This document shows positions 1-64,000 of a stretch of DNA of 64,000 bases, piece by piece; the first letter of the stretch is position 1, and every line of letters begins with the position of its first letter. The notes under the pieces are model-generated. The model worked only from the letters and a program-made list of their open reading frames with translations. It had not been told where the DNA came from and searched no databases. The position numbers and the translations under genes were made by a program. Source of the stretch: Peptococcaceae bacterium BRH_c4a (GTDB lineage Bacteria; Bacillota; Desulfotomaculia; Desulfotomaculales; Desulfocucumaceae). The DNA is taken from positions 1 through 64,000 of the forward strand of contig LADN01000020.1 in NCBI GenBank assembly GCA_000961585.1, read 5' to 3'.

Positions 1-329
1 AAAAAGCGGTGCAGTCCGAGCTCATGGTAAATCTTTAAGATTGCGGCATAACCGAAATTTCTTCTGTTATCAGTTCCTTGGGCGAGCTGTTCATCCATGT
101 TGATGGTCAGTGTTAGCTTTTTCTTCGTGATATCTTCCTCTGTCATCTTGCGGGCCACTTCTTTGAAATGAACGATGGGATCGTCATATTCCTTTTCCAG
201 TTCATCCAAGTAACCCAGGGACTTGACGGTTCGATCAGTCGACACATTGGTCTCAGGATTTCTGAATTTTTGCGCTATAACAAGATAGGTTCTTCCTGAT
301 TCTTTTCGATACGTTTTTTTGAGATACAT
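1..329 (-). mobile_element. IS1634-family-like transposase, N-terminal part (cut by window edge)
   Basis: The reverse strand is open from an ATG at 329 to the window edge, giving about 109 residues beginning MYLKKTYRKESGRTYLVIAQ. This lysine-rich, GRTYL-containing opening followed by a region predicting beta strands and helices resembles the N-terminus of IS1634-type DDE transposases. The DDE catalytic core would lie beyond the window, so neither activity nor integrity can be judged. The family name is from motif memory, not a search. AT-rich DNA and a hairpin upstream (about 430-468) fit an insertion-sequence end. Confidence 0.7.
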
Positions 330-508
330 ACAAGAAGCCTCCCATATCTCATAGTTGTAACCATATCTTTATTATAACATATTGTGCCATATTATGCCAC
401 ACAAATATGACGTAAAACTAAAATAAAAAATCCCCTTGCAGCCTTATACCACAGGGAGATTAGGGTTTGCACTTTTCAATTATGCTGTCAAACTAACGAG
501 TGATTATG

Positions 509-617
509 CGGTTAGAAGCATAACTGAAAGCCTGACCCCATAATGCTCATAATGCTTTCTAACCAAAGCAGTTGATTCCATAGCATGAGAGAGCTATAAT
601 ATGGTTAGAATTTTACC
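509..617 (+). promoter_or_regulatory. promoter and probable autoregulatory operator of the toxin-antitoxin operon
   Basis: A sigma-A-like promoter has TTGATT at 572-577, a 17-bp spacer and TATAAT at 595-600, 34 bp before the antitoxin start. Three copies of GGTTAGAA surround it: forward near 510, inverted near 555-564 (TTCTAACC) and forward near 602. Phd/YefM antitoxins bind palindromic operators at their own promoters, so these repeats are the likely operator. The repeats are seen; the binding is inferred. Confidence 0.65.
526..540. repeat. 15-bp inverted repeat, left copy
   Basis: GAAAGCCTGACCCCA at 526-540 is the exact reverse complement of 1240-1254. The two copies enclose the toxin-antitoxin pair. 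Confidence 0.8.
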
Positions 618-633
618 ATAAGGGGTTGATATC

Positions 634-924
634 ATGCAGATTAAGCCGTCCGCAAGTATCCGGCAGAACTACAATGAGATAGCGGATTTGTGCAGATCTA
701 CAGGTGAGCCGGTGTATCTTACCAAAAACGGCGAGGGCGATCTCGTGGTGATGGATATAGGAGCGTTTACCCGCCGTGAAAAAATGCTGAAGCTGCGAGA
801 AGAACTGCTGGCCGTCGAGGAAGACCGTTTGGCCGGACGCGCCGGAACAACGCCGGATGAACTGGACAGCTATCTGGACAGCATCATTGACGAGGTGGAA
901 CATGGAAAAGAAGCCTCAGTATAA
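634..924 (+). CDS. type II antitoxin, Phd/YefM family
   Basis: This 96-residue protein starts MQIKPSASIRQNYNEIADLC, the typical Phd/YefM N-terminal fold that binds DNA and represses the operon. The middle carries the YLTKNGEGDLVVMDI strand seen in this family, and the acidic C-terminal tail (DELDSYLDSIIDEVEHG) is the expected toxin-binding part. It overlaps the downstream toxin gene by 23 bp, so the two are translationally coupled. It neutralises the toxin by direct binding; free antitoxin is usually unstable. A good sigma-A-type promoter and repeated GGTTAGAA motifs lie just upstream. Confidence 0.9.
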   Translation: MQIKPSASIRQNYNEIADLCRSTGEPVYLTKNGEGDLVVMDIGAFTRREKMLKLREELLAVEEDRLAGRAGTTPDELDSYLDSIIDEVEHGKEASV

Positions 925-1219
925 GGTGATTATTTCCGATTGCGCCCGCCAAATGCTGGCTGTCCATATCCGATTTCTGGCACAGAAAAGTCCCACCGCC
1001 GCCCGCAAAATCAAAAACGACCTGATGGACGCCATCCGTTCCCTGCACCAAATGCCGGAGCGTTTCCCCTTTCTGGAGGCCGAGTTTATTCCGCCAAACA
1101 AATACCACAAGATGTTCATTGAGAAATGGTATCTTATTTTATACCAAGTTAAGGATCAGACGGTATACGTTGACTACATCATGGATTGCAGGAAGGATTA
1201 TGGATGGCTGGTACGGTAG
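902..1219 (+). CDS. type II toxin, RelE/ParE superfamily
   Basis: This is a 105-residue protein when started at the ATG at 902 (MEKKPQYKVIISDCARQML), which fits toxin family length better than an upstream in-frame start inside the antitoxin. It shows the RelE/ParE pattern: an N-terminal strand, two helices (SPTAARKIKNDLMDAIRSL), a MPERFPFLE segment, and the C-terminal strands KWYLILYQVKDQTVYVDYIM. Members either cleave mRNA at the ribosome or poison gyrase, and which applies cannot be told from sequence. It overlaps the antitoxin gene and is probably expressed only as part of that operon. It appears full length. Confidence 0.88.
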   Translation: MEKKPQYKVIISDCARQMLAVHIRFLAQKSPTAARKIKNDLMDAIRSLHQMPERFPFLEAEFIPPNKYHKMFIEKWYLILYQVKDQTVYVDYIMDCRKDYGWLVR

Positions 1220-1239
1220 ATTGTGTAAAACGGTAAAAC

Positions 1240-1254
1240 TGGGGTCAGGCTTTC
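1240..1254. repeat. 15-bp inverted repeat, right copy
   Basis: TGGGGTCAGGCTTTC at 1240-1254 pairs exactly with 526-540. It lies 31 bp before the remnant Y1 transposase, a position where such transposases often have repeated palindromic sequences. Confidence 0.8.
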
Positions 1255-1285
1255 AAATATGCAAATAAAGTGGTATGCATATACC

Positions 1286-1530
1286 ATGGCCAGAAAACCG
1301 CGTATTCAATATTCCGGTGCCTTTTATCACATTGTAGTCCGTGGAAATCAGCGACAGAACATTTTTTTGAAGATGCAGACCGTCTTGAGTATCTTGAGTG
1401 AGGGGCTAAGGATTGCCCGGGGGTATTGATAGCAATAGCAAAAAGAACAGGCTATCCGCTGACAGAGATGCAGCCGGTAATTGGCAGAGACATCTCGGTT
1501 TTATCAAGAATGTCCACCAATGCAGAAACC
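1286..1530 (+). pseudogene. broken REP-associated (Y1/IS200-like) transposase
   Basis: From the ATG at 1286 the frame reads MARKPRIQYSGAFYHIVVRG and continues NQRQNIF, the standard N-terminus of Y1 transposases with the GAFYHIVVRGN motif. A run of seven T near 1362 breaks the frame; the alternative frame continues as EDADRLEYLE and then stops. After a large deletion, sequence around 1425-1530 reads like the family's C-terminal helix-turn-helix (AIAKRTGYPLTEM, then ISVLSRM). The gene is therefore frameshifted and internally deleted and cannot make an active enzyme. Confidence 0.75.
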
Positions 1531-1550
1531 AACAAGGGGCGACAAATACT

Positions 1551-1603
1551 GAAAAGAAGGGAGTCGAACCCTAACGCCCGTGAAGGCGGCGGATTTTGAG
1601 TCC
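1551..1603 (-). other. tRNA-Leu(CAA) 3'-half fragment, candidate attL
   Basis: On the reverse strand this reads anticodon loop (CTCAAAA), 3' anticodon-stem strand, a long variable arm and a T-arm with TTCGACT, but no 5' half. The 13-bp core GGACTCAAAATCC (1591-1603) is repeated at 14396-14408, where the 5' half of a tRNA-Leu lies. Joined at that core, the anticodon stem pairs perfectly. The outer acceptor stem is decayed. Confidence 0.7.
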
Positions 1604-1766
1604 CTCAACATCACAGGAAGCATTGGTAATGTATAACGTACTCTAACGGAATCCTCAGAACCCAAAAAGCCTTGTATAATGGGCGTTTGCGGCACTTAAA
1701 ACCAGGAAAACCACGTCACTCCAAGGCTCTCTCAAAAGAGCGGTTTTGACACAAATTTTGGACGTT

Positions 1767-1800
1767 GGAGGGATATTGGAGGGATGTTCAGGAGGGATAT
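1767..1800. repeat. three GGAGGGATAT-type repeats near attL
   Basis: GGAGGGATAT occurs at 1767-1776 and 1791-1800, with a variant (GGAGGGATGT) at 1778-1787. The same word recurs at 14281-14290 and 14294-14303, and inverted at 13967-13976. Clusters near both element ends resemble integrase arm-binding sites; that role is inferred. Confidence 0.6.
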
Positions 1801-1894
1801 CCAGACCGTCTGCCGTCATAACGTCGAACGTGTAGTAATCAAAAATCAATACTGTAACAGTCATCCTACCATTGACAAATATTTTTAGGAGCTG

Positions 1895-2143
1895 ATGACT
1901 GTGAAAAATCAAGAATATTACGAGCAGCTTTTTGAGCCGCATCCTGATGTCGTTACACTGGATGAATTCAGAGCCATGTTGGGCGGCATCGGAGAGACCA
2001 CGGCACGAAAAATTTTGCATGGAAATCATATAAAGTATTTTTTTATCCGCAGTGCCTACAGGATACCTAAAGTATGGGTTATTGAGTATGTGCTAAGCGA
2101 CCATTACGCCCAATACCGGCAAGAGCTAAAAGTACAGGTTTAG
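1895..2143 (+). CDS. small helix-turn-helix protein, excisionase-like
   Basis: This 82-residue protein starts at the ATG at 1895, preceded by TAGGAGCTG as ribosome binding site. Residues about 17-65 (VVTLDEFRAMLGGIGETTAR, then KILHGNHIKYFFIRSAYRIPKVWVIEYV) match the short winged helix-turn-helix of Xis/AlpA-type proteins from integrative elements: a helix-turn-helix, a wing with the arginine-isoleucine-proline turn, then a short helix. Such proteins bend attachment-site DNA to direct excision or act as transcriptional switches. Its position just inside the candidate attL supports an excision role. A terminator hairpin follows. Confidence 0.7.
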   Translation: MTVKNQEYYEQLFEPHPDVVTLDEFRAMLGGIGETTARKILHGNHIKYFFIRSAYRIPKVWVIEYVLSDHYAQYRQELKVQV

Positions 2144-2164
2144 CAGTAATTAAAATGAATGAAC

Positions 2165-2200
2165 AAGAGGACATAGGTTTTCGCTTATGTTCTCTTTTCT
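2165..2200 (+). terminator. rho-independent terminator after the excisionase-like gene
   Basis: An 11-bp stem (2165-2175 with 2186-2196, one G-U pair) with a 10-nt loop is followed by a short T-rich tract. Confidence 0.75.
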
Positions 2201-2295
2201 ATGTAAATGAAGCCATGTTTAATGCGTGTATAGATTAGAGTGTTTAGGTATGTCTATATTACGCAGTGTGAAGTAAATTACGACTGAGCAATAAT

Positions 2296-2332
2296 GAGAG
2301 AATGTCGGTTTTTACCTGGCATTCTCTTTTTA
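2296..2332 (+). terminator. hairpin with T tract upstream of the Cro-type regulator
   Basis: AGAGAATG at 2297-2304 pairs with CATTCTCT at 2320-2327, followed by TTTTTAT. It is a second terminator-like hairpin about 100 bp before the next gene, perhaps insulating the defence operon. Confidence 0.6.
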
Positions 2333-2435
2333 TATAGACGCAGAGATAATTTCTATGTATTTAGAGATTATCTCTTGAAAAATGAGGAAACAAATGGTAT
2401 TTTTATAAAGGAGAAATGTTGCGAGGTGTAAAATA

Positions 2436-2651
2436 TTGCAAGTTAGCTATAAAAAACTTTGGAAATTATTAATTGATAAAAATATGAAAAAGACAGACTT
2501 GCAATTAGCAACTGGAATAAGTGCAGGTTCATTAGCTAAGCTCGGAAAAAATGAAACAGTTTCTATGGATACTTTGATACGCATATGTACAGCACTTTCG
2601 TGTGACGTAGGTGATATCATAGAATTTATAAACGAAAATAAGATTGATTAG
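2436..2651 (+). CDS. Cro/CI (XRE)-type helix-turn-helix regulator
   Basis: This 71-residue protein starts with TTG at 2436; GCGAGGTG 8 bp upstream is the ribosome binding site. The sequence KKTDLQLATGISAGSLAKLG then KNETVSMDTLIRICTALSCDVGDIIEF is a complete single-domain Cro/CI fold of the YozG-like type, with helix-turn-helix at about residues 20-45. It lies 127 bp before the cytosine methylase on the same strand and is as AT-rich as the cassette. That is the usual place for a controller protein that delays restriction until methylation is established, although such a role is inferred and not shown. Confidence 0.85.
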   Translation: MQVSYKKLWKLLIDKNMKKTDLQLATGISAGSLAKLGKNETVSMDTLIRICTALSCDVGDIIEFINENKID

Positions 2652-2727
2652 ATAAGAAATTTATGATAAATTTTTATATTTTTCTGGGAGTGGGTCTAGG
2701 ACCTCGGTTTTGAAAATACTGACAGGA

Positions 2728-2755
2728 TTGCTTTGCTGGCAATGAGCTATATAAA
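2728..2755 (+). promoter_or_regulatory. candidate promoter of the defence operon
   Basis: TTGCTT at 2728-2733, a 16-bp spacer and TATAAA at 2750-2755 lie 24 bp before the methylase start. The hairpin word GGTCTAGGACC lies further upstream at about 2693-2703. Confidence 0.45.
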
Positions 2756-2778
2756 GATAACAGGAGTATCAACAAATA

Positions 2779-3942
2779 ATGAGCATAGAAAAGAAATCAA
2801 AGAACAATACATTAAAAGTATTTGAAGCATTTGCTGGAATCGGAGCGCAGGCAACAGCATTCAAAAGATTAAATATTAACTATGAAATTGTTGGAATCAG
2901 CGAATGGTTTGTCAACGCAATTATTTGTTATGATGCTATTCACTGTTCCGATAAAGAAATTGAAATACCTGTTTATGAAGAACAATTAGGATACTTAAAT
3001 CAATTCCAATTTAGCGGTGATTCTATGCACCCAATTAAAAAGATCAAAGCACTTGGGAGGAATGTAATAGAACAACTGTATATAGCAAATAAGAGGAGCA
3101 ATAATTACGGCTCGATTACGCAACTTTATGGATGGCAAATGCCTGAAACAGATTTGCTTGTATATAGTTTTCCGTGTCAGGACCTGTCTACTGGCGGAAA
3201 AGCTTTAGGTATGAAAAAAGGTTCAGGCACCCGTTCGGGTCTGTTATGGGAAATAGAGCGAATTTTACTTGAGCTTAAAGATTTAAACCGGTTACCGGAG
3301 TACCTTTTACTTGAAAATGTAAAAAACATACTTGCTGAAGTGAACAAAACTGATTTGAATGCATGGCTTAACTTTTTAACTTCTATAGGATATCAAAATG
3401 ATGAATTTATGATGTTGGATGCAACTGATTTCGGTGTGCCGCAAGACCGTCAAAGGGCATTTCTAGTAAGCCATCTAGGTTCTAAAACCGATGTTGAAAA
3501 GAAAATTATTAAACAGGAAAAAAATTTTGATATTTTAAAATTTTTGAGGACCGATTATGAAAATCCGGTATACAGGCATGAAGCTGATATTGCACAGCTT
3601 AACCGAACTCCTTCCCGTGAAGTAATGTGGAAAAAGAATGGCAGAGAAATCAATGACAATACAATAATTCATACTATCACCTGTAATATGGACAGAACCA
3701 ATACTGCTGCGCTTTTTAGATATATAGGAGCCAAAGGGGATACATACAGACGTCTTACTATCCGTGAAGCTTTCCTGTTAATGGGATTTACTGAGGAAGA
3801 ATATGAAAAAACCATGTGTCTGGAGTTTAGTTACCGGCAAATGAATAAACTGATTGGAAATTCAATAGTTGTCAATATACTTGTCGAGATCTTCCGTTCA
3901 CTTTTCAGTGAAAAGTATGGCAAGGAGGATTCTTGTGAATAA
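2779..3942 (+). CDS. dcm: DNA (cytosine-5) methyltransferase
   Basis: This 387-residue enzyme transfers a methyl group from S-adenosylmethionine to C5 of cytosine. Motif I (VFEAFAGIGAQ, residues about 13-23) binds the cofactor. Motif IV (SFPCQDLS) contains the catalytic Cys near residue 133. Motif VI (LLENV) has its Glu near 179. QDRQRAFLVS is motif VIII, and QMNKLIGNSIVVNIL near the C-terminus is motif X. The variable target-recognition segment lies around residues 255-320. It opens a same-strand cassette with a MutL-like ATPase, Z1 protein, DUF4420, AIPR and Vsr, and presumably marks self DNA. The target sequence cannot be read from the protein. The start at 2779 has only a weak AGGAG (2761) upstream. 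Confidence 0.95.
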   Translation: MSIEKKSKNNTLKVFEAFAGIGAQATAFKRLNINYEIVGISEWFVNAIICYDAIHCSDKEIEIPVYEEQLGYLNQFQFSGDSMHPIKKIKALGRNVIEQLYIANKRSNNYGSITQLYGWQMPETDLLVYSFPCQDLSTGGKALGMKKGSGTRSGLLWEIERILLELKDLNRLPEYLLLENVKNILAEVNKTDLNAWLNFLTSIGYQNDEFMMLDATDFGVPQDRQRAFLVSHLGSKTDVEKKIIKQEKNFDILKFLRTDYENPVYRHEADIAQLNRTPSREVMWKKNGREINDNTIIHTITCNMDRTNTAALFRYIGAKGDTYRRLTIREAFLLMGFTEEEYEKTMCLEFSYRQMNKLIGNSIVVNILVEIFRSLFSEKYGKEDSCE

Positions 3943-4033
3943 AATAATTCTTCCAATAGATACGAAGTCTCTTCACTACAATATAAAAAACGAACAAATC
4001 AAGACACACAGCGACAGTGTCAACGCCTCTTAA
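3935..4033 (+). CDS. possible 32-residue open frame between methylase and ATPase
   Basis: A GTG at 3935 lies 6 bp after AAGGAGGA, an excellent ribosome binding site inside the end of the methylase gene, and opens a 32-codon frame (starting MNKIILPIDTKSLHYNIKNE). It overlaps the methylase stop. The strong ribosome binding site suggests that a longer gene once started here and was cut short; the next 100 bp have no coding features. It could also be a real small protein. I do not recognise it. Confidence 0.35.
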   Translation: MNKIILPIDTKSLHYNIKNEQIKTHSDSVNAS

Positions 4034-4132
4034 GCAGGATAGTTCACACCGTAAGGCTTTAGGAAAGATATATCTTTAGCGCCTTGTCCAAAAGAATCAA
4101 CTCAATTATGTACATAGATGGCGAGGACACTT

Positions 4133-5590
4133 ATGGGTAGAATAATTGAAAAAGATCCGCCGGCAAAATCTTTGATTTTTGGAATCAGGGCAATTGGCTA
4201 CAGCTTTTCAACTGCTGTAGCAGATATTATAGATAACAGTATTTCAGCCGGCGCAAAACGTATTGACATAATTTCTGACCCCCTTGAGGAATCAACCTAT
4301 TTTGAATTTATTGATAACGGTTGCGGTATGGATCAACCGGAACTTGAGAATGCAATGCTTTTAGGATCTGACCGTATGGGTAAGCCCGATAGTGATATTG
4401 AACTTGGCAGGTACGGTTTGGGATTGAAGTCTGCTTCCCTATCGCAGTGCCGGGAATTTATAGTTGCCAGCAAAAAAGACGGACAGGTTAATGCAATGTC
4501 TTTCGATCTTGATTTGATTGAAAAAGACAATAAATGGTATCTGAAGATTCTCGATGGTGAAGAGATAGAAGACTTACCTAATATCGAGGGGTTGCTTCAA
4601 TACGAAACCGGAACACTTGTTATATGGAAAAAGTTTGATAAACTTGAGAGTCTGGCTAAAAATTTTGAAGATTCTTTTAGGTCTTCTGTTGCTAATTCAA
4701 AAAAACACGTCGAATTTGTTTTTCACCGTTTTTATAACAGTATTGATATTTATTTTAATTACAAGCGTATTGAGGAACGCGATCCGTTTCTACGTGCCTC
4801 TGTTGGCAGGCAGCAAACAGGATATACTGAAAGACTAAATATTGACGGATGTACAATTGCCATAACTCCATATGCACTTCCATTCTGGAATACGTTGACT
4901 GACGAAGAAAAGAGATTGCTCGGTAATCCAAAGAGCATATATGACGATCAGGGTTTTTATCTCTACAGGAACAGGCGATTAATTTTGTGGGGCAGTTGGC
5001 TCCGAATGGGTGTTAAAAGCGAACTTAATAAGTTGGCTCGGGTTCAAGTGGATATCCCTTCGGCCTTGGACTCTGTTTGGATGCTTGATGTTAAAAAATC
5101 ATCAGCTAAAATCCCCGATAAAATTAAAGATGAACTCAGAGCATCAATTAACGATTCTGAACTGAGAAGTAAAAAAACAGTTAAATTCCCAGGTATTAAG
5201 GAACAGATAGCAATAAACAAAATATGGGAAAGACGGATTAATGCACATAGCAACACAGTACGTTATGAAATAAACAGAAACAACCCTGTTATTACCGCGC
5301 TATATGAAGCAATTGGAGAGAACGAAACCATGCTACTTGAGGCTTTACTTTCACAGTTGGAGTGTTATATACCCAAATTTTCAATTCAGAATGACATTGC
5401 TGATTCTATTAAGATTGTAAACAGCGGTGATGACATTGAAGAAGAAAGGCTAATTAATGAGTTAATTAATGTCATTTCCATGGTAAGTCCTGAAGAAAAA
5501 GAAAAGAAACTTAATATGTTATTATCTATTGAAGCATATCAAAAATTAGCTAATAAACGCGAAGAAGTAATTAAAGAGGTGCTGGGATGA
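4133..5590 (+). CDS. MutL/MORC-like GHKL ATPase of a Mza-type defence cassette
   Basis: The GHKL (Bergerat) ATP-binding fold fills the N-terminal part: VADIIDNSISAGAKRIDI (N box), FIDNGCGMD (second ATP motif with the DxGxG pattern) and GRYGLGLKSASLS (ATP lid). Remaining residues include a probable S5-like transducer (around YERLNIDGCTIAITPY in this protein's middle) and a helical C-terminal tail. This matches the MutL/MORC-like ATPases known from restriction-type clusters with Z1 helicases. The longest frame starts at 4118, but the ATG at 4133 has GCGAGGAC ideally placed, so 485 residues is the likelier product. The stop overlaps the next ATG (ATGA), so coupling to the Z1 gene is expected. 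ATP-driven dimer clamping on DNA is the family model. Confidence 0.85.
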   Translation: MGRIIEKDPPAKSLIFGIRAIGYSFSTAVADIIDNSISAGAKRIDIISDPLEESTYFEFIDNGCGMDQPELENAMLLGSDRMGKPDSDIELGRYGLGLKSASLSQCREFIVASKKDGQVNAMSFDLDLIEKDNKWYLKILDGEEIEDLPNIEGLLQYETGTLVIWKKFDKLESLAKNFEDSFRSSVANSKKHVEFVFHRFYNSIDIYFNYKRIEERDPFLRASVGRQQTGYTERLNIDGCTIAITPYALPFWNTLTDEEKRLLGNPKSIYDDQGFYLYRNRRLILWGSWLRMGVKSELNKLARVQVDIPSALDSVWMLDVKKSSAKIPDKIKDELRASINDSELRSKKTVKFPGIKEQIAINKIWERRINAHSNTVRYEINRNNPVITALYEAIGENETMLLEALLSQLECYIPKFSIQNDIADSIKIVNSGDDIEEERLINELINVISMVSPEEKEKKLNMLLSIEAYQKLANKREEVIKEVLG

Positions 5591-8409
5591 ATGATGAAAT
5601 TATTAGTTTGATTAATGAACCGCTTATTAAAAAAGCATACAACATACTCGATATTCTGTTGGAAGGATCTAAGCATACACATACGGATACGGTAAAGTAT
5701 GCTACGTCTGTTGTAAGCGATATGCTTAAAATACCGAGAAACATTCCGGAATTTAAAGAATTGGTTGATATTATCGTTAGCAAGTATGAAAGCAATGTTG
5801 GAATCAAGGTTTTTGACCCTGACATTATTGTTGAAGATCCGAATAGCGGTCTGTGGCTAAAGAAAAAGAAAGATGAAATAAGCCACAGTTACTTTTCGCG
5901 ATACCGGCACTATCTGTTTAACGATGAAGGCTTTAGCGGAACTGTTATTGACAATATTGAGGCAAGCTGTGAAAAAGCACTATCTTACTGCGCTGACCCC
6001 GTAAACTTTGCGGATATTGCAAACAGAAAAAAGCGCGGGTTGATAGTCGGTGATGTTCAGTCCGGAAAAACAGCCAACTATCTAGGCCTGATCAGTATGG
6101 CATGCGATTACGGATATAAAGTAATTGTTTTACTTGCCGGGCTGACGGATTCCCTCCGTAAACAGACACAGAAGCGTGTTGATACCGGATTTATTGGCGC
6201 TTACAGTAATACGATCGGTAACATAATCAAATATGTCGGTGTAGGAATAAGCAATAAAGATCATTATGCTATTCCATTAACAAACTCAGATAACGATTTT
6301 GCAAAATTCGTCCAAGAGAATTTAAATGCAACTGCTGGCGACTTTAATAAGCCCGTTGTTCTTGTTATTAAAAAGAATGCTAAAATTCTTGAAAGTGTCG
6401 AAAAATGGCTTAGACCCGGGAAGAACAATATCTCCGGTAAAAATGTTCTTATAATAGATGACGAGGCAGACAATGCTTCCGTAAACACTAAAAAGCCAGA
6501 TCAAGATCCGTCAACGATTAATAAATATATCAGAAAGATATACAACAACTTTCCAATTGCATCATACGTAGGATTCACTGCAACTCCGTTTGCAAATATA
6601 TTCATTAATCCAGACGATACGGATGAAGCGGATCAAGATCTTTTTCCTGCTGATTTTATCGTTCAATTAAAGGCTCCGGATAATTACTTTGGAGGAGGAA
6701 ATATTTTTCCGCTTGATGGAAGTGGTTCAAGAGCATTACGGAAACTAGATGAAAATGAGTCGAATTTTCTCCCTGTGAGTCATAAGAAGGATGTTGCGTT
6801 TGGCGAATTGCCTGAGAGTTTAAAAGAGGCAATTTTATGTTTTTTGATTAACAATGTTATTCGTACAAAGCGCGGGCAGGTAACAAAGCACCGTTCCATG
6901 ATGATAAATATCTCCAAATATAACGATCCGCAAGAGAGTATCAGATTCTGTGTTGATAAATATTTGGAAATAATACAAAACATCATAGAGCAAGACAGTT
7001 ATAAACCGGTACAGGAATTTATCAAGAACGGGGAAATGAAGAAACTGTATTCACTATATACGCATGGTGATGCAACAAAAGTTGATTTTTATAAGGATAT
7101 TCGGGAAGAAATTTCTTGGGAAGAAATACAGAACGGCCTTGAAAGTGAAATTAAACAGTTTGTTACTGCAATAATAAATAACCGCTATAAAGGTGACATG
7201 CGATTTGATTATGAAAATTACGGTAAGAAAGGTGCAAGAGTTATTGCAATAGGCGGATTTGTGCTTTCGCGTGGACTGACGCTTGAAGGCTTAATGGTTA
7301 GTTATTATAGCCGAAATGCAGGAGCGTATGATACTTTGCTTCAGATGTGCCGTTGGTTTGGCTATCGACCGAAATACGATGATCTTTGCAGAATATACAT
7401 ATCTCAAACCAATATTGACAGTTTTTTTGCGGTTTTGGATGCTGTCAGAGACTTGAAGGAACAGTTTACTGAAATGGCTTTAAGAAATAAGAAACCCAGA
7501 GATTTTGGATTAATGATTAAAGAATCCCCGGAGATATTGGAGACCACTTTGTTAATAACAAGCCGGAATAAAATGCGCAGTACGGATATATTGTCACTCT
7601 ATTTAAATTACGGCGGTGTGTACACAGATACATCCAAATTATTCAGAAATCCGTCATTAAATATTAAAAACCGTAATGCGTTTGACGCATTTGTACAAAC
7701 TCATTTTGAAAAAGGAAAAGTTCTTAATCATCAGATAAATACAAATCGCTATATGTTCACCGACGTTGACAAAGAGGATATTGCAGCTCTTCTAAAAAGG
7801 GTTGTAATTCCGTATGAAAATAAAAAATTTGATACCGAAAGTTTAAGCGAATATATAGCGGAAAGTGAGCAATTCAAATTCTGGGATGTTGTTGTTGCAA
7901 CCGGTAAATCAAATCAGAAATATAGAGTTACAAACGGAGTTTTAATTAATGCGGTAGAGCGTAGTTTCCATCTGGGGAAAGGTGAAAACTTTATTAGAAT
8001 TGGCGGGTCCAATAACCGTATTATTGATCCTGGTATTTTTAATAGCGGACTCGATTTGTCAAAGGATTTTATTGAAGATTTCCTAAAGAGAAAGAAAAAT
8101 GAAAACCCTGATAAAAACTGTGAAGAACTCACCGCAAAAGACTATTTGAAAATCCGTACTAAACCTCTCCTCGCGATCTATCCTATAGACCTCAAAAATG
8201 ACAGCAATGAGGACTGCGAAGCAATGAAAGCAGAAAAAACTGTGATTAAGGAGAGTTTTGGCACTGAACTCTTAATCGGCTTTGCTATTGGTTTTCCTGA
8301 AAAGGAATCAAAGGCTATTGTACAATACCGTGCGAATAGAGTTAAACTTGATCAGTTAACCAAGGACAATGATGTTGACGAAGACGAGGAGGAACTCGAA
8401 GATGATTGA
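5587..8409 (+). CDS. Z1-domain helicase-like ATPase of the defence cassette
   Basis: This 940-residue protein has a superfamily II helicase core. Walker A is GDVQSGKTANYLGLISMA (residue about 155), Walker B is IIDDEADNAS (about 290), GFTATPFANI (about 330) resembles motif III, and QMCRWFGYR (about 595) is an arginine-finger motif. The region between about 400 and 640 is the Z1 domain (PF10593-like), found almost only beside MutL/MORC-like ATPases in restriction and anti-phage clusters. The role is probably ATP-driven translocation or remodelling of invading DNA with the partner nuclease. It overlaps its upstream neighbour by 4 bp and its downstream neighbour by 8 bp, which indicates a tight operon. 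The acidic C-terminus (DNDVDEDEEELEDD) is notable. Confidence 0.88.
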   Translation: MNDEIISLINEPLIKKAYNILDILLEGSKHTHTDTVKYATSVVSDMLKIPRNIPEFKELVDIIVSKYESNVGIKVFDPDIIVEDPNSGLWLKKKKDEISHSYFSRYRHYLFNDEGFSGTVIDNIEASCEKALSYCADPVNFADIANRKKRGLIVGDVQSGKTANYLGLISMACDYGYKVIVLLAGLTDSLRKQTQKRVDTGFIGAYSNTIGNIIKYVGVGISNKDHYAIPLTNSDNDFAKFVQENLNATAGDFNKPVVLVIKKNAKILESVEKWLRPGKNNISGKNVLIIDDEADNASVNTKKPDQDPSTINKYIRKIYNNFPIASYVGFTATPFANIFINPDDTDEADQDLFPADFIVQLKAPDNYFGGGNIFPLDGSGSRALRKLDENESNFLPVSHKKDVAFGELPESLKEAILCFLINNVIRTKRGQVTKHRSMMINISKYNDPQESIRFCVDKYLEIIQNIIEQDSYKPVQEFIKNGEMKKLYSLYTHGDATKVDFYKDIREEISWEEIQNGLESEIKQFVTAIINNRYKGDMRFDYENYGKKGARVIAIGGFVLSRGLTLEGLMVSYYSRNAGAYDTLLQMCRWFGYRPKYDDLCRIYISQTNIDSFFAVLDAVRDLKEQFTEMALRNKKPRDFGLMIKESPEILETTLLITSRNKMRSTDILSLYLNYGGVYTDTSKLFRNPSLNIKNRNAFDAFVQTHFEKGKVLNHQINTNRYMFTDVDKEDIAALLKRVVIPYENKKFDTESLSEYIAESEQFKFWDVVVATGKSNQKYRVTNGVLINAVERSFHLGKGENFIRIGGSNNRIIDPGIFNSGLDLSKDFIEDFLKRKKNENPDKNCEELTAKDYLKIRTKPLLAIYPIDLKNDSNEDCEAMKAEKTVIKESFGTELLIGFAIGFPEKESKAIVQYRANRVKLDQLTKDNDVDEDEEELEDD

Positions 8410-9331
8410 TTTTATGAATATGTACTCAGATCTCGAAAAAGATCTTTTAGGAAATCAGAAAAAGCTAATGATTTCATCTTCACTTAGTGTTTATTACGGA
8501 ATTAACGGCGATGGCAATTTTAGATTGTCTTTTATGTCATCGGTCATTCCTCCAAAGATGGAATCAACTAAGTTGCTGAAAGTGTCGCAGTTTGAGGAAA
8601 GTGATGCTGTTTATTGGACATGCTTTGACCTGATGCAGTCCACAGCCAAGCAAGTGTTTTATACTTTTTGCGGAGATATTGTCAGTTCAGTTTACGATAT
8701 TCAGGATGAGCATAAAGCTCTTATACTGTTAAAAAACCGTTTTCATACATGGAAAAGCATGTTTAAGCGTGACATAAGCAAAATTACCGATGAAATGATC
8801 AAAGGACTGCTTGGCGAACTGTATTTTTTGAGGGAATTTATGATTGTAAAATACGGTATTGATGATGCGATTGAAATATGGAGCGGTCCTGACGGAGCAA
8901 ATAAAGATTTTTCAAAAGGTACTGACTGGTATGAGGTTAAAACAGTATCTGCGAACATGATAAGTGTCAAAATATCGTCGGTAACTCAACTTTCCTCGGC
9001 TACTCCGGGTCACTTAGCAATTATCCGGCTTGAATCAATGTCTTCACAATTTGAAGATGGTCAGTCAAGTGTAGGCGAGTTATTCCAATCAGTTTTACGA
9101 TTGATTGAAGCGGATGAAACCAGAGAGAAATTCTTGGAAAAATTAATTTCATACGGATTTGATCTTTCGGATGATTGCTGTAATGTAAAGTATAAAATTC
9201 TGTCTTGTACGCTGTACAAAGTGGACGATGAATTTCCCAGGATACAGGAAACTGATGTTAAATTTCAGGAAATATGCAAATTGAGTTATGAACTTATTAT
9301 AAATGCCCTTGAGAGATTCAGAGAGGAATAG
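8402..9331 (+). CDS. PD-(D/E)XK-type protein (DUF4420/PF14390-like)
   Basis: I place the start at the ATG at 8402, behind GAGGAGGAACTCGAAG, rather than the longer frame from 8369, giving 309 residues. GLLGELYFLREFMI (about residue 138) followed by GPDGANKDFSKGTDWYEVKT has the shape of a PD-(D/E)XK nuclease site: an early glutamate, a D in NKDF, and E-x-K in YEVKT. This layout is the mark of the DUF4420 family, which accompanies Z1 proteins in the same clusters. It is the most likely DNA-cutting subunit. It overlaps the Z1 gene by 8 bp and is 5 bp from the next gene. Confidence 0.8.
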   Translation: MIDFMNMYSDLEKDLLGNQKKLMISSSLSVYYGINGDGNFRLSFMSSVIPPKMESTKLLKVSQFEESDAVYWTCFDLMQSTAKQVFYTFCGDIVSSVYDIQDEHKALILLKNRFHTWKSMFKRDISKITDEMIKGLLGELYFLREFMIVKYGIDDAIEIWSGPDGANKDFSKGTDWYEVKTVSANMISVKISSVTQLSSATPGHLAIIRLESMSSQFEDGQSSVGELFQSVLRLIEADETREKFLEKLISYGFDLSDDCCNVKYKILSCTLYKVDDEFPRIQETDVKFQEICKLSYELIINALERFREE

Positions 9332-9336
9332 GCACC

Positions 9337-11424
9337 ATGGAACTGAATGAATACAGAGAATATGTTATTAACCAAATTAAGGCTACCGCTATCGAAGAAC
9401 AAAGATATCCCTATGAGGTTTTTATTGATTTTGTCGCTGACATTATGGTTAGTGATTATTCTATGTTCTCTGGTATTGAACAGTGCTATTTCTCTCTATC
9501 AACAGGCAATAAGTCATTTAAGAGTATGCACATTGATGCAGGTTCTCTAGAGCTTTCAACCAATACTCTTAATTTAATGATTGCCGATTTTAATGACGGT
9601 AAGCTTGCGAATATAAACAGCAGTGATGTTAACGCTTCAATCGCATCCATGATAAATTATTTTGAAAACTGTCTTAAAGGATTCTTTGTATCTGCAGAGC
9701 AATCAGATCCTGCTGTACAGTTAGCTATTGAAACAAGAAGAAATCTCGAATCTATTTATAAGCTACATCTGTTTATTGCCGGTACCGATCAGCTTAGTAA
9801 GAGGGTTAAGAATATAGAACTGAAAGACTTTACATTTAAGGGCAAAACATTTAAAGTCGAGCTTGATATAGTAGACATTGTTAAGATATTTAATGCGCAA
9901 TTAGCAACTTCGGAAAAGGAAGATATTATAATTGATGTTACTGACTTTAATATTTCCGGTATTCAGTGTATTAGGGCAGACATAAATTCACAAAACTATG
10001 AGGCATATCTCGCGGTTGTTCCTGGAAGTTTTTTGTCAGATATTTATAAGAAATACGGTCCGCGGCTTCTTGAAGGAAATGTACGTTCATTTTTGCAGTT
10101 GCGTGGCGGAGTAAACAAAGGTATCCGCGGAACCATCCTTAACGAACGCGAAAAATTCTTTACATACAATAACGGAATTTCAACAACTGCCAAAAGCATC
10201 GAATTAAAAGAAATACAGGGTAAAGGTTTGTGCATTACCTCTTTTAAAGATTTTCAGATAATAAACGGAGGACAAACAACAGCATCTTTGGCCTCTGCGA
10301 CGATAAAGGATAATGCACTTTTGGACGGAATATTTGTCCAAATGAAGCTGACAATAGTAAAAAATGAAGATGCTGAATTTATTCGCAACATTTCTCGGTA
10401 TGCCAACAGCCAAAATAAAGTTACAGCGGCTGACCTTAACTCCAACCATCCTTTCTACAACCGTATTGAAGAATATTCCCGCAAGATTTATGCTCCGGCC
10501 GTAAATAATCAAACATATCAAACTATATGGTTTTTTGAACGTTCCAGAGGTCAGTATGATCAGCCCAAGATGAAAATGACAAAGAGTGAACGTGCGACAT
10601 ATGAAAGAATCAACCCCAACAGTCAGAAATTTGATAAGACGGATTTGGCAAAGTACATTAATTCAGATGAAATGAAGCCTTACGATGTTGCGTGGGGTAA
10701 AGAAATCAATGCGACTAGATTCCAAGCTGAAATGGAAAAACAGTGGGAGAAGAACGATTCGGTATTTAATGAATCATACTACCGCGACCTTATTGCAAAA
10801 GCTATAACCTTTGGAACTATTCGAAAAACAATACTGGGTTTAGAATGGTATAAAGAAAACAAAGGATATTTAATTCAGTTGGTTACTTATTCTTTTGCAA
10901 AACTAATATATGAAATTACAAAACTGAAGAAATTTATAAATTACAAGTATATATGGGACAAGCAGGAATTGCCAGATTTTATTATTGAAGATGTTGCCGG
11001 TATTGCTAAATTGGCTGCTGAAACATTTTATGATCCAAGCAGAACAAACGGTAATATAGAAACTTACTGTAAGTCCAAGGTATGCTGGGATAATTTAAGT
11101 GCTAAAATATACAATCTCTCGGATAAAACTAAAGCATTTTTAAAAGAAGAAGATGAAATAAAGATTGAAAAAATACATGCTAAAAAAGAACAAAAGTTTA
11201 ATAACAGTCTTAACATTGAAATTCAAGTATTTACATTAGGCTCTGAATATTGGAAAAGATTGATGGAAACTGGCAGTGCACAAAAATTACTTACTCAGAT
11301 GGATATAAAAGATTTACAGGATGCAATTGCTTACTGCAACGGCGTTAAATCATTGCAACCTTATCAGTTCTCCCGAATTTGGGCAATTAGAACGAAGCTG
11401 GGAGAAGCTCAGGTGCCGATATAA
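9337..11424 (+). CDS. AIPR (abortive infection phage resistance) family protein
   Basis: This 695-residue protein contains the AIPR core (PF10592-like): LQLRGGVNKGIRGTILNE, then FFTYNNGIS and FQIINGGQTTASL at residues about 250-320, followed by the FIRNISRYANSQNKV segment. It is also flanked by the other members typical of the Mza layout. AIPR proteins are linked to abortive infection against phages, and their biochemical action is still poorly defined. The ATG at 9337 has AGAGAGGAATAG close upstream, and the gap to the preceding stop is only 5 bp. The C-terminal third is lysine-rich and helical. Full length is likely. Confidence 0.88.
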   Translation: MELNEYREYVINQIKATAIEEQRYPYEVFIDFVADIMVSDYSMFSGIEQCYFSLSTGNKSFKSMHIDAGSLELSTNTLNLMIADFNDGKLANINSSDVNASIASMINYFENCLKGFFVSAEQSDPAVQLAIETRRNLESIYKLHLFIAGTDQLSKRVKNIELKDFTFKGKTFKVELDIVDIVKIFNAQLATSEKEDIIIDVTDFNISGIQCIRADINSQNYEAYLAVVPGSFLSDIYKKYGPRLLEGNVRSFLQLRGGVNKGIRGTILNEREKFFTYNNGISTTAKSIELKEIQGKGLCITSFKDFQIINGGQTTASLASATIKDNALLDGIFVQMKLTIVKNEDAEFIRNISRYANSQNKVTAADLNSNHPFYNRIEEYSRKIYAPAVNNQTYQTIWFFERSRGQYDQPKMKMTKSERATYERINPNSQKFDKTDLAKYINSDEMKPYDVAWGKEINATRFQAEMEKQWEKNDSVFNESYYRDLIAKAITFGTIRKTILGLEWYKENKGYLIQLVTYSFAKLIYEITKLKKFINYKYIWDKQELPDFIIEDVAGIAKLAAETFYDPSRTNGNIETYCKSKVCWDNLSAKIYNLSDKTKAFLKEEDEIKIEKIHAKKEQKFNNSLNIEIQVFTLGSEYWKRLMETGSAQKLLTQMDIKDLQDAIAYCNGVKSLQPYQFSRIWAIRTKLGEAQVPI

Positions 11425-11444
11425 TCAGAAGCGAGATAATATAA

Positions 11445-11861
11445 ATGGATAACCGTTCTAAAGAAAAGCGAAGTAAAAATATGTCCCATATAAAAAGCAA
11501 AGGTACAAAACCGGAGGAAACAGTTTGTAAGTATCTGTTCTCGCAGGGCTTTCGATACAGAAAAAACGTTAAAGATCTTCCCGGTCATCCGGATATAGTT
11601 TTGCCTAAATATAAAGTAGCTGTGTTTGTCAACGGGTGTTATTGGCATGGTCATGAAGGCTGTAAATACTTTGTCCTTCCAAAAAGCAACGTTGATTTTT
11701 GGTTAAATAAAATTGAGTACAATAAACGGAGAGATAAAGCAAATCACGAAAAGCTTGAACAGCTTGGGTGGAATGTGCTCACTGTTTGGGAATGTGAGAT
11801 ACGGCATGGAGACAAAGAAAAAGCACTATCAAATTTAGTTGACCAGATAAGATCTGTTTAG
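11445..11861 (+). CDS. vsr: very short patch repair (Vsr) mismatch endonuclease
   Basis: This 138-residue protein opens with RSKNMSHIKSKGTKPEETV, the Vsr N-terminal DNA-binding part. It then has RKNVKDLPGHPDIVLPKYKV, with the catalytic Asp in PDIV, and VFVNGCYWHGHEGCKYF, with Cys/His zinc ligands and catalytic His. Vsr nicks beside T:G mismatches that arise when 5-methylcytosine deaminates, so its presence beside a C5 methylase is functionally coherent: it repairs damage caused by the methylase. It lies 20 bp after AIPR and ends the cassette, with hairpins following. It is the expected length. Confidence 0.95.
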   Translation: MDNRSKEKRSKNMSHIKSKGTKPEETVCKYLFSQGFRYRKNVKDLPGHPDIVLPKYKVAVFVNGCYWHGHEGCKYFVLPKSNVDFWLNKIEYNKRRDKANHEKLEQLGWNVLTVWECEIRHGDKEKALSNLVDQIRSV

Positions 11862-12030
11862 GATAGAGCATGGTATGAAAGAGAGTGATCAAAATAAGGA
11901 AAATGCCGTGCAGTTAAGAAACAGTACGGCTGAGTTTTTAATTTTGCTTTACAGGCCAGCGAAAAAATAGCCCTTTATTCAGTAAATGCCATATATCTAA
12001 TTGTAGACTCAACTAATGGGAAGCATATAT
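11862..12030. other. non-coding spacer between vsr and parA remnant
   Basis: No gene is seen. GCCGT (11905-11909) and ACGGC (11926-11930), followed by TGAGTTTTTA, form a weak terminator for the defence operon. Confidence 0.4.
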
Positions 12031-12072
12031 AGCCGTTTGCTTTATTATCCCGATAAAGCAGGCGGCTTTTTT
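12031..12072 (+). terminator. strong rho-independent terminator upstream of parA remnant
   Basis: AGCCG and GCTTTAT pair with ATAAAGC and CGGCT around a short loop, followed by a T run at 12066-12071. It stops transcription before the ParA ribosome binding site (AAAGGAGGAA, 12078-12087). Confidence 0.8.
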
Positions 12073-12093
12073 GCGTGAAAGGAGGAATTTCAA

Positions 12094-12570
12094 GTGTCAA
12101 AAGTAATCGCCCTTGCCAACCAGAAAGGCGGCACGGGCAAAACGACCACAACGGTCAATCTGGGGATCGGTCTTGCGATGCAGGGTAAAAAGGTGCTTTT
12201 AGTGGATGCGGACGCGCAAGGCTACTTAACAGATTCGTTGGGCTTCCATGAGCCGGACAATCTGCTTGTTTCATTGGCGACCGTTTTAACCAAAAGCATG
12301 TTGGAGGAACCGTATGAACCTGATGAGGGGATCCTCGGCCATTCGGAAGGTGTTGACCTCATGCCGGGCAACATTGAGTTGTCGGCCATTGAGGTTTCCC
12401 TCGTCAACACCATGAGCCGGGAAACGGTGCTGCGCAGCTACATCAACACCGTCAAAGACAGGTATGATTATGTGCTGATCGACTGCATGCCCTCACTGGG
12501 CATGATGACCATCAACGCTCTTGCCGCCGCGGACAGCGTAATTATTCCGGTTCAGGCCCATTATCTGAAT
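12094..12570 (+). pseudogene. ParA/Soj-type ATPase, truncated by IS21-like DNA
   Basis: The GTG at 12094, behind AAAGGAGG, opens a clear ParA: ALANQKGGTGKTTTTVNLGI is the deviant Walker A, KKVLLVDADAQGYLTDSLG is A' and YDYVLIDCMPSLGMMTINAL is Walker B. The match ends at VIIPVQAHYL (about 12570), just where the family should continue with PLKGMEQL-type helices; the frame then runs into insertion-sequence DNA and stops at 12648. About 159 of roughly 255 residues survive, so segregation function is probably lost. ParA genes are common near the end of integrative elements, together with ParB and relaxase genes that are missing here. Confidence 0.88.
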
Positions 12571-13484
12571 AATCCGGTTCAGAATGAGCCATTGTTCCGG
12601 AAAGATAGAGCCATTTCTCCGGACAAAAAGAGCCACTGTTCTGTTTAGGGAGCCACTCGATGATTTTCCTTGTAGAATCGAATTATGCACTATCCCCGAG
12701 ATAGTGTAAATAATTTACAAGGGGGTCATCATATGACCAATTATCGAGAGATCCTGCGGCTTCACAGCCTGGGGGTCAGTGGGCGCAGCATCGCTGCCAG
12801 CTGTGCCTGCTCAAGAAACACCGTTTCCAAAGTACTAAAACGGGCGCAGGAACTTAATGTGACATGGCCGTTAAAAGAAGGGATCTCGGATAGTGAGCTG
12901 CATCAGATACTCTTTCCGGAGGTCACCCAACCATCATCAAGAAAACGACCTGACTATGACTACATACACAAAGAGATGGCTAAAAGCGGGGTCACACTAA
13001 GTCTGCTTTGGAATGAATACTGTGAGACCTGCCGTCTCAGCAAGGAGATTCCGCTCCAGTATTCCCAGTTTTGCTATCACTATCAGCAATACACCCACAA
13101 AACCAAAGCAACAATGCATATCCACCGCAAGCCGGGTGAACAGCTAGAAGTTGATTGGGCTGGACAAACAGCTTCCCTGGTGGACAGCGACACCGGTGAA
13201 ATCATTAATGCCTTCATCTTCGTAGGTGTCCTCTCCAGCAGTCAGTATGCCTATGTTGAGGCATTTTTGTCTCAGAATCAGGAGTGCTGGATAGCAGCTC
13301 ATGCCAATATGTATAAGTTCTTTGGTGGCGTTACCAGGATTCTAATCCCAGACAATCTTAAGACCGGAGTGGAAAAGTCCTCCTGGGATTCCCCGACCAT
13401 TAACCGGATTTATCAGGAAATGGCAGAGCACTATGGCACCGCCGTAATTCCTGCCCGGGTCAGAAGACCAAAAGATTATACCGA
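12571..13484 (+). mobile_element. IS21-family element, left part only
   Basis: Between the truncated parA and unrelated DNA at about 13485 lies the left end of an IS21-type element. Short repeated words (AGAGCCATTTCTCCGGA, AGAGCCACTGTTCT and GGGAGCCACTCGATG at 12609-12664) have the look of the multiple subterminal repeats of IS21 ends. They are followed by istA. The right part, including istB, is absent. Confidence 0.75.
12733..13484 (+). pseudogene. istA: IstA transposase of IS21 family, C-terminally truncated
   Basis: From the ATG at 12733 (behind CAAGGGGGTCATC) the frame gives the IstA helix-turn-helix (GVSGRSIAASCACSRNTVSK) and the DDE integrase core: QLEVDWAGQTASLVD holds the first catalytic Asp and RILIPDNLKTGVEK the second. 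Homology ends at about RVRRPKD (codon 251), before the catalytic Glu; the open frame then continues 33 codons through unrelated sequence to 13584. No istB follows. The enzyme is therefore dead. The insertion destroyed parA and was later cut itself. Confidence 0.88.
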
Positions 13485-13561
13485 AGATTTTGTTATCCCG
13501 AATACTTCGCTGAAAAGCGCTTATATGCGCTTTCCAATGCCAATTCTTCGGGATAACAGTT

Positions 13562-13800
13562 TCACCTTAATCCGCAGAGTTTGAGGATCATATCTTCATC
13601 GCCTTCCCAAATTGGCAGTTCAGATGTTGCATTTCCTTTACTCGCTGCTTTTTCCAGCGCGTCTTTAATCATCGAAGTATCAGCGTATGCATATATGCTC
13701 GTCGTTGTTGAGCTAACATGACCAAGAAAATCTTTTATGTATGAAAGCGGAATGCCAGACTGGTATAGGTGCATGGCTCGGCTATGGCGCTTATGGGGAG
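13562..13800 (-). pseudogene. tyrosine recombinase C-terminal fragment (reverse strand)
   Basis: On the reverse strand, from the palindrome centre, the frame reads HKRHSRAMHLYQSGIPLSYI followed by KDFLGHVSSTTTSIYAYADT, the C-terminal catalytic part of a phage-type integrase. It has the HxxR box (here H-K-R-H, lacking the usual Leu), the LGH histidine and the nucleophilic Tyr in SIYAYAD. The N-terminal core-binding domain and first catalytic Arg are missing. This type resembles the integrases that come in trios. The fragment cannot be active. Confidence 0.8.
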
Positions 13801-13820
13801 CTCCCCATAAGCGCCATAGC
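13781..13820. repeat. perfect 40-bp palindrome at an integrase fusion point
   Basis: Bases 13781-13800 and 13801-13820 are exact reverse complements with no spacer. The palindrome encodes the HxLRHS-type motif of an integrase on both strands, and each copy lacks the Leu codon. It joins two different integrase C-termini head to head. Confidence 0.92.
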
Positions 13821-13980
13821 TGCGCCAGTTTGTTGTACGCCAACGGCGTCAGCCTGAAAGAGATCCAGGAGTGGTTGGGGCACAGTGATATTTCCACCAC
13901 CTCGAACATCTACACCCACCTGGATTTCAGCTCCAAGGTCGCTTCGGCCAACGCCATCATCGGCGTATATCCCTCCTGAC
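13801..13980 (+). pseudogene. tyrosine recombinase C-terminal fragment (forward strand)
   Basis: To the right of the palindrome centre, the forward strand reads HKRHSCASLLYANGVSLKEI followed by QEWLGHSDISTTSNIYTHLD: the C-terminal part of a second, different tyrosine integrase with the R box, the LGH histidine and the nucleophile Tyr in NIYTHLD. The stop is at 13978-13980, 170 bp from the 3' end of an intact tRNA-Leu, the classic place for an element integrase. Everything upstream of the R box is missing, so it is inactive. An inverted GGAGGGATAT motif spans its last codons. Confidence 0.82.
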
Positions 13981-14150
13981 ATCCCTCTAAAGCGGGCGGA
14001 ATGCCAGGTAAATAGGGAGATGAGAGCACTGCAAATTTGCGCTAGAATGGTTTCATGTGACGGTATGCCGGGCGGCAAACGATAGGTGCCGCCAGAAAAG
14101 AAAAAAGCCCTCAAATCCGCTTGTATCGCGGCTTTAAGAGCGATTGTTTC

Positions 14151-14236
14151 TGGTGCCGATGGCCGGAGTCGAACCGGCATGGAGGTTATCCGCCGCATTT
14201 TGAGTGCGGTGCGTCTGCCAATTCCGCCACATCGGC
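14151..14236 (-). tRNA. tRNA-Leu (anticodon CAA)
   Basis: This is an 86-nt class II tRNA on the reverse strand. The acceptor stem GCCGATG pairs with CATCGGC, followed by encoded CCA. The anticodon loop CTCAAAA is closed by CCGCA/TGCGG, and there is a long variable arm and a T-arm GCCGG/CCGGC with TTCGACT. It is complete and probably functional. It lies directly beside integrase remnants and 160 bp from a second, broken tRNA-Leu. Confidence 0.95.
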
Positions 14237-14280
14237 AAGTTTATTTCAATTTCCCTCTCCCTAATCCGACTTTGGAATTT

Positions 14281-14303
14281 GGAGGGATATGGTGGAGGGA
14301 TAT
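14281..14303. repeat. two GGAGGGATAT repeats near attR
   Basis: GGAGGGATAT occurs at 14281-14290 and 14294-14303, matching the cluster at 1767-1800 beside the other candidate attachment site. Confidence 0.6.
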
Positions 14304-14395
14304 TAAAAACCATAGAGACTATGAAGTTATCAAGAACCCAGCAACCATGCGGGTTTGGGAGCCGCCGACCGGTCGAAAAGGGGCTTTCGCGCACT

Positions 14396-14437
14396 GGATT
14401 TTGAGTCCGCTGCGTCTGCCAGTTCCGCCACTTCGGC
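14396..14437 (-). other. tRNA-Leu(CAA) 5'-half fragment, candidate attR
   Basis: The reverse strand gives GCCGAAG acceptor strand, D-arm and 5' anticodon stem up to the core GGACTCAAAATCC, after which the sequence stops resembling a tRNA and the anticodon stem no longer pairs. The missing 3' half is found at 1551-1603. Confidence 0.75.
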
Positions 14438-14730
14438 AGGGAGTCGATATAAAGTATAGCAAGAGCCCTATGCTTTGTCAATATGGGTTCTCGGGGAGGG
14501 TGTATGTTATAGAGTGGTTGCCACGCTGCCAGCGGCGCCACCGAGAATGAAAATTGGCCACAGCGGGCACAGAGAAGTTTATAACACTTAAGAAAATACA
14601 GTTCTCTTTAATTTACCATTTTGCGTAAAAGCGTTTCTGCTGAAAGCAATCTGAATGGGCATGCATATAAGGGCTTTTTATAATTGAAATTTAAACCTTC
14701 TTCAACCGACCTGTTTCATACTTCGTGTTT
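14438..14730. other. non-coding stretch without recognised features
   Basis: Short frames with no family resemblance and no ribosome binding sites are present. I see no RNA gene or clear repeat in it. Confidence 0.4.
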
Positions 14731-14867
14731 TTTTTCGTTAAGGAAAGTATATACCATATTAAAGTATTAAAGCGCTAAATCGCCAAAGCATTTTTATGTA
14801 GCCCAGAGTTTTTCTGGGTCGCTCCGGGGTCACTTGAGGGTCGCTGCATTGTCGCAAATGGGTAGGT
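14731..14867. repeat. left flank module of structured repeat, copy 1
   Basis: The words TTTCGTTAAGGAAAGTATAT, TTAAAGTATTAAAGCGCTAA and CCCAGAGTTTTTCTGGG in this stretch recur inverted at about 61255-61345, and in part at 61455-61512, beside copy 3. The CCCAGA/TCTGGG hairpin is near 14802-14818. It belongs to a longer dispersed intergenic element. Confidence 0.6.
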
Positions 14868-15076
14868 GGAGCGATTTAAGTCCGGCCTGCATAACCTCCT
14901 TCTGCAACTGTCTCTAGACTCGGTCGCCAACGGAATGCCGACCGCCTCCAACGCCGCATCCATGCGTCGATTCCGGCTTCCGGCTGCGTCCTGCAGCCGA
15001 CTCGGCATTCCATAGGCTCGGTCGTTAAGAGACAGTAGCAGCCTCCGGTACATTCCGCACGGACTTAAATCACTCC
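14868..15076. repeat. 209-bp structured repeat, copy 1
   Basis: The outer arms GGAGCGATTTAAGTCCG (14868-14884) and CGGACTTAAATCACTCC (15060-15076) pair with one C/A mismatch that becomes a G-U pair in the reverse-strand RNA. Inside, CTGTCTCT pairs with AGAGACAG, GGAATGCCGA with TCGGCATTCC, and CGGCTGC with GCAGCCG. Copy 2 (19368-19576) is nearly identical; copy 3 (61016-61224) has paired changes in the same stems. It lies about 300 bp before the sigma-factor gene. Confidence 0.88.
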
Positions 15077-15206
15077 CCCTCACTGCATGTCGCTGTGGGG
15101 TCGCTTGAGGGTCGCTTTTAAGGCAGGCTGTCACAATTCTGGATTCTCAAGCGTCCTTCAGGGCGTTTTTTAAATCTCTGTGTTCTCTGTGACCTCTGTG
15201 GCTAAT

Positions 15207-15240
15207 AAAGCTTAAAGCTTACCGCTTATCGCTTACCGGC
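15207..15240. repeat. AAGCTTA-type short repeat
   Basis: AAAGCTTAAAGCTTACCGCT and GCTTACC words form an imperfect short repeat; a relative occurs at 25547-25578. Confidence 0.45.
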
Positions 15241-15385
15241 ATGCCAGGGTAGGTTCTGACCAATAAGACTGCTGTCAAAGAGGCTTGCGGTCGGGACAAA
15301 GGACTCAATGCGGTTCTTGGTGCAGGAGTACCGGTGTAATTGTCGAATTAGTTGAGTGGCTAGTGTGGAAGGGAGGTGGCGGGCT

Positions 15386-15982
15386 GTGGACGGTGATGAT
15401 CTGCTGGTGAAGAGAAGCAAAGGCGGGGACCTGGATGCCTTTGATGAGCTGGTCAGGAGATATCAGAGTAAGGTCTATTCGGTGGCTTACCGGTTCATGG
15501 GGAACCATGCCGATGCCGGAGATCTGGCCCAGGAGGCATTTATCCGGGTTTTTCAGGCCCTGTCGTCCTTCAGGGGAGATTCCAGCTTTGCCACCTGGAT
15601 TTATCGCATAGCTTCAAATGTTTGTCTGGATGAGTTAAGAAAGCAGCAGAGGCAGAAAAAGGTGTCACTGGATGAAATGATCTCCCAGAGCGGAGGGAGT
15701 ACTTTACTGGTGGCGGGCGATCCTTCTCCCCAGGAGCAATTGGAGAGGATTGAGCTGAGGGATCAGATGCAGAGGCAGCTGAATGAGCTTTCCGGGGATC
15801 ACAGGCTTATTCTGGTGATGAGGGATATACAGGGGCTGTCTTACGAGGAGATTGCCCTGGTGCTGGACTGCAGCGTGGGCACCATTAAGTCCAGGCTGAG
15901 CCGGGCCAGGCAGGCTCTGAAGAGGAAGGTTCTTGATAAGATGGAACTATACCAAGATGAAATTCGTCTACCAGGTAGATGA
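15386..15982 (+). CDS. sigW: ECF RNA polymerase sigma factor (SigW-like)
   Basis: This 198-residue protein starts from GTG at 15386, 7 bp after GGGAGGTG. A longer frame from 15356 is less likely. Region 2 (DAFDELVRRYQSKVYSVAYR, then QEAFIRVFQALSSFRGDSSF and ATWIYRIASNVCLDELRK) binds core polymerase and the -10 element. Region 4 (LRDQMQRQLNELSGDHRLI, then SYEEIALVLDCSVGTIKSRLSRARQALK) binds the -35 element. It lacks the extra domains of primary sigma factors. The gene 12 bp downstream encodes a membrane-anchored zinc-finger anti-sigma factor, so its activity is probably released by an envelope signal. The symbol reflects resemblance to the SigW group, not a proven orthologue. Confidence 0.93.
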   Translation: MDGDDLLVKRSKGGDLDAFDELVRRYQSKVYSVAYRFMGNHADAGDLAQEAFIRVFQALSSFRGDSSFATWIYRIASNVCLDELRKQQRQKKVSLDEMISQSGGSTLLVAGDPSPQEQLERIELRDQMQRQLNELSGDHRLILVMRDIQGLSYEEIALVLDCSVGTIKSRLSRARQALKRKVLDKMELYQDEIRLPGR

Positions 15983-15994
15983 GGAGGGGTAAAC

Positions 15995-17062
15995 ATGCAT
16001 TGCCAGGAAATTCAGGAATTGCTTTCGGCATATATTGACGGCATGCTGGAACCCTCCGTGCAAAATACGGTGGAGAGGCACCTGGAACACTGCTCGGTAT
16101 GCCGGCAGGAAGCGGAAGATTTAAAAATGATTGTGGGTCTGGTGCAAGACCTGCCTCTGCTGGACCCCCCGGCGGAATTCAGGCAGGGACTGAGGGCCAG
16201 GCTGGAAGATATTAAGGGCTTGAATATTGATGCGGCGCAAAGGCCGGCCAGGGGAAGGTGGTACGGAGTGGCGGCGGCGGCCGCCAGCTTACTGCTGGTA
16301 TTTGGTGTTGCTTACGCCTGGCACCAATTCTCATATAAGACAGGGGCCGGGCAAAGCACCGCTCTCTTGGGGAGCCGGCAAGAGGGGGATTCTCCGCAAG
16401 TTAAAAAAGATATGATGGATTCCCGGTCAGAGCTTGCGCCGGACGGTGTGACCCTGTCTGATGAATCGGTGGCCACTTCGCATAGTCTTAGTACCGGTTT
16501 GAAACTTAAATCAATATTAATTGAAAGCGGATCCACTCCTTCGGCCAAACAGGAGATGATCATTCGGGAGGCAACCGGGAAAACCGCACCGGATGGAAAC
16601 GGGGTAGCAGCCAGGGGCGCTGCCACACCAGGCGCCATACAGCCTGTTCCGCCCCAAAAGGCCGTCCTGGATTTGAAGGTTGATGATAAAGGAAACGCCA
16701 CCCGTGAGGTTTTTGGTATTGCCGGAAGGTACGGTGGTGTGGCCGCCGTTTTGCCGGACACCGGGGGTAAGGAAATACTGTTACGGGTTCCCGGAAGCCA
16801 GTTTGAAAAGGTCATTTCAGATGTGGGAAGGGCCGGTAAGATTATCAGGGAGGATTATACAGGGGGCGGGTTAGCCCAATTGCCTCCGGAGGTGGAACAG
16901 ATCGAGCTGTACGGTAAGGTTGGATCGGAGCAGGAAAAAACCATGGCCCCTGCTTTGTCTGTTCAGGGTGTGCCCGCCCCCCAAGCGGGCAGCAGGGATC
17001 AGGACCCATTGAGGCTGGACAGCAATGTTCCCATGGCCACCATCAGGGTGAGGCTGGAATAG
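15995..17062 (+). CDS. membrane-anchored anti-sigma factor with large outer domain
   Basis: This 355-residue protein follows the sigma gene by 12 bp. Residues 1-40 carry the zinc-binding anti-sigma domain (ZAS), with HLEHCSVC as the HxxxCxxC signature and an upstream Cys/Glu pattern (CQEIQELLSAYIDG). A single membrane segment lies at about residues 88-108 (YGVAAAAASLLLVFGVAYAW), so the ZAS domain is cytoplasmic and residues 110-355 are outside. The outer part ends in a region (residues about 225-310, KEILLRVPGSQFEKVISDVG) resembling the DUF4349-type fold. That is unusual for an RsiW relative and may be the sensing part. Regulated proteolysis in the membrane is the family mechanism. Confidence 0.85.
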   Translation: MHCQEIQELLSAYIDGMLEPSVQNTVERHLEHCSVCRQEAEDLKMIVGLVQDLPLLDPPAEFRQGLRARLEDIKGLNIDAAQRPARGRWYGVAAAAASLLLVFGVAYAWHQFSYKTGAGQSTALLGSRQEGDSPQVKKDMMDSRSELAPDGVTLSDESVATSHSLSTGLKLKSILIESGSTPSAKQEMIIREATGKTAPDGNGVAARGAATPGAIQPVPPQKAVLDLKVDDKGNATREVFGIAGRYGGVAAVLPDTGGKEILLRVPGSQFEKVISDVGRAGKIIREDYTGGGLAQLPPEVEQIELYGKVGSEQEKTMAPALSVQGVPAPQAGSRDQDPLRLDSNVPMATIRVRLE

Positions 17063-17183
17063 TGGGCTTTCGGATGGGGATGGTTTGGTGATAATTTATT
17101 TATTAAGTATTTTTATTTTTTGAACAATATGTATTTGACTTGTCATAAGAGCCCAAACAATGTAAAATTATTTGAAACTGTGC

Positions 17184-17202
17184 CCGGACCGGTCTAGCCG
17201 GT
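17184..17202 (+). promoter_or_regulatory. perfect hairpin in the nfu leader
   Basis: GGACCGG and CCGGTCC, separated by TCTAG, form a 7-bp hairpin about 77 bp before the gene. A possible promoter (TTGACT near 17135, TGTAAAAT near 17160) precedes it. Its function is unknown. Confidence 0.4.
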
Positions 17203-17278
17203 CCTTATGCTGACGGACATAAAAACTGTTGCTGTAAGGTTATAATATTTTTAACCAGGAAAGGAGGTCCTACTTGAT

Positions 17279-17500
17279 ATGAAGGAGAAGGTGGAAGCAG
17301 TTTTAGATAAAGTCCGCCCTGCTTTGATAAGGGACGGAGGAAATGTTGAGCTGGTTGATGTTACTGCTGACGGGACAGTCAAAGTCAAGTTGGTGGGCGC
17401 CTGCGGCAGCTGCCCCATGTCGACGTATACTCTGAAAATGGCCATCGAAAAAACCATCAAACAGGAAATACCCGAAATTAAGGAAGTTGTGCAGGTATAA
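17279..17500 (+). CDS. NifU C-terminal-domain (Nfu) iron-sulfur scaffold
   Basis: This 73-residue protein corresponds to the Nfu domain alone. [20 protein letters not shown] is the conserved helix and strand, and [16 protein letters not shown] carries the C-x-x-C motif, near residues 41-44, that holds a 4Fe-4S cluster between two subunits. It delivers assembled clusters to apoproteins in the cytoplasm. Its ribosome binding site AAAGGAGG lies 8-10 bp upstream. It stands alone with its own leader and a strong terminator, the normal arrangement in Clostridia. Confidence 0.93.
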
Positions 17501-17532
17501 TTTCCGACACCGAATACATAGCTGTTATCAGC

Positions 17533-17575
17533 ATTAAAAGAGGAAGCCTTGATTGTTAAGGCTTCCTCTTTTAAT
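17533..17575 (+). terminator. bidirectional terminator after nfu
   Basis: Perfect 18-bp arms (17533-17550 and 17558-17575) with a 7-nt loop end in TTTTAAT on one side and ATTAAAA on the other, so both nfu and the opposing yedF transcript could end here. Confidence 0.92.
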
Positions 17576-17598
17576 GTTGTAATGGAAAGGCTGTTACC

Positions 17599-17640
17599 AT
17601 TCTGGATTCTGAATTCTGGATTCCAGCCGCCCACAGGGCG
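17599..17640. repeat. TTCTGGATTC-type dispersed repeat with hairpin
   Basis: TTCTGGATTCTGAATTCTGG is followed by the hairpin GCCGCCCACAGGGCGGC. The same family occurs at 15135, 19612, 21472, 59626, 60903 (inverted) and 61370 (inverted). Confidence 0.7.
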
Positions 17641-17643
17641 GCT

Positions 17644-18255
17644 TTACGCTATTGTGATCACCTTTGCCCCTCCGCAGAGGTAGCCGTTAATATCCAGCAT
17701 GTTGCCCACCCGCCCGACCTTCAGCTTTTCCTTCAATTTGTAGTAGTCCAGGCAGGTGCCGCATGAAATCATGGTGACACCTTTGGCGGACAGGGACTGC
17801 AATTGTTCCAGCGCTGGTGATTCTTCACAGGCAGACATTACCCCGCTGTTGAGAAATAGCAGGGCCATGGGGGCAGGGTTCATTTCGTTGAGGGTTACCA
17901 GGAGGCTTTTCATTAAAACCTGGCCCAGGTCCGGGGATCCCTGGCCCAAAAGGTTGGAGGTGATCAAATAAACCATTGGGGGCTTTCCTGGCTGTGGATC
18001 TGCGACTTCCCGCTCCCTGTTTACATTTCCGGCACGGCCCTTGGTGATGGTGATGCGGTAATCCTGCCCGGATTTTTCTGCGCTGGCTTTATAGCCGGCG
18101 TTTTTTGCAAAGAGGGAGATGTTTTCCCGGGCTGTTTCGTTGTCCACCACGGCTGTTACAGTGCCTTCGGCAATAGAGTCCAGGGCCTTTTTCACCTGTA
18201 TAACAGGTTGGGGACAGGCCAGACCCTTACAATCAAGGTTGAGAGTTTCCGGCAT
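17644..18255 (-). CDS. yedF: YedF: TusA-like/DsrE-like selenium metabolism protein
   Basis: This 203-residue protein has an N-terminal TusA/SirA-like domain (residues 1-75: LNLDCKGLACPQPVIQVKKA, with the conserved C-P-x-P) and a C-terminal DsrE/DsrF-like domain (residues about 95-203: YLITSNLLGQGSPDLGQVLM, then ISCGTCLDYYKLKEKL with a C-x-x-C). Families with this pairing are found next to selD and are thought to handle reactive selenium or sulfur for selenophosphate synthesis. The stop of selD lies just 14 bp upstream of its start on the same strand, so the two form an operon. It has no in-frame TGA of its own. Confidence 0.88.
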   Translation of the reverse strand: MPETLNLDCKGLACPQPVIQVKKALDSIAEGTVTAVVDNETARENISLFAKNAGYKASAEKSGQDYRITITKGRAGNVNREREVADPQPGKPPMVYLITSNLLGQGSPDLGQVLMKSLLVTLNEMNPAPMALLFLNSGVMSACEESPALEQLQSLSAKGVTMISCGTCLDYYKLKEKLKVGRVGNMLDINGYLCGGAKVITIA

Positions 18256-18269
18256 GTTTGTACTCCTTT

Positions 18270-19304
18270 TTAAATCAGTTTTATCAAATCAGTTTGTCTT
18301 TGGGTCACCTGGCCCACGATGTCGGCACGGATGCCTTCCTGCTTCATTTCCTCCAGGGCCTTATGGACCCCGGAGGCAGGAACAGCTATAAAGAGTCCTC
18401 CGGAGGTCTGGGGGTCGAAGAGTATTGCCGTTGTTTCCGGTCCCAGCTTTGCGGGTATATTTATTTCTCCCGACAGGAAATCCCTGTTGGCGTAGGCTCC
18501 GGCGGGTATCATGCCCATTGCGGCCAGTTCCCTTGTCCCGGGCAGTATAGGTATGCGGTCAACCCATATTTCAAAGGAAACCTTGCTGGCCCTGGCCATT
18601 TCGGCGGCATGCCCCAGAAAGCCGAAGCCTGTAATGTCGGTGCAGCTTTTAACGTTATACCTGATCATAACCTCGGCCGCTCTGCGGTTAAGCTGCAGCA
18701 TGTTGTCCACGGCGGCCCTGACGGTATCCTGTGAAGCAATATCTCCCTTTGCCGCTGTATTTATTATTCCCGTGCCCAGAGGCTTGGTCAGTATCAGCAG
18801 ATCTCCGGGGGAAGCCCCGGCATTGGTCAGCACCCTTTGGGGGTGCACCAGTCCGGTTACTGCCAGGCCGTATTTGGGAACATCATCCTGAACGGTATGT
18901 CCCCCGGCTATGATGGCTCCGGCCTCGGCCACCTTTTGGGCGCCGCCCCTCAGTATTTCCCCAAGCAGCTCCGGCGGCAGGCAACTGGGGAAGCAAACTA
19001 TGTTCAGGGCCAGGAGGGGTTTACCCCCCATGGCGTAAACATCGCTCAGGGAGTTGGCCGCAGCTATTTGGCCGAAAAGGCAGGGGTCATCAACCACAGG
19101 GGTGAAAAAATCCACTGTCTGTATCACGGCCAGCTCATCGTTCAGCCGGTATACGGCGGCATCGTCAGATGTTTCGGTTCCCACAATGAGATTGGGGTCG
19201 GTAACCGGGGGCAGTTGTCGCAGAACCTGCGACAGCGCAGCGGGCGCCAGCTTGGAGGCTCACCCCGAAGCTGTGGTCATCTGTGTTAATCTAACTTTCT
19301 CCAT
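18270..19304 (-). CDS. selD: selenide, water dikinase (SelD) containing selenocysteine
   Basis: SelD makes selenophosphate from selenide and ATP, the selenium donor for Sec-tRNA. The conventional frame begins at 19184, but upstream of it the same frame continues to an ATG at 19304 behind GGGAGGG, interrupted only by TGA at 19262-19260. The N-terminus then reads MEKVRLTQMTTASG-U-ASKL, exactly where SelD has its catalytic Cys or Sec (position 15), followed by the conserved Lys. A hairpin right behind the TGA fits a bacterial SECIS. GTETSDDAAVYRL is the metal/ATP-binding Asp region, and GFGFLGHAAEMARAS and the DPQTSGGL motif are also present. Total length is 344 residues, the family norm. Standard gene finding would truncate it. 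Confidence 0.95.
19216..19234 (-). promoter_or_regulatory. SECIS-type hairpin of selD
   Basis: On the reverse strand TGTCGCAG pairs with CTGCGACA around GTT, starting 25 nt after the TGA codon. The G-G-U-U at the apex resembles the SelB-binding loop of bacterial SECIS elements, and the spacing is in the normal range. Confidence 0.82.
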
Positions 19305-19367
19305 TTCTACCCTCCCCCCTCTCTGCATGTCGCTTGAGGGTCGCTACGTGGTCGCTAATGGGTAGGT

Positions 19368-19576
19368 GGAGCGATTTAAGTCCGGCCTACATAACCTCCT
19401 GCTGCAACTGTCTCTAAACTCGGTCGCCAACGGAATGCCGACCGCCTCCAACGCCGCATCCATGCGTTGATTCCGGCTTCCGGCTGCGTCCTGCAGCCAG
19501 CTCGGCATTCCGTAGGCTTGGTCGTTAAGAGACAGTAGCAGCCTCCGGCACATTCCGCACGGACTTAAATCACTCC
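19368..19576. repeat. 209-bp structured repeat, copy 2
   Basis: It has the same length, orientation and stems as copy 1 (outer arms at 19368-19384 and 19560-19576), with only scattered substitutions. The right flank (GTCACGCTTGCTTTTTCTGG and on) recurs inverted beside copy 3. Confidence 0.88.
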
Positions 19577-19611
19577 CCCTCACTGCATGTCGCTGTGGGG
19601 TCACGCTTGCT

Positions 19612-19682
19612 TTTTCTGGATTCTGGCTTCTGGCTCCTGGATTCCGCCGTCTGCAAGACGGCACCGCCCACAAGGCGGTTAT
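19612..19682. repeat. TTCTGGATTC-type repeat with paired hairpins
   Basis: Repeated TTCTGG/CTCCTGGATTC words are followed by hairpins CCGTCTGCAAGACGG and CCGCCCACAAGGCGG. The same block is inverted at 60903-60981. Confidence 0.75.
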
Positions 19683-19836
19683 TTTATATTATCACCAATT
19701 AGAAAAAAAATTGTCGGCATAAATATTTTTTATCATTTCCACGCCTCCTATAAGGAATTCTTTCTTGTAGGCAATATCCAGCGATTAGTAATGTTTGTCA
19801 ATTTTTACTCATATATTTTTGCGAGGAGGGGTTTTC

Positions 19837-20121
19837 ATGGCCTGGCAGGACTTTAAAAAAAAGTTCAAAAGACAGATGTCGGATATGCTGGAGATTCCCA
19901 GTGAAATTATAATGGATTTGCCCAAGGTTGTCCTGGTTGGCGACCTGCAGGTTTTTATCGAAAATCACAGGGGTATTGTGGAATACTCGGCTGAGAGCGT
20001 CCGGGTTAATGTGGGCGATTATGAGGTGGCCGTATACGGGGAGGATTTGCTTCTGCGCAACATACTGCCCGACGAGATTTGCCTGGAAGGGCGCATTAAA
20101 AGCATACAGTTTGTCCGCTAA
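19837..20121 (+). CDS. yqfC: YqfC-family sporulation protein
   Basis: The ATG at 19837 follows GCGAGGAGGGG, giving 94 residues; the upstream in-frame start at 19795 lacks a ribosome binding site. The sequence MLEIPSEIIMDLPKVVLVGD, then IENHRGIVEYSAESVRV and RIKSIQF, is typical of YqfC, a small beta-rich protein widespread in spore formers and always beside yqfD. It is linked to sporulation by genetics and sigma-E control in Bacillus; its biochemical function is unknown. yqfD starts about 70 bp downstream. Confidence 0.9.
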   Translation: MAWQDFKKKFKRQMSDMLEIPSEIIMDLPKVVLVGDLQVFIENHRGIVEYSAESVRVNVGDYEVAVYGEDLLLRNILPDEICLEGRIKSIQFVR

Positions 20122-20183
20122 CCGTTTTTTTTGCAGGTTCCGGCGTTTGGGCGAGGGACAACCTTTTGGTGAAGCTGTAGGTA

Positions 20184-21455
20184 ATGGGGGGGATGGAGTT
20201 GTTTCTCTTTAGGCTTTTATCGTTTATATTTGGGTATGTAAACATACTGATCAGGGGAGAGAGCCTGGAAAAGTTTTTAAACATGGCCGCCAGCAGAGGC
20301 ATATTTCTGTGGGATATCAAAAGGATAGGACAGAATGAAATTTTAGTAAAGACCAGGCTGAGCGCAGTCAAGCCTTTAAGGCATATAGGCAGAAATAGCA
20401 AAACCAGATTTAATTTTAAAGGCCGTGAAGGTTTGCCCTTCATGATCCATAGGATCAGGAAAAGGAAGTCTGTTATTTTCGGGGCGATGTTTTTTTTGTT
20501 TGGACTTTACGTGCTCAGCTCTTTTATCTGGTTTATAGACATAAAGGGCAACCACGACCTGTCCAGGGAAGATATATTAAGGATTACGGGTGAGGCCGGA
20601 CTAAAGGTTGGTTCGGTTAAATTCAGGGTGGACCAGGACAGGGTGGAAAAGCTGATTCGTGAGAGAATGCCGGAGGTTTCCTATGTGGGTGTCGATATAA
20701 ACGGTACCCGGGCCACCATTGAAATAGCGGAAAAAATAATCATAAAGAAGAAAGAGTCCCAGCCTTCCAACGTAGTTGCCAGAAAGGCCGGACTGATTAA
20801 GGAAGTGCTGGTTCTGGTGGGGGACCCTGCAGTAAAGGAGGGAGATACCGTTGTGCCGGGACAGCTTTTAATATCCGGTGTCATTCCTCCTCCGGAAACA
20901 CTAAACCAGGACCCCCCAGGCATTTCCGGCGGGGAGACGGCCCGGCGGGCGCCGGCATATCCACCGACCTGCGTCCGGGCCAGGGGGGTGGTGAGAGCCC
21001 GGGTCTGGTATGAGGGCTACGGAGAAGTTCCTTTGCAGGAGGAAGGATCCCGGGAGACAGGCAGCCTCTTTTCCAGGGTTCGCATTAAAATTGGTGACAA
21101 GGAAATAATTTTATCAGGCGCACAGAATATTCCTTTCAATAACTATAGAATTGAAAGCAGCATTAAAAGACCTCCCGTTTGGAGGAATCTTTCAATACCC
21201 GTCGAATTTATATCTGAAGAATACCATGAAGTGGAAAAATACAGAATCCAGCGCAGCCGATCCGAAGCCCTGGAACTGGCCCGAAAAAAATCTCTGGAGC
21301 TGGCTAGGTCAAACACGAAAAATATAGAGGGCGAATACCATGTTCTGGACGAGAAAACCACCGAGGTTTCTCCAAAGAATCCTGAGAATATTGTAAGGGT
21401 GAGGGCCTATATCGAGACTTTGGAAGACATTGGCCTCGAAAAGCCTTTAAAATAG
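20184..21455 (+). CDS. yqfD: sporulation protein YqfD (SpoIV-like)
   Basis: This 423-residue protein has an N-terminal cytoplasmic part (ILIRGESLEKFLNMAASRGI), one membrane segment at about residues 95-113 (SVIFGAMFFLFGLYVLSSFI), and an outer part with DIKGNHDLSREDILRITGEA, LIRERMPEVSYVGVDINGT and a C-terminal helical region. That organisation defines YqfD, a sigma-E-controlled protein of spore formers resembling SpoIV-type coat or engulfment factors. Two starts are possible, 20184 (used here) and the ATG at 20193; neither has a strong ribosome binding site. It precedes phoH, as in Bacillus and Clostridia. Confidence 0.9.
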   Translation: MGGMELFLFRLLSFIFGYVNILIRGESLEKFLNMAASRGIFLWDIKRIGQNEILVKTRLSAVKPLRHIGRNSKTRFNFKGREGLPFMIHRIRKRKSVIFGAMFFLFGLYVLSSFIWFIDIKGNHDLSREDILRITGEAGLKVGSVKFRVDQDRVEKLIRERMPEVSYVGVDINGTRATIEIAEKIIIKKKESQPSNVVARKAGLIKEVLVLVGDPAVKEGDTVVPGQLLISGVIPPPETLNQDPPGISGGETARRAPAYPPTCVRARGVVRARVWYEGYGEVPLQEEGSRETGSLFSRVRIKIGDKEIILSGAQNIPFNNYRIESSIKRPPVWRNLSIPVEFISEEYHEVEKYRIQRSRSEALELARKKSLELARSNTKNIEGEYHVLDEKTTEVSPKNPENIVRVRAYIETLEDIGLEKPLK

Positions 21456-21471
21456 ACGAGCTTTAAATCCC

Positions 21472-21506
21472 ATTCTGGATTCTGGCTCCTGGATTCTGGA
21501 TTCCGA
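21472..21506. repeat. TTCTGGATTC-type dispersed repeat
   Basis: ATTCTGGATTCTGGCTCC is followed by TGGATTCTGGATTCC, another member of the family seen at 17599 and 19612. It has no hairpin here. Confidence 0.65.
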
Positions 21507-21561
21507 CAGAATGAGATAGTCAGTATTAGTCACAACAAATGACACAGGAGGTACTAATTTA

Positions 21562-22536
21562 TTGCAGGAGAATACCGAAGCAAGGGTTGTTCTGGAAGAC
21601 ATCGGTGCGGCAGCCGAAATATTCGGTCGTAATGACGAGCATTTAGCCCTTATTGAACGGGTTCTGGGGGTAAGGGTGGTAGCCCGCGGCGAAGAACTGG
21701 TTATACTGGGGGACCCTGATCAGGTTAAACTTGCAGAGGAAGTTTTTGACCAGTTGCAGAATTTTTACCGGGCAGGTAACCGGCTGAGTCTGCACGAAAT
21801 CAATTATGCGCTGAAATCAGTGAAGGCCGGAATTAAGGACGCCCTTTCCAACCTGACCACCGATATATCCCTGGTTTCAGTCAGGGGTAAACAGATAAAA
21901 CCTAAAACCATAGGTCAAAAGGTTTACCTGGAGACAATAAAAAGACATGACATAGTTTTTTCCATAGGCCCTGCGGGTACAGGCAAAACCTATCTGGCGG
22001 TGGTTATGGCCATACGGGCGCTGCGCAACAAGGAAGTGCATAGGCTTGTGCTTACCAGGCCTGCGGTGGAGGCCGGCGAAAAACTGGGCTTTTTACCAGG
22101 AGACCTGCAGGAGAAAGTTGACCCCTATTTAAGACCTCTGTATGACGCCCTTTATGATGTTCTGGGATTGGAGAATACTCAGAAGTATCTGGAAAGGGGC
22201 ATTATTGAAATTGCTCCCCTGGCCTATATGAGGGGGAGGACTCTGGACGATGCCTTTATTATACTGGACGAGGCGCAGAATACCACCGTTGAGCAGATGA
22301 AAATGTTTTTAACCAGGCTGGGTTTTGGTTCCAACGCCATTATCACCGGGGACATTACCCAGATAGATCTTCCCAGGGGGCAGGTTTCGGGCCTTGTTAA
22401 CGCCCAGAAAGTACTTATGGGAATAAAGGGTATAGCATTCCACTACCTGACGGGGGAGGATATAGTGCGCCACCCTCTGGTTCAGGATATCATAAGGGCA
22501 TATGATCATAAGGATGAAACCGGTCGGGAAGCCTAA
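21562..22536 (+). CDS. phoH: PhoH-like ATPase
   Basis: This 324-residue protein starts with TTG at 21562, 10 bp after AGGAGGT. An N-terminal KH-like segment (residues 1-75) is followed by the PhoH P-loop ATPase: GPAGTGKTYLAVVMA (Walker A, about residue 139), LVLTRPAVEAGEKLGFLPGD, and DAFIILDEAQNTTVEQMKMF (Walker B, about residue 235). PhoH proteins are linked to RNA metabolism and, with the neighbouring YbeY, to ribosome and rRNA processing. It lies in the usual yqfD-phoH-pgpH-ybeY order; the pgpH gene follows by 16 bp. Confidence 0.94.
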   Translation: MQENTEARVVLEDIGAAAEIFGRNDEHLALIERVLGVRVVARGEELVILGDPDQVKLAEEVFDQLQNFYRAGNRLSLHEINYALKSVKAGIKDALSNLTTDISLVSVRGKQIKPKTIGQKVYLETIKRHDIVFSIGPAGTGKTYLAVVMAIRALRNKEVHRLVLTRPAVEAGEKLGFLPGDLQEKVDPYLRPLYDALYDVLGLENTQKYLERGIIEIAPLAYMRGRTLDDAFIILDEAQNTTVEQMKMFLTRLGFGSNAIITGDITQIDLPRGQVSGLVNAQKVLMGIKGIAFHYLTGEDIVRHPLVQDIIRAYDHKDETGREA

Positions 22537-22552
22537 TCAGGGGAGTAAAAAA

Positions 22553-24736
22553 ATGCCTTCTTTCGTATCTCTGAGAAAGGAATTACTTAACGGTATCACC
22601 TTTCTTATGAAAAAAAGGAAATTTCGCAGGGGCAGCGCTGCGGTGCTGTTCTTTTTGTTGTTGACAGCTTTAATTTCCCTGGACTTTGTTCCGGACAAAG
22701 TGAGTCTCCAGCCCGGTCAGGTGTCCAGGGAGAATATTTTTGCCCCCAGGACTGTGGTTTTCGAGGACAGAACCAGGACTGAGATAAATAAAAAGATGGC
22801 TGCCGAGGCCATTGAGAAACAGCACGATCGGCGGGAAGAGGTGGAGTCGGCCGTGCTGAAGGATATTGACGTCGTGATTCGGTCCATAGGGGCTTTGCAG
22901 CAGGATAGCGCCCTGGGCCAGGGGGATAAGTTGAAAAAGATTGCCGCTGCTATTCCTTTCACACTGCCGGAAGCCACCCTCCAGGCGCTCTCCTCACCCG
23001 ACGCCAGGTCCCTTGAGTTGTTGAACAATGAAATCAGCTCGGAAGTATTCAGGTATATGAATTCCAAGAATGGGGTTACCGGCGATAACTTGAATGATGT
23101 TGTGGAAGGCATCAGTGAAAGGATATCAGCGGCTAAGCTTTCCAAGGACTATACCGATCTGGGCAGGGGTCTGATAAAGCATTACATGCGCCCCAATACC
23201 TTTTTGAATGCGGAAAAAACCAGGCTGTTGCAGTCGGCGGCCAGGGAGTCGGTTCCTCCGGTGATGGTCACCATTCGCAAGGAAGAAAAGGTTATCGGCG
23301 CCGGGGAAATTGTAACAGCCGAACATCTGCAGAAACTGGAGGCTCTGGGACTCTCCCGGGGAGGGCTGCCCTGGAGGGCCATTACAGGTAATGCCTTGCT
23401 GCTGGCTTTGCTTATGGTGGTGGTTCTATTTTACCTGTATCAACAGAACAGGGAGATTTATAAAAATGCCGGGGTGCTTTACCTTCTGGGCATAATAGTG
23501 GTGGTGGTGCTGGCCGTGGCCAAAGGAATACTGGCCATTGAGCTGACCAGATCCCCCCAGTTCGGATCACTTCTGGGCTATATGGTTCCTATGGGGGCAG
23601 CAGGTATGCTGGTGGCCATACTGATTGATTCCAGGCTGGGGGTGCTGATTGTCAGCCTCATCAGTTTTTTGCTTGCGCTCATGGCGGGTGGGGTCAATTT
23701 CGGTTTGGTGGGGCTGGTGGGAGGTGTCACCGGGGTTTACAGCGTAAGCAAGCTGAGCCAGCGGGAGGATTTGGCCAGGGCCGGGTTTTATACCAGTGCC
23801 GCCACTGTTACGGCAATAATTATAATGGGTGTTATAAATAACACTTCTCCCGCCCTTGTTATGAGTTCGGCTCTTATTATGGGGATTACCAACGGAATAC
23901 TTTCTTCTATTTTAACCAACGGGTCTTTGCCCTACCTGGAGAATGCCTTTGGAATAACATCGTCGGTGAGACTGCTGGAACTTTCCCATCCCAGCAGTCC
24001 CCTTCTGAAAAAACTTTTAACCGAGGCGCCGGGCACCTATCATCACAGCATTTTGGTGGGCAACCTGGCCGAGTCGGCCGCCGAGGTGGTGGGGGGAGAC
24101 AGCCTGATGGTCAGGGTGGGCGCCTATTACCACGATATAGGGAAGATTAAAAGGCCTTACTTTTTCATTGAAAATCAACTGTCCAGTGACAATCCCCACG
24201 ATAAAATTGCTCCCAGCCTGAGCACCCTGATACTGACTTCCCACATAAGGGACGGGCTTGACCTGGCTAGGGAGTTCAAACTGCCCCAGGCCATAACAAA
24301 TATTGTGGAACAGCATCATGGGTCCAGTCTGGTGACATACTTTTATCATAAAGCCAGGGAAAGTGGCGGAAGCAATATCAATGAGGACGAGTTCAGATAT
24401 GAGGGACCAAAACCCCAGACTAAAGAGGCCGCCATTGTCATGTTGGCCGATTCGGTGGAGGCGGCGGTGCGGTCCATGCAAAACCGGACCCACGGAAGGG
24501 TAGAGGCCCTGGTAAGAAAAATACTGAGGGACAAACTACTGGACGGGCAGTTGGACCAATGCGACCTTACCTTTAAGGATTTGGAAAAGATAGCCGAATC
24601 CTTTTTGAGGGTGCTTAGCGGAATTTTCCATTCCCGGGTGGAGTATCCCGACCTTACCAAGGAAATGGAAAGGAGAAAGTCAAAACATGGCGGTTATAAT
24701 AAGCAATCTACCGGAGGAAGTGCCGTTGGACCATGA
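22553..24736 (+). CDS. pgpH: PgpH-type 7TMR-HD cyclic-di-AMP phosphodiesterase
   Basis: I start at the ATG at 22553 behind CAGGGGAG (727 residues); a longer frame from 22502 overlaps phoH. One N-terminal membrane helix (GSAAVLFFLLLTALISLDFV) leads to a large extracellular 7TMR-HDED domain (to about residue 275), then about seven membrane helices (residues 280-460), then a cytoplasmic HD domain with HHSILVGNLAES, YYHDIGKIKRPYFF and VEQHHGSSLVTYF, the metal-binding His/Asp residues. This is the architecture of PgpH, which degrades c-di-AMP. It overlaps ybeY by 50 bp. Confidence 0.94.
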   Translation: MPSFVSLRKELLNGITFLMKKRKFRRGSAAVLFFLLLTALISLDFVPDKVSLQPGQVSRENIFAPRTVVFEDRTRTEINKKMAAEAIEKQHDRREEVESAVLKDIDVVIRSIGALQQDSALGQGDKLKKIAAAIPFTLPEATLQALSSPDARSLELLNNEISSEVFRYMNSKNGVTGDNLNDVVEGISERISAAKLSKDYTDLGRGLIKHYMRPNTFLNAEKTRLLQSAARESVPPVMVTIRKEEKVIGAGEIVTAEHLQKLEALGLSRGGLPWRAITGNALLLALLMVVVLFYLYQQNREIYKNAGVLYLLGIIVVVVLAVAKGILAIELTRSPQFGSLLGYMVPMGAAGMLVAILIDSRLGVLIVSLISFLLALMAGGVNFGLVGLVGGVTGVYSVSKLSQREDLARAGFYTSAATVTAIIIMGVINNTSPALVMSSALIMGITNGILSSILTNGSLPYLENAFGITSSVRLLELSHPSSPLLKKLLTEAPGTYHHSILVGNLAESAAEVVGGDSLMVRVGAYYHDIGKIKRPYFFIENQLSSDNPHDKIAPSLSTLILTSHIRDGLDLAREFKLPQAITNIVEQHHGSSLVTYFYHKARESGGSNINEDEFRYEGPKPQTKEAAIVMLADSVEAAVRSMQNRTHGRVEALVRKILRDKLLDGQLDQCDLTFKDLEKIAESFLRVLSGIFHSRVEYPDLTKEMERRKSKHGGYNKQSTGGSAVGP

Positions 24737-25172
24737 ACTGGAGGTCCTGGTGGAGAAAGTGGCGCTGGCGGTGCTGAATGCCGAGGGATACCAGAAGGGC
24801 GCCGAGGTCAGCCTGGTATTCACCGACGATGAGTATATAAGGGAATTAAACCTGCAATACCGGGGAATGGACAATCCCACCGATGTGCTTTCCTTTGCCC
24901 AGCATGAGGGTGAACCAATGGTTGATGCAGGGGAGGAAGATCTTCTGGGTGATGTGGTAATATCTCTTCAGGCGGCTTTGCGGCAGGGTGAGGAGTACGG
25001 GCACGGAATGAAGCGGGAGCTGGCCTACCTGACAGCCCACGGGTTGCTGCACCTCCTGGGGTATGATCATGATGATCCGGACGGACAGTCTGCAATGAGA
25101 GAAAAGGAAGAGGCGGCCCTTGCACTCATTGGTATGGGTCAGGGACAGGGGATTTATCGTGAAGGGACATGA
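24687..25172 (+). CDS. ybeY: YbeY endoribonuclease / rRNA maturation factor
   Basis: This 161-residue protein contains the zinc site HGLLHLLGYDHD (H-x3-H-x5-H, about residues 118-128) and the conserved LNLQYRGMDNPTDVLSFAQH segment. YbeY trims 16S rRNA 3' ends and takes part in ribosome quality control. Its ATG at 24687 lies inside the end of pgpH, with AAAGGAGAAAG upstream, which implies translational coupling. It ends within the first codons of dgkA. Confidence 0.95.
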   Translation: MAVIISNLPEEVPLDHELEVLVEKVALAVLNAEGYQKGAEVSLVFTDDEYIRELNLQYRGMDNPTDVLSFAQHEGEPMVDAGEEDLLGDVVISLQAALRQGEEYGHGMKRELAYLTAHGLLHLLGYDHDDPDGQSAMREKEEAALALIGMGQGQGIYREGT

Positions 25173-25545
25173 AAAAGATATTAAGGATAGCTCTTTGTTT
25201 AAAAGTTTTGACTGTGCGCTAAAGGGAATAATATGGGTTACAGCCGGCCAGAGAAACATGAAATTGCACCTGTTGGCGGCCGTGGTGGTGATTGTGGCTG
25301 TTATCCGGTTCAAAATCAGTATTCTGGAGACTGCCCTTATTTTTTTTGCCATTGGGCTGGTTGTGGTGGCCGAAATGGTGAATACTGCCATAGAAGCCAC
25401 AGTAGACCTGGTTACCCGTGAATATAATCCCCTGGCCGGCCGCGCCAAGGACGCAGCTGCAGGGGCGGTATTGCTGGCGGCTTTTTTTTCTGCAACAGTT
25501 GGAATTCTGGTTTTCCTTCCATATATAAAGCGCTGGCTGGAATAA
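25159..25545 (+). CDS. dgkA: diacylglycerol/undecaprenol kinase family protein
   Basis: The GTG at 25159, after CAGGGGA, gives 128 residues and a 14-bp overlap with ybeY; the longer frame from 25120 lies inside ybeY. The protein has SLFKSFDCALKGIIWVTAGQ followed by RNMKLHL and three membrane helices: LLAAVVVIVAVIRF, TALIFFAIGLVVVAEMVNTA and AVLLAAFFSATVGILVFL. The segment EMVNTAIEATVDLV carries the catalytic Glu and metal-binding Glu, and KDAAAGAVL follows. Gram-positive members mainly phosphorylate undecaprenol, recycling the wall-lipid carrier. The ybeY-dgkA-cdd-era order is conserved. Confidence 0.93.
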   Translation: MKGHEKDIKDSSLFKSFDCALKGIIWVTAGQRNMKLHLLAAVVVIVAVIRFKISILETALIFFAIGLVVVAEMVNTAIEATVDLVTREYNPLAGRAKDAAAGAVLLAAFFSATVGILVFLPYIKRWLE

Positions 25546-25546
25546 A

Positions 25547-25578
25547 AAGCTTAAAGCTGATAGCTTATAGCTATTTTC
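25547..25578. repeat. AGCTTA-type short repeat
   Basis: AAGCTTAAAGCTGATAGCTT followed by ATAGCTA is an imperfect self-similar repeat in the gap between dgkA and cdd, related to 15207-15240. Confidence 0.45.
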
Positions 25579-25596
25579 AGAGAGGGTGACGGAATA

Positions 25597-25998
25597 GTGC
25601 CGGAAAAAATTATTAAAGAGGCCCTTTCATCCAGAGAAAAAGCTTATGCTCCTTATTCCGGCTTCAGGGTGGGGGCGGCGGTCATAACCGGCGGAGATAA
25701 AATCTATACCGGGTGCAATATTGAAAATTCATCTTACGGGCTAACCTGCTGCGCTGAAAGGGTGGCGCTGTTCAAGGCGGTCAGCGAAGGGGAAAAAGAT
25801 TTCAAAGCCATTGCAGTGGTGTCCGACAGTGAGGAGTACTGTCGTCCGTGCGGGGCCTGCAGGCAGGTTATGGCCCAATTCGGGGCTGAGATCAGGGTGT
25901 ATATGTGCAATAACAAAGGAGAATATGAGGTTAAGACTGTGGCGGACCTTCTTCCGGATCGTTTTGAACTGGTTTTCGGAAAAGGTTGTCCAGAATAA
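25597..25998 (+). CDS. cdd: cytidine deaminase
   Basis: This 133-residue enzyme converts cytidine and deoxycytidine to uridine forms in pyrimidine salvage. YAPYSGFRVGAAV and TGCNIENSSYGLTCCAERVA (zinc Cys and catalytic Glu in C-C-A-E, near residues 50-55) and CRPCGACRQV (the other two zinc Cys, P-C-x-x-C) form the tetrameric-type active site. It starts with GTG at 25597 behind AGAGAGGGTGA. It precedes era, as in Bacillus. Confidence 0.96.
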   Translation: MPEKIIKEALSSREKAYAPYSGFRVGAAVITGGDKIYTGCNIENSSYGLTCCAERVALFKAVSEGEKDFKAIAVVSDSEEYCRPCGACRQVMAQFGAEIRVYMCNNKGEYEVKTVADLLPDRFELVFGKGCPE

Positions 25999-26015
25999 CT
26001 GTTGGGGTGAATAAA

Positions 26016-26915
26016 TTGGTTGCGGAAAACAATTTCAAATCGGGATTTGTGGCCCTTGTGGGCAGGCCCAACGTAGGTAAATCCACCCTGGTAAATCGTT
26101 TGGTGGGGCAAAAGGTGGCCATAATGTCGGATAAGCCACAGACCACCAGGCATAAAATCCATTCGGTTTTAAACAGGGATGATGCCCAGGTGGTCTTTCT
26201 GGATACTCCGGGCATTCATAAACCCAGGCACAGGCTGGGTGAGCGTATGGTGGATCTGGCGCTGGGAGCTTTAAAAGAAGTGGATCTGGTGCTTTTTCTC
26301 ACCGTGGCCGGGGAGCCGGGCACCGGAGACAAATACATAATCGATCAGTTCCAGGGTATTTCCACACCGGTAATACTGGTGCTGAACAAAATCGACCTGG
26401 TCTCCAGAGGGGATATTCTCCCCATCATAGAAAGCTTCCGGCATCTTTACTCCTTTAATGAAATAATTCCGGTATCCGCCCTTACCGGTGACAACATCGA
26501 CCGGCTGACAGAGGTTGTCATGGGTTACCTGTCTGAGGGTCCCAGGTATTACCCCGAAGGTATGATTACCGACCAGCCGGAAAGATTCATCATGTCGGAA
26601 ATTATCAGGGAAAAGGTGCTGCAGCTTACTTCACAGGAAATACCCCATTCGGTATCGGTGGATGTGGAGGAGATTCAGCAGCGGCCCAACAATGTGGTGG
26701 CCATTAGGGCCGTTATATACACCGAAAGGGATTCCCAGAAGGGGATTCTCATTGGCAGGAGCGGGGGCATGCTGAAAGAGGTAGGTAAAAGAGCCAGGGA
26801 GGAAATGGAAGCCCTCTTCGGATCACGGGTTTTTCTGGAGCTATGGGTGAAGGTAAAATCCGACTGGCGGAATAATGAGAAATACCTTAAGAATTTCGGC
26901 TATTTATCTGAATAA
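26016..26915 (+). CDS. era: GTPase Era
   Basis: Era binds 16S rRNA near its 3' end and assists 30S assembly. I place the start at TTG 26016, 7 bp after GGGGTG, giving 299 residues; the longest frame begins at 25986 inside cdd. The GTPase domain has G1 GRPNVGKSTLVN, G2 PQTTRHKI, G3 LDTPGIHKP, G4 LNKIDLV and G5 VSALTG. The C-terminal KH domain follows (ERDSQKGILIGRSGGMLKEV). It is full length and ends the conserved phoH-era block. Confidence 0.96.
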   Translation: MVAENNFKSGFVALVGRPNVGKSTLVNRLVGQKVAIMSDKPQTTRHKIHSVLNRDDAQVVFLDTPGIHKPRHRLGERMVDLALGALKEVDLVLFLTVAGEPGTGDKYIIDQFQGISTPVILVLNKIDLVSRGDILPIIESFRHLYSFNEIIPVSALTGDNIDRLTEVVMGYLSEGPRYYPEGMITDQPERFIMSEIIREKVLQLTSQEIPHSVSVDVEEIQQRPNNVVAIRAVIYTERDSQKGILIGRSGGMLKEVGKRAREEMEALFGSRVFLELWVKVKSDWRNNEKYLKNFGYLSE

Positions 26916-26931
26916 GGCACAAATCTACGGC

Positions 26932-26960
26932 TTGTCTAAAGGTAGTCGATGTGCTATTCT
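26932..26960 (+). promoter_or_regulatory. promoter of the M-box/corA transcript
   Basis: TTGTCT at 26932-26937, a 17-bp spacer and TATTCT at 26955-26960 lie about 20 bp before the riboswitch. Confidence 0.65.
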
Positions 26961-26980
26961 AATCAAGTAAAAACATAAAA

Positions 26981-27150
26981 GTCATCTTTCGTTAGGTGAG
27001 GCTTCTGTATAGACACATGCCACTGCCCGGAAACTTCGAGAGAAGGTAACGGGTCAACAGGTATTACCGGCTTAAGGTTTTACTTAATGTGGCTGGGAAG
27101 GCTAGTTAATTCATCCCTAGCTGTATAGTGCCAAAGCTTGTACGAGTGAA
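26981..27150 (+). ncRNA. M-box (ykoK) magnesium riboswitch
   Basis: The signature words TCGTTAGGTGAGGCTTCTGT, ACTGCCCGGAAACTTCGAGA, ACGGGTCAACAGG and ACCGGCTTAAGG follow the M-box consensus in order. The M-box senses Mg2+: high Mg2+ favours a downstream terminator. It sits 5' of corA, a Mg2+ channel, which is the expected target type. Confidence 0.93.
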
Positions 27151-27169
27151 GAAGGCGGACTTTATTTAT

Positions 27170-27206
27170 GCCTGCGGCCTTCTGATATTAAGCGGCGGGC
27201 TTTTTG
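27170..27206 (+). terminator. expression-platform terminator of the M-box
   Basis: GCCTGCGGC (27170-27178) pairs, with one G-U and one mismatch, with GCGGCGGGC (27192-27200), followed by TTTTTG. An overlapping alternative pairing, GAAGGC with GCCTTC, could act as antiterminator. Confidence 0.7.
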
Positions 27207-27262
27207 CTTTTCAAAATTTGATATCGGTTTTTCCCAAAAGGAATAACCTGGGAGGTGATGGG

Positions 27263-27364
27263 ATGGAAGACGGCCATCGACGATGCGGTAGTAAAGTGAA
27301 AACAATCCATCCTGCGCCTTTTGAACAGGAATCACATCAACAGGCGCAGGGTATGCTTAATTAA
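27263..27364 (+). CDS. possible 33-residue leader ORF before corA
   Basis: The ATG at 27263 follows GGGAGGTG with 5-bp spacing and opens 33 codons (MEDGHRRCGSKVKTIHPAPF to the stop at 27362-27364), 24 bp before corA. The DNA inside holds CCTGCGCC/GGCGCAGG, which can form a hairpin. It may be a small protein or a translational leader; I do not recognise it. Confidence 0.35.
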   Translation: MEDGHRRCGSKVKTIHPAPFEQESHQQAQGMLN

Positions 27365-27388
27365 GTAATGCCCTGGAGGTGATAACTG

Positions 27389-28363
27389 TTGATCAAGACT
27401 TATTTATATGATTTTTCCCTGGACAGGGTGCTTCATGATATTGACCTGGGAAGAATAGACCTGTCGGAAAACGATAAAAACCTCATCTGGGTTGATCTTT
27501 TCAACTTTACAGAGGCTGAGGCCAATGAGGTGGCCCGTATATTCGGCTTTCACCCCCTTTCGGTGGAGGACTGCATGCACCCCAGCCCCCGGGCCAAGGT
27601 TGACAATTATGAAGATTACTATTTTTTTACACTGCATGCTCTCAGATACGAGGAGGAAAGTGACCAGGAAATCTCTCTGGAGCAGCTTAATGTGTACCTG
27701 GGTAAGAATTACGTGGTAACACTGCACAGAAGGACACTGCCAACCCTGGGGAGGATAGCCAGGAACTGCCTGTCCAACAACCAGCTGGAGGTTATGAGAA
27801 AAGGGCCGGACTTCTTTCTTTACACCATTTTGGATGGGATAACAGATATGTATTTTCCTGTGCTGAACCGTATTAATGAAAGGATTGAGGAACTGGAGGA
27901 CGACCTGTATGTTGAGCCTACCAGGGAAGTTACCGAGGAATTCCTGAGTCTGAAGAGAACCACCCTGGCCATGAGGAGGGCAATATTGCCCCAAAAGAGG
28001 ATTTTTGCATCGGGGAACGGTAATTACGCCTTTAATGTCGGTGAGGACAATGTTCCCTACTATCTTGATCTGGTTGACCATATTGAACGGATTATTGACA
28101 CCATTGATAACTTCAGGGACCTGGTGGACGGCGCTTTGGCCACCTATGATTCCATCATCAGCGCCAGGACCAACGAAACCATGCGAATTCTCACCGTTAT
28201 TTCCACTATATTCATGCCGCTGACCTTTTTAACCGGTTTTTTCGGTATGAACGTTCCACTGCCCGCCCAGGAGTCCGCGACTTCCACGGTGGTAATAACT
28301 TTAGGGCTTTTGGGGGTTTCTCTGTGGATGTTCCTGATCTTCAGGATAAGGAAATGGATCTGA
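27389..28363 (+). CDS. corA: CorA-type Mg2+/Co2+ transporter
   Basis: This 324-residue protein starts with TTG at 27389 behind CTGGAGGTGATAA. The N-terminal cytoplasmic domain (HPLSVEDCMHPSPRAKVDNY and EDYYFFTLHALRY) and a long stalk helix lead to two membrane helices, LTVISTIFMPLTFLTGFFGM then VVITLGLLGVSLWMFLIF. The first ends in the diagnostic G-M-N (FFGMNVPL). It forms pentameric Mg2+ channels in the inner membrane. The upstream M-box explains its regulation: expression when Mg2+ is scarce. Confidence 0.95.
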   Translation: MIKTYLYDFSLDRVLHDIDLGRIDLSENDKNLIWVDLFNFTEAEANEVARIFGFHPLSVEDCMHPSPRAKVDNYEDYYFFTLHALRYEEESDQEISLEQLNVYLGKNYVVTLHRRTLPTLGRIARNCLSNNQLEVMRKGPDFFLYTILDGITDMYFPVLNRINERIEELEDDLYVEPTREVTEEFLSLKRTTLAMRRAILPQKRIFASGNGNYAFNVGEDNVPYYLDLVDHIERIIDTIDNFRDLVDGALATYDSIISARTNETMRILTVISTIFMPLTFLTGFFGMNVPLPAQESATSTVVITLGLLGVSLWMFLIFRIRKWI

Positions 28364-28367
28364 TTCG

Positions 28368-28446
28368 GTCGTCGGTCGTAAGACATCGGGCTTAAGTATG
28401 GGAGACCTTTTACTACTAACTGACGACCAACGCCTGACGTCTAACG
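28368..28446. repeat. GTCGTCGG/GACGACC intergenic inverted repeat
   Basis: GGTCGTCGGTCGTAAGAC on the left and CTGACGACCAACGCCTGACG on the right are imperfect inverted copies, related to the stronger hairpin at 34424-34500. It lies between convergent corA and ubiX. Confidence 0.6.
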
Positions 28447-28447
28447 A

Positions 28448-29008
28448 CTACTCTTCCCCCCAGCGGGAGGCCGGGTGATTCTCTATGCCAAGGCTGTCCA
28501 GTACCCTTCCGGCGGTCTGTCTGAAAATGTCCTCCAGCGTCTGCGGACGGGAATAAAGGGCGGGAACCGGCGGCATGATGACCACGCCCAGCCGGGCCAG
28601 CTTCAACATATTTTCCAGATGGATGGGACTTAAGGGTGTCTCCCTGACCAGTAGAACCAGGGGGCGTCTTTCTTTTATGGTGACATCGGCAGCCCGGGCT
28701 ATTAGGTTGTCGGAATAGCCCGAGGCTATAGCCGCCAGTGTTTTCATACTGCAGGGGGCAATTGCCATTCCCTGGTGCAGGAAGGATCCGCTGGCCGGCC
28801 CGGCCGCCATGTCCTCGGGGTCATAACATCTGTATGCTGTGGAAGCGGCATTTTCGTGGCTTATATCTGTTTCCGCAGAGATGGTTTTTCTGGCCCACCT
28901 GCTTATGATCAGGTGGGTTTCAATGGAAAGCATGTTCAGCTCCTTCAGGACCGCCAGCCCGTATGCCGCACCCGAAGCTCCTGTGATCCCCAGCACAATG
29001 CGTGTCAT
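28448..29008 (-). CDS. ubiX: UbiX-type flavin prenyltransferase
   Basis: This 186-residue protein makes prenylated FMN, the cofactor for UbiD decarboxylases. VLGITGASGAAYGLAVLKEL is the FMN-binding N-terminus with the Ser of GASG; APCSMKTLAAIASGYSDNLI is the conserved phosphate-binding block; and LVLLVRETPLSPIHLENMLK carries the R-E-T-P-L motif. No ubiD is present in this window, so its partner must be elsewhere. It is the only gene on the reverse strand between era and the mannan locus. Confidence 0.94.
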   Translation of the reverse strand: MTRIVLGITGASGAAYGLAVLKELNMLSIETHLIISRWARKTISAETDISHENAASTAYRCYDPEDMAAGPASGSFLHQGMAIAPCSMKTLAAIASGYSDNLIARAADVTIKERRPLVLLVRETPLSPIHLENMLKLARLGVVIMPPVPALYSRPQTLEDIFRQTAGRVLDSLGIENHPASRWGEE

Positions 29009-29200
29009 TACCGGTCTCCTGACAAATTCCGTATTTGTACTATTTTAACCCTTGGATTAGAAAAAGAAAAGGACGATATCCGATGCCCTCCGTAATAATC
29101 CTTTATCCCGGCCCGGAAGAATTCTGAGTCCTTTTTGGATGTGGAGGAGCTTTCAGTTATTTGAAGAATTTATGATTAACCAATTTCTTCGGGGGAAAAT

Positions 29201-29959
29201 ATGAAAGAATATATGGTGGACGCCTTTATTTTAAAATCCATCAGAGCAATGGAAGCCGATCGGGTGATCACCCTTTACACCAGGCAAATGGGTAAAATAA
29301 GGGTCATGGCCCACGGCGTGGAAAAGCCCACCAGCAGGAAGCGCGGGGCGGTTCAGCCTTTTAGCTTTTCCAGGCTGCTGCTGCGTCGGGGCAGAGATCT
29401 GGACTCAGTGGCCCAGGGAGAGGGCATGGAATTGTTCCCTGTTCTCAGGCAGAGTCTGGGCGGTCTGGCAAAGGCCAGTTACCTGACAGAGCTGGTGGAT
29501 GCCCTTACCCCGGATGAAGATCCCAATTCCGGTGTTTTCCAGCTGCTACTGGATACCTTCAGGTTATTGGGGTGCGGCTTTGATTCGGTGGCGGTGAGGT
29601 CTTTTGAAATGAAGATGGTCTCACTGCTGGGATACCGCCCCTGCCTGGATTCGTGTGTAGCTTGCGGTTCGCAGGAAGTTATGGAAAGGGTTTACTTTGT
29701 GCCGGCCCAGGGTGGCATTGTTTGCGCCGGGTGCCGGCCGGGATTGGGCCAGGCGGTGGAGATAAGCCGGGGATCCCTGGAGAATCTCAAGACACTTATG
29801 CGCTGGGAGACCGGTAGAATTCACCAGCTTAAAATAGCACCCCCGGCAGACAATGAAATGAAAAAAGTTATGAGAAAATTTATAGAGTATCACCTGGAAA
29901 GAGGAATGAAGTCACTTAAGTTCGAGGATTTGCTTGGTAATGATCAGGGTGCGGGTTAA
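29201..29959 (+). CDS. recO: DNA repair protein RecO
   Basis: This 252-residue recombination mediator loads RecA in the RecFOR pathway. The N-terminal OB fold (AFILKSIRAMEADRVITLYT, KIRVMAHGVEKPTSRKRGAV) is followed by a helical domain and a zinc finger, CVACGSQEV with CAGCRPGL (residues about 150-185). The ATG at 29201 follows CGGGGGAA. In most Firmicutes recO follows era closely; here corA and ubiX intervene. Confidence 0.94.
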   Translation: MKEYMVDAFILKSIRAMEADRVITLYTRQMGKIRVMAHGVEKPTSRKRGAVQPFSFSRLLLRRGRDLDSVAQGEGMELFPVLRQSLGGLAKASYLTELVDALTPDEDPNSGVFQLLLDTFRLLGCGFDSVAVRSFEMKMVSLLGYRPCLDSCVACGSQEVMERVYFVPAQGGIVCAGCRPGLGQAVEISRGSLENLKTLMRWETGRIHQLKIAPPADNEMKKVMRKFIEYHLERGMKSLKFEDLLGNDQGAG

Positions 29960-30052
29960 ATGAATAATTTTATCATGGGAAGGGTTAAATAGAATAAATG
30001 CCTTCGTAAAAAAATAATACATTTACGGAGGCAACAAAAGGAGGGACCCTTC

Positions 30053-30475
30053 ATGGATGAGCTGGGGAAGATTGACCTGATAAGATCGAGAACCGGCGCA
30101 GGGTACAGGGAGGCCAGAGAGGCCTTGGAAAGCGCAGGCGGTGATGTGGTGCAGGCACTGATCAATATTGAGGAGAGGGCAAACGACTTCTCCGAAAAAG
30201 TTAATAGCCGGGGCCAGGAATTTATGGGCCAGGTGAAGGGTATGTTGGAAAAGGGACGGGATGCCAGGATAAGGGTGAAGCGCGGGGATAAAACGGTGAT
30301 GGATTTTCCCGCTTCGGTGGGAGCCATTGGGCTTTTGGGCGCCCTGGCCAGCAGCCAGCTGGCCGTTCTGGGGGCTCTGGGAACGGTGGCGGCCATGGCT
30401 AACAAATACACCCTGGAAATAGACAGAGGCGGCGTTAAAATAGAGGATCCGGCACAGCGGCCGGGTCCTGCTTAG
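30053..30475 (+). CDS. DUF4342 protein with UBA-like N-terminus
   Basis: In this 140-residue protein, residues 1-50 (DLIRSRTGAGYREAREALES then AGGDVVQALINI) form a three-helix UBA-like fold similar to the start of elongation factor Ts. Residues 60-125 (IRVKRGDKTVMDFPASVGAI then GLLGALASSQLAVLGALGTV) are a beta hairpin plus a hydrophobic glycine-rich stretch that may be membrane-associated. The combination matches DUF4342, common in Clostridia, function unknown. It has a good AAAGGAGGGAC ribosome binding site and lies between recO and the glyQS leader. Confidence 0.8.
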   Translation: MDELGKIDLIRSRTGAGYREAREALESAGGDVVQALINIEERANDFSEKVNSRGQEFMGQVKGMLEKGRDARIRVKRGDKTVMDFPASVGAIGLLGALASSQLAVLGALGTVAAMANKYTLEIDRGGVKIEDPAQRPGPA

Positions 30476-30489
30476 GGAAGAGGCCCGGA

Positions 30490-30672
30490 GGCTTAAAAGG
30501 GTCCTCTCCCCGAACCGGATGCAGGGTCCAAGTAACTTGACTTGAACCTTGGTTTATTGTAAATTAGTAAAAAGATTTAATCAAGATGGGCCGCCCGACC
30601 GGGTGGTCAATCAGGGTGGAACCGCGGGAAGCACCTCCCGTCCCTGGCATGTCAGGGGCGGGGGGTTTTTGA
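30490..30672 (+). ncRNA. T-box leader of glyQS
   Basis: AGGGTGGAACCGCGGG (30613-30628) is the T-box sequence, followed by the terminator built from CCTCCCGTCCC and GGGGCGGGGGG with a T run at 30667-30671. Upstream, CCAAG...CTTGG (about 30529-30553) with AGTAA and GAAC looks like a short stem I with S-turn, and glyQS leaders are known to be short. I could not place the Gly specifier with certainty. Uncharged tRNA-Gly should stabilise the antiterminator. Confidence 0.88.
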
Positions 30673-30691
30673 TTAGGAGGGGGAATGACAA

Positions 30692-31570
30692 TTGAATTTC
30701 CAGGAATTAGTGATGGCCCTTAACAGTTTTTGGGCCAGGCAGAATTGCGTTATTCAGCAGCCCTATGATGTGGAAAAAGGGGCTGGAACAATGAACCCGG
30801 CCACATTCCTGAGGGCACTGGGCCCTGAGCCATGGAGAGTGGCTTATGTTGAGCCCTCCCGGAGGCCCACTGATGGGAGATACGGGGAAAACCCCAACCG
30901 CCTTCAGCATTATTACCAGTATCAGGTTATTTTGAAGCCTTCCCCGGATGATGTGCTGGAGGTTTACCTGGACAGCCTCAGGGCCATGGGCATTGATCCG
31001 GACATGCACGATATACGCTTTGTGGAGGATAACTGGGAATCCCCCACCCTGGGGGCCTGGGGCCTGGGCTGGGAGGTTTGGCTGGACGGGATGGAGGTTA
31101 CCCAGTTCACGTATTTTCAGCAGTGCGGAGGTATAGACTGCCGCCCGGTTTCGGCTGAAATAACCTATGGGCTGGAAAGGCTGGCCATGTTTATCCAGGA
31201 GAAGGACAGTGTATATGACATACAGTGGGTGGAAGGAGTCAGTTACGGTGACGTTCACCACCAGGGAGAGGTGGAGCATTCCCGTTATAATTTCGAAGAG
31301 GCTGATACCCAAATGCTTTTCAGGATGTTTGACATGTTTGAGCGGGAGGCCCTTAGGGTAAATGCCCGGGGACTGGTTTTGCCGGCCTATGATTATGTTC
31401 TGAAATGCTCTCATACCTTCAACCTGCTGGATGCCAGGGGCGCCATAAGTGTAACCGAGAGAACCGGTTTTATTCACCGGGTGCGCAATCTTGCGCGGTC
31501 CTGCGCCGAGGAATATGTTAAACAGCGTGAAAATATGGGGTATCCCTTGCTGAAGGTAAAGGGGGCTTAA
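30692..31570 (+). CDS. glyQ: glycyl-tRNA synthetase alpha subunit
   Basis: This 292-residue protein starts with TTG at 30692 behind TTAGGAGGGGG. It opens [20 protein letters not shown] and continues [20 protein letters not shown], the GlyQ signature; motifs for aminoacyl-adenylate formation include [20 protein letters not shown] and [17 protein letters not shown]. It works as an alpha2beta2 tetramer with GlyS, charging tRNA-Gly in the cytoplasm. glyS starts 3 bp after its stop. Control is by the T-box. Confidence 0.97.
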
Positions 31571-31573
31571 ATA

Positions 31574-33655
31574 ATGATAGATTTTATATTGGAAATAGGC
31601 GCCGAAGAGATGCCCGCCCGCTTCGTGGGCCCGGCCCTTGAACAGCTTAAAGAACTGGCCTTAAACCAGTTTCGGGAAAAAAGAATTGAATTCAGCCAGG
31701 TGAAGGCGGTGGGTACGCCCAGGCGTATGGCGGTATATGTCACCGACCTTTCTGAAAACCAGCAGTCATTGCTAAAAGAGGTCAAAGGACCGGCACTGAA
31801 GGTGGCCTATAACCAGGCCGGCGAGCCGACACCTGCGGCCCTGGGATTTGCCAGGAGCCAGGGAGTTGATATCGGGGATCTGGCGGTCAAACCGGTGGGC
31901 CCGGTGGAGTATGTTTTTGCGATGAAAAGTGAACAGGGAAGGCCCACCCTGGAGGTATTGCCGGAAATATGCCCGGCCCTGATCAACGGTCTTCATTTTC
32001 CCAAACCCATGCGCTGGGGGGGGCAGGAATTCAGGTTCGCCCGACCCATCAGGTGGCTATTGGCCCTATACGGGCAGGAAGTGGTAAAATTTGCACTGGC
32101 AGGGATCGAGTCTGACAGGATAACCTACGGCCATCGCTTCCTCAGCAACGGACCTCTTCAGATTAGTTCTCCCCGGGAATATTTTGCAAAGCTTAAGAAT
32201 GCTTATGTTATGGTTGACCCCTCAGAAAGGAAGGAAACTATTATCCGGCAGGTGCTGGAGGTGGCTGCGTCTGAAAATGGAATGGCCGGGACCGATGAGG
32301 ATCTGCTGGACGAGGTGACCAATCTGTTGGAGTATCCCACTGCCTTTTCCGGTAGTTTTGATCCCTCTTATCTCAGGCTGCCAAGGGAAGTGCTTATAAC
32401 TGCCATGCGGGAGCACCAGAGATACTTTCCGGTGAACAGCCCGGAAGGATCCCTTTTGCCCCGTTTTATAGCGGTAAGAAATGGCTTGTCAAGACATATC
32501 GAAACGGTGCGGGCGGGAAATGAAAAGGTCCTCCGGGCAAGGCTGGCCGATGCCGCCTTTTTCTGGGATGAGGATTTGAAATTACCGCTGGAGGAGCGGG
32601 TGCCCTCTCTGAAAAAAATTGTCTGGCAGGAGAGCCTGGGCACGGTGTACGACAAAGTGGCAAGATTCACCCTGCTGGCCCTTTATATTGGGGAAAAGCT
32701 GGCTGCCGGCCCCGGGGTTGCACAGGTGTTAAAGAGAACGGCAACCCTGGCCAAGGCCGATCTGGTTACCGGTATGGTTTATGAATTTCCTGAACTTCAG
32801 GGTGTAATGGGCAGAGAATACGCTCTGAAGGGGGGAGAGGAGCCGGAGGTGGCCCAGGGAATTTTTGAACACTATCTTCCCCGGTTTGCCGGAGATATAT
32901 TGCCTTCCACCATAGGAGGCAGGATTCTCAGCCTTTCGGACAAGTTTGACACCCTGGCGGGCTGTTTCGCCATAGGCATTCAGCCCACAGGATCCCAGGA
33001 CCCCTATGCCCTTCGCCGGCTGGCCCTGGGTATTTGCAACATCATGCTGGATGGGGAACTGGTTCTGTCCATCAGGGAAATTGCCGCCCGGTCCTATGAG
33101 GGATACGGGGAAAATGTCTCCCTGAAAGTGGATAAGTATTCAGTCATTGCAGAATTGGAGGAATTTTTCAGGCAGAGAATAAGAGGTCTTCTCATTGACC
33201 GGGGTTATGCCTATGATATGGTGGACGCAGTACTTACCGCCGGCGCCGATGATATTCTGGGTGTGCTAAAGAGGGTGGAGGCCCTGAGCCGGTTCAGGGA
33301 GGAGCCCGCCTTTGCCGCAGTTATAACGGCCTATAACAGGGCCAACAATCTCTCCAGGAAATACGGGGAAATCAGTGTGACCCGGGATCTGCTCCAGGAT
33401 CCGGCGGAGCAGGAATTATACAGGCATCTAACCAGAGTTGGGCAGGAGGTGGCTCTTCTCCTGGAAAAAAGGGACTACAGCGGGGCTCTTCGCCAGGTGG
33501 CTGTGTTGAGGGAGCCTGTGGACAGATTCTTCGACGCCGTTATGGTTATGGTGGAAGACACCAGCATTCGCAACAACCGGCTGGCTCTGCTGAAAAATGT
33601 GGCCCTGCTGGCTGCTCCCCTGGCCGACCTGAGCAAAGTGGTGGTGGCTGGATAG
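31574..33655 (+). CDS. glyS: glycyl-tRNA synthetase beta subunit
   Basis: This 693-residue protein begins MIDFILEIGAEEMPARFVGP, the hallmark GlyS N-terminus, and carries LHFPKPMRWGGQEFRFARPI, the HD-like middle part (KVARFTLLALYIGEKLAA) and a C-terminal anticodon-binding region (FFDAVMVMVEDTSIRNNRLALL). It supplies tRNA recognition for the alpha2beta2 enzyme. It follows glyQ with a 3-bp gap. Length is normal for the family. Confidence 0.97.
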   Translation: MIDFILEIGAEEMPARFVGPALEQLKELALNQFREKRIEFSQVKAVGTPRRMAVYVTDLSENQQSLLKEVKGPALKVAYNQAGEPTPAALGFARSQGVDIGDLAVKPVGPVEYVFAMKSEQGRPTLEVLPEICPALINGLHFPKPMRWGGQEFRFARPIRWLLALYGQEVVKFALAGIESDRITYGHRFLSNGPLQISSPREYFAKLKNAYVMVDPSERKETIIRQVLEVAASENGMAGTDEDLLDEVTNLLEYPTAFSGSFDPSYLRLPREVLITAMREHQRYFPVNSPEGSLLPRFIAVRNGLSRHIETVRAGNEKVLRARLADAAFFWDEDLKLPLEERVPSLKKIVWQESLGTVYDKVARFTLLALYIGEKLAAGPGVAQVLKRTATLAKADLVTGMVYEFPELQGVMGREYALKGGEEPEVAQGIFEHYLPRFAGDILPSTIGGRILSLSDKFDTLAGCFAIGIQPTGSQDPYALRRLALGICNIMLDGELVLSIREIAARSYEGYGENVSLKVDKYSVIAELEEFFRQRIRGLLIDRGYAYDMVDAVLTAGADDILGVLKRVEALSRFREEPAFAAVITAYNRANNLSRKYGEISVTRDLLQDPAEQELYRHLTRVGQEVALLLEKRDYSGALRQVAVLREPVDRFFDAVMVMVEDTSIRNNRLALLKNVALLAAPLADLSKVVVAG

Positions 33656-33784
33656 GCGGCTAACAATATTTTGAAAATAATTTTTATAATGTTGAAGGGA
33701 TAATCAAAAGAACATATAATATATATTATTAGGTAATTTTTTAAAAATAGTATAACACATATGCTCTTTAAGGGGCGATTGTAT

Positions 33785-34420
33785 TTGGAATTTACCAAAC
33801 GTCAGGAAGCTATTCTTGAGATTGTCAAGAAGCAAGGACCAATCACAGGAGAGCAGATCGCAGAAAAGCTTTCTCTAACCAGAGCTACTCTGAGACCGGA
33901 CATGGCCATTCTGACCATGTCCGGTTTGTTGGGCGCCAGGCCCAGGGTTGGTTATTTTTTCAGTGGAAAAACCCCGGGCAGAATGGTGGCTGAGAAACTT
34001 CATAAAATGAAGGTGGGCGCCATTAAATCCGTGCCCGTGGTGGTTGATGAGAAATGCTCGGTCTACGATGCCGTGGTAACCATGTTCATTGCGGACGTTG
34101 GTACTCTTTTTGTGGTCAGGGAGGGAGGCTTCCTTGAAGGGGTTATTTCCCGCAAGGATTTACTCAAGATTACCCTGGGAGGACATGATATCCACAAGCT
34201 TCCGGTTGGGGTGGTCATGACCCGAATGCCCAATATAATTTATACAGACCAGGATGAGTCCCTCTGGTCGGCGGCCAAGAGGCTGCTAACCCACGAAATC
34301 GACGCAATGCCGGTAATCCGGTGGAAGGAAGACCCGCAGGGCGCCAATGGGCTGGAGGTAGTGGGGCGTTTCAGCAAGACCAATATTACCAGGGTTTTTG
34401 TCGAGCTGGGTGAGGATTAA
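33785..34420 (+). CDS. ccpN: CcpN-like repressor with CBS domains
   Basis: The longest frame starts at 33761, but TTG at 33785 has AAGGGGCG well placed and aligns with the family N-terminus (MEFTKRQEAILEIVKKQGPI), giving 211 residues. A winged helix-turn-helix (TGEQIAEKLSLTRATLRPDM) is followed by two CBS domains (residues about 75-200; KSVPVVVDEKCSVYDAVVTM and GVVMTRMPNIIYTDQDESLW). In Bacillus, CcpN represses gluconeogenic genes. Its placement right before ppsR-ppdK matches the conserved ccpN-yqfL pair and points to control of pyruvate/PEP metabolism. Confidence 0.9.
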   Translation: MEFTKRQEAILEIVKKQGPITGEQIAEKLSLTRATLRPDMAILTMSGLLGARPRVGYFFSGKTPGRMVAEKLHKMKVGAIKSVPVVVDEKCSVYDAVVTMFIADVGTLFVVREGGFLEGVISRKDLLKITLGGHDIHKLPVGVVMTRMPNIIYTDQDESLWSAAKRLLTHEIDAMPVIRWKEDPQGANGLEVVGRFSKTNITRVFVELGED

Positions 34421-34423
34421 GAC

Positions 34424-34500
34424 GTCGGACGTCGGTCGTCGGACGTCAGTGTGAAGACCCGGGGTCACCGGCTTCTGACGTCCGACGACCGACGTCCGAC
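34424..34500. repeat. 26-bp perfect inverted repeat between ccpN and ppsR
   Basis: Arms 34424-34449 and 34475-34500 are exact reverse complements built from GTCGGACGTCGG/GACGACC words, with a 25-nt loop. It begins 4 bp after the ccpN stop and can form a very stable hairpin. There is no T tract on the right. Confidence 0.9.
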
Positions 34501-34522
34501 GACTATTAAGGGAGGGTTTCTC

Positions 34523-35356
34523 ATAGACACTGAAAGAAAAACCAGACTTATGGTATACATAATATCAGACTCCATAGGCGAAACCGCTGAGCTGGTGGCC
34601 AGGGCGGCAGCCAGCCAATTTAACGGGGGTGTCGTGGATGTCAGGAGGGTGCCTTACGTCAACGACATAGACGAGATTCCGGAGATTGTGGAAGAGGCCA
34701 GCGTTTTCAACGGCATTATAGCATATACACTGGTTCTTCCCGAATTAAGGGAGGCCCTGGTGAGAGAGGCGGCCAAGTATAATTTAATAACAGTGGATAT
34801 AATGACACCTATGCTGGATGCCCTTACCAAGGTGGTGGGTAAACCTCCAAAGCTTGAGCCCGGGCTGGTCAGAAAAATGGATGAAGAGTATTTCCGCAAG
34901 GTGGAGGCCATTGAGTTTGCGGTAAAATACGATGACGGAAAGGATCCCAGGGGCATCAACAGGGCAGACCTTATTATAGTGGGTGTGAGCCGAACCTCAA
35001 AAACTCCGCTGTGTATGTATCTGGCCCATAAAAGGATAAAGGTGGCTAACGTTCCTCTGGTTCCGGAAGTGGCGCCGCCCGAGGAAATATTCAAACTCTC
35101 TCCGCATAAGCTGATCGGACTGACCATTCGCCCCAACCAGCTGAATGAAATTAGGAGAGAACGTCTTAAAACACTGGGGTTGACCTCCCATGCAGATTAT
35201 GCCAGCATGGACCGGATTCTGAAGGAGCTGGAATATGCTGAGGGAATAATGAAAAGAGCCGGCTGTTCCGTTATTGATGTTACCAACAAAGCGGTGGAGG
35301 AAACTGCCAGCAAAGTTTTAGAAATATATTACAGGGGTGAAAGGCATGGAAAGTAA
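34523..35356 (+). CDS. ppsR: PPDK regulatory protein (bifunctional kinase/pyrophosphorylase, DUF299)
   Basis: This family phosphorylates and dephosphorylates pyruvate, phosphate dikinase, the product of the next gene. Conserved parts are [60 protein letters not shown] and the P-loop-like [20 protein letters not shown]. The only good ribosome binding site (AAGGGAGGG, 34508-34516) is 6 bp before an in-frame ATA at 34523; the first ATG (34550) has none and would leave only MVYIISD at the N-terminus. The longest frame (34451) reads through a repeat and is unlikely. The gene end overlaps ppdK by 11 bp. Start codon uncertain. Confidence 0.92.
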
Positions 35357-37991
35357 TAAATATGTCTACCTGTTTGAAGAGGGCAGGGCGGACATGAGGG
35401 ACCTGCTGGGCGGAAAGGGCGCCAATCTGGCCGAGATGACCAATATAGGCATCCCCGTCCCGCCGGGATTTTGTATCACCACCGAGGTCTGCAGGGAGTT
35501 TTACATGCGGGACAGGAATTTTCCTCCGGGTACCAGAGAACAGGTTTTAAAGGTTCTGACCATTCTTGAAGGAAAAGCCGGGAAAAAATTTGGCGATCCC
35601 GAAAATCCCCTCCTGGTAAGCATCCGGTCAGGGGCTCCCATATCCATGCCCGGAATGATGGATACAGTCCTCAATTTGGGGTTAAACGACAAGACGGTGG
35701 AAGGACTGGCCAGGAATACCGGTAACCGGCGGTTCGCCTATGACTGCTACAGGCGTTTGCTGAATATGTTCGGGGACGTGGTGCTGGGTATTGATCATAA
35801 TAAATTCGAGAGAATACTGGATATACAGAAAGATAAAAAGGATCTGGTATTTGACCACCAGTTGGAGGCTGAAGACTGGGAAGGAGTTGTGGCTGAGTAC
35901 AAAAGGCTTATTGAGCGGGAAACCCGCAGACCCTTCCCCCAGGATCCCACTGAACAGCTTTTTGCAGCCATCTATGCAGTGTTCAACTCATGGAATACTG
36001 ACAGGGCCAAAATATACAGAAGGATTAATAAAATACCTGATCAGCTTGGTACGGCCGTCAATGTTCAGGCCATGGTTTTCGGCAACATGGGCAATGACTG
36101 CGGCACCGGGGTGGCCTTCACCAGAAATCCTTCCACAGGGTTCAACCAGTTATATGGTGAGTATCTGATCAATGCCCAGGGAGAGGATGTGGTGGCGGGT
36201 ATAAGAACCCCCCAGCCCATTGACACCCTGGCCAATGAAATGCCGGAGGTCTACAGGCAGTTCGTGGACACCTGCGGGCTTCTGGAAAGGCATTACAGGA
36301 ATATGCAGGATATTGAGTTTACCATTGAGCGCGGCAAGCTGTATATACTGCAGACACGAAGCGGCAAGCGAACGGCCCAGGCTGCCATCAGGATAGCGGT
36401 GGAAATGGTAAAACAGGGGTTAATATCGAAAGAAGAGGCCATCACCAGGATAGACCCCTCCCACTTGAATCAGTTGCTGCACAGAAGAATTGATTCTTCA
36501 GCTAGGCTGGAGGTGGTGGCGGTAGGTCTGCCGGCGTCGCCGGGGGCCGCCTCGGGCCAGGTGGTCTTTGACTCCGACGAGGCCGAAAAGGCCGCCAAGG
36601 AGGATAAGAAAGTTATACTGGTGCGGACCGAAACCACCCCCGATGATATACACGGTATTGTTGCGGCCCAGGGCATTCTCACTTCCCGCGGAGGAATGAC
36701 CAGCCATGCCGCAGTGGTGGCCAGGGGAATGGGTAAACCCTGTGTGTGCGGGTGTGAGGTTTTACGTATTGACTACGAAAATGATCAGTTTTCGGTGGGT
36801 GATCTTGTTTTCAGCAAAGGTGACCTGATTTCCCTGGATGGCGCCACCGGACAGGTCATCCGGGGTATGGTGCCCATGATAGACCCTGAACTTTCAGAGG
36901 AGTTCAGAGAGCTTTTGCGCTGGGCGGACCATATTCGCACCCTGGGTGTCAGGGCCAATGCCGACACCCCGGAGGATGCCTTAAAGGCCAGGGAATTTGG
37001 AGCCGAGGGTATAGGGCTGACCAGAACCGAGCACATGTTTATGGCCCAGGACCGGTTGCCCATAGTGCAGGAGATGATATTGGCCACTTCCCTGGAGGAG
37101 CGCCAGGATGCCCTTGACAGGCTATTACCCATGCAGCGGGGGGATTTTTACGGAATACTCAAGGCTATGAACAATCTCCCCGTGACCATCAGGCTTTTAG
37201 ACCCGCCCTTGCATGAATTCCTGCCCAACGCCGAGGAGCTGGCAGTGGAAATAGCCCGCCTGAAGTTAACCGGCGGCGGCCCAGAAGAAATAGCCGGGAA
37301 GGAAAGCTTGCTGCGTAAGGTCAGGGCACTGTCGGAGTTTAATCCTATGCTGGGCCACAGGGGATGCCGCCTGGGGATAACTTACCCCGAGGTCTACCAG
37401 ATGCAGGCCAGGGCCATTTTTGAAGCCTGCGCCCTGCTTGTAAAAGAGGGATGCAAGATAATTCCCGAAGTTGAAATACCCCTGGTGATAGATGTGAATG
37501 AGCTGTCTTATCTCAAGGAGATGGTGCTGGAGGTGGCCGGTCAGGTAATGGCCGAAGAGGGGATCCGCTTTGAATTTACGGTGGGAACAATGATAGAGGT
37601 TCCCAGGGCTGCCCTTCTGGCAGATGAAATAGCAGTGCAGGCTGATTTTTTCTCCTTTGGAACCAACGACCTGACCCAGACCACCCTGGGTTTCTCCCGG
37701 GATGATGCCGAAGGAAAATTTATGACCGACTATATCGGTAAAAAAATAATCCCCGACAACCCCTTTGTTGTGATTGATCGCAAAGGAGTGGGTAAATTAA
37801 TGAGAATGGCGGTGGATCTGGGAAGAAAGATCAAGCCGGACTTACTCATAGGGATCTGCGGTGAACATGGCGGGGAGCCCGATTCCATTGAATTCTGCCA
37901 CCAGATAGGGCTTAATTACGTGAGCTGCTCACCCTTCAGGGTGCCCATAGCCAGGCTGGCCGCAGCCCAGGCGCATATAAAAAACCGATAG
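35346..37991 (+). CDS. ppdK: pyruvate, phosphate dikinase
   Basis: This 881-residue enzyme interconverts pyruvate, ATP and phosphate with PEP, AMP and pyrophosphate. The ATP-grasp part ([40 protein letters not shown]) is followed by the swivelling phosphohistidine domain ([20 protein letters not shown], with the catalytic His in T-S-H-A) and the PEP/pyruvate TIM barrel ([43 protein letters not shown]). ATG 35346 is used rather than GTG 35337. The preceding ppsR gene regulates it by phosphorylation. In anaerobes it often works in gluconeogenic or pyrophosphate-driven glycolysis. Confidence 0.97.
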
Positions 37992-38043
37992 CACCCATCC
38001 TGAAAAGAGCTGCCAGCCATCAGCTTAAATAGAATATTTGCAT

Positions 38044-38078
38044 CCAGAATACCCCCCTGGTACAGGGGGGTATTCTGG
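38044..38078 (+). terminator. strong hairpin after ppdK
   Basis: Perfect 14-bp arms (CCAGAATACCCCCC and GGGGGGTATTCTGG) surround a 7-nt loop. Only a weak T stretch follows, so it may stop transcription or protect the mRNA end. Confidence 0.75.
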
Positions 38079-38241
38079 TGAAATTTGTTTTTAGCAACAA
38101 CAGGAAATCATCTGAAAAAGGCGAAGTTATCTATTGGTTAGTATAAAACCAGTGCTTTTAATAACAGTGAAATCATTGGCAATATAATAACTGGTAAATG
38201 TATGCTGAATAGCCGGCGCTGACCATAAAGGGGACTTTATC

Positions 38242-39231
38242 ATGAATAATTTTGCATCAGATGGCCCAGATCATGAGGTTGCCCAATTAATACTTGAATC
38301 AATACCAAATCCGGTAATAATGATTAATAATGAAAGCACCGTATTATATATAAACAGGTCCATGGAAGTTTTTTTAAAGGCTGACAGGGACGCCATTCTG
38401 GGTAAATCCCTGGTGGAGGCGCTCTACAAGGGGCAGACCCAGAACCGCCGGGTAGGGTTTCGCAGTCCATTACTGGAAACCATTCTTACCGGCCGTGAGT
38501 TTACCTACCAGCCGGTGGAAATTAAAACCATATATAATTTAGTTCCCAGGTCAATGTTGGTTTCCACCTTTCTGATCAAGGAGGGTAAAGGAAAGATAAA
38601 AGGGGCCTGCGCCTTTTTCTACGACAATGTTCATGACTGGAAACATATAAGGCCTACGGTTGCTCCTTCCAGTCATCTTGAAACCGTTTACGCCTTCGCC
38701 GAGGCCATCGGGGCCAGGGATTGTTATACAATGGGTCATTCAGAAAAGGTGGCCGAGTACTCCAGGCTGATTGCCGAGAGAATGGGAATGGATCAGCAAA
38801 CGGTGGATCTGGCCTACATGTGTGGTGTGGTGCATGATGTGGGTAAAATAGGTATACCGGAGGAAATTCTGAATAAAAAAAGTCCTTTAAGCAGTGAGGA
38901 ATACAAGCTTATAATGGGCCATTCCATAATGGGGGCAAGTATCCTCTCTCATATAAGCTGGTTGGAAGATATTATTCCTGTAATCGAGGCCCACCATGAA
39001 AAATTCAATGGCACAGGTTATCCCAGAGGACTTAAAGGCGATGAAATTCCCCTCCTGAGCCGAATACTGGCAGTGTCCGACGCCTTTGACGCCATGACCT
39101 CAGACCGGAGCTACAGAAAGGCTTTTCCCCTTGAAAAAGCCCTGGATGAGCTGGTCAGAAATGCCGGGATACAGTTTGATCCCACCATTGTTGACATTTT
39201 TATTGAAATGCTGAAAGAGTATGCCCAATAG
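38242..39231 (+). CDS. PAS domain plus HD-GYP phosphodiesterase
   Basis: In this 329-residue protein, residues 10-135 are a PAS sensor (LESIPNPVIMINNESTVLYI, GKSLVEALYKG). Residues 150-325 are an HD-GYP domain with YTMGHSEKVAEYSRLIAERM, the metal pair in GVVHDVGKIGIPEEIL, and HHEKFNGTGYPRGLKGDEIP (the GYP motif), then SDAFDAMTSDRSYRKA. HD-GYP enzymes degrade cyclic di-GMP or related dinucleotides. There is no membrane segment, so it senses an internal signal. It has its own leader with AAAGGGGA before the ATG. Confidence 0.92.
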   Translation: MNNFASDGPDHEVAQLILESIPNPVIMINNESTVLYINRSMEVFLKADRDAILGKSLVEALYKGQTQNRRVGFRSPLLETILTGREFTYQPVEIKTIYNLVPRSMLVSTFLIKEGKGKIKGACAFFYDNVHDWKHIRPTVAPSSHLETVYAFAEAIGARDCYTMGHSEKVAEYSRLIAERMGMDQQTVDLAYMCGVVHDVGKIGIPEEILNKKSPLSSEEYKLIMGHSIMGASILSHISWLEDIIPVIEAHHEKFNGTGYPRGLKGDEIPLLSRILAVSDAFDAMTSDRSYRKAFPLEKALDELVRNAGIQFDPTIVDIFIEMLKEYAQ

Positions 39232-39320
39232 CCCTTTCAATAAATTTTTCAAGCTCAGTATGGTTTGTTTTTTCTGCGCATATTATACATTGAATTTATT
39301 TTAAGGAAGAGGTTTTGCCA

Positions 39321-39932
39321 ATGCTTTTTCTTGCCCTGAACGGAAGTCCTCACAAGGACGGCAATACCGCCTCCATGCTGAAATCGGCATGCAGCGTAAT
39401 AGAGCAGACCGGGGCGGAATGCGTGTTTGTTCAGGTGTCCCAGTTAATGTCCGGCCTGAAAAACCAGTTTTGTCTGGCCTGCTCCAATCCCTGCAGCGGC
39501 CGGTGTTATTCCGGTACCGGATTGGAAGAGGTATACGGCCTTCTGGCAAGGGCAGACGGCATTATTATAGGAAGCCCGGTTTATTTTTGCACCGTTTCCG
39601 GCCAGATGAAGGCATTTTGGGATAAAACAAGGCTGCTTCGAAAAAAGAAGGCTCTTTTAAATACCGTGGGGGGGGCGCTGGCAGTGGGTGGCGCCCGTTT
39701 CGGAGGCCAGGAAACAACCCTCCGGGCAATCCATGACATTATGCTCTGCCACGGGATGACGGTGGTAGGTGACGGTTATCATGATGCCGACTGTGGTCAT
39801 CAGGGAGGCTGCGCCCAGAGTCCTTCCCGTGAAGACGCCGAAGGTCTTAAAAGGGCAGCCATACTGGCCAGGAGGGTGTGCGAGGTAGCCAGCGCAACCC
39901 GCTTAATCAGGGTTAACGATTACCCGGACTAG
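39321..39932 (+). CDS. NADPH-dependent FMN reductase / iron-sulfur flavoprotein family
   Basis: The ATG at 39321 behind AGGAAGAGG gives 203 residues; the TTG at 39315 is less well placed. LFLALNGSPHKDGNTASMLK is the flavodoxin-like FMN-binding loop, followed by a Cys cluster (FCLACSNPCSGRCYSG) and GIIIGSPVYFCTVSGQMKAF, the second FMN loop. The C-terminal half has GGARFGGQETTLRAIHDIML. Cys clusters at this position occur in archaeal-type iron-sulfur flavoproteins, which serve redox or oxygen-stress roles in anaerobes. The substrate is unknown. Confidence 0.82.
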   Translation: MLFLALNGSPHKDGNTASMLKSACSVIEQTGAECVFVQVSQLMSGLKNQFCLACSNPCSGRCYSGTGLEEVYGLLARADGIIIGSPVYFCTVSGQMKAFWDKTRLLRKKKALLNTVGGALAVGGARFGGQETTLRAIHDIMLCHGMTVVGDGYHDADCGHQGGCAQSPSREDAEGLKRAAILARRVCEVASATRLIRVNDYPD

Positions 39933-39993
39933 ATGGGTGACCTTCCCCGGTATTATTTTACCGGGGAAAAATTTTTGCCGGGGTGGGGATTAA

Positions 39994-40998
39994 ATGGTAT
40001 TAAGGTTGGAGTACGAGAAACTGGAAAGGCGAATGTTATCACCAGACGCCTGTTTCAGCGATTCCTCCCAGGATCGTAAGTATCCCGAAGAACCATGCAG
40101 CGTGCGCACAATATTTCAGAGAGACCGGGACAGAATAATCCACTCCAAAAGCTTCCGCCGCCTTAAATACAAGACCCAGGTTTTTATAATCCCCGAGGGC
40201 GATCACTTCAGAACCAGGCTGACCCACACCCTGGAGGTGGCCCAGATTTCGAGAACAGTGGCCCGGGCACTGCGGTTAAACGAAGACCTCACCGAGGCCA
40301 TTGCTCTGGGGCATGACCTGGGACACACTCCCTTCGGACACACCGGCGAGGAGGCCCTGAACGAGGTCTTTCCGACTGGTTTTAAGCATAATGTGCAAAG
40401 TCTGCGGCAGGTTGACGAACTGGAGGGGTGGAGGGGCTTAAACCTGTCCCTGGAGGTTCGCGACGGCATATTGAACCATACGGGAAAAACCGATCCCTTT
40501 ACCCTGGAGGGACAGATAGTAAAGATATGTGACCGGATAGCTTATATAAATCACGACATAGATGACGCGCTGAGGGCCGGAATACTGAAGGAGGACGATC
40601 TTCCCCGGGAGTGTCTGGAGATTTTAGGCTTTTCCCACCGGGAGAGAATAAATAAAATGGTTCTGGACCTTATTGAGGCCAGTATGGGCAGGCCGTCCAT
40701 AACCTTAAACAACGATGTGCAAGAGGCCACCCGCAGGCTCAGGGATTTTATGTTCAAAAACGTGTATATAGGGTCTGAGGCAAAACGGGAGGAAATAAAG
40801 GCCAGACACGTGGTTAAATACCTCTATCGACACATGGTTGAGAATCCGCAGTCAATGCCCTCGGAGTATTTAAAAAGGGTTAATGAGTCGGGCGTAGAGA
40901 GGGTAGTTTGTGATTACATTGCCGGAATGACCGACCGTTATGCCATCACCCAGTTTACCAGGATATTCGTCCCCAGAGCCTTTGCCATAGAAGAATGA
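39994..40998 (+). CDS. dgt: dGTP triphosphohydrolase-like HD protein
   Basis: In this 334-residue protein, RDRDRIIHSKSFRRLKYKTQ followed by VFIIPEGDHFRTRLTHTLEV is the Dgt signature, with the first HD-domain His in RTRLTH. LGHDLGHTPFGHTGEEALNE holds the H-D pair, and VKICDRIAYINHDIDDAL is the last metal ligand region. Members hydrolyse dNTPs to nucleosides and triphosphate. It lies upstream of dnaG, as in many Clostridia. Its substrate preference is not visible in the sequence. Confidence 0.92.
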   Translation: MVLRLEYEKLERRMLSPDACFSDSSQDRKYPEEPCSVRTIFQRDRDRIIHSKSFRRLKYKTQVFIIPEGDHFRTRLTHTLEVAQISRTVARALRLNEDLTEAIALGHDLGHTPFGHTGEEALNEVFPTGFKHNVQSLRQVDELEGWRGLNLSLEVRDGILNHTGKTDPFTLEGQIVKICDRIAYINHDIDDALRAGILKEDDLPRECLEILGFSHRERINKMVLDLIEASMGRPSITLNNDVQEATRRLRDFMFKNVYIGSEAKREEIKARHVVKYLYRHMVENPQSMPSEYLKRVNESGVERVVCDYIAGMTDRYAITQFTRIFVPRAFAIEE

Positions 40999-41017
40999 GA
41001 TAAGTCGCTGAGGAAGG

Positions 41018-41042
41018 TTTTAATACTCAGAGCGTATTAAAA
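41018..41042 (+). terminator. AT-rich hairpin between dgt and dnaG
   Basis: TTTTAATAC and GTATTAAAA form a perfect 9-bp stem with a 7-nt loop. It is AT-rich and followed by TTATAAATATAA rather than a T run, so terminator function is only possible. Confidence 0.4.
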
Positions 41043-41163
41043 TTATAAATATAATTTGGCTAGAATAATAAATTAAGAAGGAAAAATTCATTAATTGTAG
41101 AAAAATTAATATCTATAGCAGTACTTTCGATGTACGCTAAAAGTTTTTCAGGGTGGTTCTGAA

Positions 41164-42972
41164 TTGGCATTAATACCTGCGGACATTATTGAAGATGTTC
41201 GAATACAAACCGATATAGTAAACCTGGTGGGAGAATATGTTAAATTGGAAAAAAAGGGTAGGAATTACACCGGAGCCTGCCCCTTTCACCAGGAGCGTGA
41301 TCCTTCCTTTACAGTTAACCCCGAAAAGCAGATGTTTTATTGTTTTGGCTGTCAGGCCGGCGGCAGTGCCATCAAGTTTCTAATGTTAATAGAGAGCCTG
41401 ACCTTTGTGGAATCGGTACGGAGGCTTGCCAACCGGGCCGGTATTAATTTGCCGGATTTGGAGAAATCCGGTGACGATAAAAAGGCCGCCCGGGAAGAAA
41501 GGGCGTGGAGAGCCAACGCAGAGGCCGGGGACTTTTATCACCACTACCTGTTAAACAGTCCTGAAGCAAAACCAGCCAGAGAATACCTGGCCGGGAGGGG
41601 GTTGTCCCAAGAGACCATAAATACATTTAAAATAGGTTATGCACCGGCTGCCTGGGACTCTCTGACAGTTCATATGAGAAAAGCCGGGTACCGGACAGAA
41701 GAAATTGTAGAGACCGGCCTGGCGGTGGGGGACCGGAACAAGGTATTTGACCGGTTCAGAAACCGAATCATTTTTCCGGTTGCCAATGCCCAGGGCAGGG
41801 TGGTGGCATTCGGCGGAAGGATTTTGGGGGCGGCTGACAATCAGCCCAAGTATCTTAATACACCGGAAACACCGTTTTTTAACAAGGGCAAGATATTGTA
41901 CGGCCTGCATCTTGCAAGGCAGGCCATAAGACAGGCGGGCTATGCGGTTATAATGGAAGGGTATATGGATGTGGTCACCGCTCACCAGTCCGGCATCCGC
42001 AATGTCATGGCCTCCATGGGCACTAGCCTCACCGCCGACCAGGGGAAGCTTTTGCTGAGATACACCCGTGATATCTATATAGCCTATGACGCTGACAGCG
42101 CAGGAATGAAAGCCGCCGCCCGGGGACTGGACATTCTTCAGCAGATCGGGTGCCGGCTGAAGGTAATCAGTATGCCCAGGGATACCGACCCCGACGATTT
42201 TATCAGGCAAAAGGGAGCTCAGGGCTGGAATGCACTGTTGGAAGGAGCCGATTCCCTGCTGGAGTATAAAATGAGCCTGGCCCGGACCAGCGGCAGGGAT
42301 GCCCGGGGCATACTGGACGAGATCCTGCCTAACCTGTCAGAGATTAAAAGTGACATTGAACTGGAAGACGGAATAAAAACCGTGGCTTCCAGGTTGAATA
42401 TAAGTTGGGAGGCTGTAAAGGGAGAAATAAGAAGATATAGGGCAAGCCAGCGAAAAATATGGGTAAAACCGGATAAAATTGCTAAAAACACGCATAATAT
42501 ATTAAAAAGCGATAAAACCCGTGATGCATTGTCCGGGGCCGAAATGGGAATACTGAAAATCCTTGTGGAAAAGCCGGAGAAGCTTAATTTATTCAGATCA
42601 GTCCTGGGAAATGACTTTATACAGGATCCCCTTGTAAAAGAATTATACCTTGCCGTTGTCCCTTGGATTGACTCCGGGAGATTTGAACCGGCCCGGCTCC
42701 TTGATGAACTGGGGGAACAGCAGGCAGCGTTATTAAGCAGGCTTATAATGGAAAAGAGTTTTGGACCGGGAGGCACTGAAGATTCTGCGGGATATGACCC
42801 ACAGGATATAGATAGGATAGCCGAAGATTATATCAATGTAATCAAAAGAAATGATCAGGCCAGAAAAAGAATTGTTTTTATGCAGGAGCTGGCCAAAGCT
42901 GAAAAGAATAATGATATTGATCTTGTTAATGACATTTTGAAAAAGCTACAGGAAATTGGTAATCCTGAATAA
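41164..42972 (+). CDS. dnaG: DNA primase
   Basis: This 602-residue enzyme makes RNA primers at the replication fork. The N-terminal zinc ribbon has [11 protein letters not shown] and [12 protein letters not shown] (CHC2 type). The TOPRIM core has [20 protein letters not shown] (catalytic Glu) and [20 protein letters not shown] (D-x-D). The C-terminal part (from about residue 450) is the helicase-binding domain. It starts with TTG at 41164 behind AGGGTGGT. It overlaps the upstream frame of sigA only in the non-used long version; the two genes form the conserved dnaG-sigA pair. Confidence 0.97.
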
Positions 42973-43003
42973 ATATTTGCGGCCCTGGAAAGGGGGAAAG
43001 AAA

Positions 43004-44098
43004 ATGAGCGAGCAATTAAAGGCCGAAGGCGTTAAGGATCTCATTGAAAAAGGCAAGAAAAACGGTGTTCTGACCTACACTGAGATTATGGATATACTGC
43101 AGGGAACGGATTTGACGCCGGAACAGATAGATGAAATATATGAGAAACTTGGCGGCATGGGCATAGAGGTTGTTCCTGAAGTGACCGATATTGATCCCCT
43201 TAATGAAGGGTCTGCCCTGGAGCCTCAGGCCGAGGAGGCTGACATCGACCTTACAATACCTGAGGGCGTGGGAATAGATGATCCCGTGCGTATGTACCTA
43301 AAGGAAATCGGTCGCGTTCCCCTGCTTTCTCCCGAAGATGAGGTAAAACTCGCCAAGCGTATGGAGCAGGGTGACGAAGAGGCAAAGAGGAAGCTGGCGG
43401 AGGCCAATCTCCGTTTGGTGGTGAGCATCGCCAAACGATACGTAGGCCGGGGTATGCTTTTTTTGGACCTGATACAGGAGGGCAACCTTGGACTTATAAA
43501 GGCGGTTGAAAAATTCGACTTCCGTAAGGGTTTTAAATTCAGCACCTATGCCACCTGGTGGATCCGCCAGGCCATTACCCGGGCCATTGCAGACCAGGCC
43601 AGAACTATCCGTATACCCGTACACATGGTGGAAACCATAAACAAGCTGATCAGGGTTTCCCGGCAGCTATTGCAGGAATATGGCCGGGAGCCGTCTCCCG
43701 ATGAAATTGCCAGGGAAATGGGCATAACAGAGGAAAAAGTCCGGGAAATTATGAAGATAGCCCAGGAGCCGGTTTCTCTGGAAACCCCCATTGGTGAGGA
43801 AGAGGATTCACATCTGGGTGATTTTATCGAGGACCATGACGCCAGGGCTCCAGCCGAGGAAGCCTCCTTCACCCTGCTGCGGGAACAACTGGACGAGGTT
43901 CTGAAAACGCTGACAGACCGGGAACAAAAGGTGCTGCGCCTGAGGTTCGGACTGGATGACGGCAGAGCCAGAACACTGGAGGAAGTGGGGCAGAAATTCG
44001 GCGTTACCAGGGAGCGGATAAGGCAGATAGAGGCCAAAACCCTCCGTAAGCTGAGGCACCCCAGCCGAAGCAAGAAACTCAAGGATTACCTGGATTAA
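43004..44098 (+). CDS. sigA: RNA polymerase primary sigma factor SigA (RpoD)
   Basis: The ATG at 43004, after AGGGGGAAAG, gives 364 residues. Region 1.1 is reduced to an acidic N-terminal stretch. Region 1.2 is [20 protein letters not shown]. Region 2 has [20 protein letters not shown] and [20 protein letters not shown]. Region 3 is [20 protein letters not shown]. Region 4 has [20 protein letters not shown], the -35 helix-turn-helix. This is the housekeeping sigma factor. A terminator follows, then a tRNA cluster. Confidence 0.98.
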
Positions 44099-44105
44099 GA
44101 CGGCT

Positions 44106-44156
44106 GCCCCGGTACTAATTGGCTCTCAATTGGGTGTTGACCGGGGCCTGTCTTTT
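44106..44156 (+). terminator. terminator after sigA
   Basis: GCCCCGGT (44106-44113) pairs with ACCGGGGC (44140-44147), with an inner AATT/AATT pairing, followed by CTGTCTTTT. Confidence 0.8.
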
Positions 44157-44179
44157 ATGTATAATAAATACTGCACCGT

Positions 44180-44254
44180 TCCTCGATAGCTCAACGGTAG
44201 AGCAACCGGCTGTTAACCGGTAGGTTGTAGGTTCGAATCCTACTCGGGGAGCCA
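44180..44254 (+). tRNA. tRNA-Asn (anticodon GTT)
   Basis: 75 nt with encoded CCA. The acceptor stem TCCTCGA/TCGGGGA, anticodon stem CCGGC/GTCGG-type pairing around CTGTTAA, and T-arm with TTCGAAT are all intact. Confidence 0.96.
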
Positions 44255-44257
44255 CAC

Positions 44258-44332
44258 GGGCCCATAGCTCAACGGTGGAGCATCCGGCTCATAACCGGCT
44301 GGTTCTAGGTTCGAATCCTAGTGGGCCCACCA
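44258..44332 (+). tRNA. tRNA-Met (anticodon CAT)
   Basis: 75 nt with encoded CCA. The acceptor stem GGGCCCA/TGGGCCC pairs fully and the anticodon loop is CTCATAA. The fully paired first base pair argues against an initiator tRNA, so it is the elongator type or possibly a lysidine-modified Ile tRNA. Confidence 0.92.
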
Positions 44333-44336
44333 GTTT

Positions 44337-44436
44337 AGAGGTGAGAAGTGAGAAGTTAGAAATGAGATTAAGAAGGAATTGGCTAAAGCCAATTCCAACA
44401 AGAGTCCCACCTCCAACTTCTCACATCTCACCTCTC
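44337..44436. repeat. GAGGTGAGAAGTGAG intergenic inverted repeat between tRNAs
   Basis: A 20-bp arm beginning GAGGTGAGAAGTGAG pairs, with one mismatch, with an arm ending CTCACCTC near 44432. A central hairpin GAATTGGCT/AGCCAATTC lies between. It is a third example of word-repetitive intergenic hairpins here. Confidence 0.75.
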
Positions 44437-44440
44437 ACAT

Positions 44441-44516
44441 GGCCCCTTGGTCAAGCGGTCTAAGACACCGCCCTTTCACGGCGGTAACACGGGTTCGAAT
44501 CCCGTAGGGGTCACCA
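44441..44516 (+). tRNA. tRNA-Glu (anticodon TTC)
   Basis: 76 nt with CCA. The acceptor GGCCCCT pairs with AGGGGTC, the anticodon loop is CTTTCAC closed by CCGCC/GGCGG, and the T-arm contains TTCGAAT. Confidence 0.96.
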
Positions 44517-44523
44517 CTATAAC

Positions 44524-44593
<70 letters not shown>

Positions 44594-44616
44594 ATGTCAA
44601 AAGTTAATCGCTATAT

Positions 44617-44692
44617 GGGAGCATAGCTCAGCTGGGAGAGCGCTTGCCTTACAAGCAAGATGTCGGCAGTTCGATCCTGTCTGCTCCCACCA
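44617..44692 (+). tRNA. tRNA-Val (anticodon TAC)
   Basis: 76 nt with CCA. The acceptor stem GGGAGCA/TGCTCCC, anticodon loop CTTACAA closed by TTGC/GCAA, and T-arm with TTCGATC are all normal. Confidence 0.96.
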
Positions 44693-44868
44693 TTAAAACA
44701 AGAGAGTAGCATCGGAGGATAACTTTGGTGCTATTTTCTTTTTTTAATTCCGAATTTATTGCCAAAAAATTACACGGAAATTCTCAGACGGGGTGCGAGG
44801 TAATTATTGATAGTGCAAGATAAGTTTGATAAAATAAGATAAATAGGAATAATAAGAAGGTGTAAGAA

Positions 44869-45126
44869 ATGTACACTGTCAAAATTTCTTCCAGGGGGCA
44901 AATAGTGATACCGGCAGAGGCAAGATACAACCTCAATCTTAAAGAAGGTGATGTTCTCTCCTGTTATGTAGAAGAAGGAAAAATTATTATAAAAACCAAA
45001 TCAGCTAAAATCAAAAAAGGAATCGTTGATGAGACATTCGGTTTATTATCAGATTTGGACTATGAGATGAAAGACTATGTTGAACAACTCCGTAAGGATT
45101 CCGGAAGAAGGTTAGATGCTCAATGA
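44869..45126 (+). CDS. AbrB/SpoVT-type antitoxin
   Basis: This 85-residue protein has an N-terminal swapped-hairpin DNA-binding fold (MYTVKISSRGQIVIPAEARY followed by NLNLKEGDVLSCYVEEGKII), as in AbrB and VapB-type antitoxins, and a C-terminal tail for toxin contact. It overlaps a PIN-domain toxin frame by 4 bp (ATGA), but that toxin is broken. It may still act as a DNA-binding protein. The region is AT-richer than the flanking core genes. Confidence 0.85.
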   Translation: MYTVKISSRGQIVIPAEARYNLNLKEGDVLSCYVEEGKIIIKTKSAKIKKGIVDETFGLLSDLDYEMKDYVEQLRKDSGRRLDAQ

Positions 45127-45345
45127 AAGTAGTTTTCGATACTAATATAATCATTGATCATTTAAAAGGCTTACGCAGGTAAATTATTGTCCATGTACCG
45201 TGCTTCACACGGCATGGAACCACTGGATGCCCTTATTGCTGCATCGGCCCTGGCTAATGAGGCAGTTTTATTCACGCTAAATAAGAAACATTTCAAGTTT
45301 GTCGAGGGTTTAGTAAGTATGAACCCGTATTTAACTGATACCTAA
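45123..45345 (+). pseudogene. VapC-like PIN-domain toxin, internally deleted
   Basis: The start (MKVVFDTNIIIDHLKGLRR, with the first catalytic Asp of FDTN) is followed by a stop. A separate later stretch reads HGMEPLDALIAASALANEAV and then LFTLNKKHFKFVEGLVSMNP, the C-terminal PIN part with DALIAA and the N-K-K-H-F segment. The middle of the gene, which normally carries further acidic residues, is missing. The toxin must be inactive, leaving an orphan antitoxin. Confidence 0.85.
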
Positions 45346-45405
45346 AAAAACTTGGTTTAGAGTATCCCTCCTCTGGAATGAATCAGGGGACGGTAGAATA
45401 AATTT

Positions 45406-46476
45406 TCACAGCACACTGTTAAACCCTTTATCGCTCAACGCCTGCACCACCTTTTTTATCTCCTGGGTTCGGCTTTTGTGGCAGATTAGCAGGCTGTCAT
45501 GGTCGTTTACAATGATCAGGTTTTTGACTCCTAATAGCGCAACGGTCTTGTTGGAGATTATATATGTATTTAGCGTATCCAGCAGGACCCCCTGACCATG
45601 AAGGACGTTGCCCAGCTCGTCCTTTTCATCGTATTTTTCCAGGGCGTTCCAGTTACCGATGTCGTCCCACCCGAAGTCGCAGGGAATGACTAAAACATTG
45701 TCGGCCCGTTCCATTATGCCATAATCAATGGAGACCTTCGGAAGTTCCGAATAAACTTTATCAATCTTTTTGGGGTACCGGTCAGTTCCCAGGCTGCTTT
45801 CGATCTCCTTAAGCCCCTCTGCCAGCGAGGGAATGTGTTTTTCTATCTTTTTGCGGATCATGTCGATCCGCCATACAAACATGCCGCTGTTCCAGAGGTA
45901 GTCCCCGCTGGAGAGTAATTCCAGGGCCCGGGCGTAGTCCGGTTTTTCCAGGAAGCGGACGGCCCGGTAAGCCGGTATCCCGGCTATGGTGTCAGCCAGC
46001 TGGCCGCAATTAATGTAGCCGTATCCTGTTTCAGGGCTGTGGGGGGTGATGCCCAGGGTGATGATTTTTTCCCCTTTGGCTGCGACCGCTACGGCACTTC
46101 TCAGTACTTCCTGAAAATTGCGCACATTGCCGATATAATGGTCGGCCGGTAGAACAATCATAACCTCCCGGGGATTTTTCCGTCCCAGGGTCAGGGCGGC
46201 CAGCCCTATGGCCGCAGCCGTGTCCCTGCCAAAGGGCTCGATAATTATATTTTCTTCGGGCAATTCAGGGACCTGTTCCATGATGGTATCTTTAAATTCC
46301 AAACCGGCCACAATATAAGTGTCCGATATTCCTACCAGGCCCTGGATCCTTTCTACGGTTAACTGCAGCATTGTCTTTTTGCCGATGAGGTTCAAGAATT
46401 GCTTTGGCTTTGCCATTCTGCTCCGCGGCCAGAACCTTTCTCCTCTGCCGCCGGCCATAATAACTGCGAAAGGCAC
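45406..46476 (-). CDS. manC: mannose-1-phosphate guanylyltransferase
   Basis: This 356-residue enzyme makes GDP-mannose from mannose 1-phosphate and GTP. VIMAGGRGERFWPRSRMAKP followed by KQFLNLIGKKTML is the nucleotide-binding signature, IMIVLPADHYIGN the substrate-binding loop, and FLEKPDYARALELL the family F-x-E-K-P motif. Only the pyrophosphorylase domain is present; there is no C-terminal PMI domain. It starts with GTG behind AAAGGGGGAAA. It is divergent from the glycosyltransferase/GH130 genes and is their donor supplier; it can also recharge mannose 1-phosphate released by the phosphorylases. Confidence 0.95.
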   Translation of the reverse strand: MPFAVIMAGGRGERFWPRSRMAKPKQFLNLIGKKTMLQLTVERIQGLVGISDTYIVAGLEFKDTIMEQVPELPEENIIIEPFGRDTAAAIGLAALTLGRKNPREVMIVLPADHYIGNVRNFQEVLRSAVAVAAKGEKIITLGITPHSPETGYGYINCGQLADTIAGIPAYRAVRFLEKPDYARALELLSSGDYLWNSGMFVWRIDMIRKKIEKHIPSLAEGLKEIESSLGTDRYPKKIDKVYSELPKVSIDYGIMERADNVLVIPCDFGWDDIGNWNALEKYDEKDELGNVLHGQGVLLDTLNTYIISNKTVALLGVKNLIIVNDHDSLLICHKSRTQEIKKVVQALSDKGFNSVL

Positions 46477-46608
46477 AGTATTTCCCCCTTTGAAAATTAA
46501 ATATTTTTACCATAAAATATCATTATACCATATGTGACAGAGGTATTTCCGGTAATTAAAAGAAGTACTAGTAATTATAGGCATTTAAAAATTTGCAGGA
46601 GGTTTTAG

Positions 46609-47622
46609 ATGAAAATAGCCATGCTTTCTCCCATAGCCTGGAGGACTCCCCCGCTTGGGTACGGCCCCTGGGAGCGGGTGGTGTCGCTGCTGACCGAGGG
46701 ACTTGCCGTCAGGGGGATTGACGTGACCCTTTTCGCCACCGCCGACTCCGTAACACAGGCGAAACTCCACGCCATCGCACCGAGGCCCTATGAGGAGGAC
46801 AAGACCCTTGACCCGAAGGTATGGGAGTGCCTTCACATATCCGAGCTGTTTGAAAGGGCTGGGGATTTCGATTTAATCCATAATAATTTTGATTTTCTGC
46901 CCCTTACGTATTCAGGCCTGACAGACACCCCGGTACTCACCACCATTCACGGGTTTTCATCACCCAAGATCCTTCCTGTATACAGAAAATATAACCGCAA
47001 GACTTATTACGTATCCATAAGCAACGCCGACCGATCGCCGGAGCTTGACTACATTGACACTATCTACCACGGGATCGACCTTGAAAACTTCACTTTTCAG
47101 GAGACACCAGGGGACTACCTGCTATTTTTTGGCCGCATTCACCATGACAAGGGTGCTGCGGAGGCTGTTCAAATTGCCAGGCAAACCGGGATGAGGCTGA
47201 TTCTGGCGGGTGTTATCCAGGACAGAGATTATTACAGCTCGGTGGTTGAGCCCCACCTCGGCGGTGTTGTCAGTTATGTGGGGGTGGCCGGGCCAGAGCT
47301 CAGAAATGAGCTGCTTGGAGGAGCGAGGGTGCTGCTTCACCCGATAAACTTCAATGAGCCCTTCGGGCTTTCTGTTGTGGAGGCGGGAGCCTGCGGAACG
47401 CCTGTGGTGGCCTTCAGCAGGGGCTCCATGCCGGAAATCATAGAAAACGGCGTCAACGGCTTCCTGGTTTCCGACGTTTCTTCCGCAATAGAGGCGGTAC
47501 GCAGCCTGGATGCCATATCACGCCGGAAGTGCAGAAAGATAGTGGAGGAGAGATTTTCAAGAGAACGCATGGCGGACGATTATTTGAGGGTTTATCATCA
47601 AATTATCGATAAAAAAGTATAA
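46609..47622 (+). CDS. family 4 glycosyltransferase (GT-B)
   Basis: This 337-residue protein has a GT-B fold. The N-terminal acceptor domain includes YGPWERVVSLLTEGLAVRGI and HNNFDFLPLTYSGLTDTPVL; the C-terminal donor domain has FGRIHHDKGAAEAVQIARQT and the nucleotide-sugar loop FNEPFGLSVVEAGACGTPVV (E-x7-E motif). It lacks signal peptide or membrane helices and is cytoplasmic. The ATG at 46609 follows GCAGGAGG. Its neighbours (manC, GH130, GT fusions) suggest GDP-mannose as donor, by inference. The GH130 gene starts 18 bp downstream. Confidence 0.9.
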   Translation: MKIAMLSPIAWRTPPLGYGPWERVVSLLTEGLAVRGIDVTLFATADSVTQAKLHAIAPRPYEEDKTLDPKVWECLHISELFERAGDFDLIHNNFDFLPLTYSGLTDTPVLTTIHGFSSPKILPVYRKYNRKTYYVSISNADRSPELDYIDTIYHGIDLENFTFQETPGDYLLFFGRIHHDKGAAEAVQIARQTGMRLILAGVIQDRDYYSSVVEPHLGGVVSYVGVAGPELRNELLGGARVLLHPINFNEPFGLSVVEAGACGTPVVAFSRGSMPEIIENGVNGFLVSDVSSAIEAVRSLDAISRRKCRKIVEERFSRERMADDYLRVYHQIIDKKV

Positions 47623-47640
47623 ATACGGGGAGGCTTTACA

Positions 47641-48588
47641 ATGAGTCCTGAGAAGCTGGCGCCCACTGTCCAGAGGTACGCCGGGAACCCTATACTGACC
47701 AGGGATGATGTGCCCTACCCCGTGGCCACAGTTCACAATGCGGGTGTGGTGAAAGCAAATGGACGTTATTTTATGGTCTTTCGCTCGCACCTCTTAAATG
47801 GCCGCTCCATTTTGGGTCTGGCTGAAAGTGCGGACGGCTATTCATTTAAAGTACGGCCCGAGCCTTTCATGGTTCCGCTGCGGGACGGGGTTTGGGGCGA
47901 GTACGAGGAGTACGGCGTCGAGGACCCGCGCATCTGCCATATTGACGGGGATTTTCTGATCACCTACAGCGCCTATTCCAGGCACGGGGTGAGAATCGGC
48001 CTGGCCAGGACCAGAGACTTTGTATCCGTCGAGCGAATTTCAATGATCACCCAGGCGGACCTGCGCAATGTGGTTATCTTCCCGCAGAAGTTTGGCGGGC
48101 GCTACGTCCGGCTGGACCGGCCCCATTCCGAAATCAGCCCCTGGTCTATGTGGATTTCCTACTCACCCGACCTTGTTCACTGGGGCGATTCAAGGGTCAT
48201 AGTAAAGCCGGCTGGCTACCACTGGGATGAAATGAAGATAGGTCCCGGCGCCACACCTTTCAGGACTGAAAAAGGTTGGCTGAACATCTACCACGGAGTC
48301 TTTCGCACCATGGACGGGGCTGTTTACAGGTTGGGCGTTATTCTCCACCACCTGCATGACCCGTCGAAAATATTGGGTGTTGCTGACCAGTGGATTCTTC
48401 AGCCTGAAGATCCCTGGGAGATTACGGGCTACGTTCACAATGTGGTCTTTACCTGTGGGGCTGTTCCCGAGGAGGATGGCACGGTAAAGATTTACTGGGG
48501 CGGCGCAGATAAGGTTATGTGCGTCGGCGCCGCCAACATCAGTGACCTTGCGGCCATGTGCCTGGAGAAATCAAGGAGTCCTATGTAG
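47641..48588 (+). CDS. GH130 family mannoside phosphorylase
   Basis: This 315-residue protein has a five-bladed beta-propeller pattern typical of GH130: RYAGNPILTRDDVPYPVATV, VFRSHLLNGRSILGLAESAD, the catalytic block EEYGVEDPRICHIDGDFLIT (Asp in E-D-P-R), WDEMKIGPGATPF and HGVFRTMDGAVYRLGV. GH130 enzymes use phosphate to release mannose 1-phosphate from beta-mannosides, often beta-1,2-mannans or mannosyl-glucose. It has no signal peptide and so acts in the cytoplasm. A second GH130 domain lies in the fusion protein downstream. Exact linkage specificity cannot be read. Confidence 0.9.
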   Translation: MSPEKLAPTVQRYAGNPILTRDDVPYPVATVHNAGVVKANGRYFMVFRSHLLNGRSILGLAESADGYSFKVRPEPFMVPLRDGVWGEYEEYGVEDPRICHIDGDFLITYSAYSRHGVRIGLARTRDFVSVERISMITQADLRNVVIFPQKFGGRYVRLDRPHSEISPWSMWISYSPDLVHWGDSRVIVKPAGYHWDEMKIGPGATPFRTEKGWLNIYHGVFRTMDGAVYRLGVILHHLHDPSKILGVADQWILQPEDPWEITGYVHNVVFTCGAVPEEDGTVKIYWGGADKVMCVGAANISDLAAMCLEKSRSPM

Positions 48589-48617
48589 GCTGCAGGTCCG
48601 CTAAAACCTGTAATCCA

Positions 48618-48646
48618 TTGTATAACCTTCTGTTTTGTTGTATAAT
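48618..48646 (+). promoter_or_regulatory. promoter for the large glycosyltransferase genes
   Basis: TTGTAT at 48618-48623, a 17-bp spacer and a perfect TATAAT at 48641-48646. The transcript would start about 100 bp before the GT4 fusion gene. Confidence 0.7.
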
Positions 48647-48755
48647 TTCAATTATAGAGTTAATATATGGTTTTATGGGATAAAAACGGAAATGATGAGT
48701 AAGGAAGGAGCCATGGTATTAATAAATATTTTAATAATGAGGAAGGTGAATATTT

Positions 48756-51062
48756 TTGCGTCAAAAAGAGATAAATCCATGTTTTATTAGTTCATATATA
48801 CCAAAAGAGTGTGGGATTGCTACTTTTACGCACAATTTGTTCACTTCATACCAAAATTTGTATGCATCAGCCGGAAAAATTGTAGCAGTAGGTGTACTTC
48901 CTGAAGGTAACTATCCCCCGGAAGTCAATTTTTTCTTTGACAAAAATAAAGTATCCGACTACACCAGAGCCGCTGGGGACATCAATGCAACTGACCTGCA
49001 GGTGGTCAACCTTCAGCACGAATTCGGCCTGTATGGCGGTCCTGAGGGACGCCATATTGCAAGGCTGCTGGAAAAGCTAAAAAAACCAGTTGTAACAACT
49101 ATCCATACTGTACTTCAAGAACCCACTCTGGGTTATTATACCTCCCTCATCGAGGTTATCCAACGCTCCCAGCGGGTATTAGTAATGAGCAACAAAGCTA
49201 TTGAGATCCTTCAGGAGATATACTACGTGCCCCGGGAGAAAATCGTGATGATCCCGCACGGCGTGCCCGATCTTCCTTTTGTTGAGACAGAGTATTTCAA
49301 AAAGGAACTGGGCCTGGCCGGTCGTTTTGTGCTCCTTTCCTTTGGCCTGTTGAGCCCCGGGAAGGGATTCGAGCTTGTCCTGGAAGCCCTGCCCGAAGTC
49401 GTCCGCAACCACCCCGATTTGCTGTACATTATACTTGGAAAAACCCACCCGGAAGTGGCTAAGATTCATGGGGAAAGGTATCGTGAGAGCCTTCAGAAAT
49501 TGGTTTACGAAAAACAACTGGAAAATAACGTGCTGTTTATCGATAAATTTGTAACGAACGAAGAGCTGTATAACTACATCAGCGCCTCCGACGTGTATGT
49601 AACTCCCTATCTCTCTCAAGAGCAGATCACCAGCGGGACGCTGGCTTATGCTGTGGCGCTGGGCAAGGTGGTGGTCTCCACCCCCTACCATTATGCCCAG
49701 GAAGTGCTTGCCGAAGACCGTGGTCACCTGGTGCCCTTCAATAACCCGAAAGCGCTGGCCAGGACCCTGAGCTGGATTTTATCCCACCGGGAGGACATGC
49801 CCAAGATGCGCCTGGCCGCTTACGAATACGGGCGATCGATGATCTGGCCCAGGGTAGCCGAGCTTTACCACGACCTGTTTAAAGAAGTTTATAAAGAATT
49901 TTCGTTGAAAAAATTACAGAAAATAAGCGTGGTCTACAAGAACAGCCAGGATTATCTGAGAAGACGCAATTTGTACAGGATGTTTCTGCGTATGACTGAT
50001 GATACCGGCATCTTCCAGCATACCAAATACGGTATTCCAGACCTGAAGCATGGTTACTCCGCCGATGATGTCGGGAGGGCACTGGGGATAATTATGAAGG
50101 TGGCCTGCGTTGACAAGGAGCCCGGCTATTATCAACTGGCCCAAAAATACCTTGCCTTCATACTTTATGTGCAGAAAGAGGACGGGCGTTTCCATAATTT
50201 TGTAGGTTACGACCGTCGAATTTTGGACGAAGACGGTGGCGATGATACCTTTGGCCGCATATTGATGGGGCTGGGCAGTGCTGTGGCCCTGAGTACGGAC
50301 CAGTCTGTGGCCACTCTGGCAAAGGAAATATTCGACCGGGCCATAGTAGGCCGGGAAACGGGACTGCCGCTGTCCACCTATCCAAAGTCGGTGGCCTACG
50401 GCATTTGTGGATTATCCGAATACTTCAAGAAATTTCCTGAGGCACAGGAGGCGGGCGAACTGCTCAGGGCAGGAGCAGATTACCTGGTCAAACTCTACAA
50501 AGAGAATAAAAGGCCGGACTGGGACTGGTTTGAGCCCTCTGTTACCTACTCCAATGCCAAGCTGCCCTTCGCCCTGATGATGGCGCACGGCATCCTTAAG
50601 GAAAAAGTTTATCTGGAAACGGCACTGGTGACTTTAAACTTTCTGACCAGCATACAGTATAATGGCACTTACTTCGACCTGGTGGGAAACAAGAACTGGC
50701 TTGTTTGCGGGGAGGAGAGGGCTTTTTTTGATCAGCAGCCCGTAGAGATTGGCTGTCTGGTAGAAGCATACTGCGAGGCCCTGCGACAAACCAATGACAA
50801 AAACTACCGTGACCTGGCAAATAAAGCCTTCAGCTGGTTTTTCGGCAAAAACAAACGGGGAGAGTTGGTGTATAACCTGAAGGAGGATTATCCTCTGGAC
50901 GGTCTCACCGAAACGGGCAGCAATGCAAACAGCGGAGCAGAATCGGTGTTGGCCTTTGCCCAGGCCATAACTTGCCTGAAAGAAGTAAGTATACGCAAAA
51001 ATCTCGGCCGAAAAACAGAGCTGGCAAAAACAATAAAAGATCCGTATCCGGTCGGCAACTAG
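48756..51062 (+). CDS. GT4 glycosyltransferase fused to an (alpha/alpha)-barrel domain
   Basis: This 768-residue protein starts with TTG at 48756 behind GAGGAAGGTG. Residues 1-395 are a GT-B glycosyltransferase: FISSYIPKECGIATFTHNLF, VVNLQHEFGLYGGPEGRHIA, LLSFGLLSPGKGFELVLEAL and a donor-loop region ending TPYLSQEQITSGTLAYAVAL. Residues about 400-750 are helical with internal similarity (ALGIIMKVACVDKEPGYYQL, DGRFHNFVGYDRRILDEDGG, SYSNA-like and GCLVEAYCEAL segments), as in (alpha/alpha)6 glycosidase-type barrels. A short overlapping frame (48713-48790, with AAGGAAGGAG) may couple translation. It likely transfers and trims or senses a mannose polymer; this is inferred from context. Confidence 0.82.
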   Translation: MRQKEINPCFISSYIPKECGIATFTHNLFTSYQNLYASAGKIVAVGVLPEGNYPPEVNFFFDKNKVSDYTRAAGDINATDLQVVNLQHEFGLYGGPEGRHIARLLEKLKKPVVTTIHTVLQEPTLGYYTSLIEVIQRSQRVLVMSNKAIEILQEIYYVPREKIVMIPHGVPDLPFVETEYFKKELGLAGRFVLLSFGLLSPGKGFELVLEALPEVVRNHPDLLYIILGKTHPEVAKIHGERYRESLQKLVYEKQLENNVLFIDKFVTNEELYNYISASDVYVTPYLSQEQITSGTLAYAVALGKVVVSTPYHYAQEVLAEDRGHLVPFNNPKALARTLSWILSHREDMPKMRLAAYEYGRSMIWPRVAELYHDLFKEVYKEFSLKKLQKISVVYKNSQDYLRRRNLYRMFLRMTDDTGIFQHTKYGIPDLKHGYSADDVGRALGIIMKVACVDKEPGYYQLAQKYLAFILYVQKEDGRFHNFVGYDRRILDEDGGDDTFGRILMGLGSAVALSTDQSVATLAKEIFDRAIVGRETGLPLSTYPKSVAYGICGLSEYFKKFPEAQEAGELLRAGADYLVKLYKENKRPDWDWFEPSVTYSNAKLPFALMMAHGILKEKVYLETALVTLNFLTSIQYNGTYFDLVGNKNWLVCGEERAFFDQQPVEIGCLVEAYCEALRQTNDKNYRDLANKAFSWFFGKNKRGELVYNLKEDYPLDGLTETGSNANSGAESVLAFAQAITCLKEVSIRKNLGRKTELAKTIKDPYPVGN

Positions 51063-51121
51063 GAGCCCAAGAATAAGGCTTCTGGCATAAAATTAATTGT
51101 TACTTAACGGAGGTTTTATTC

Positions 51122-54100
51122 ATGGGCGTTGAACGGTTGAACGATTTAGAGGCACTTTTCAACGAGAGCATTAATGAGGCTATTGAGAAGGCAAAGGTGT
51201 TTAATGAAGTAGATGTGGTAATCGGCATCCCTTTTTATAATGAAAAAGATATCCTGCCGGAAGTGCTGAAAGTGCTGGATGAGGGGCTGGCCAATCTTCA
51301 GGACATGAGCAAGTCTCTAATAGTCTGCGTGGGGGACCCCGTAGGGGCAGAAACGCTGGAATCCATCAGACGTCTGGATTTAAAGGCCCCTCACCTCGAA
51401 TTTCTGATGAAGCCCGGGAGCAACGGCAGGGGGGCCAGCATAAGGGCGATACTGGAGATAGCCAATATGCTCGAGGCCGATGCGGTTATATTTGCGGCCG
51501 ACCTGAGGCGGGAGGAAGGCAGGGGGCTGCAGTCCGACTGGATCGGGCGCCTTATAGAACCCATCAGAAAAGAATATGATTTCGTGGTGACATCTTTCCA
51601 CAGGCACTATTTTGAGAACCTTTTGGGAAGCCTTTTCACGGCCCAGCTGCTGGAGGTATTTTACGGATACAATGTCAAGGGCTCTTTGAGCGGTGTTTAT
51701 GCCATGTCCCACGACACCGTGGAGGATTTTTGCGCCGATATAAAATTTTGGATTGACACCACACAGGGGTTTGGAATCGACCCCTGGCTGGTTAGCCGGG
51801 CTATGCGCTGGAACAAAAAGATTTGCGAGGTGGAGCTGGGCACCAAGTTTGGGGAAATCTCCATTGAAAAACTAAATTACATTTTTAAGGAAAACGCCAG
51901 ATCATTGTTTGAATGTATAAAGAGGGATGAGGATTACTGGACCGGCAGCAGGTTAATCATCAGGACGCCCGATATTTATGGCGGCAGGACCAATGAGAAA
52001 CCCTACAAGCCTACCCCTTCTGTCCTTCGGGACCTGACCCGGTTCAGATACAGTTACAGCCAGTACAAAATACTTTGTGACACATCATACTACGACCACC
52101 TTTACGAAGGCAGCAAAGACATTGAGTGGGTACCTGACAAAGAGCTCAGCATAGAGGGAAAAACATGGGCAGATATCGTATACCGCATGCTGTTTAAGTA
52201 CGGGTTTGTCACCGGCGTGTGCAGCGACGATCTCCTGGACGAACTCACTTTTGCCTTCAACGGGAGGGTGTCCAGCTTCATTGGGAACATTCAGTCCATG
52301 GAGGAACGGCTGGGAAATATCGTTAATATTGATATAGATTTTATTCTCTCAAGTGAGGTGTCGTCGGCTAAAGAAGAACAGAGAAAAGATTTTCTAAGGT
52401 TGAGGGATCACTTTTTCCTGTTGTGGGATCAAAAGGACCTGGAAACGAAGCCGCCCCTCATCCCGGCCCACTACCTGGAATTTATACCAGGCATACCTAC
52501 CGTCCTGCCCAAAAAAATAGAGGGGCGGAAAGGCAAGGTTGTTTCGTCGGAAGAAATGTTCCACCGCCTTCAGTCCCGCTATCAGGAAGCTTTTGGCAGC
52601 TTTCTCAGCGACGGGCTGGGGACGTCGGAAAATTTAGATTCTAAAACGATAATCGGGTGTATGAAAGAATTCATGATCGAACTGGAAAAAACTATGGAAT
52701 GGCTGCTGCCGGGGGACCTGTACACCGAGGAGGGAATCGGGCAGGTAGTAGACGGCATTTTCCGGCTTTTCCACTCTCCCATGATTTTTTCCATGAAAGA
52801 CGAGCTCATAAGGGAGATGCTGCTCCGGTTTCCGCCGCTCAATGTGATGATTCCTGCGGGATGCAAGAATCCCAGGGAGCTCATTAATAAAATGGACGTC
52901 AGGGATGCCGCCAGCCTGGCCAACCTGGTTGAGACCCGGAAGCACGGGGACAGTTCACTTTTGTGGCTGCTGGACAATTTGAGGCCGGACGGAATGGACG
53001 AGGTGGAGCTCAAGCCTGTCGTACTGGGTAAAAAGGTGCTTAACGGCACAGTGAAGCTGGGGAATATCTCCGACTTCAACAAGATCGCCACCAGGATTGT
53101 GGTCGGGCCTCTGAATAAAGGTATGGGAGGGGACTACCCAAAGCTGCGCTTCTGCCTCTTTGTAGCCAGGCACATTATGATGGCCGAAAATTACGACATT
53201 CTCTGGAGAAATTACGCCAAGGAGAAAAAAAACCTTGGCGGCAAGATCCGCAACTCCCTGGTTGGGCGTTACGAGACCATTGCCTTCTCCGCACACAATT
53301 TATTTGAAAACCACCACCACCGTGCGCTGATCAGCCAGTTTCGGGCGCTGTCACAGAGGCTGGCGGATGTGGGCCAAAACGAGAAGGCCCGGCTGATAAA
53401 AAATATGTGTGACGGCTACGGCCTTAGCCAGGTCCTTGCCGACGGCACATTCCTGCCGTGCTCGGTTTGGAGTTGGTCCAGCTACAGCTACAAGGGCGGA
53501 AAGGGTATCCCTACCTCGCTTTCCAGCCATGTCGAGGAGAAGTGGTTCAACCACGACTTCCTTGAGGAAATATATGAAGAGCTGGGCTACGACCCCGGAG
53601 AAATAATGGAAACGGTGATTCAGCTCATAGGTGAGGGTAGGGCCAGCGAAAACCTTATAGACGTCCTTTTGGGAATAAGGCCCAAAGATGTGACCGTAGT
53701 GGTGCAGGAGTCCCAGGATTACCCACCGGCGAAGCAGCTTGCCAGATATGCGGGCAATCCTATGCTGAGTCCAATTAAAGAGCACCCGTGGGAAAGCAAG
53801 TATGTCTTAAACACGGCGGCCTTCCGGGTAAAAGACAGGGTCTACCTGCTCTACAGGGCGCATGGAGATGATGATGTGTCGCGGATCGGGCTGGCTGTGA
53901 CGGACGGCTGCAATGTGCTGGAGAGACTGCCGGAGCCTGTGTTTGTGCCACAGGACAAGACGGAAAAAAAAGGTGTCGAAGACCCGAGGGTGGCCATATT
54001 CGACAACAGGATATATATGCTTTACACTGCCTATGACGGTGTCATGGCACAGGTTTCGGCCGCTGCCATAGGGCTGGATGACCTGTTGAACAAAAGATTT

Positions 54101-54706
54101 GACAAATGGGAAAGAAAGGGCCTTGCTTTCCAGGACATCTGGGACAAGGACGCCATACTGTTTCCAGAAAAAATAAATGGCAAATATATTATTTACCACC
54201 GGATAGAGCCCAGCATATGGATGGTGCATCTGGATAAGCTGGAGTTTCCGGCGCCCAAAAAAAAGCACTCCATTATTCTGGGACCCCGTTCGGGATGGAT
54301 GTGGGACTCCCTGAAAATAGGAGCGGGCTCCCAGCCCATCAAGACCAAATACGGCTGGCTGCTTATCTACCACGGTGTCGACCGCAACAGGGTGTATCGC
54401 CTGGGTGTTGTCCTGGTCGATCTCGCCAATCCGGAGCGCTTACTCTACCGTTCGCCAAATCCGGTCCTCTCTCCCGAAACCGAGTACGAGATCGGAAAGG
54501 AAGGGGAGAGCTGGGTGCCAAATGTTGTTTTCACCTGCGGTGCGGTTCCGGCTCATGACAAGGAAGTGCTGGACGCCGGGGACGAAATACTGGTTTATTA
54601 CGGCGCTGCGGATACCCATATATGCCTTGCCACCGGCCGGGTCGGTGATCTGATACCGGAATCCGTCAGGCAGGAGGTTGAGAGAAAGAGCAGTCAGGAA
54701 ACTTAA
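51122..54706 (+). CDS. GT2-like glycosyltransferase fused to a GH130 phosphorylase
   Basis: In this 1194-residue protein, residues about 25-330 are a GT-A glycosyltransferase: DVVIGIPFYNEKDILPEVLK, KPGSNGRGASIRAILEIANM and DAVIFAADLRREEGRGLQSD (metal-binding D-x-x motif region), then an acceptor helix part. Residues about 330-865 match nothing I recognise and are mostly helical. Residues about 870-1185 are a full GH130 propeller: QLARYAGNPMLSPIKEHPWE, KKGVEDPRVAIFDNRIYMLY, DSLKIGAGSQPIKTKYGWLL and WVPNVVFTCGAVPAHDKE. One chain therefore holds both sugar transfer and phosphorolysis. It has no signal peptide. The ATG follows ACGGAGGTTT. The linker is the part most likely to hold something new. 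Confidence 0.88.
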   Translation: MGVERLNDLEALFNESINEAIEKAKVFNEVDVVIGIPFYNEKDILPEVLKVLDEGLANLQDMSKSLIVCVGDPVGAETLESIRRLDLKAPHLEFLMKPGSNGRGASIRAILEIANMLEADAVIFAADLRREEGRGLQSDWIGRLIEPIRKEYDFVVTSFHRHYFENLLGSLFTAQLLEVFYGYNVKGSLSGVYAMSHDTVEDFCADIKFWIDTTQGFGIDPWLVSRAMRWNKKICEVELGTKFGEISIEKLNYIFKENARSLFECIKRDEDYWTGSRLIIRTPDIYGGRTNEKPYKPTPSVLRDLTRFRYSYSQYKILCDTSYYDHLYEGSKDIEWVPDKELSIEGKTWADIVYRMLFKYGFVTGVCSDDLLDELTFAFNGRVSSFIGNIQSMEERLGNIVNIDIDFILSSEVSSAKEEQRKDFLRLRDHFFLLWDQKDLETKPPLIPAHYLEFIPGIPTVLPKKIEGRKGKVVSSEEMFHRLQSRYQEAFGSFLSDGLGTSENLDSKTIIGCMKEFMIELEKTMEWLLPGDLYTEEGIGQVVDGIFRLFHSPMIFSMKDELIREMLLRFPPLNVMIPAGCKNPRELINKMDVRDAASLANLVETRKHGDSSLLWLLDNLRPDGMDEVELKPVVLGKKVLNGTVKLGNISDFNKIATRIVVGPLNKGMGGDYPKLRFCLFVARHIMMAENYDILWRNYAKEKKNLGGKIRNSLVGRYETIAFSAHNLFENHHHRALISQFRALSQRLADVGQNEKARLIKNMCDGYGLSQVLADGTFLPCSVWSWSSYSYKGGKGIPTSLSSHVEEKWFNHDFLEEIYEELGYDPGEIMETVIQLIGEGRASENLIDVLLGIRPKDVTVVVQESQDYPPAKQLARYAGNPMLSPIKEHPWESKYVLNTAAFRVKDRVYLLYRAHGDDDVSRIGLAVTDGCNVLERLPEPVFVPQDKTEKKGVEDPRVAIFDNRIYMLYTAYDGVMAQVSAAAIGLDDLLNKRFDKWERKGLAFQDIWDKDAILFPEKINGKYIIYHRIEPSIWMVHLDKLEFPAPKKKHSIILGPRSGWMWDSLKIGAGSQPIKTKYGWLLIYHGVDRNRVYRLGVVLVDLANPERLLYRSPNPVLSPETEYEIGKEGESWVPNVVFTCGAVPAHDKEVLDAGDEILVYYGAADTHICLATGRVGDLIPESVRQEVERKSSQET

Positions 54707-54750
54707 ATACAGTTCCAAATTATGCAATTTACTAAGAGAGGTAGTTAGTT

Positions 54751-55698
54751 ATGAAGCCTTATCCCCTATTATTTAAACCTTCATTAAAAAAGCGCATATG
54801 GGGAGGTTCAAAAATAAAAGAAATTTTTGGTTATCCAGGTCCATGTGAAAATATTGGCGAAGCTTGGGTTGTTTCAGATCATCCTGAAGGTAAGAGTATT
54901 ATTATAAATGGTGAATTTTCAGGGGAGTCGTTAGGTGTATTGTTAGAAAAATGTCCTGAATGGTTTGCTAACATTAATTTAGAAAAATTCCCTTTATTAG
55001 TTAAGGTATTAGATGCAAATGATAATTTATCTATTCAGGTTCACCCGGATGATCAATATGCCATGAGAAATGAAAATGGAGCAAGTGGTAAAGCAGAATG
55101 CTGGTATGTGATAGACTCCGAACCTGGAGCCGAAATTATCTTTGGTCATAATGCCAAAAACAGAAGTGAATTTATACAATTATCAAAAGAGAATAAATGG
55201 GATCAATTACTTGCACCAGTCCCAGCCAGGGCGGGAGATTTTTTCTTTATTCCCAGTGGTACGGTGCATGCAATGGGAAAAGGGATTTTACTACTCGAAG
55301 TACAACAAAACTCAGATATAACCTACCGAATCTATGATTATGAGAGAAAAGGTTTAAATGGCGAAAAAAGGGATTTGCATTTTGAGAAAGCCATTGAAGT
55401 AATTGATTTTCAATCTACAGGTTATAAACCTAAACCTTATACAGTTGAAGAAGATTTCGCAATAACAACTTTAGTATCATGCAATTACTTTACCGTAGAA
55501 AGATGGCTGATTAAAAGCACACATGATTTAAAGCTTTTTAAAGTTTTTTTATTAATCTTTATTGTTAATGGAAGTGGAGAACTTATCTATAATGATGGTT
55601 CTATATTATTAACAAAAGGCACCAGCATTATGATTCCGGCCAATATGGGTGAATGTCGAATTGTTGGTAAAATTGAGGCGATAATAAGCTATATATAA
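54751..55698 (+). CDS. manA: mannose-6-phosphate isomerase, class I
   Basis: This 315-residue cupin enzyme interconverts fructose 6-phosphate and mannose 6-phosphate. RIWGGSKIKEIFGYPGPCEN, then IGEAWVVSDHPEGKS is the N-terminus; NLSIQVHPDDQYAMRNENGA followed by SGKAECWYVIDSEPGAEIIF carries the zinc ligands (Q, H, and E of K-A-E-C); FFFIPSGTVHAMGKGILLLE gives the last His. It is a short, Firmicutes-type enzyme. Its DNA is strikingly more AT-rich than the neighbouring GC-richer fusion gene, suggesting separate acquisition. No phosphomannomutase is in the window. Confidence 0.94.
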   Translation: MKPYPLLFKPSLKKRIWGGSKIKEIFGYPGPCENIGEAWVVSDHPEGKSIIINGEFSGESLGVLLEKCPEWFANINLEKFPLLVKVLDANDNLSIQVHPDDQYAMRNENGASGKAECWYVIDSEPGAEIIFGHNAKNRSEFIQLSKENKWDQLLAPVPARAGDFFFIPSGTVHAMGKGILLLEVQQNSDITYRIYDYERKGLNGEKRDLHFEKAIEVIDFQSTGYKPKPYTVEEDFAITTLVSCNYFTVERWLIKSTHDLKLFKVFLLIFIVNGSGELIYNDGSILLTKGTSIMIPANMGECRIVGKIEAIISYI

Positions 55699-55725
55699 AA
55701 TTTATAAAAGGACTCTACTCCGGGT

Positions 55726-56493
55726 TCAATACTGCAGCCTTGAGTTTTGCAGGTAATCGCAAACGAAATCCTCTCCCCTGAAAATGTTAAACTTCGTTTC
55801 AACATGATCGGGCATAAAGGTGAGGTTATTAACCAGTATCCTCACCATGAAATTCCTTATGGTGATATCCGGACCGGAAAGGTTTTTTCCGAATACCCTG
55901 TCCATGGTGGAAAAGCATTGATCAAAGGCTGTATTTGACTGGTGGGGCATGGCGTGGGAGATAACCAGTATTTCGGTATACTTTCTTTCCATGAAGGTGC
56001 CCACATTGCCGGCCATAATCTTCATGCCGCTTTCCTTAAAAAGCCCCAGGCTTTCCTCCAATGGGCTTATACCACACCAGAAATACGACCAGGGGTTTTC
56101 CCCGGGGATAGTTTTTTCGCCTGATTTAACGTTTTTTACCAGGATACCGTCATCCTTCCGGAAAAGCTCAACAATCCCATGCTTTCCGGTAGCTTTGCAG
56201 TAGGCCTCCGCCGGTCCGGTCCTGGAGCAGGTAAATATTCTTTGGAAGTTCACAATGATTTCAGAATGATATTGGATAGACGGCAGTGATTTTAATGACT
56301 GTAAAACACTGACCACCAGTTCCTGAACGCTGCCTCCAAAGGGGGAAGTTGTTGACAGGGTAATGTCTTTGCTTTTACTCAGTGAAAACATTGATTTTAC
56401 GCGCATTGCCAGTAGCGCTGCAAGAGCCAGAATTATAAGCAATACCGGCAGAAAAAGCATCCTTGCCATTTTGTCCTTTTCGCTCCTGTCCAT
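55726..56493 (-). CDS. membrane-anchored protein of unknown function
   Basis: This 255-residue protein has one membrane helix at residues about 10-30 (ARMLFLPVLLIILALAALLA), then an external part with no motif I recognise: SPFGGSVQELVVSVLQSLKS, IIVNFQRIFTCSRTGPAEAY, PGENPWSYFWCGISPLEESL. It is convergent with manA and 86 bp downstream of another reverse-strand gene, perhaps an operon. The outer domain has a few scattered Cys. I make no functional claim. Confidence 0.65.
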   Translation of the reverse strand: MDRSEKDKMARMLFLPVLLIILALAALLAMRVKSMFSLSKSKDITLSTTSPFGGSVQELVVSVLQSLKSLPSIQYHSEIIVNFQRIFTCSRTGPAEAYCKATGKHGIVELFRKDDGILVKNVKSGEKTIPGENPWSYFWCGISPLEESLGLFKESGMKIMAGNVGTFMERKYTEILVISHAMPHQSNTAFDQCFSTMDRVFGKNLSGPDITIRNFMVRILVNNLTFMPDHVETKFNIFRGEDFVCDYLQNSRLQY

Positions 56494-56579
56494 TTATGAT
56501 TTTTATTCGCCCCGGCTGACAGGATACCCTTTAACAGTTCCCAAAAAAATTCACCTTATGGAGATATGTTTTAAACCAA

Positions 56580-57707
56580 TCATTTGTACGACAGGCTTAT
56601 GGTGACTTTTTCCTCGGATATGTCAATTCCAGTCAGTTTATACAGTTTCATGCTTTCCGGCAGGGGCAGGCGGAATCCTGAATTTGCGGCCAGTTCACCA
56701 AGTACTTCAGTGGTTACAGGGATTTCGTCCAGGATCATACTCTTGATTCCCAGTTTTACCGCAGTGTTTTCTCCCACAGGGATCAGAGTCCCTCCAAGGG
56801 TGAAAGTGGAATTGGATTTGGTATCCTTTCCGGTCAACATAAAAATGCCCTGCTTCAGGTTAACGGAAAGACCCCTGAGGTTTTCATCCGGGGACCGCTG
56901 TAGAGCCCCGTTAAGATTTTTTTCAGATATCTCCACTGAAACACCGCCGGGGCCTAACCATAACCTGTCCGGCTCCACGTTTTGCCAGGGGAATCTGGCT
57001 GCCGCCCCTATCAGTAAATCAAAAAGATTGATGGATGAAAGGAGCTTTCTTTCCAGCAAGGTCACTTGCTGGGCCAGGTCCCGGGAGGTTCTTTTTATCT
57101 TTTCAAGGTATTCCTGGCGCTGTTCAGAAATCTTTTTAACGTCTTGTATTTGAACCCCCAGGGCCTTATTCCGGCGGTCCAGCCCTTCAACAACATCATT
57201 GAGAGCTTTCTCCTTCTGCAGAGAGGCTATACAGGCATTTTCAGCCTGTTTGCATGTTTTACCCTGCTGATCCAGTATAAAGGAAACCATAATGGATCGG
57301 TTTAACAGATCGCTAAGGCTGGAGGATTTAATTAAAATGTCTAAAAGGCTCCAGTAGCCATAGCGGTACTGAAAATTTATCCAGGGGCTTACCTTCAGTA
57401 AGCTGTCTTTTTTTATTTCCAGGGCTTCATTAAATTCATCCAGGGCGTCATTTCTTTTTTGCCGGGTTTCTATGAGATCTTTTTCAATCAGATTCTTTTT
57501 TTCTTCGGCCTTTTTTTGTTTAAGATCCAAAACCAGAAGCTCCTGAGTCAGTAAATAAGCATCTCCCTCCAGGACGGATATGGCCTGATGGGACTTTTGC
57601 CTTTGATCCCCCTCCGCCCTGCTAAAAGACGGATAAATGCTGGAATAGAAAATAATTGCCGCTATAATTGATATTATTAAAGGTATATTCACAACATTCC
57701 CCGGCAT
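56580..57707 (-). CDS. secreted or membrane-anchored coiled-coil protein, unknown function
   Basis: This 375-residue protein has a signal/anchor helix at residues 5-25 (VNIPLIISIIAAIIFYSSIY), then a long coiled coil (about 35-110 and 150-215; heptads rich in Lys, Glu, Leu such as KQKKAEEKKNLIEKDLIETR) interrupted by WINFQYRYGYWSLLDILIKS, the arrangement seen in PcsB/EnvC-like wall-hydrolase regulators. The C-terminal 150 residues are beta-rich (GVSVEISEKNLNGALQRSPD, KLGIKSMILDEIPVTTEVLG) with no hydrolase motif. It may regulate envelope work, by resemblance only. AAAGGAAG precedes the ATG. Confidence 0.65.
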   Translation of the reverse strand: MPGNVVNIPLIISIIAAIIFYSSIYPSFSRAEGDQRQKSHQAISVLEGDAYLLTQELLVLDLKQKKAEEKKNLIEKDLIETRQKRNDALDEFNEALEIKKDSLLKVSPWINFQYRYGYWSLLDILIKSSSLSDLLNRSIMVSFILDQQGKTCKQAENACIASLQKEKALNDVVEGLDRRNKALGVQIQDVKKISEQRQEYLEKIKRTSRDLAQQVTLLERKLLSSINLFDLLIGAAARFPWQNVEPDRLWLGPGGVSVEISEKNLNGALQRSPDENLRGLSVNLKQGIFMLTGKDTKSNSTFTLGGTLIPVGENTAVKLGIKSMILDEIPVTTEVLGELAANSGFRLPLPESMKLYKLTGIDISEEKVTISLSYK

Positions 57708-57811
57708 GTTGCTGCTTCCTTTCAGTAATGCTATACTGCATTTACTATTATAGTTTACTCCACCTTTTACTGCATTGAAATACTTAAAAAACTATCAAGG
57801 AGGTCTCCGGC

Positions 57812-58528
57812 TTGGAACTTACTCCCAGACTGGCCGCTGTGGCCGGATTTATTCCCCAGGGGGTCAGGGTGGCCGACATAGGGACGGATCACGCCATGCT
57901 GCCTGTCAATCTGGTTGAAACGGGTAAATCACCCTTTGTCATAGCTGCCGATGTAAACGAAAAACCTTATCTGGCGGCCTGCCGCCAGGTTCAGGCAGCC
58001 GGGGCCGGAAGCCGGGTGGAAGTCAGGAAAGGCAGCGGACTGGAGGTTATACGCCCCGGTGAGGTTGATGTGGTAGTGATGGCCGGAATGGGTGGCAATG
58101 CCATTATAAACATTATTGATCAGTGCCGGGGTGTACTTGACGACGTCATCCGCCTGGTGCTTCAGCCCATGACGGACGCAGGCTCCCTTAGACTTTGGCT
58201 GGCCCGGAACGGCTGGCGGCTGGTGGACGAGGAACTGGTAAAGGAAGGGGAAAAATTTTACGTTATTATGGCTGCCGAACCGGGGATTGAAAATCAACAA
58301 GACCATTTTCTGCTGGAAATGGGCCCGCTGCTGGTGGAAAAATACAGCCCGCTGCTGGTGGAATATCTGGAAAAAATTAAGATGGATTCACAGAAAATGT
58401 TGTCCGGGCTGACCAGAAGCAGGAGTGAGGAATCCATGGACAAGGCCGTAGAGATAACTAACAGGCTTACCAGACTAAAGGAGTTGATTAACCGTTGCAG
58501 GCAAGGTGCAGAGAAATATTCCGGATGA
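57812..58528 (+). CDS. trmK: tRNA (adenine-22-N1)-methyltransferase TrmK
   Basis: This 238-residue protein starts with TTG at 57812, after AAGGAGGTCTCC. The Rossmann SAM-binding part has VRVADIGTDHAMLPVNLVET and FVIAADVNEKPYLAACRQVQ. VVVMAGMGGNAIINIIDQCR is the N-like motif, and LVLQPMTDAGSLRLWLARNG follows. The C-terminal helices form a coiled coil (residues 170-235). It methylates A22 of tRNAs in Gram-positive bacteria. Its place after sigA, before nif3, is conserved in Firmicutes, although here an unrelated locus separates it from sigA. Confidence 0.94.
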   Translation: MELTPRLAAVAGFIPQGVRVADIGTDHAMLPVNLVETGKSPFVIAADVNEKPYLAACRQVQAAGAGSRVEVRKGSGLEVIRPGEVDVVVMAGMGGNAIINIIDQCRGVLDDVIRLVLQPMTDAGSLRLWLARNGWRLVDEELVKEGEKFYVIMAAEPGIENQQDHFLLEMGPLLVEKYSPLLVEYLEKIKMDSQKMLSGLTRSRSEESMDKAVEITNRLTRLKELINRCRQGAEKYSG

Positions 58529-59610
58529 TTGAGGAGCTGTCTCCTCCGGATCTGGCCGAAGAATGGGATAATTGCGGACTGCAGGTGGGTGATCCCCAAA
58601 GGATGGCAGACAGGGTGCTTTTAGCCCTGGATATGGATGAGTCCGTGCTTGATGAGGCCCTGGAACTGGAGGCAGGCCTGGTGATCACCCATCATCCCCT
58701 GCTTCTGAAGGGAATTAAACAGATCAGGGAAGACCTGCCGCCGGGGAGGCTGGTCTCAAAAATAATAAGGGCCGGTATAACGGTTTATTCCGCCCATACC
58801 AACCTTGACAGCGCGCGAGGGGGAGTAAGCGCCGTCCTGGCTGAAGCACTGGATTTGACCGGTATCCAAATTCTTAAGCCCGGTAAAGAAAAATACCTGA
58901 AGTTGGCCGTATTCGTGCCGGTTGATCATTGCGATCAGGTCCGGGAGGCCCTAGCCGGGGCCGGGGCCGGATGGATAGGCAATTACAGCCATTGCACCTT
59001 CATGTCCGGGGGCACCGGAACCTTCAAACCCCTTGAGGGCGCAAGCCCCTATATCGGTAGGGCCGGAGACCTGGAAAAGGTGGGGGAGATCAGGGTGGAA
59101 ACCATACTTCCGGCCCGTATCACCGGTGGTGTGGTAAAGGCCATGCTGGCGGCGCACCCATATGAGGAAGTGGCCTATGACCTGTATCCACTTGAAAACC
59201 GGTCTGTCAGTTCGGGTCTTGGCAGGGTGGGAAGCCTGAAAGAAGCAGTCAGTTTAAACGAATTTGCCTGTAAAGTAAAGGAGGCATTGGGGGTTCCGGC
59301 TGTACGGCGCGGAGGCCCCGCCGGGGGTAAGATACAGAAGGTGGCTGTATGCGGGGGATCCGGAGGTGATTTATGGCCCTTGGCCCACAAGGCCGGGGCC
59401 GATGTTCTGGTGACCGGGGATATAGGTTATCATGCAGCCAGGGATATGCTGGCGGCCGGAATCAGCTTTGTGGACGCCGGGCACTACGGCACCGAGCGGC
59501 CGGTTCTGGACCACCTGTCCCGTCACCTGACTGAGGGCTGCCGGGAGAGAAGCCTGGAGGTTGAATTTATAGTTTCATCGGTGGAGGGAGACCCATTTTT
59601 CTTATACTGA
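58495..59610 (+). CDS. Nif3-like dinuclear metal centre protein
   Basis: This 371-residue protein starts at TTG 58495 inside the end of trmK (34-bp overlap). LAEEWDNCGLQVGDPQRMAD and LVITHHPLLLKGIKQIREDL (metal His-His), YSAHTNLDSARGGVSAVLAE (metal Asp), and near the end DVLVTGDIGYHAARDMLAAG and FVDAGHYGTERPVLDHL (last ligands) define the family. A central insert of about 110 residues (KYLKLAVFVPVDHCDQVREA) is the PII-like domain seen in Firmicutes members. It assembles as hexamers; the biochemical role is unsettled, possibly GTP cyclohydrolase-like. Confidence 0.93.
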   Translation: MQARCREIFRMIEELSPPDLAEEWDNCGLQVGDPQRMADRVLLALDMDESVLDEALELEAGLVITHHPLLLKGIKQIREDLPPGRLVSKIIRAGITVYSAHTNLDSARGGVSAVLAEALDLTGIQILKPGKEKYLKLAVFVPVDHCDQVREALAGAGAGWIGNYSHCTFMSGGTGTFKPLEGASPYIGRAGDLEKVGEIRVETILPARITGGVVKAMLAAHPYEEVAYDLYPLENRSVSSGLGRVGSLKEAVSLNEFACKVKEALGVPAVRRGGPAGGKIQKVAVCGGSGGDLWPLAHKAGADVLVTGDIGYHAARDMLAAGISFVDAGHYGTERPVLDHLSRHLTEGCRERSLEVEFIVSSVEGDPFFLY

Positions 59611-59625
59611 CGGGATTATTCTGTC

Positions 59626-59672
59626 GGAATTCTGGCTTCTGGATTCCAACCCGCCCGTCAGGGCGGGTTGAT
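59626..59672. repeat. TTCTGGATTC-type repeat with GC hairpin
   Basis: AATTCTGGCTTCTGGATTCC is followed by AACCCGCCCGTCAGGGCGGGTT, written here as its pairing halves AACCCGCC and GGCGGGTT. It is convergent with the amidase gene and may terminate both transcripts. Confidence 0.7.
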
Positions 59673-59847
59673 TATATCAAGGGGGCTGCTCAGTAAAATA
59701 TGGCCTTTGATGGTCTCGTGCCGGTGGCCGTCCAGTAGAATGTCGACATGCTGTATTTCTATGGCATATGTTGTGGCGGGTGAATTCAGACAGTTTGAAA
59801 AAAAGCTCCCGCAGGGCGACCTTTCTTATATCGTCAGTTTCATACGC
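59673..59847. other. spacer without supported gene
   Basis: Both strands have open stretches, but none has a ribosome binding site or recognisable family. The reverse strand after the amidase stop has a frame broken by TAA; I leave it uncalled. Confidence 0.4.
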
Positions 59848-60804
59848 TTAACCTCCTGTTCCCCTGTACCTGTTCAGAACGGTGGCGAACTCTCCCCAGT
59901 TGAGGGAGGCCGAGGGTTCCCGCGCCATCATCAGCAGCCTGTCGGCCACCAGGGCCTCTATTTCGGCCGGGGGGTCCCAGTTATCGGGTGTCACCGTACG
60001 GTTTCTGAGCCTGTTCAGTACGGTGGCAAACTCGCCCCATAGGGATGTTGATGAAGCCTTTTGGGCAGTGTTCAGTATTTTATCCCTTATGAGAAGATCA
60101 ATCTCTCCTTCGGGGTCCCAGTTCACCGGATCAGGCGGTGGTACCTCCCTTACTCTGTTTAGAACGGTGGCCAGTTCGCCCCAGGAAACGTATGCCTCCG
60201 GAAGCCTGGGTGTATTTATTATCCTATCGGCCTGCAATTGGGCTATTTCCCAGGCCGGGTCCCACGGATTTTCCCGGAGGGGTATATCCAGGGAGGCTGC
60301 AATGCCTGCCGCTATTGAATTGGAAAGGCCGGCCAGGAAAGGCTCATAGGTTAAAAAAGAGATATCTTTACTGTTGTCTATAAAAAGATTCTCCAGAAGA
60401 ATGGCCGGCATTTTTGTAAGTCTGAGCACCGCAAAGTCAGCGCTCTTTTGCCCCCGGTCGGTTATTTGGTAACCGCCCAGATAGGAAACCACCCGGCTGT
60501 GCACTATATTGCGGTATTGCCGGGTCAGTTCCGGGGCGTCCGGGTGGATAAAGCTTTCAAAACCGGTGCCGCCTCCAGCGTTAATGTGGATTGACACAAA
60601 CAAATCTGCATTTAGGGAATTGGCCAACTGGGCCCGGTTGGAAAGGCTCAGGGATAAATCCATCTTTCTGGTCAGCTTTACCTGGCACTGGTAGGGTAGA
60701 AGCTCATTCACAATCTTTTTGCTTAGCTTCAACGCCAGGTCCTTTTCCTTATAATCCGGGGAAACTGCGCCCGGGTCATTCCCGCCGTGGCCCGGATCTA
60801 ACAC
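59848..60804 (-). CDS. N-acetylmuramoyl-L-alanine amidase with three C-terminal repeats
   Basis: This 318-residue Amidase_3 protein cuts the amide bond between MurNAc and L-Ala in peptidoglycan. DPGHGGNDPGAVSPDYKEKD holds the first zinc His and Glu, FVSIHINAGGGTGFESFIH the second His, and AILLENLFIDNSKDISFL the catalytic Glu. Residues about 179-318 are three repeats of about 47 residues, each with W-D-P ... I-x-x-L and W-G-E-x-A-T-V-L-N-R, probably wall- or spore-binding. There is no signal peptide, as in mother-cell lysis enzymes of the CwlC kind. The GTG at 60804 lacks a ribosome binding site; a CTG at 60816 has GGGGG 6 bp before it and may be the true start. Confidence 0.9.
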   Translation of the reverse strand: MLDPGHGGNDPGAVSPDYKEKDLALKLSKKIVNELLPYQCQVKLTRKMDLSLSLSNRAQLANSLNADLFVSIHINAGGGTGFESFIHPDAPELTRQYRNIVHSRVVSYLGGYQITDRGQKSADFAVLRLTKMPAILLENLFIDNSKDISFLTYEPFLAGLSNSIAAGIAASLDIPLRENPWDPAWEIAQLQADRIINTPRLPEAYVSWGELATVLNRVREVPPPDPVNWDPEGEIDLLIRDKILNTAQKASSTSLWGEFATVLNRLRNRTVTPDNWDPPAEIEALVADRLLMMAREPSASLNWGEFATVLNRYRGTGG

Positions 60805-60902
60805 TATGGTTTTCAGCGTTATCCCCCATTTCCCGCAGGTTTTAATAAATTCATATTAACACCGGGGAATATTTATGAAAGAATCGCCAGGTACAAAGGG
60901 AA

Positions 60903-60981
60903 GTGCTGAAAATAAAATAACCGCCTTGTCGGCGGTGCCGTCTTGCAGACGGCGGAAGCCAGAAGCCAGAATCCAGAAAAA
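60903..60981. repeat. inverted TTCTGGATTC-type block with paired hairpins
   Basis: This is the reverse complement of the block at 19612-19682: hairpins CCGCCTTGTCGGCGG and CCGTCTTGCAGACGG are followed by AGCCAGAAGCCAGAATCCAG. Confidence 0.75.
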
Positions 60982-61015
60982 GCAAGCGTGACCCTAAAGC
61001 GACATGCAGTGAGGG

Positions 61016-61224
61016 GGAGGGGTTTTAGTCCAGGCGGATGTTCCGGAGGCTGTTATCTGGCTCTTGGCGACAGAGCCGTACGGACTGCCGAACCGGCTGC
61101 AGGACGCAGCCGGTAGCCGGAATCGACGCATGGATGCGGCGTTGGAGGCGGTCGGCAGTCCGTTAGGCGACGAGCTTAGAGCCAGTTTAGCCGGAGGATA
61201 AGTAGATCGGACTCAAACCCCTCC
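61016..61224. repeat. 209-bp structured repeat, copy 3 (inverted, diverged)
   Basis: It has the same length as copies 1 and 2 but is in opposite orientation and clearly diverged. Three stems carry paired changes: CTGGCTCT/AGAGCCAG replaces CTGTCTCT/AGAGACAG, GGACTGCCGA/TCGGCAGTCC replaces GGAATGCCGA/TCGGCATTCC, and GGTTTTAGTCC/GGACTCAAACC replaces GATTTAAGTCC/GGACTTAAATC in the outer stem. The inner CGGCTGC/GCAGCCG hairpin is unchanged. It lies in a 740-bp gap with no gene. Confidence 0.88.
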
Positions 61225-61502
61225 ACCGGCCACAGAGTGACCCAGAAGCGACCCCAGAAAAACTCTGGGCTTGCATAAAAATGCTTTGGTGCTTCAGTAC
61301 TTCAGCGCTTTAATGCTTTAATGCGTCATATGCTTTCCTAAACGATAAAAAAACGCCCTGAAGGGCGCTTGGGAATCCAGGGGCCAGGAGCCAGAATGGT
61401 GACAGGCTGCCTTAAAAGCGACCCTCAAGCGACCTCGGAGGAACTAGGGGCCGATAAGGCTTTAGCACTTTAATGCTTTAATGTGTCATGTACTTTCCTT
61501 AA
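61225..61502. repeat. flank modules of structured repeat, copy 3
   Basis: CCCAGAAAAACTCTGGG, the TTTAATGCTTTAATG words, CCTAAACGATAAAAAAACGC and CGCCCTGAAGGGCG, then CTTTAATGCTTTAATGTGTC again. Two tandem copies of a 50-60 bp module (about 61296-61345 and 61455-61512) resemble, inverted, the module left of copy 1. No gene is seen between the amidase and the transporter. Confidence 0.6.
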
Positions 61503-61505
61503 CGA

Positions 61506-61534
61506 TAAAAAACCGCAGCCTGTGGCTGCGGTTA
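61506..61534 (-). terminator. terminator of the ArsB-like gene
   Basis: On the reverse strand AACCGCAGCC pairs with GGCTGCGGTT around ACA, followed by TTTTATCG. Confidence 0.88.
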
Positions 61535-61555
61535 GACTGCAGTTTTTAACACCCC

Positions 61556-62839
61556 TTATTTCAGGAAGAACAGATACAAATAGCCGGTGCATATAATTAT
61601 GGACATGATCATCATGGGGAAAGCTATCTTGGTAAAGTGGATGAAGGAGATAACCACTCCCCTCTTTTCTGCCATACCGGCCACCACGACGTTGGCTGAG
61701 GCCCCGATGAGGGTTCCGTTTCCACCCAGGCAGGCCCCCAGGGAGAGGGACCACCACAGGGGGTTCAGGTCGGCTATGCCGCCCAGCCGCCCCATGTCCT
61801 GTATCAGAGGTATCATGGTGGCCACGAAGGGAATGTTGTCCACGAAGGCCGAGGCTATGGCCGAAAGCCACAGTATCAGCAGTCCGGTGGGAACCATGGC
61901 ACCGCCGGTGAGCTCCAGCGACTTCTTGGCTATGGACTCTATTATACCCACATGCTGCAGGCCGCCCACAACTATAAACAGCCCGGCGAAGAAGAATATC
62001 ACCGGCCATTCCACGGCTGCCAGGGCGTGCTCGGGATCCTCCCTGGTCAGCAGAAGCAGCAGGCTGGCCCCGGTCAGGGCTACGGTGGCAGATTCCAGGT
62101 GCAGGTACTGGTGCAGTACAAATCCCACTACGGTAATAACTATGACAACCAGGCATTTTTTCAATAAGACGGGGTCTTTTATCTGCTCTTCGGCGTTCAT
62201 ATTCATTATGTTATTTTTTAGCTCCGGCTTTGTTTTGAGCTGTTTCTGGTAGAGAAGTTTAAGCCAGATCATGGTCAGTATATGGACTACGATTATAACC
62301 GGTGTCAGTGCGAAAACAAAGTCCATAAAGCCCAGCCCGGTGGCGCTGCCTATCATTATGTTGGGCGGGTCACCGATCAGTGTGGCCGTGCCCCCAATGT
62401 TGGAGGCCACCACCTCGGCAATTAGAAAGGGCATGACATTTATTTGCAGTTCCTTGGCTATGGCGAAGGTAACCGGTACGATTAGTAAAACTGTGGTTAC
62501 GTTGTCCAGCAGGGCGGAGGTCACCGCCGTGATGGTGGAGAGTGAGATCATTATTGCCACCGGCTCACCCTTGGACATCTTGGCCGAGACCACGGCCATG
62601 TACTCGAAGACCCCGGTGTGCCGGGTGATGCCCACTATGACCATCATGCCGATAAGAAGCCCTATGGTGTTGAAGTCGATGTACTGAATGGCCTTCTCCT
62701 GGGTTATTACTCCCGCCAGTATAAGTACCATCGCCCCGGCCAGGGCCACCACTGTACGGTGAATCTTTTCCGTCATGATCATGGCATAAGTTAGGAGGAA
62801 TAATCCCCCCGTAAAAATAACCTGGGACTGTGCCGACAT
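61556..62839 (-). CDS. ArsB/NhaD-type ion transporter (SLC13-like permease)
   Basis: This 427-residue membrane protein has about eleven helices in two repeated halves. Helical hairpin motifs are TAVTSALLDNVTTVLLIVPV (first half) and SAIASAFVDNIPFVATMIPL (second half), the paired D-N-x-P/T signature of the ArsB/NhaD group, with GGTATLIGDPPNIMIGSATG and GGNGTLIGASANVVVAGMAE as the two ligand loops. It probably exports or exchanges anions or Na+/H+ across the membrane; arsenite is not implied, since no ars genes are present. AAGGAGGAAAGG precedes the ATG. It lies next to a second SLC13-type gene on the same strand. Confidence 0.9.
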   Translation of the reverse strand: MSAQSQVIFTGGLFLLTYAMIMTEKIHRTVVALAGAMVLILAGVITQEKAIQYIDFNTIGLLIGMMVIVGITRHTGVFEYMAVVSAKMSKGEPVAIMISLSTITAVTSALLDNVTTVLLIVPVTFAIAKELQINVMPFLIAEVVASNIGGTATLIGDPPNIMIGSATGLGFMDFVFALTPVIIVVHILTMIWLKLLYQKQLKTKPELKNNIMNMNAEEQIKDPVLLKKCLVVIVITVVGFVLHQYLHLESATVALTGASLLLLLTREDPEHALAAVEWPVIFFFAGLFIVVGGLQHVGIIESIAKKSLELTGGAMVPTGLLILWLSAIASAFVDNIPFVATMIPLIQDMGRLGGIADLNPLWWSLSLGACLGGNGTLIGASANVVVAGMAEKRGVVISFIHFTKIAFPMMIMSIIICTGYLYLFFLK

Positions 62840-62913
62840 TAACCTTTCCTCCTTAGTTAACTATTTGGCCAGCTTTTTTGTATAATCTCTAGGCCGGCGA
62901 TGCTGGGTAAAAG

Positions 62914-64000
62914 TTATTTAGCCAAGGGGCTGAGTCCTACCAGGGGCCAGAAGGTGAACATGAAGACCACCATTACCACCAGCAGCAATATGGTAGCGGG
63001 AATGCCGGAGGTAAAGAATTCACCGGTGGTGAACTGCCTGGACTCGTAAGCCATGGCGTTGGGAGCCGCTCCGATGAGGAGCAGGAAGGGCATGCCCGCA
63101 GCGGCCGTGGCCGTATACAGTATCAAATGCGGGTTTACTCCCAGGTACTGGGCTATGACCAGGGCCACCGGCAGTGTTATGGCAATGGCGGCCACGTTCA
63201 TTATAAAGTTGGTCATTATGGAAACCAGTATAGCCACACCAATCACGAAGAACAGCCAAGGGGCTCCCTGCAGAAGGGAAAGCCACTTTATGGCCATCCA
63301 CTGGGCCGCCCCGGTCTGCCAAAGGGCAAATCCGATGCTCATGGCGCCGCTGAATAGGAGCACTATATTCCAGGGTATCTTTTTCTCCAGGTCCTGAACG
63401 TCCAGTATTCCGAAGGAGAAAAACATCAGTCCGGCCAGGAGCAGCGGGATTGATCGGTCAAGCGTCTTCAAGGCTGGTACTACCGCCTGTAGTATAAGCA
63501 TTGCTAAAGCGCCGCCCACCACCAGTATGACAAATATTTCTTCCTTGGTCAGGGGGCCCAATTGACTGTAGAGATCGCTGGCTCTTTTCCTCAGCCCGGG
63601 TATGGTTTTCTTCTCAGGCTTGTAAATTAACAGGAGCATGGCCCATAATAAGAATACCATAATCCACCCAAAGGGCAACATGTGTAGTGAAAAATCGATG
63701 AAAGTTACATCTACACCGGTAAATTCCTTGAAGAATCCTACGGCCGCAGGGTTGCGGGCGCCCCCCAGCAGAGTGCAGATGCTGCCGGCGCCGGCGGTGT
63801 AGGCCATGCCTATGAACAGCCCCTTGCCGAATTTGTTGGGCTTGGTTATACTGCCTCCCTCTTCCTCGTTGTACAGGGCAAGTATGGTTAAGAAGATGGG
63901 TATTACGGTGGCGGCTACGGCGGTGTGGGCCATTATGTGGGTAAGGAGCGCGGTGACCACAAAGCAGCCCAGCAGGATCATGCTGGTCTTTTCTCCCACC
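62914..64000 (-). CDS. SLC13/DASS-family anion transporter, partial
   Basis: At least 362 residues are present up to the window edge; the N-terminus is missing, since the frame stays open. There are many helices with MAHTAVAATVIPIFLTILAL and MTNFIMNVAAIAITLPVALV (S-N-T-like hairpins of DASS carriers), GMAYTAGAGSICTLLGGARN and GMPFLLLIGAAPNAMAYESR (ligand loops). Family members carry dicarboxylates, citrate or sulfate with Na+. It is followed, 74 bp on, by the ArsB-like gene on the same strand. In sulfate reducers such a permease could take up sulfate or succinate; the substrate is not visible. Confidence 0.9.
   Translation of the reverse strand, partial: VGEKTSMILLGCFVVTALLTHIMAHTAVAATVIPIFLTILALYNEEEGGSITKPNKFGKGLFIGMAYTAGAGSICTLLGGARNPAAVGFFKEFTGVDVTFIDFSLHMLPFGWIMVFLLWAMLLLIYKPEKKTIPGLRKRASDLYSQLGPLTKEEIFVILVVGGALAMLILQAVVPALKTLDRSIPLLLAGLMFFSFGILDVQDLEKKIPWNIVLLFSGAMSIGFALWQTGAAQWMAIKWLSLLQGAPWLFFVIGVAILVSIMTNFIMNVAAIAITLPVALVIAQYLGVNPHLILYTATAAAGMPFLLLIGAAPNAMAYESRQFTTGEFFTSGIPATILLLVVMVVFMFTFWPLVGLSPLAK

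What the first reader, a model, noticed from the sequence alone, without database searches (positions are those of the whole stretch)
2436..11861. Complete Mza/MORC-type defence cassette with an added Vsr and a Cro-type regulator
C5 methylase, MutL/MORC-like ATPase, Z1 protein, DUF4420 PD-(D/E)XK protein and AIPR follow one another with overlaps of 4-8 bp or gaps of a few bases. This set is known from MORC-type restriction clusters and the Mza anti-phage system, so the core is not new. The tail-end vsr and the leading regulator are additions: Vsr would repair deaminated methylated sites made by the methylase, and the regulator could time restriction.
Basis: partly seen in the sequence, partly recalled or inferred. 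Interest (0 to 1): 0.6.

Follow-up and report, generated by a model that had tools for sequence, protein, structure and literature searches.

The report
Known MORC–Z1 restriction cassette carrying Vsr
This is a horizontally acquired bacterial DNA-restriction cassette of an already described kind; the repair gene vsr at its end is a usual member of such cassettes rather than an addition, while another gene that most of its closest relatives carry survives here only as a broken remnant.

Summary
All seven genes are there, but spacing is not uniformly tight and the cassette is not 'complete'. The set fits the MORC/Z1-helicase restriction-modification clusters of Iyer et al. 2008 and the 'type II' putative defence system of Miller et al. 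2022. It is not Mza in the strict sense: the sigma factor MzaA is absent and the B–E homologues score far below NCBI's cut-offs. Vsr is no addition: it lies within 3.5 kb of 52 of 69 comparable cassettes with full flanks, the window's Vsr is most like other cassette-borne Vsrs, and VSR genes were reported in MORC neighbourhoods in 2008. A regulator was reported with this system in 2022. In the window X is a 204-nt frameshifted, internally deleted remnant, which explains an odd 190-bp gap. Tandem palindromes beside the regulator's promoter suggest controller-type autoregulation. Defence function and the repair role of Vsr are inferred. New member of a known kind.

The parts
2342..2375 (.). Two tandem palindromes (2342-2354 and 2363-2375, 21 bp centre to centre), candidate operators of the regulator
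   Evidence: Only such pair in the 64-kb window; 4 of 5000 Markov sequences have one; motif criteria set after seeing it. Not seen by eye upstream of L020 or L100
2375..2403 (+). Promoter-like site TTGAAA-17-TATTTT, abutting the second palindrome
   Evidence: 2 promoter-like sites found against 3.2 expected, so weak alone
2436..2651 (+). HTH_26 Cro/C1-type regulator, 71 aa, TTG start (start agrees with L020 and L100 homologues)
2779..3942 (+). C5 cytosine DNA methyltransferase, motifs PC, ENV, QxR, GN intact
3935..4138 (+). Remnant of gene X: N-terminal part in two frames plus C-terminal end; about 830 nt missing; its stop overlaps the ATPase start
   Evidence: Own genome with the X profile: E 1.1e-7 (3960-4076, one stop) and 1.5e-4 (3941-4027); E 7.6e-6; C-terminal block second best of 127,924 window 13-mers; three-frame translation
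4133..5590 (+). MORC/MzaB-type GHKL+S5 ATPase (longest ORF from ATG 4118)
5587..8409 (+). Z1 protein: SF2-type helicase/ATPase, MzaC-like, with DTLLQMCRWFG motif
8402..9331 (+). DUF4420 PD-(D/E)XK nuclease, MzaD-like
   Evidence: E150, E189, K191 conserved
9337..11424 (+). AIPR protein, MzaE-like
11445..11861 (+). Vsr mismatch endonuclease, D50 and H68 conserved in 80 of 80
   Evidence: (152 bits, cut-off 97.85)
12031..12067 (+). Terminator-like hairpin after vsr, with those at 2165-2196 and 2296-2328 bracketing the cassette
   Evidence: 3 found against 5.5 expected in 2430-12100, so weak alone

Best explanation
A horizontally acquired restriction-modification cassette of the MORC + Z1-helicase type. 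The C5 methylase marks host DNA. The Z1 helicase-like ATPase, MORC clamp/looping ATPase, DUF4420 nuclease and AIPR protein together attack DNA lacking the mark. Vsr, a normal member of these cassettes, nicks T:G mismatches left when methylated cytosines deaminate and so keeps sites intact. The small HTH regulator probably controls its own promoter, and perhaps the operon, through two tandem palindromes. The cassette belongs to a sub-lineage with methylase first and a further gene X (C-terminal PD-(D/E)XK-like fold, (D/E)xK position lost) between methylase and ATPase; here X is destroyed, while the other genes are open. Shown: gene content, order, conserved catalytic residues, recurrence of Vsr, loss of X, foreign composition. 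Inferred: restriction of phage DNA, division of labour, repair by Vsr, autoregulation, that X is dispensable.
For: Family matches. Active-site residues of MORC (102 loci), DUF4420 (108), MTase (116) and Vsr (80) conserved in the window. Core set together in 96 of 107 loci with Z1 over 600 bits; MTase within 3.5 kb in 94 of 96, Vsr in 74 of 96 (52 of 69 with at least 3 kb on both sides). In one draw of 398 phylum genomes, 7 of 10 with Z1 have Vsr, all within about 6 kb, against 29 of 388 without Z1 (Fisher p 2.8e-6). The 15 best blastp rows for the window's Vsr, and more, lie beside Z1 genes; the first row not so placed is at 51%. Cassette GC 0.362 against 0.501 for 14600-64000; only 1 other of 113 genomes of the order has a related ATPase, at 35%. 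X intact in 7 of 132 other loci, all in the window's clade; remnant in the window. Literature: PMC2292703 section 4, PMC9523054 section 11.
Against: No experiment on this locus or clade. The Vsr survey is not independent: loci are the best-scoring relatives of one protein, several near-identical. In the window's own clade Vsr accompanies only 2 of 8 core loci (window and L022, the latter a divergent Vsr upstream). Loss of X might mean a decaying cassette; sister locus L020 also lacks X, which argues the other way. The palindrome test was post hoc. The MTase's recognition site, and whether Vsr acts on it, are unknown.
Confidence: 0.77

Rival explanations
1. It is a true Mza anti-phage system (mzaABCDE) with extra genes.
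For: Order B-C-D-E kept; PADLOC MzaB, MzaC, MzaE E-values 4.5e-63, 5.2e-107, 2.7e-62.
Against: MzaA is a sigma-70 factor and the best own-genome match is the housekeeping RpoD at window 43022-44098; NCBIfam scores 246/850, 429/1500, 77/420, 255/1050; Miller et al. call such systems about 20% identical to mzaBCDE.
Confidence: 0.06
2. Vsr is a chance neighbour captured by the island.
For: 6 of the 7 other core loci of the window's clade lack any Vsr nearby; a 20-bp gap separates it from AIPR.
Against: Vsr recurs beside 52 of 69 full-flank cassettes; nearest Vsr rows are cassette-borne; same strand, with a terminator-like hairpin after it.
Confidence: 0.08
3. The cassette is dying: loss of X has broken it and the rest has not yet decayed.
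For: X frameshifted and deleted; X kept in 7 of 9 clade loci.
Against: All other frames, up to 940 codons, are open with conserved active sites; sister L020 lacks X with its other genes open.
Confidence: 0.15
4. Vsr is not a repair enzyme here but a nuclease of the restriction complex, stimulated by the MORC ATPase as Vsr is by MutL.
For: MutL stimulates Vsr in vitro (PMC6116569, passages read); Vsr recurs beside MORC cassettes.
Against: Vsr also sits beside Z1 loci without a MORC hit over 300 bits (L016, L019, L131, L132, L133, L135, L138, L139), so it tracks Z1 and methylase rather than MORC.
Confidence: 0.07

Closest known systems
MORC restriction-modification neighbourhoods, third helicase type (Iyer, Abhiman and Aravind 2008, PMC2292703)
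   Same: MORC ATPase with S5 motif, helicase with DThhQXuRhFG motif, RE-fold nuclease, cytosine methylase, AIPR, VSR
   Different: HTH regulator leads; remnant of gene X between methylase and ATPase
Putative defence system type II of Miller et al. 2022 (PMC9523054)
   Same: Z1 (about 925 aa), PD-(D/E)XK DUF protein, C5 methylase, AIPR, MORC, putative transcriptional regulator
   Different: Vsr at the end; the section read ties DNA-repair endonucleases to type I only; figure and tables not held, so the subtype cannot be told
mzaABCDE anti-phage system (Gao et al. 2020; paper not held, known here from NCBIfam/PADLOC names and Miller et al.)
   Same: B-C-D-E order and families
   Different: No MzaA sigma factor; homologues far below cut-offs; methylase, Vsr and HTH present
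Controller (C) proteins of type II R-M systems (recalled)
   Same: Small HTH protein leading the cassette; tandem palindromes beside its promoter
   Different: HTH_26 family; operators untested and not seen in L020 or L100

Membership tests
MORC/Z1-helicase R-M cluster (Iyer 2008) | MORC GHKL+S5 ATPase with GhXhhpXXRhl motif | tested here: met
   GFYLYRNRRLI read by eye from the sequence (motif); ATP-site residues conserved in 102 loci; solved relatives are eukaryotic MORCs, E 1.2e-9
MORC/Z1-helicase R-M cluster (Iyer 2008) | SF2 helicase with DThhQXuRhFG motif | tested here: met
   DTLLQMCRWFG (motif)
MORC/Z1-helicase R-M cluster (Iyer 2008) | RE-fold nuclease with E-D-ExK | tested here: met
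   DUF4420 match; E150 108/108, E189 104/108, K191 107/108; the acidic D between them could not be fixed, D186 only 9/108
MORC/Z1-helicase R-M cluster (Iyer 2008) | Cytosine methylase and VSR as frequent companions | tested here: met
MORC/Z1-helicase R-M cluster (Iyer 2008) | Restriction of unmodified DNA | not testable with these tools
   Needs experiment
Mza (mzaABCDE) | MzaA sigma-70 factor in the cassette | tested here: not met
Mza (mzaABCDE) | MzaB-E above NCBIfam equivalog cut-offs | tested here: not met
   246/850, 429/1500, 77/420, 255/1050
Mza (mzaABCDE) | Gene order B-C-D-E | tested here: met
Type II putative system of Miller et al. 2022 | Z1 + DUF nuclease + C5 MTase + AIPR, with MORC and a regulator | tested here: met
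   (the paper writes DUF4220; I take it for DUF4420)
Vsr endonuclease | Family score and catalytic D and H | tested here: met
   TIGR00632 152 bits, cut-off 97.85; D50, H68 in 80/80; that these are the catalytic residues is recalled
Vsr endonuclease | Cuts T:G mismatches in the partner MTase's motif | not testable with these tools
   MTase motif unknown
R-M controller (C) protein | Tandem operators at its own promoter | tested here: inconclusive
   Palindromes 2342-2375, post hoc; not seen in L020 or L100
CG-specific M.MpeI/M.SssI-type methylase | CG-reading loops of M.MpeI conserved | tested here: inconclusive
   M.MpeI is the closest solved relative (E 4e-43) but the recognition domain aligns poorly; identity of 4dkj/8c56 as M.MpeI is recalled

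The most novel reading that the evidence does not exclude
A sub-lineage of these cassettes has an extra, unnamed component X: an N-terminal beta-rich part and a PD-(D/E)XK-like domain without the (D/E)xK pair. It would be a DNA-reading or restraining subunit translationally coupled to methylase and ATPase, and it can be lost, with Vsr present in its absence as here. The window would be a natural deletion mutant showing that the restriction machine is modular.
Probability: 0.3. Interest if true: 0.42.

Novelty: new member of a known kind. Interest (0 to 1): 0.26.

Why it matters
It corrects a naming shortcut (Mza without MzaA), gives a count for Vsr in these cassettes so that later readers do not take it for an addition, and points to an undescribed clade-specific gene whose presence or absence could be tested in a clean comparison: clade members with X against the window and Kineothrix alysoides, which lack it.

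Tried and rejected
X as a known named family: not found at the thresholds used. Pfam gave only a sub-cut-off NO VEIN C-terminal match (E 0.0031) and weaker unrelated ones, PADLOC nothing, PHROGs nothing for L100's X, no plasmid or phage record, one viral contig, the same contig as L100, and no convincing intact copy in 397 other phylum genomes (one weak hit, 4.9e-4, inside a 1098-aa frame). Miller's type I has three additional genes that I could not see; X could be one of them. No library of predicted cellular structures was searched.

The X model (pLDDT 78.7) gives no Foldseek match below 0.001. VIA-align puts residues 221-336 on PD-(D/E)XK folds at Z up to 9.0 (3.5 A, 107 residues; SPARDA, Hjc, RecU), near the typical best for models without a match, so the fold call is moderate. 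The reading of the (D/E)xK position (IVR, IVK, LVF, MVF) is from alignment, by eye.

A CG-depletion look at the MTase's specificity was uninformative: CG observed/expected 0.73 in 14600-64000 and 1.03 in the cassette. An empty tRNA-Leu site was not shown: a 13-nt string is shared at 1591 and 14396, but ARAGORN calls no tRNA in the joined flanks. Exchange of X for Vsr was considered and not supported: of 8 core clade loci, 5 have X alone, 1 both, 1 Vsr alone, 1 neither.

The first score test of the X C-terminus was placed one base too late and showed nothing; the corrected one gave 1 of 3000 shuffles at or above the observed score, and one unrelated window 13-mer scores higher. The inverted-repeat search upstream of the regulator did not report the palindromes; they were seen by eye and tested post hoc.

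Dropped rows: of 133 loci scanned (132 fetched and the window), 107 have Z1 over 600 bits, 96 of these hold the core on one strand, and 69 of these have at least 3 kb on both sides. The scan of genome contigs kept the best 80 of 419 relatives. The short loci L001-L010 were replaced by longer stretches L011-L019 and the window. The phylum Vsr search listed 36 genomes; 29 Vsr proteins from its returned loci entered the comparison, one of them the window's own, which was left out of the target set.

Full report
What is there. Seven genes on the + strand from 2436 to 11861 encode a Cro/C1-type HTH protein, a C5 methylase, a GHKL ATPase, a Z1 protein, a DUF4420 nuclease, an AIPR protein and Vsr. 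The ATPase has the ATP-site residues found in all 102 aligned ATPases (GT-box threonine 101 of 102), Vsr has D50 and H68 as in 80 of 80, the methylase has its PC and ENV motifs, and DUF4420 has its E and ExK residues. The cassette is 36.2% G+C against 50.1% for 14600-64000. Of 113 genomes of the same order only one other has a related ATPase, at 35% identity. It is most likely foreign DNA.

Spacing. The start at 4133 is supported by comparison with relatives and by the overlap with the old X stop.

Survey. Of 133 loci including the window, 107 have Z1 over 600 bits, and 96 of these have ATPase, Z1, DUF4420 and AIPR on one strand. A methylase lies within 3.5 kb in 94 of 96 and Vsr in 74 of 96; with at least 3 kb of sequence on both sides the figures are 68 and 52 of 69. 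The regulator type of the window is rarer: 4 of 96 core loci (by these are the window, L020, L035 and L111), plus L100, which is cut, and Z1 loci without a MORC hit (L131, L132, L138, L139, L140). The loci are not independent of one another and were chosen by similarity to one protein.

A less biased check: in one draw of 398 phylum genomes (the window's own included), 10 have Z1 and 36 have Vsr; 7 of the 10 have both, always within about 6 kb, against 29 of 388 without Z1 (Fisher p 2.8e-6). Against all these Vsr proteins the window's Vsr is most like Vsrs that lie beside Z1 genes: 62% identity to L067's, and the best 15 rows all lie beside a Z1 gene. In the Vsr tree it joins 16 such rows, nearly all from Bacillota or viral contigs, at 100/89, with rough bootstrap values. 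So Vsr belongs to this kind of cassette.

A lost gene. The closest relatives form one clade (Z1 45-57% identical; clade support 100 and the window beside Kineothrix alysoides L020 at 98 in the Z1 tree). Here the methylase comes first, and in seven of nine loci (L021-L026, L100) a gene of about 343 aa, X, lies between methylase and ATPase. L020 has no X. In the window the 204 nt from 3935 to 4138 keep the beginning of X in two reading frames and, less surely, its last codons, with about 830 nt gone. The X profile finds nothing else in the genome. X has no named family at the thresholds used. Its model has a C-terminal part on the PD-(D/E)XK fold, at moderate confidence, and the position of the (D/E)xK pair is not kept.

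Regulation. Two palindromes, AGAGATAATTTCT and AGAGATTATCTCT, lie 21 bp apart at 2342 and 2363, and the second touches a promoter-like TTGAAA-17-TATTTT. That is the layout of controller-protein operators in R-M systems (recalled). Such a pair arises in 4 of 5000 Markov sequences, but the criteria were set after seeing it. L020 and L100 show no such pair by eye; their recognition helices differ, so different sites would be expected. Terminator-like hairpins lie before (2165-2196, 2296-2328) and after (12031-12067) the cassette.

Methylase. The closest solved protein is 8c56/4dkj (E 4e-43), which I recall as the CG-specific M.MpeI. The target-recognition part aligns poorly, so CG specificity is not implied. 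Within the clade this part is well conserved, which suggests a shared site.

What is known. Iyer et al. 2008 (PMC2292703; section 4 and passages read) describe MORC operons with a third helicase type bearing DThhQXuRhFG, an RE-fold nuclease, methylases and VSR. Miller et al. 2022 (PMC9523054; section 11 and passages read; author name recalled) describe the Z1, PD-(D/E)XK and cytosine methylase core, with AIPR, MORC and a putative regulator in type II, about 20% identical to mzaBCDE. Mza itself needs MzaA, a sigma factor (name), which is absent: the best genome match is RpoD at window 43022-44098. Gao et al. 2020 was not held.

Mechanism. Most likely the methylase protects host sites and the Z1, MORC, DUF4420 and AIPR proteins attack unmarked DNA, Vsr repairs T:G mismatches from deamination, and the HTH protein sets expression. 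MutL stimulates Vsr in vitro in Neisseria (PMC6116569, passages read), but Vsr tracks Z1 and methylase even where MORC is missing, so a MORC-driven Vsr nuclease is the less likely reading. None of the functional steps has been shown for this locus.

Verdict. A new member of a known kind; the two features that made it look new are usual or already reported. The new detail is the clade-specific gene X and its destruction here.

Noticed in passing
window 634-1219: Phd/YefM-type antitoxin and ParE-type toxin pair upstream of the cassette.
   Followed up: no
window 1895-2143: 82-aa small protein, excisionase-like by eye, with no match in Pfam or PHROGs.
   Followed up: partly
window 12094-13976: ParA-type ATPase ending soon before an rve-domain transposase-like ORF, and two tyrosine-integrase C-terminal fragments on opposite strands around a 27-nt inverted repeat at 13774-13827: debris of a mobile element.
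   Followed up: partly
window 1591 and 14396: 13-nt string shared inside tRNA-Leu-like stretches on both sides of the cassette, 12.8 kb apart; a tRNA-Leu gene lies at 14151-14236. Joined flanks are not called a tRNA.
   Followed up: partly
L131, L132, L138, L139, L140: Viral contigs with the same HTH type, Z1 and C5 methylase but no MORC, DUF4420 or AIPR hit; four of the five also have Vsr: perhaps a smaller relative system.
   Followed up: no
L030, L032, L081: Cassettes with two C5 methylases side by side; two of the three lack Vsr.
   Followed up: no
L057 15726-17933: A second, divergent AIPR gene directly after the first.
   Followed up: no
window 14818-15116: 28-nt direct repeats (GTCGCT-rich) in three copies.
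   Followed up: no

Follow-up and report, generated by a model that had tools for sequence, protein, structure and literature searches.

A recurrent fusion of a GT-A domain, a large middle region and a GH130 phosphorylase-type domain as a candidate enzyme of a bacterial beta-1,2-mannan cycle

Within the 64,000-nt stretch of Peptococcaceae bacterium BRH_c4a DNA analysed here (the window, part of a draft genome of 3.49 Mb in 98 contigs), one uninterrupted frame on the + strand (51122..54706; ATG at 51122, stop codon at 54704-54706) encodes a 1194-aa protein in which a GT-A domain, a large middle region and a GH130 domain follow one another in a single chain. The frame, its Pfam matches and its one-piece homologues together confirm the fusion noticed by a first-pass annotation: a domain of transferase type shares one chain with a mannoside phosphorylase that looks intact, here within a GDP-mannose gene neighbourhood. 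No earlier report of the fusion was found in the open-licence literature that we searched, and one may have been missed. No transmembrane segment is predicted in it (maximum Kyte-Doolittle-19 value, 1.33).

Our favoured reading, in which our confidence is evenly balanced, is that this protein works in the cytosol as a soluble enzyme of three parts, within an endogenous cycle of beta-1,2-mannan (or beta-1,2-manno-oligosaccharides). Its GH130 domain, at the C-terminus, would add or remove beta-1,2-mannose at the non-reducing end by way of alpha-mannose-1-phosphate and phosphate, the N-terminal GT-A domain, apparently built like mannosylglycerate synthase (MGS), would probably take GDP-mannose to initiate or supply the chain, and the remaining part of the middle, which we call domain X and which lies between them, may hold or process the chain or acceptor. 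Released mannose-1-phosphate could be recycled by a neighbouring guanylyltransferase, and the balance of GDP-mannose and phosphate would set the direction, as the first-pass annotation had proposed. Supporting this cycle are the kinship and retained residues of the GH130 domain, the suggestive structural resemblance of the GT-A domain to the GDP-mannose-dependent MGS, the domain order shared with cyclic glucan synthase, and a gene context, described below, of mannose and glycosyltransferase genes with neither transporter nor secreted hydrolase among the neighbours examined. The sequences themselves show the architecture, its conservation, the retained GH130 residues and the gene context; linkage, donor, role of X and direction of flux belong to the proposal.

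The fusion is not a chance event, because the one-piece architecture recurs, far beyond chance, in two surveys. With the middle as query, strong matches (E <= 1.2e-105) were obtained in 48 of 398 genomes sampled across this bacterial phylum (~12%, about one in eight), nearly all of them within a single ORF of ~1170-1275 aa; two additional matches were weak and partial. A scan of a genome contig collection gave 22 fusion loci, several cut by contig ends or split, mostly in Desulfotomaculum, Pelotomaculum, Peptococcaceae and Syntrophomonadaceae metagenome-assembled genomes (MAGs); the named genomes closest to that of the window are MAGs that carry the labels Peptococcaceae, Pelotomaculum and Desulfotomaculum. 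The middle was not convincingly found without its partner domains in the sampled genomes of the phylum, and no relatives of it appeared in the viral contigs or plasmids searched. Two MAG records titled Actinobacteria and Deltaproteobacteria (L009 and L015; middles 91% and 77% identical) carry fusions that match those of a genome of the window's genus (G001) and one of the same order (G019), so these record titles look wrong.

The GH130 assignment is clear. Residues 872-1176 (53735..54649, + strand) match PF04041 at 182.8 bits against a cut-off of 26, with the best stretch at 895-1176 and PDB matches starting from 872. The closest solved relatives are the characterised Thermoanaerobacter beta-1,2-mannoside phosphorylases Teth514_1789 (7fip, E 3e-60) and Teth514_1788 (9fj8, E 1e-55), and TM1225 and other beta-1,4-type enzymes rank behind this pair (E 4e-32 and worse). 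In a tree, all sampled fused GH130 domains form one clade beside the Teth514 pair, and the operon's stand-alone GH130 falls elsewhere. The two Teth514 proteins (PMC4264767) share the catalytic and specificity residues of the fusion but are stand-alone enzymes of ~300 aa, the fused domains forming a separate sister clade, and identity to known enzymes is only ~40%, which counts against the cycle that we propose.

The residues of this domain argue for a beta-1,2-mannoside phosphorylase. Following E953, the Asp of the EDPR motif (D954) is present, as are K1009, K1065 and H1084, in 53/53 homologues with a complete GH130 domain; D954, K1065 and H1084 are as in 7fip. In GH130 hydrolases the basic residues that bind phosphate are lost, and Lys199 of BT3780 is a beta-1,2 determinant that both Teth514 enzymes share and beta-1,4 enzymes lack (Cuskin et al., PMC4599007). 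K1009 sits where Teth514_1788 and Teth514_1789 have Lys and where the beta-1,4 enzymes 1vkd and 4udg have Arg; from its spacing and this replacement, we infer that it is the equivalent of Lys199. Judged by its residues, the fused GH130 domain would be of the phosphorylase and not the hydrolase type.

The N-terminal domain (residues 1-285; 51122..51976, + strand) is a GT-A domain with the motifs GIPFYNE, NGRGxS, xADL in place of DxD, and GxDPW. Its match to the GT2 family PF00535 at residues 34-167 scores 16.2 bits, under the cut-off of 23.3. A profile built from 41 homologues of this domain matched GtrB sll0501 (E 2e-6), ArnC (4.5e-5) and also DPM synthase among PDB entries, GpgS was matched by 5 of the 41 members, and in PHROGs the whole protein hit only the GtrB-like phrog_841, over the GT part; structural matches are to GtrB and MGS. 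The DxD motif is non-canonical: of 55 homologues, 54 have another residue for its first Asp (position 125 being Asp in the remaining one), 48 keep D127 and 46 keep D220, next to an invariant G218 and W222.

A second copy of the fusion in one genome (L068 in G157; 8334-11984, - strand) has an eroded GT-A domain, with identities of 36% for the GT part, 61% for X and 75% for GH130, and with SSY and ANRE at the sites of the nucleotide motifs. Since this copy has lost those motifs while X and GH130 stay conserved, the transferase is, as judged from these alignments, the least protected part of the protein, and L068 offers a natural test of the need for it. The earlier suggestion that one chain could both extend and shorten the same polymer thus divides: the phosphorylase looks intact, but the extending half is not secured, owing to the non-canonical DxD and the erosion of the GT domain in L068.

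These features, with the loss of D127 in seven of the 55 homologues, also speak against the cycle as proposed, as the transferase may be inactive or a binding module. In the fullest form of this alternative, which we consider possible but doubtful, the GT-A domain has degenerated and, no longer catalytic, serves as a sensor or docking module for nucleotide sugars, and GH130 and X work by phosphorolysis or reverse phosphorolysis only. The faster divergence of GT relative to GH130 in distant loci fits such a loss of function. However, GIPF, G102-R103-G104, G218 and W222 are nearly invariant as a set, which exceeds what a dead domain should retain, and the GT domain is never deleted among the complete homologues examined.

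The surrounding genes point to mannan metabolism. Upstream and divergent lies a gene for mannose-1-phosphate guanylyltransferase, the enzyme of GDP-mannose synthesis (45406..46476, - strand; PF00483, PF22640). It is followed on the + strand by a GT4 glycosyltransferase (46609..47622), a second, stand-alone GH130 (47641..48588), another GT4 protein with a C-terminal domain of ~370 aa (48756..51062), the fusion, and the mannose-6-phosphate isomerase ManA (54751..55698); two PGM/PMM genes are found elsewhere in the genome. The C-terminal domain of the second GT4 protein has no Pfam match and is toroid-like, related to YPO2471 (7tem; profile match, E 3e-11). Of 42 loci, 33 have this GT4-toroid partner close to the fusion, either as one fused gene or, in distant genomes, as two adjacent genes. 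The stand-alone GH130 falls outside the beta-1,2 clade and has Asp for His in its HR motif; because Arg takes the place of the beta-1,2 Lys, it probably acts on another substrate than the fused domain.

Several further features of these loci were seen. After ManA come two ORFs on the - strand (55729-57707), the first with no Pfam match and the second with a weak PcsB coiled-coil match only. In two congeners (L009:1351-2652 and L017:1350-2717, - strand), a GDP-mannose pyrophosphorylase gene carries a TGA codon at the Trp of the conserved DFGW motif; outside that codon the frame is uninterrupted and conserved, and the TGA may be an inherited nonsense change or a site of read-through.

Phosphate normally drives GH130 enzymes towards breakdown, which favours reading the fusion as a catabolic salvage enzyme that turns imported beta-1,2-mannosides into mannose-1-phosphate, its transferase part being incidental. 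This explanation, which we regard as quite unlikely, sits poorly with the fused transferase and the GT4 partner, both of which argue for synthesis, with the neighbours examined in the window, none of which encodes a sugar transporter or a secreted hydrolase, and with the 13 of 20 genomes in which every GH130 is the fusion. Salvage is nevertheless the route proposed for the Thermoanaerobacter GH130 pair, in whose cluster ABC transporter genes occur and for which no source of beta-1,2-oligomannan was found in the genus Thermoanaerobacter (PMC4264767).

In favour of the endogenous cycle, the fusion is a concrete candidate for that source, left open in 2014, because it occurs in ~12% of the sampled genomes and also in a genome (G103) that carries, at another place, 86-87% orthologues of Teth514_1788 and Teth514_1789 side by side. 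An endogenous cycle, if true, would give bacteria not known to make beta-1,2-mannan an internal reserve or solute like the mannogen of Leishmania, and the fusion may explain how they make and recycle this unusual mannose polymer.

The first-pass annotation had left about 530 residues between the enzyme domains without explanation. Residues 290-870 do lack a sequence family, with no match in Pfam, NCBIfam or PDB sequences as a single query or as a 16- or 41-sequence profile (CCDC32 and Ctap5 gave chance-level matches only). The front of this region, however, looks transferase-like. When the whole chain is modelled, its residues 31-431 can be aligned to positions 1-381 of the Rhodothermus MGS (GT78; PDB 2bo4, 2y4j), through its GT-A and helical C-terminal domains, at Z 11.1-11.7 over 291-298 residues and an rmsd of ~12 A, a match we treat as suggestive only given a first AlphaFold model of poor confidence (pLDDT 58.7; our structure models rest on 17-21 sequences). 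A colinear sequence match supports the likeness weakly for the GT half, whose score was reached by 3 of 150 shuffles, and not at all for the helical half (36 of 150). Both proteins have a GID motif. In contrast to MGS, which matches Pfam MGS_GT and MGS_C, the N-terminal 450 residues of the fusion match neither, the first Asp of DAD is absent, and the protein is far longer. MGS is a retaining alpha-transferase, so the GT domain is not expected to make beta links itself, a further point against the proposed cycle.

On this model, residues ~290-440 probably belong to the transferase as a C-terminal helical domain of the MGS type (segment 290-445; 51989..52456, + strand); if so, the part without explanation narrows to ~415 residues (450-865). 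An ordinary extension of the transferase family would thus account for the first portion of the middle but not for 450-865. That the whole middle is such an extension without separate function is very improbable, for while the aligned model covers nearly all of MGS, MGS ends at fusion residue ~431, and 450-865 has fold matches of its own and an invariant core that persists in sequences with GT identities down to 29-30%.

Domain X itself (residues 450-865; 52469..53716, + strand) contains that core (residues 764-822; 53411..53587, + strand). Y766, F777, W783, W785, S787, G793, P797, E805, W808 and F809 are identical in 55/55 homologues, and the core stays invariant in sequences with X identity down to 31%. 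A sugar site would be expected to combine Trp and acid in this way, and the core favours the earlier suggestion that X may be a third catalytic or polymer-binding unit.

The structure prediction and remote-homology search proposed for the middle, once run, suggested the MGS-like helical part and gave, for X, no sequence family and a weak resemblance to zinc-peptidase folds. A model of residues 300-868 reached pLDDT 73.5 and pTM 0.66. Foldseek returned nothing significant (best rows ACE2, E 0.11), and a BFVD fold search returned nothing at E <= 0.001. A second structure aligner matched residues ~450-851 chiefly to zinc-peptidase folds, with best Z of 8.3-8.6 (among them 3iuk, DUF885, Z 8.3, 244 residues, 5.0 A) and with M3, M32, ACE and MATCAP at Z 4-5, values near 8 lying within the aligner's own uninformative range. 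Compared with DUF885, M2, M3 and M32 zinc peptidases, X has no sequence similarity and no HExxH zinc motif in any of the 55 homologues. When profiles of the middle were compared with those of M32, M3 and DUF885, nothing rose above the reversed controls; DUF885 against M3, both of peptidase type, likewise gave no signal, so the comparison speaks neither for nor against the relation. For MATCAP (PF08014), a search for a member to compare came up empty. The zinc-peptidase-like fold is weakly suggested by the models and is kept as a lead. If X is zincin-like, the invariant W783-x-W785-x-S787 would occupy the HExxH place, ~20 residues before the invariant E805.

A bolder version of this idea takes X as a third catalytic unit of an undescribed family, for example a transglycosylase for cyclising, branching or releasing beta-1,2-mannan, with a Trp/Glu sugar site in place of the HExxH site on a zinc-peptidase-like scaffold. 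On this view, which we hold to be unlikely, a single chain would be a complete synthase, processor and phosphorylase of mannan, equivalent for mannose to cyclic glucan synthase (Cgs). As a domain, X invites definition of a new protein family.

Cgs has the same domain order, serving initiation and elongation, processing, and length control (PMC10901819). The two proteins share a transferase, a middle and a C-terminal phosphorylase in one chain, and the Cgs polymer is beta-1,2-linked, as is predicted for the fusion. Unlike Cgs, the fusion has GH130 instead of GH94, an MGS/GT2-like domain instead of GT84 and mannose instead of glucose; it has no transmembrane helices and is less than half the size, and its middle has no detectable relation to GH189/GH144. 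No (alpha/alpha)6 toroids of the GH189/GH144 kind were among the fold matches of X, which does not exclude such a fold. The fusion may work like Cgs by design, yet it would not be a Cgs member, because families and topology differ. If the cycle that we propose is true, the transferase-middle-phosphorylase design would have arisen at least twice for beta-1,2 polymers.

A second likeness is to the GT108 mannosyltransferase/phosphorylases of Leishmania (PMC8950772), which turn over beta-1,2-mannan (mannogen) with GDP-mannose and phosphate chemistry in one protein and have a GH130-like propeller. These eukaryotic enzymes place both activities in a single propeller domain, whereas the fusion has separate domains.

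Upstream of the mannan-related genes, the window holds a tRNA cluster with a fifth tRNA-like stretch (44531-44587, + strand; 32.6 bits) that ARAGORN missed. It resembles tRNA-Val(tac) with a damaged T-arm and directly precedes the intact tRNA-Val(tac) at 44617.
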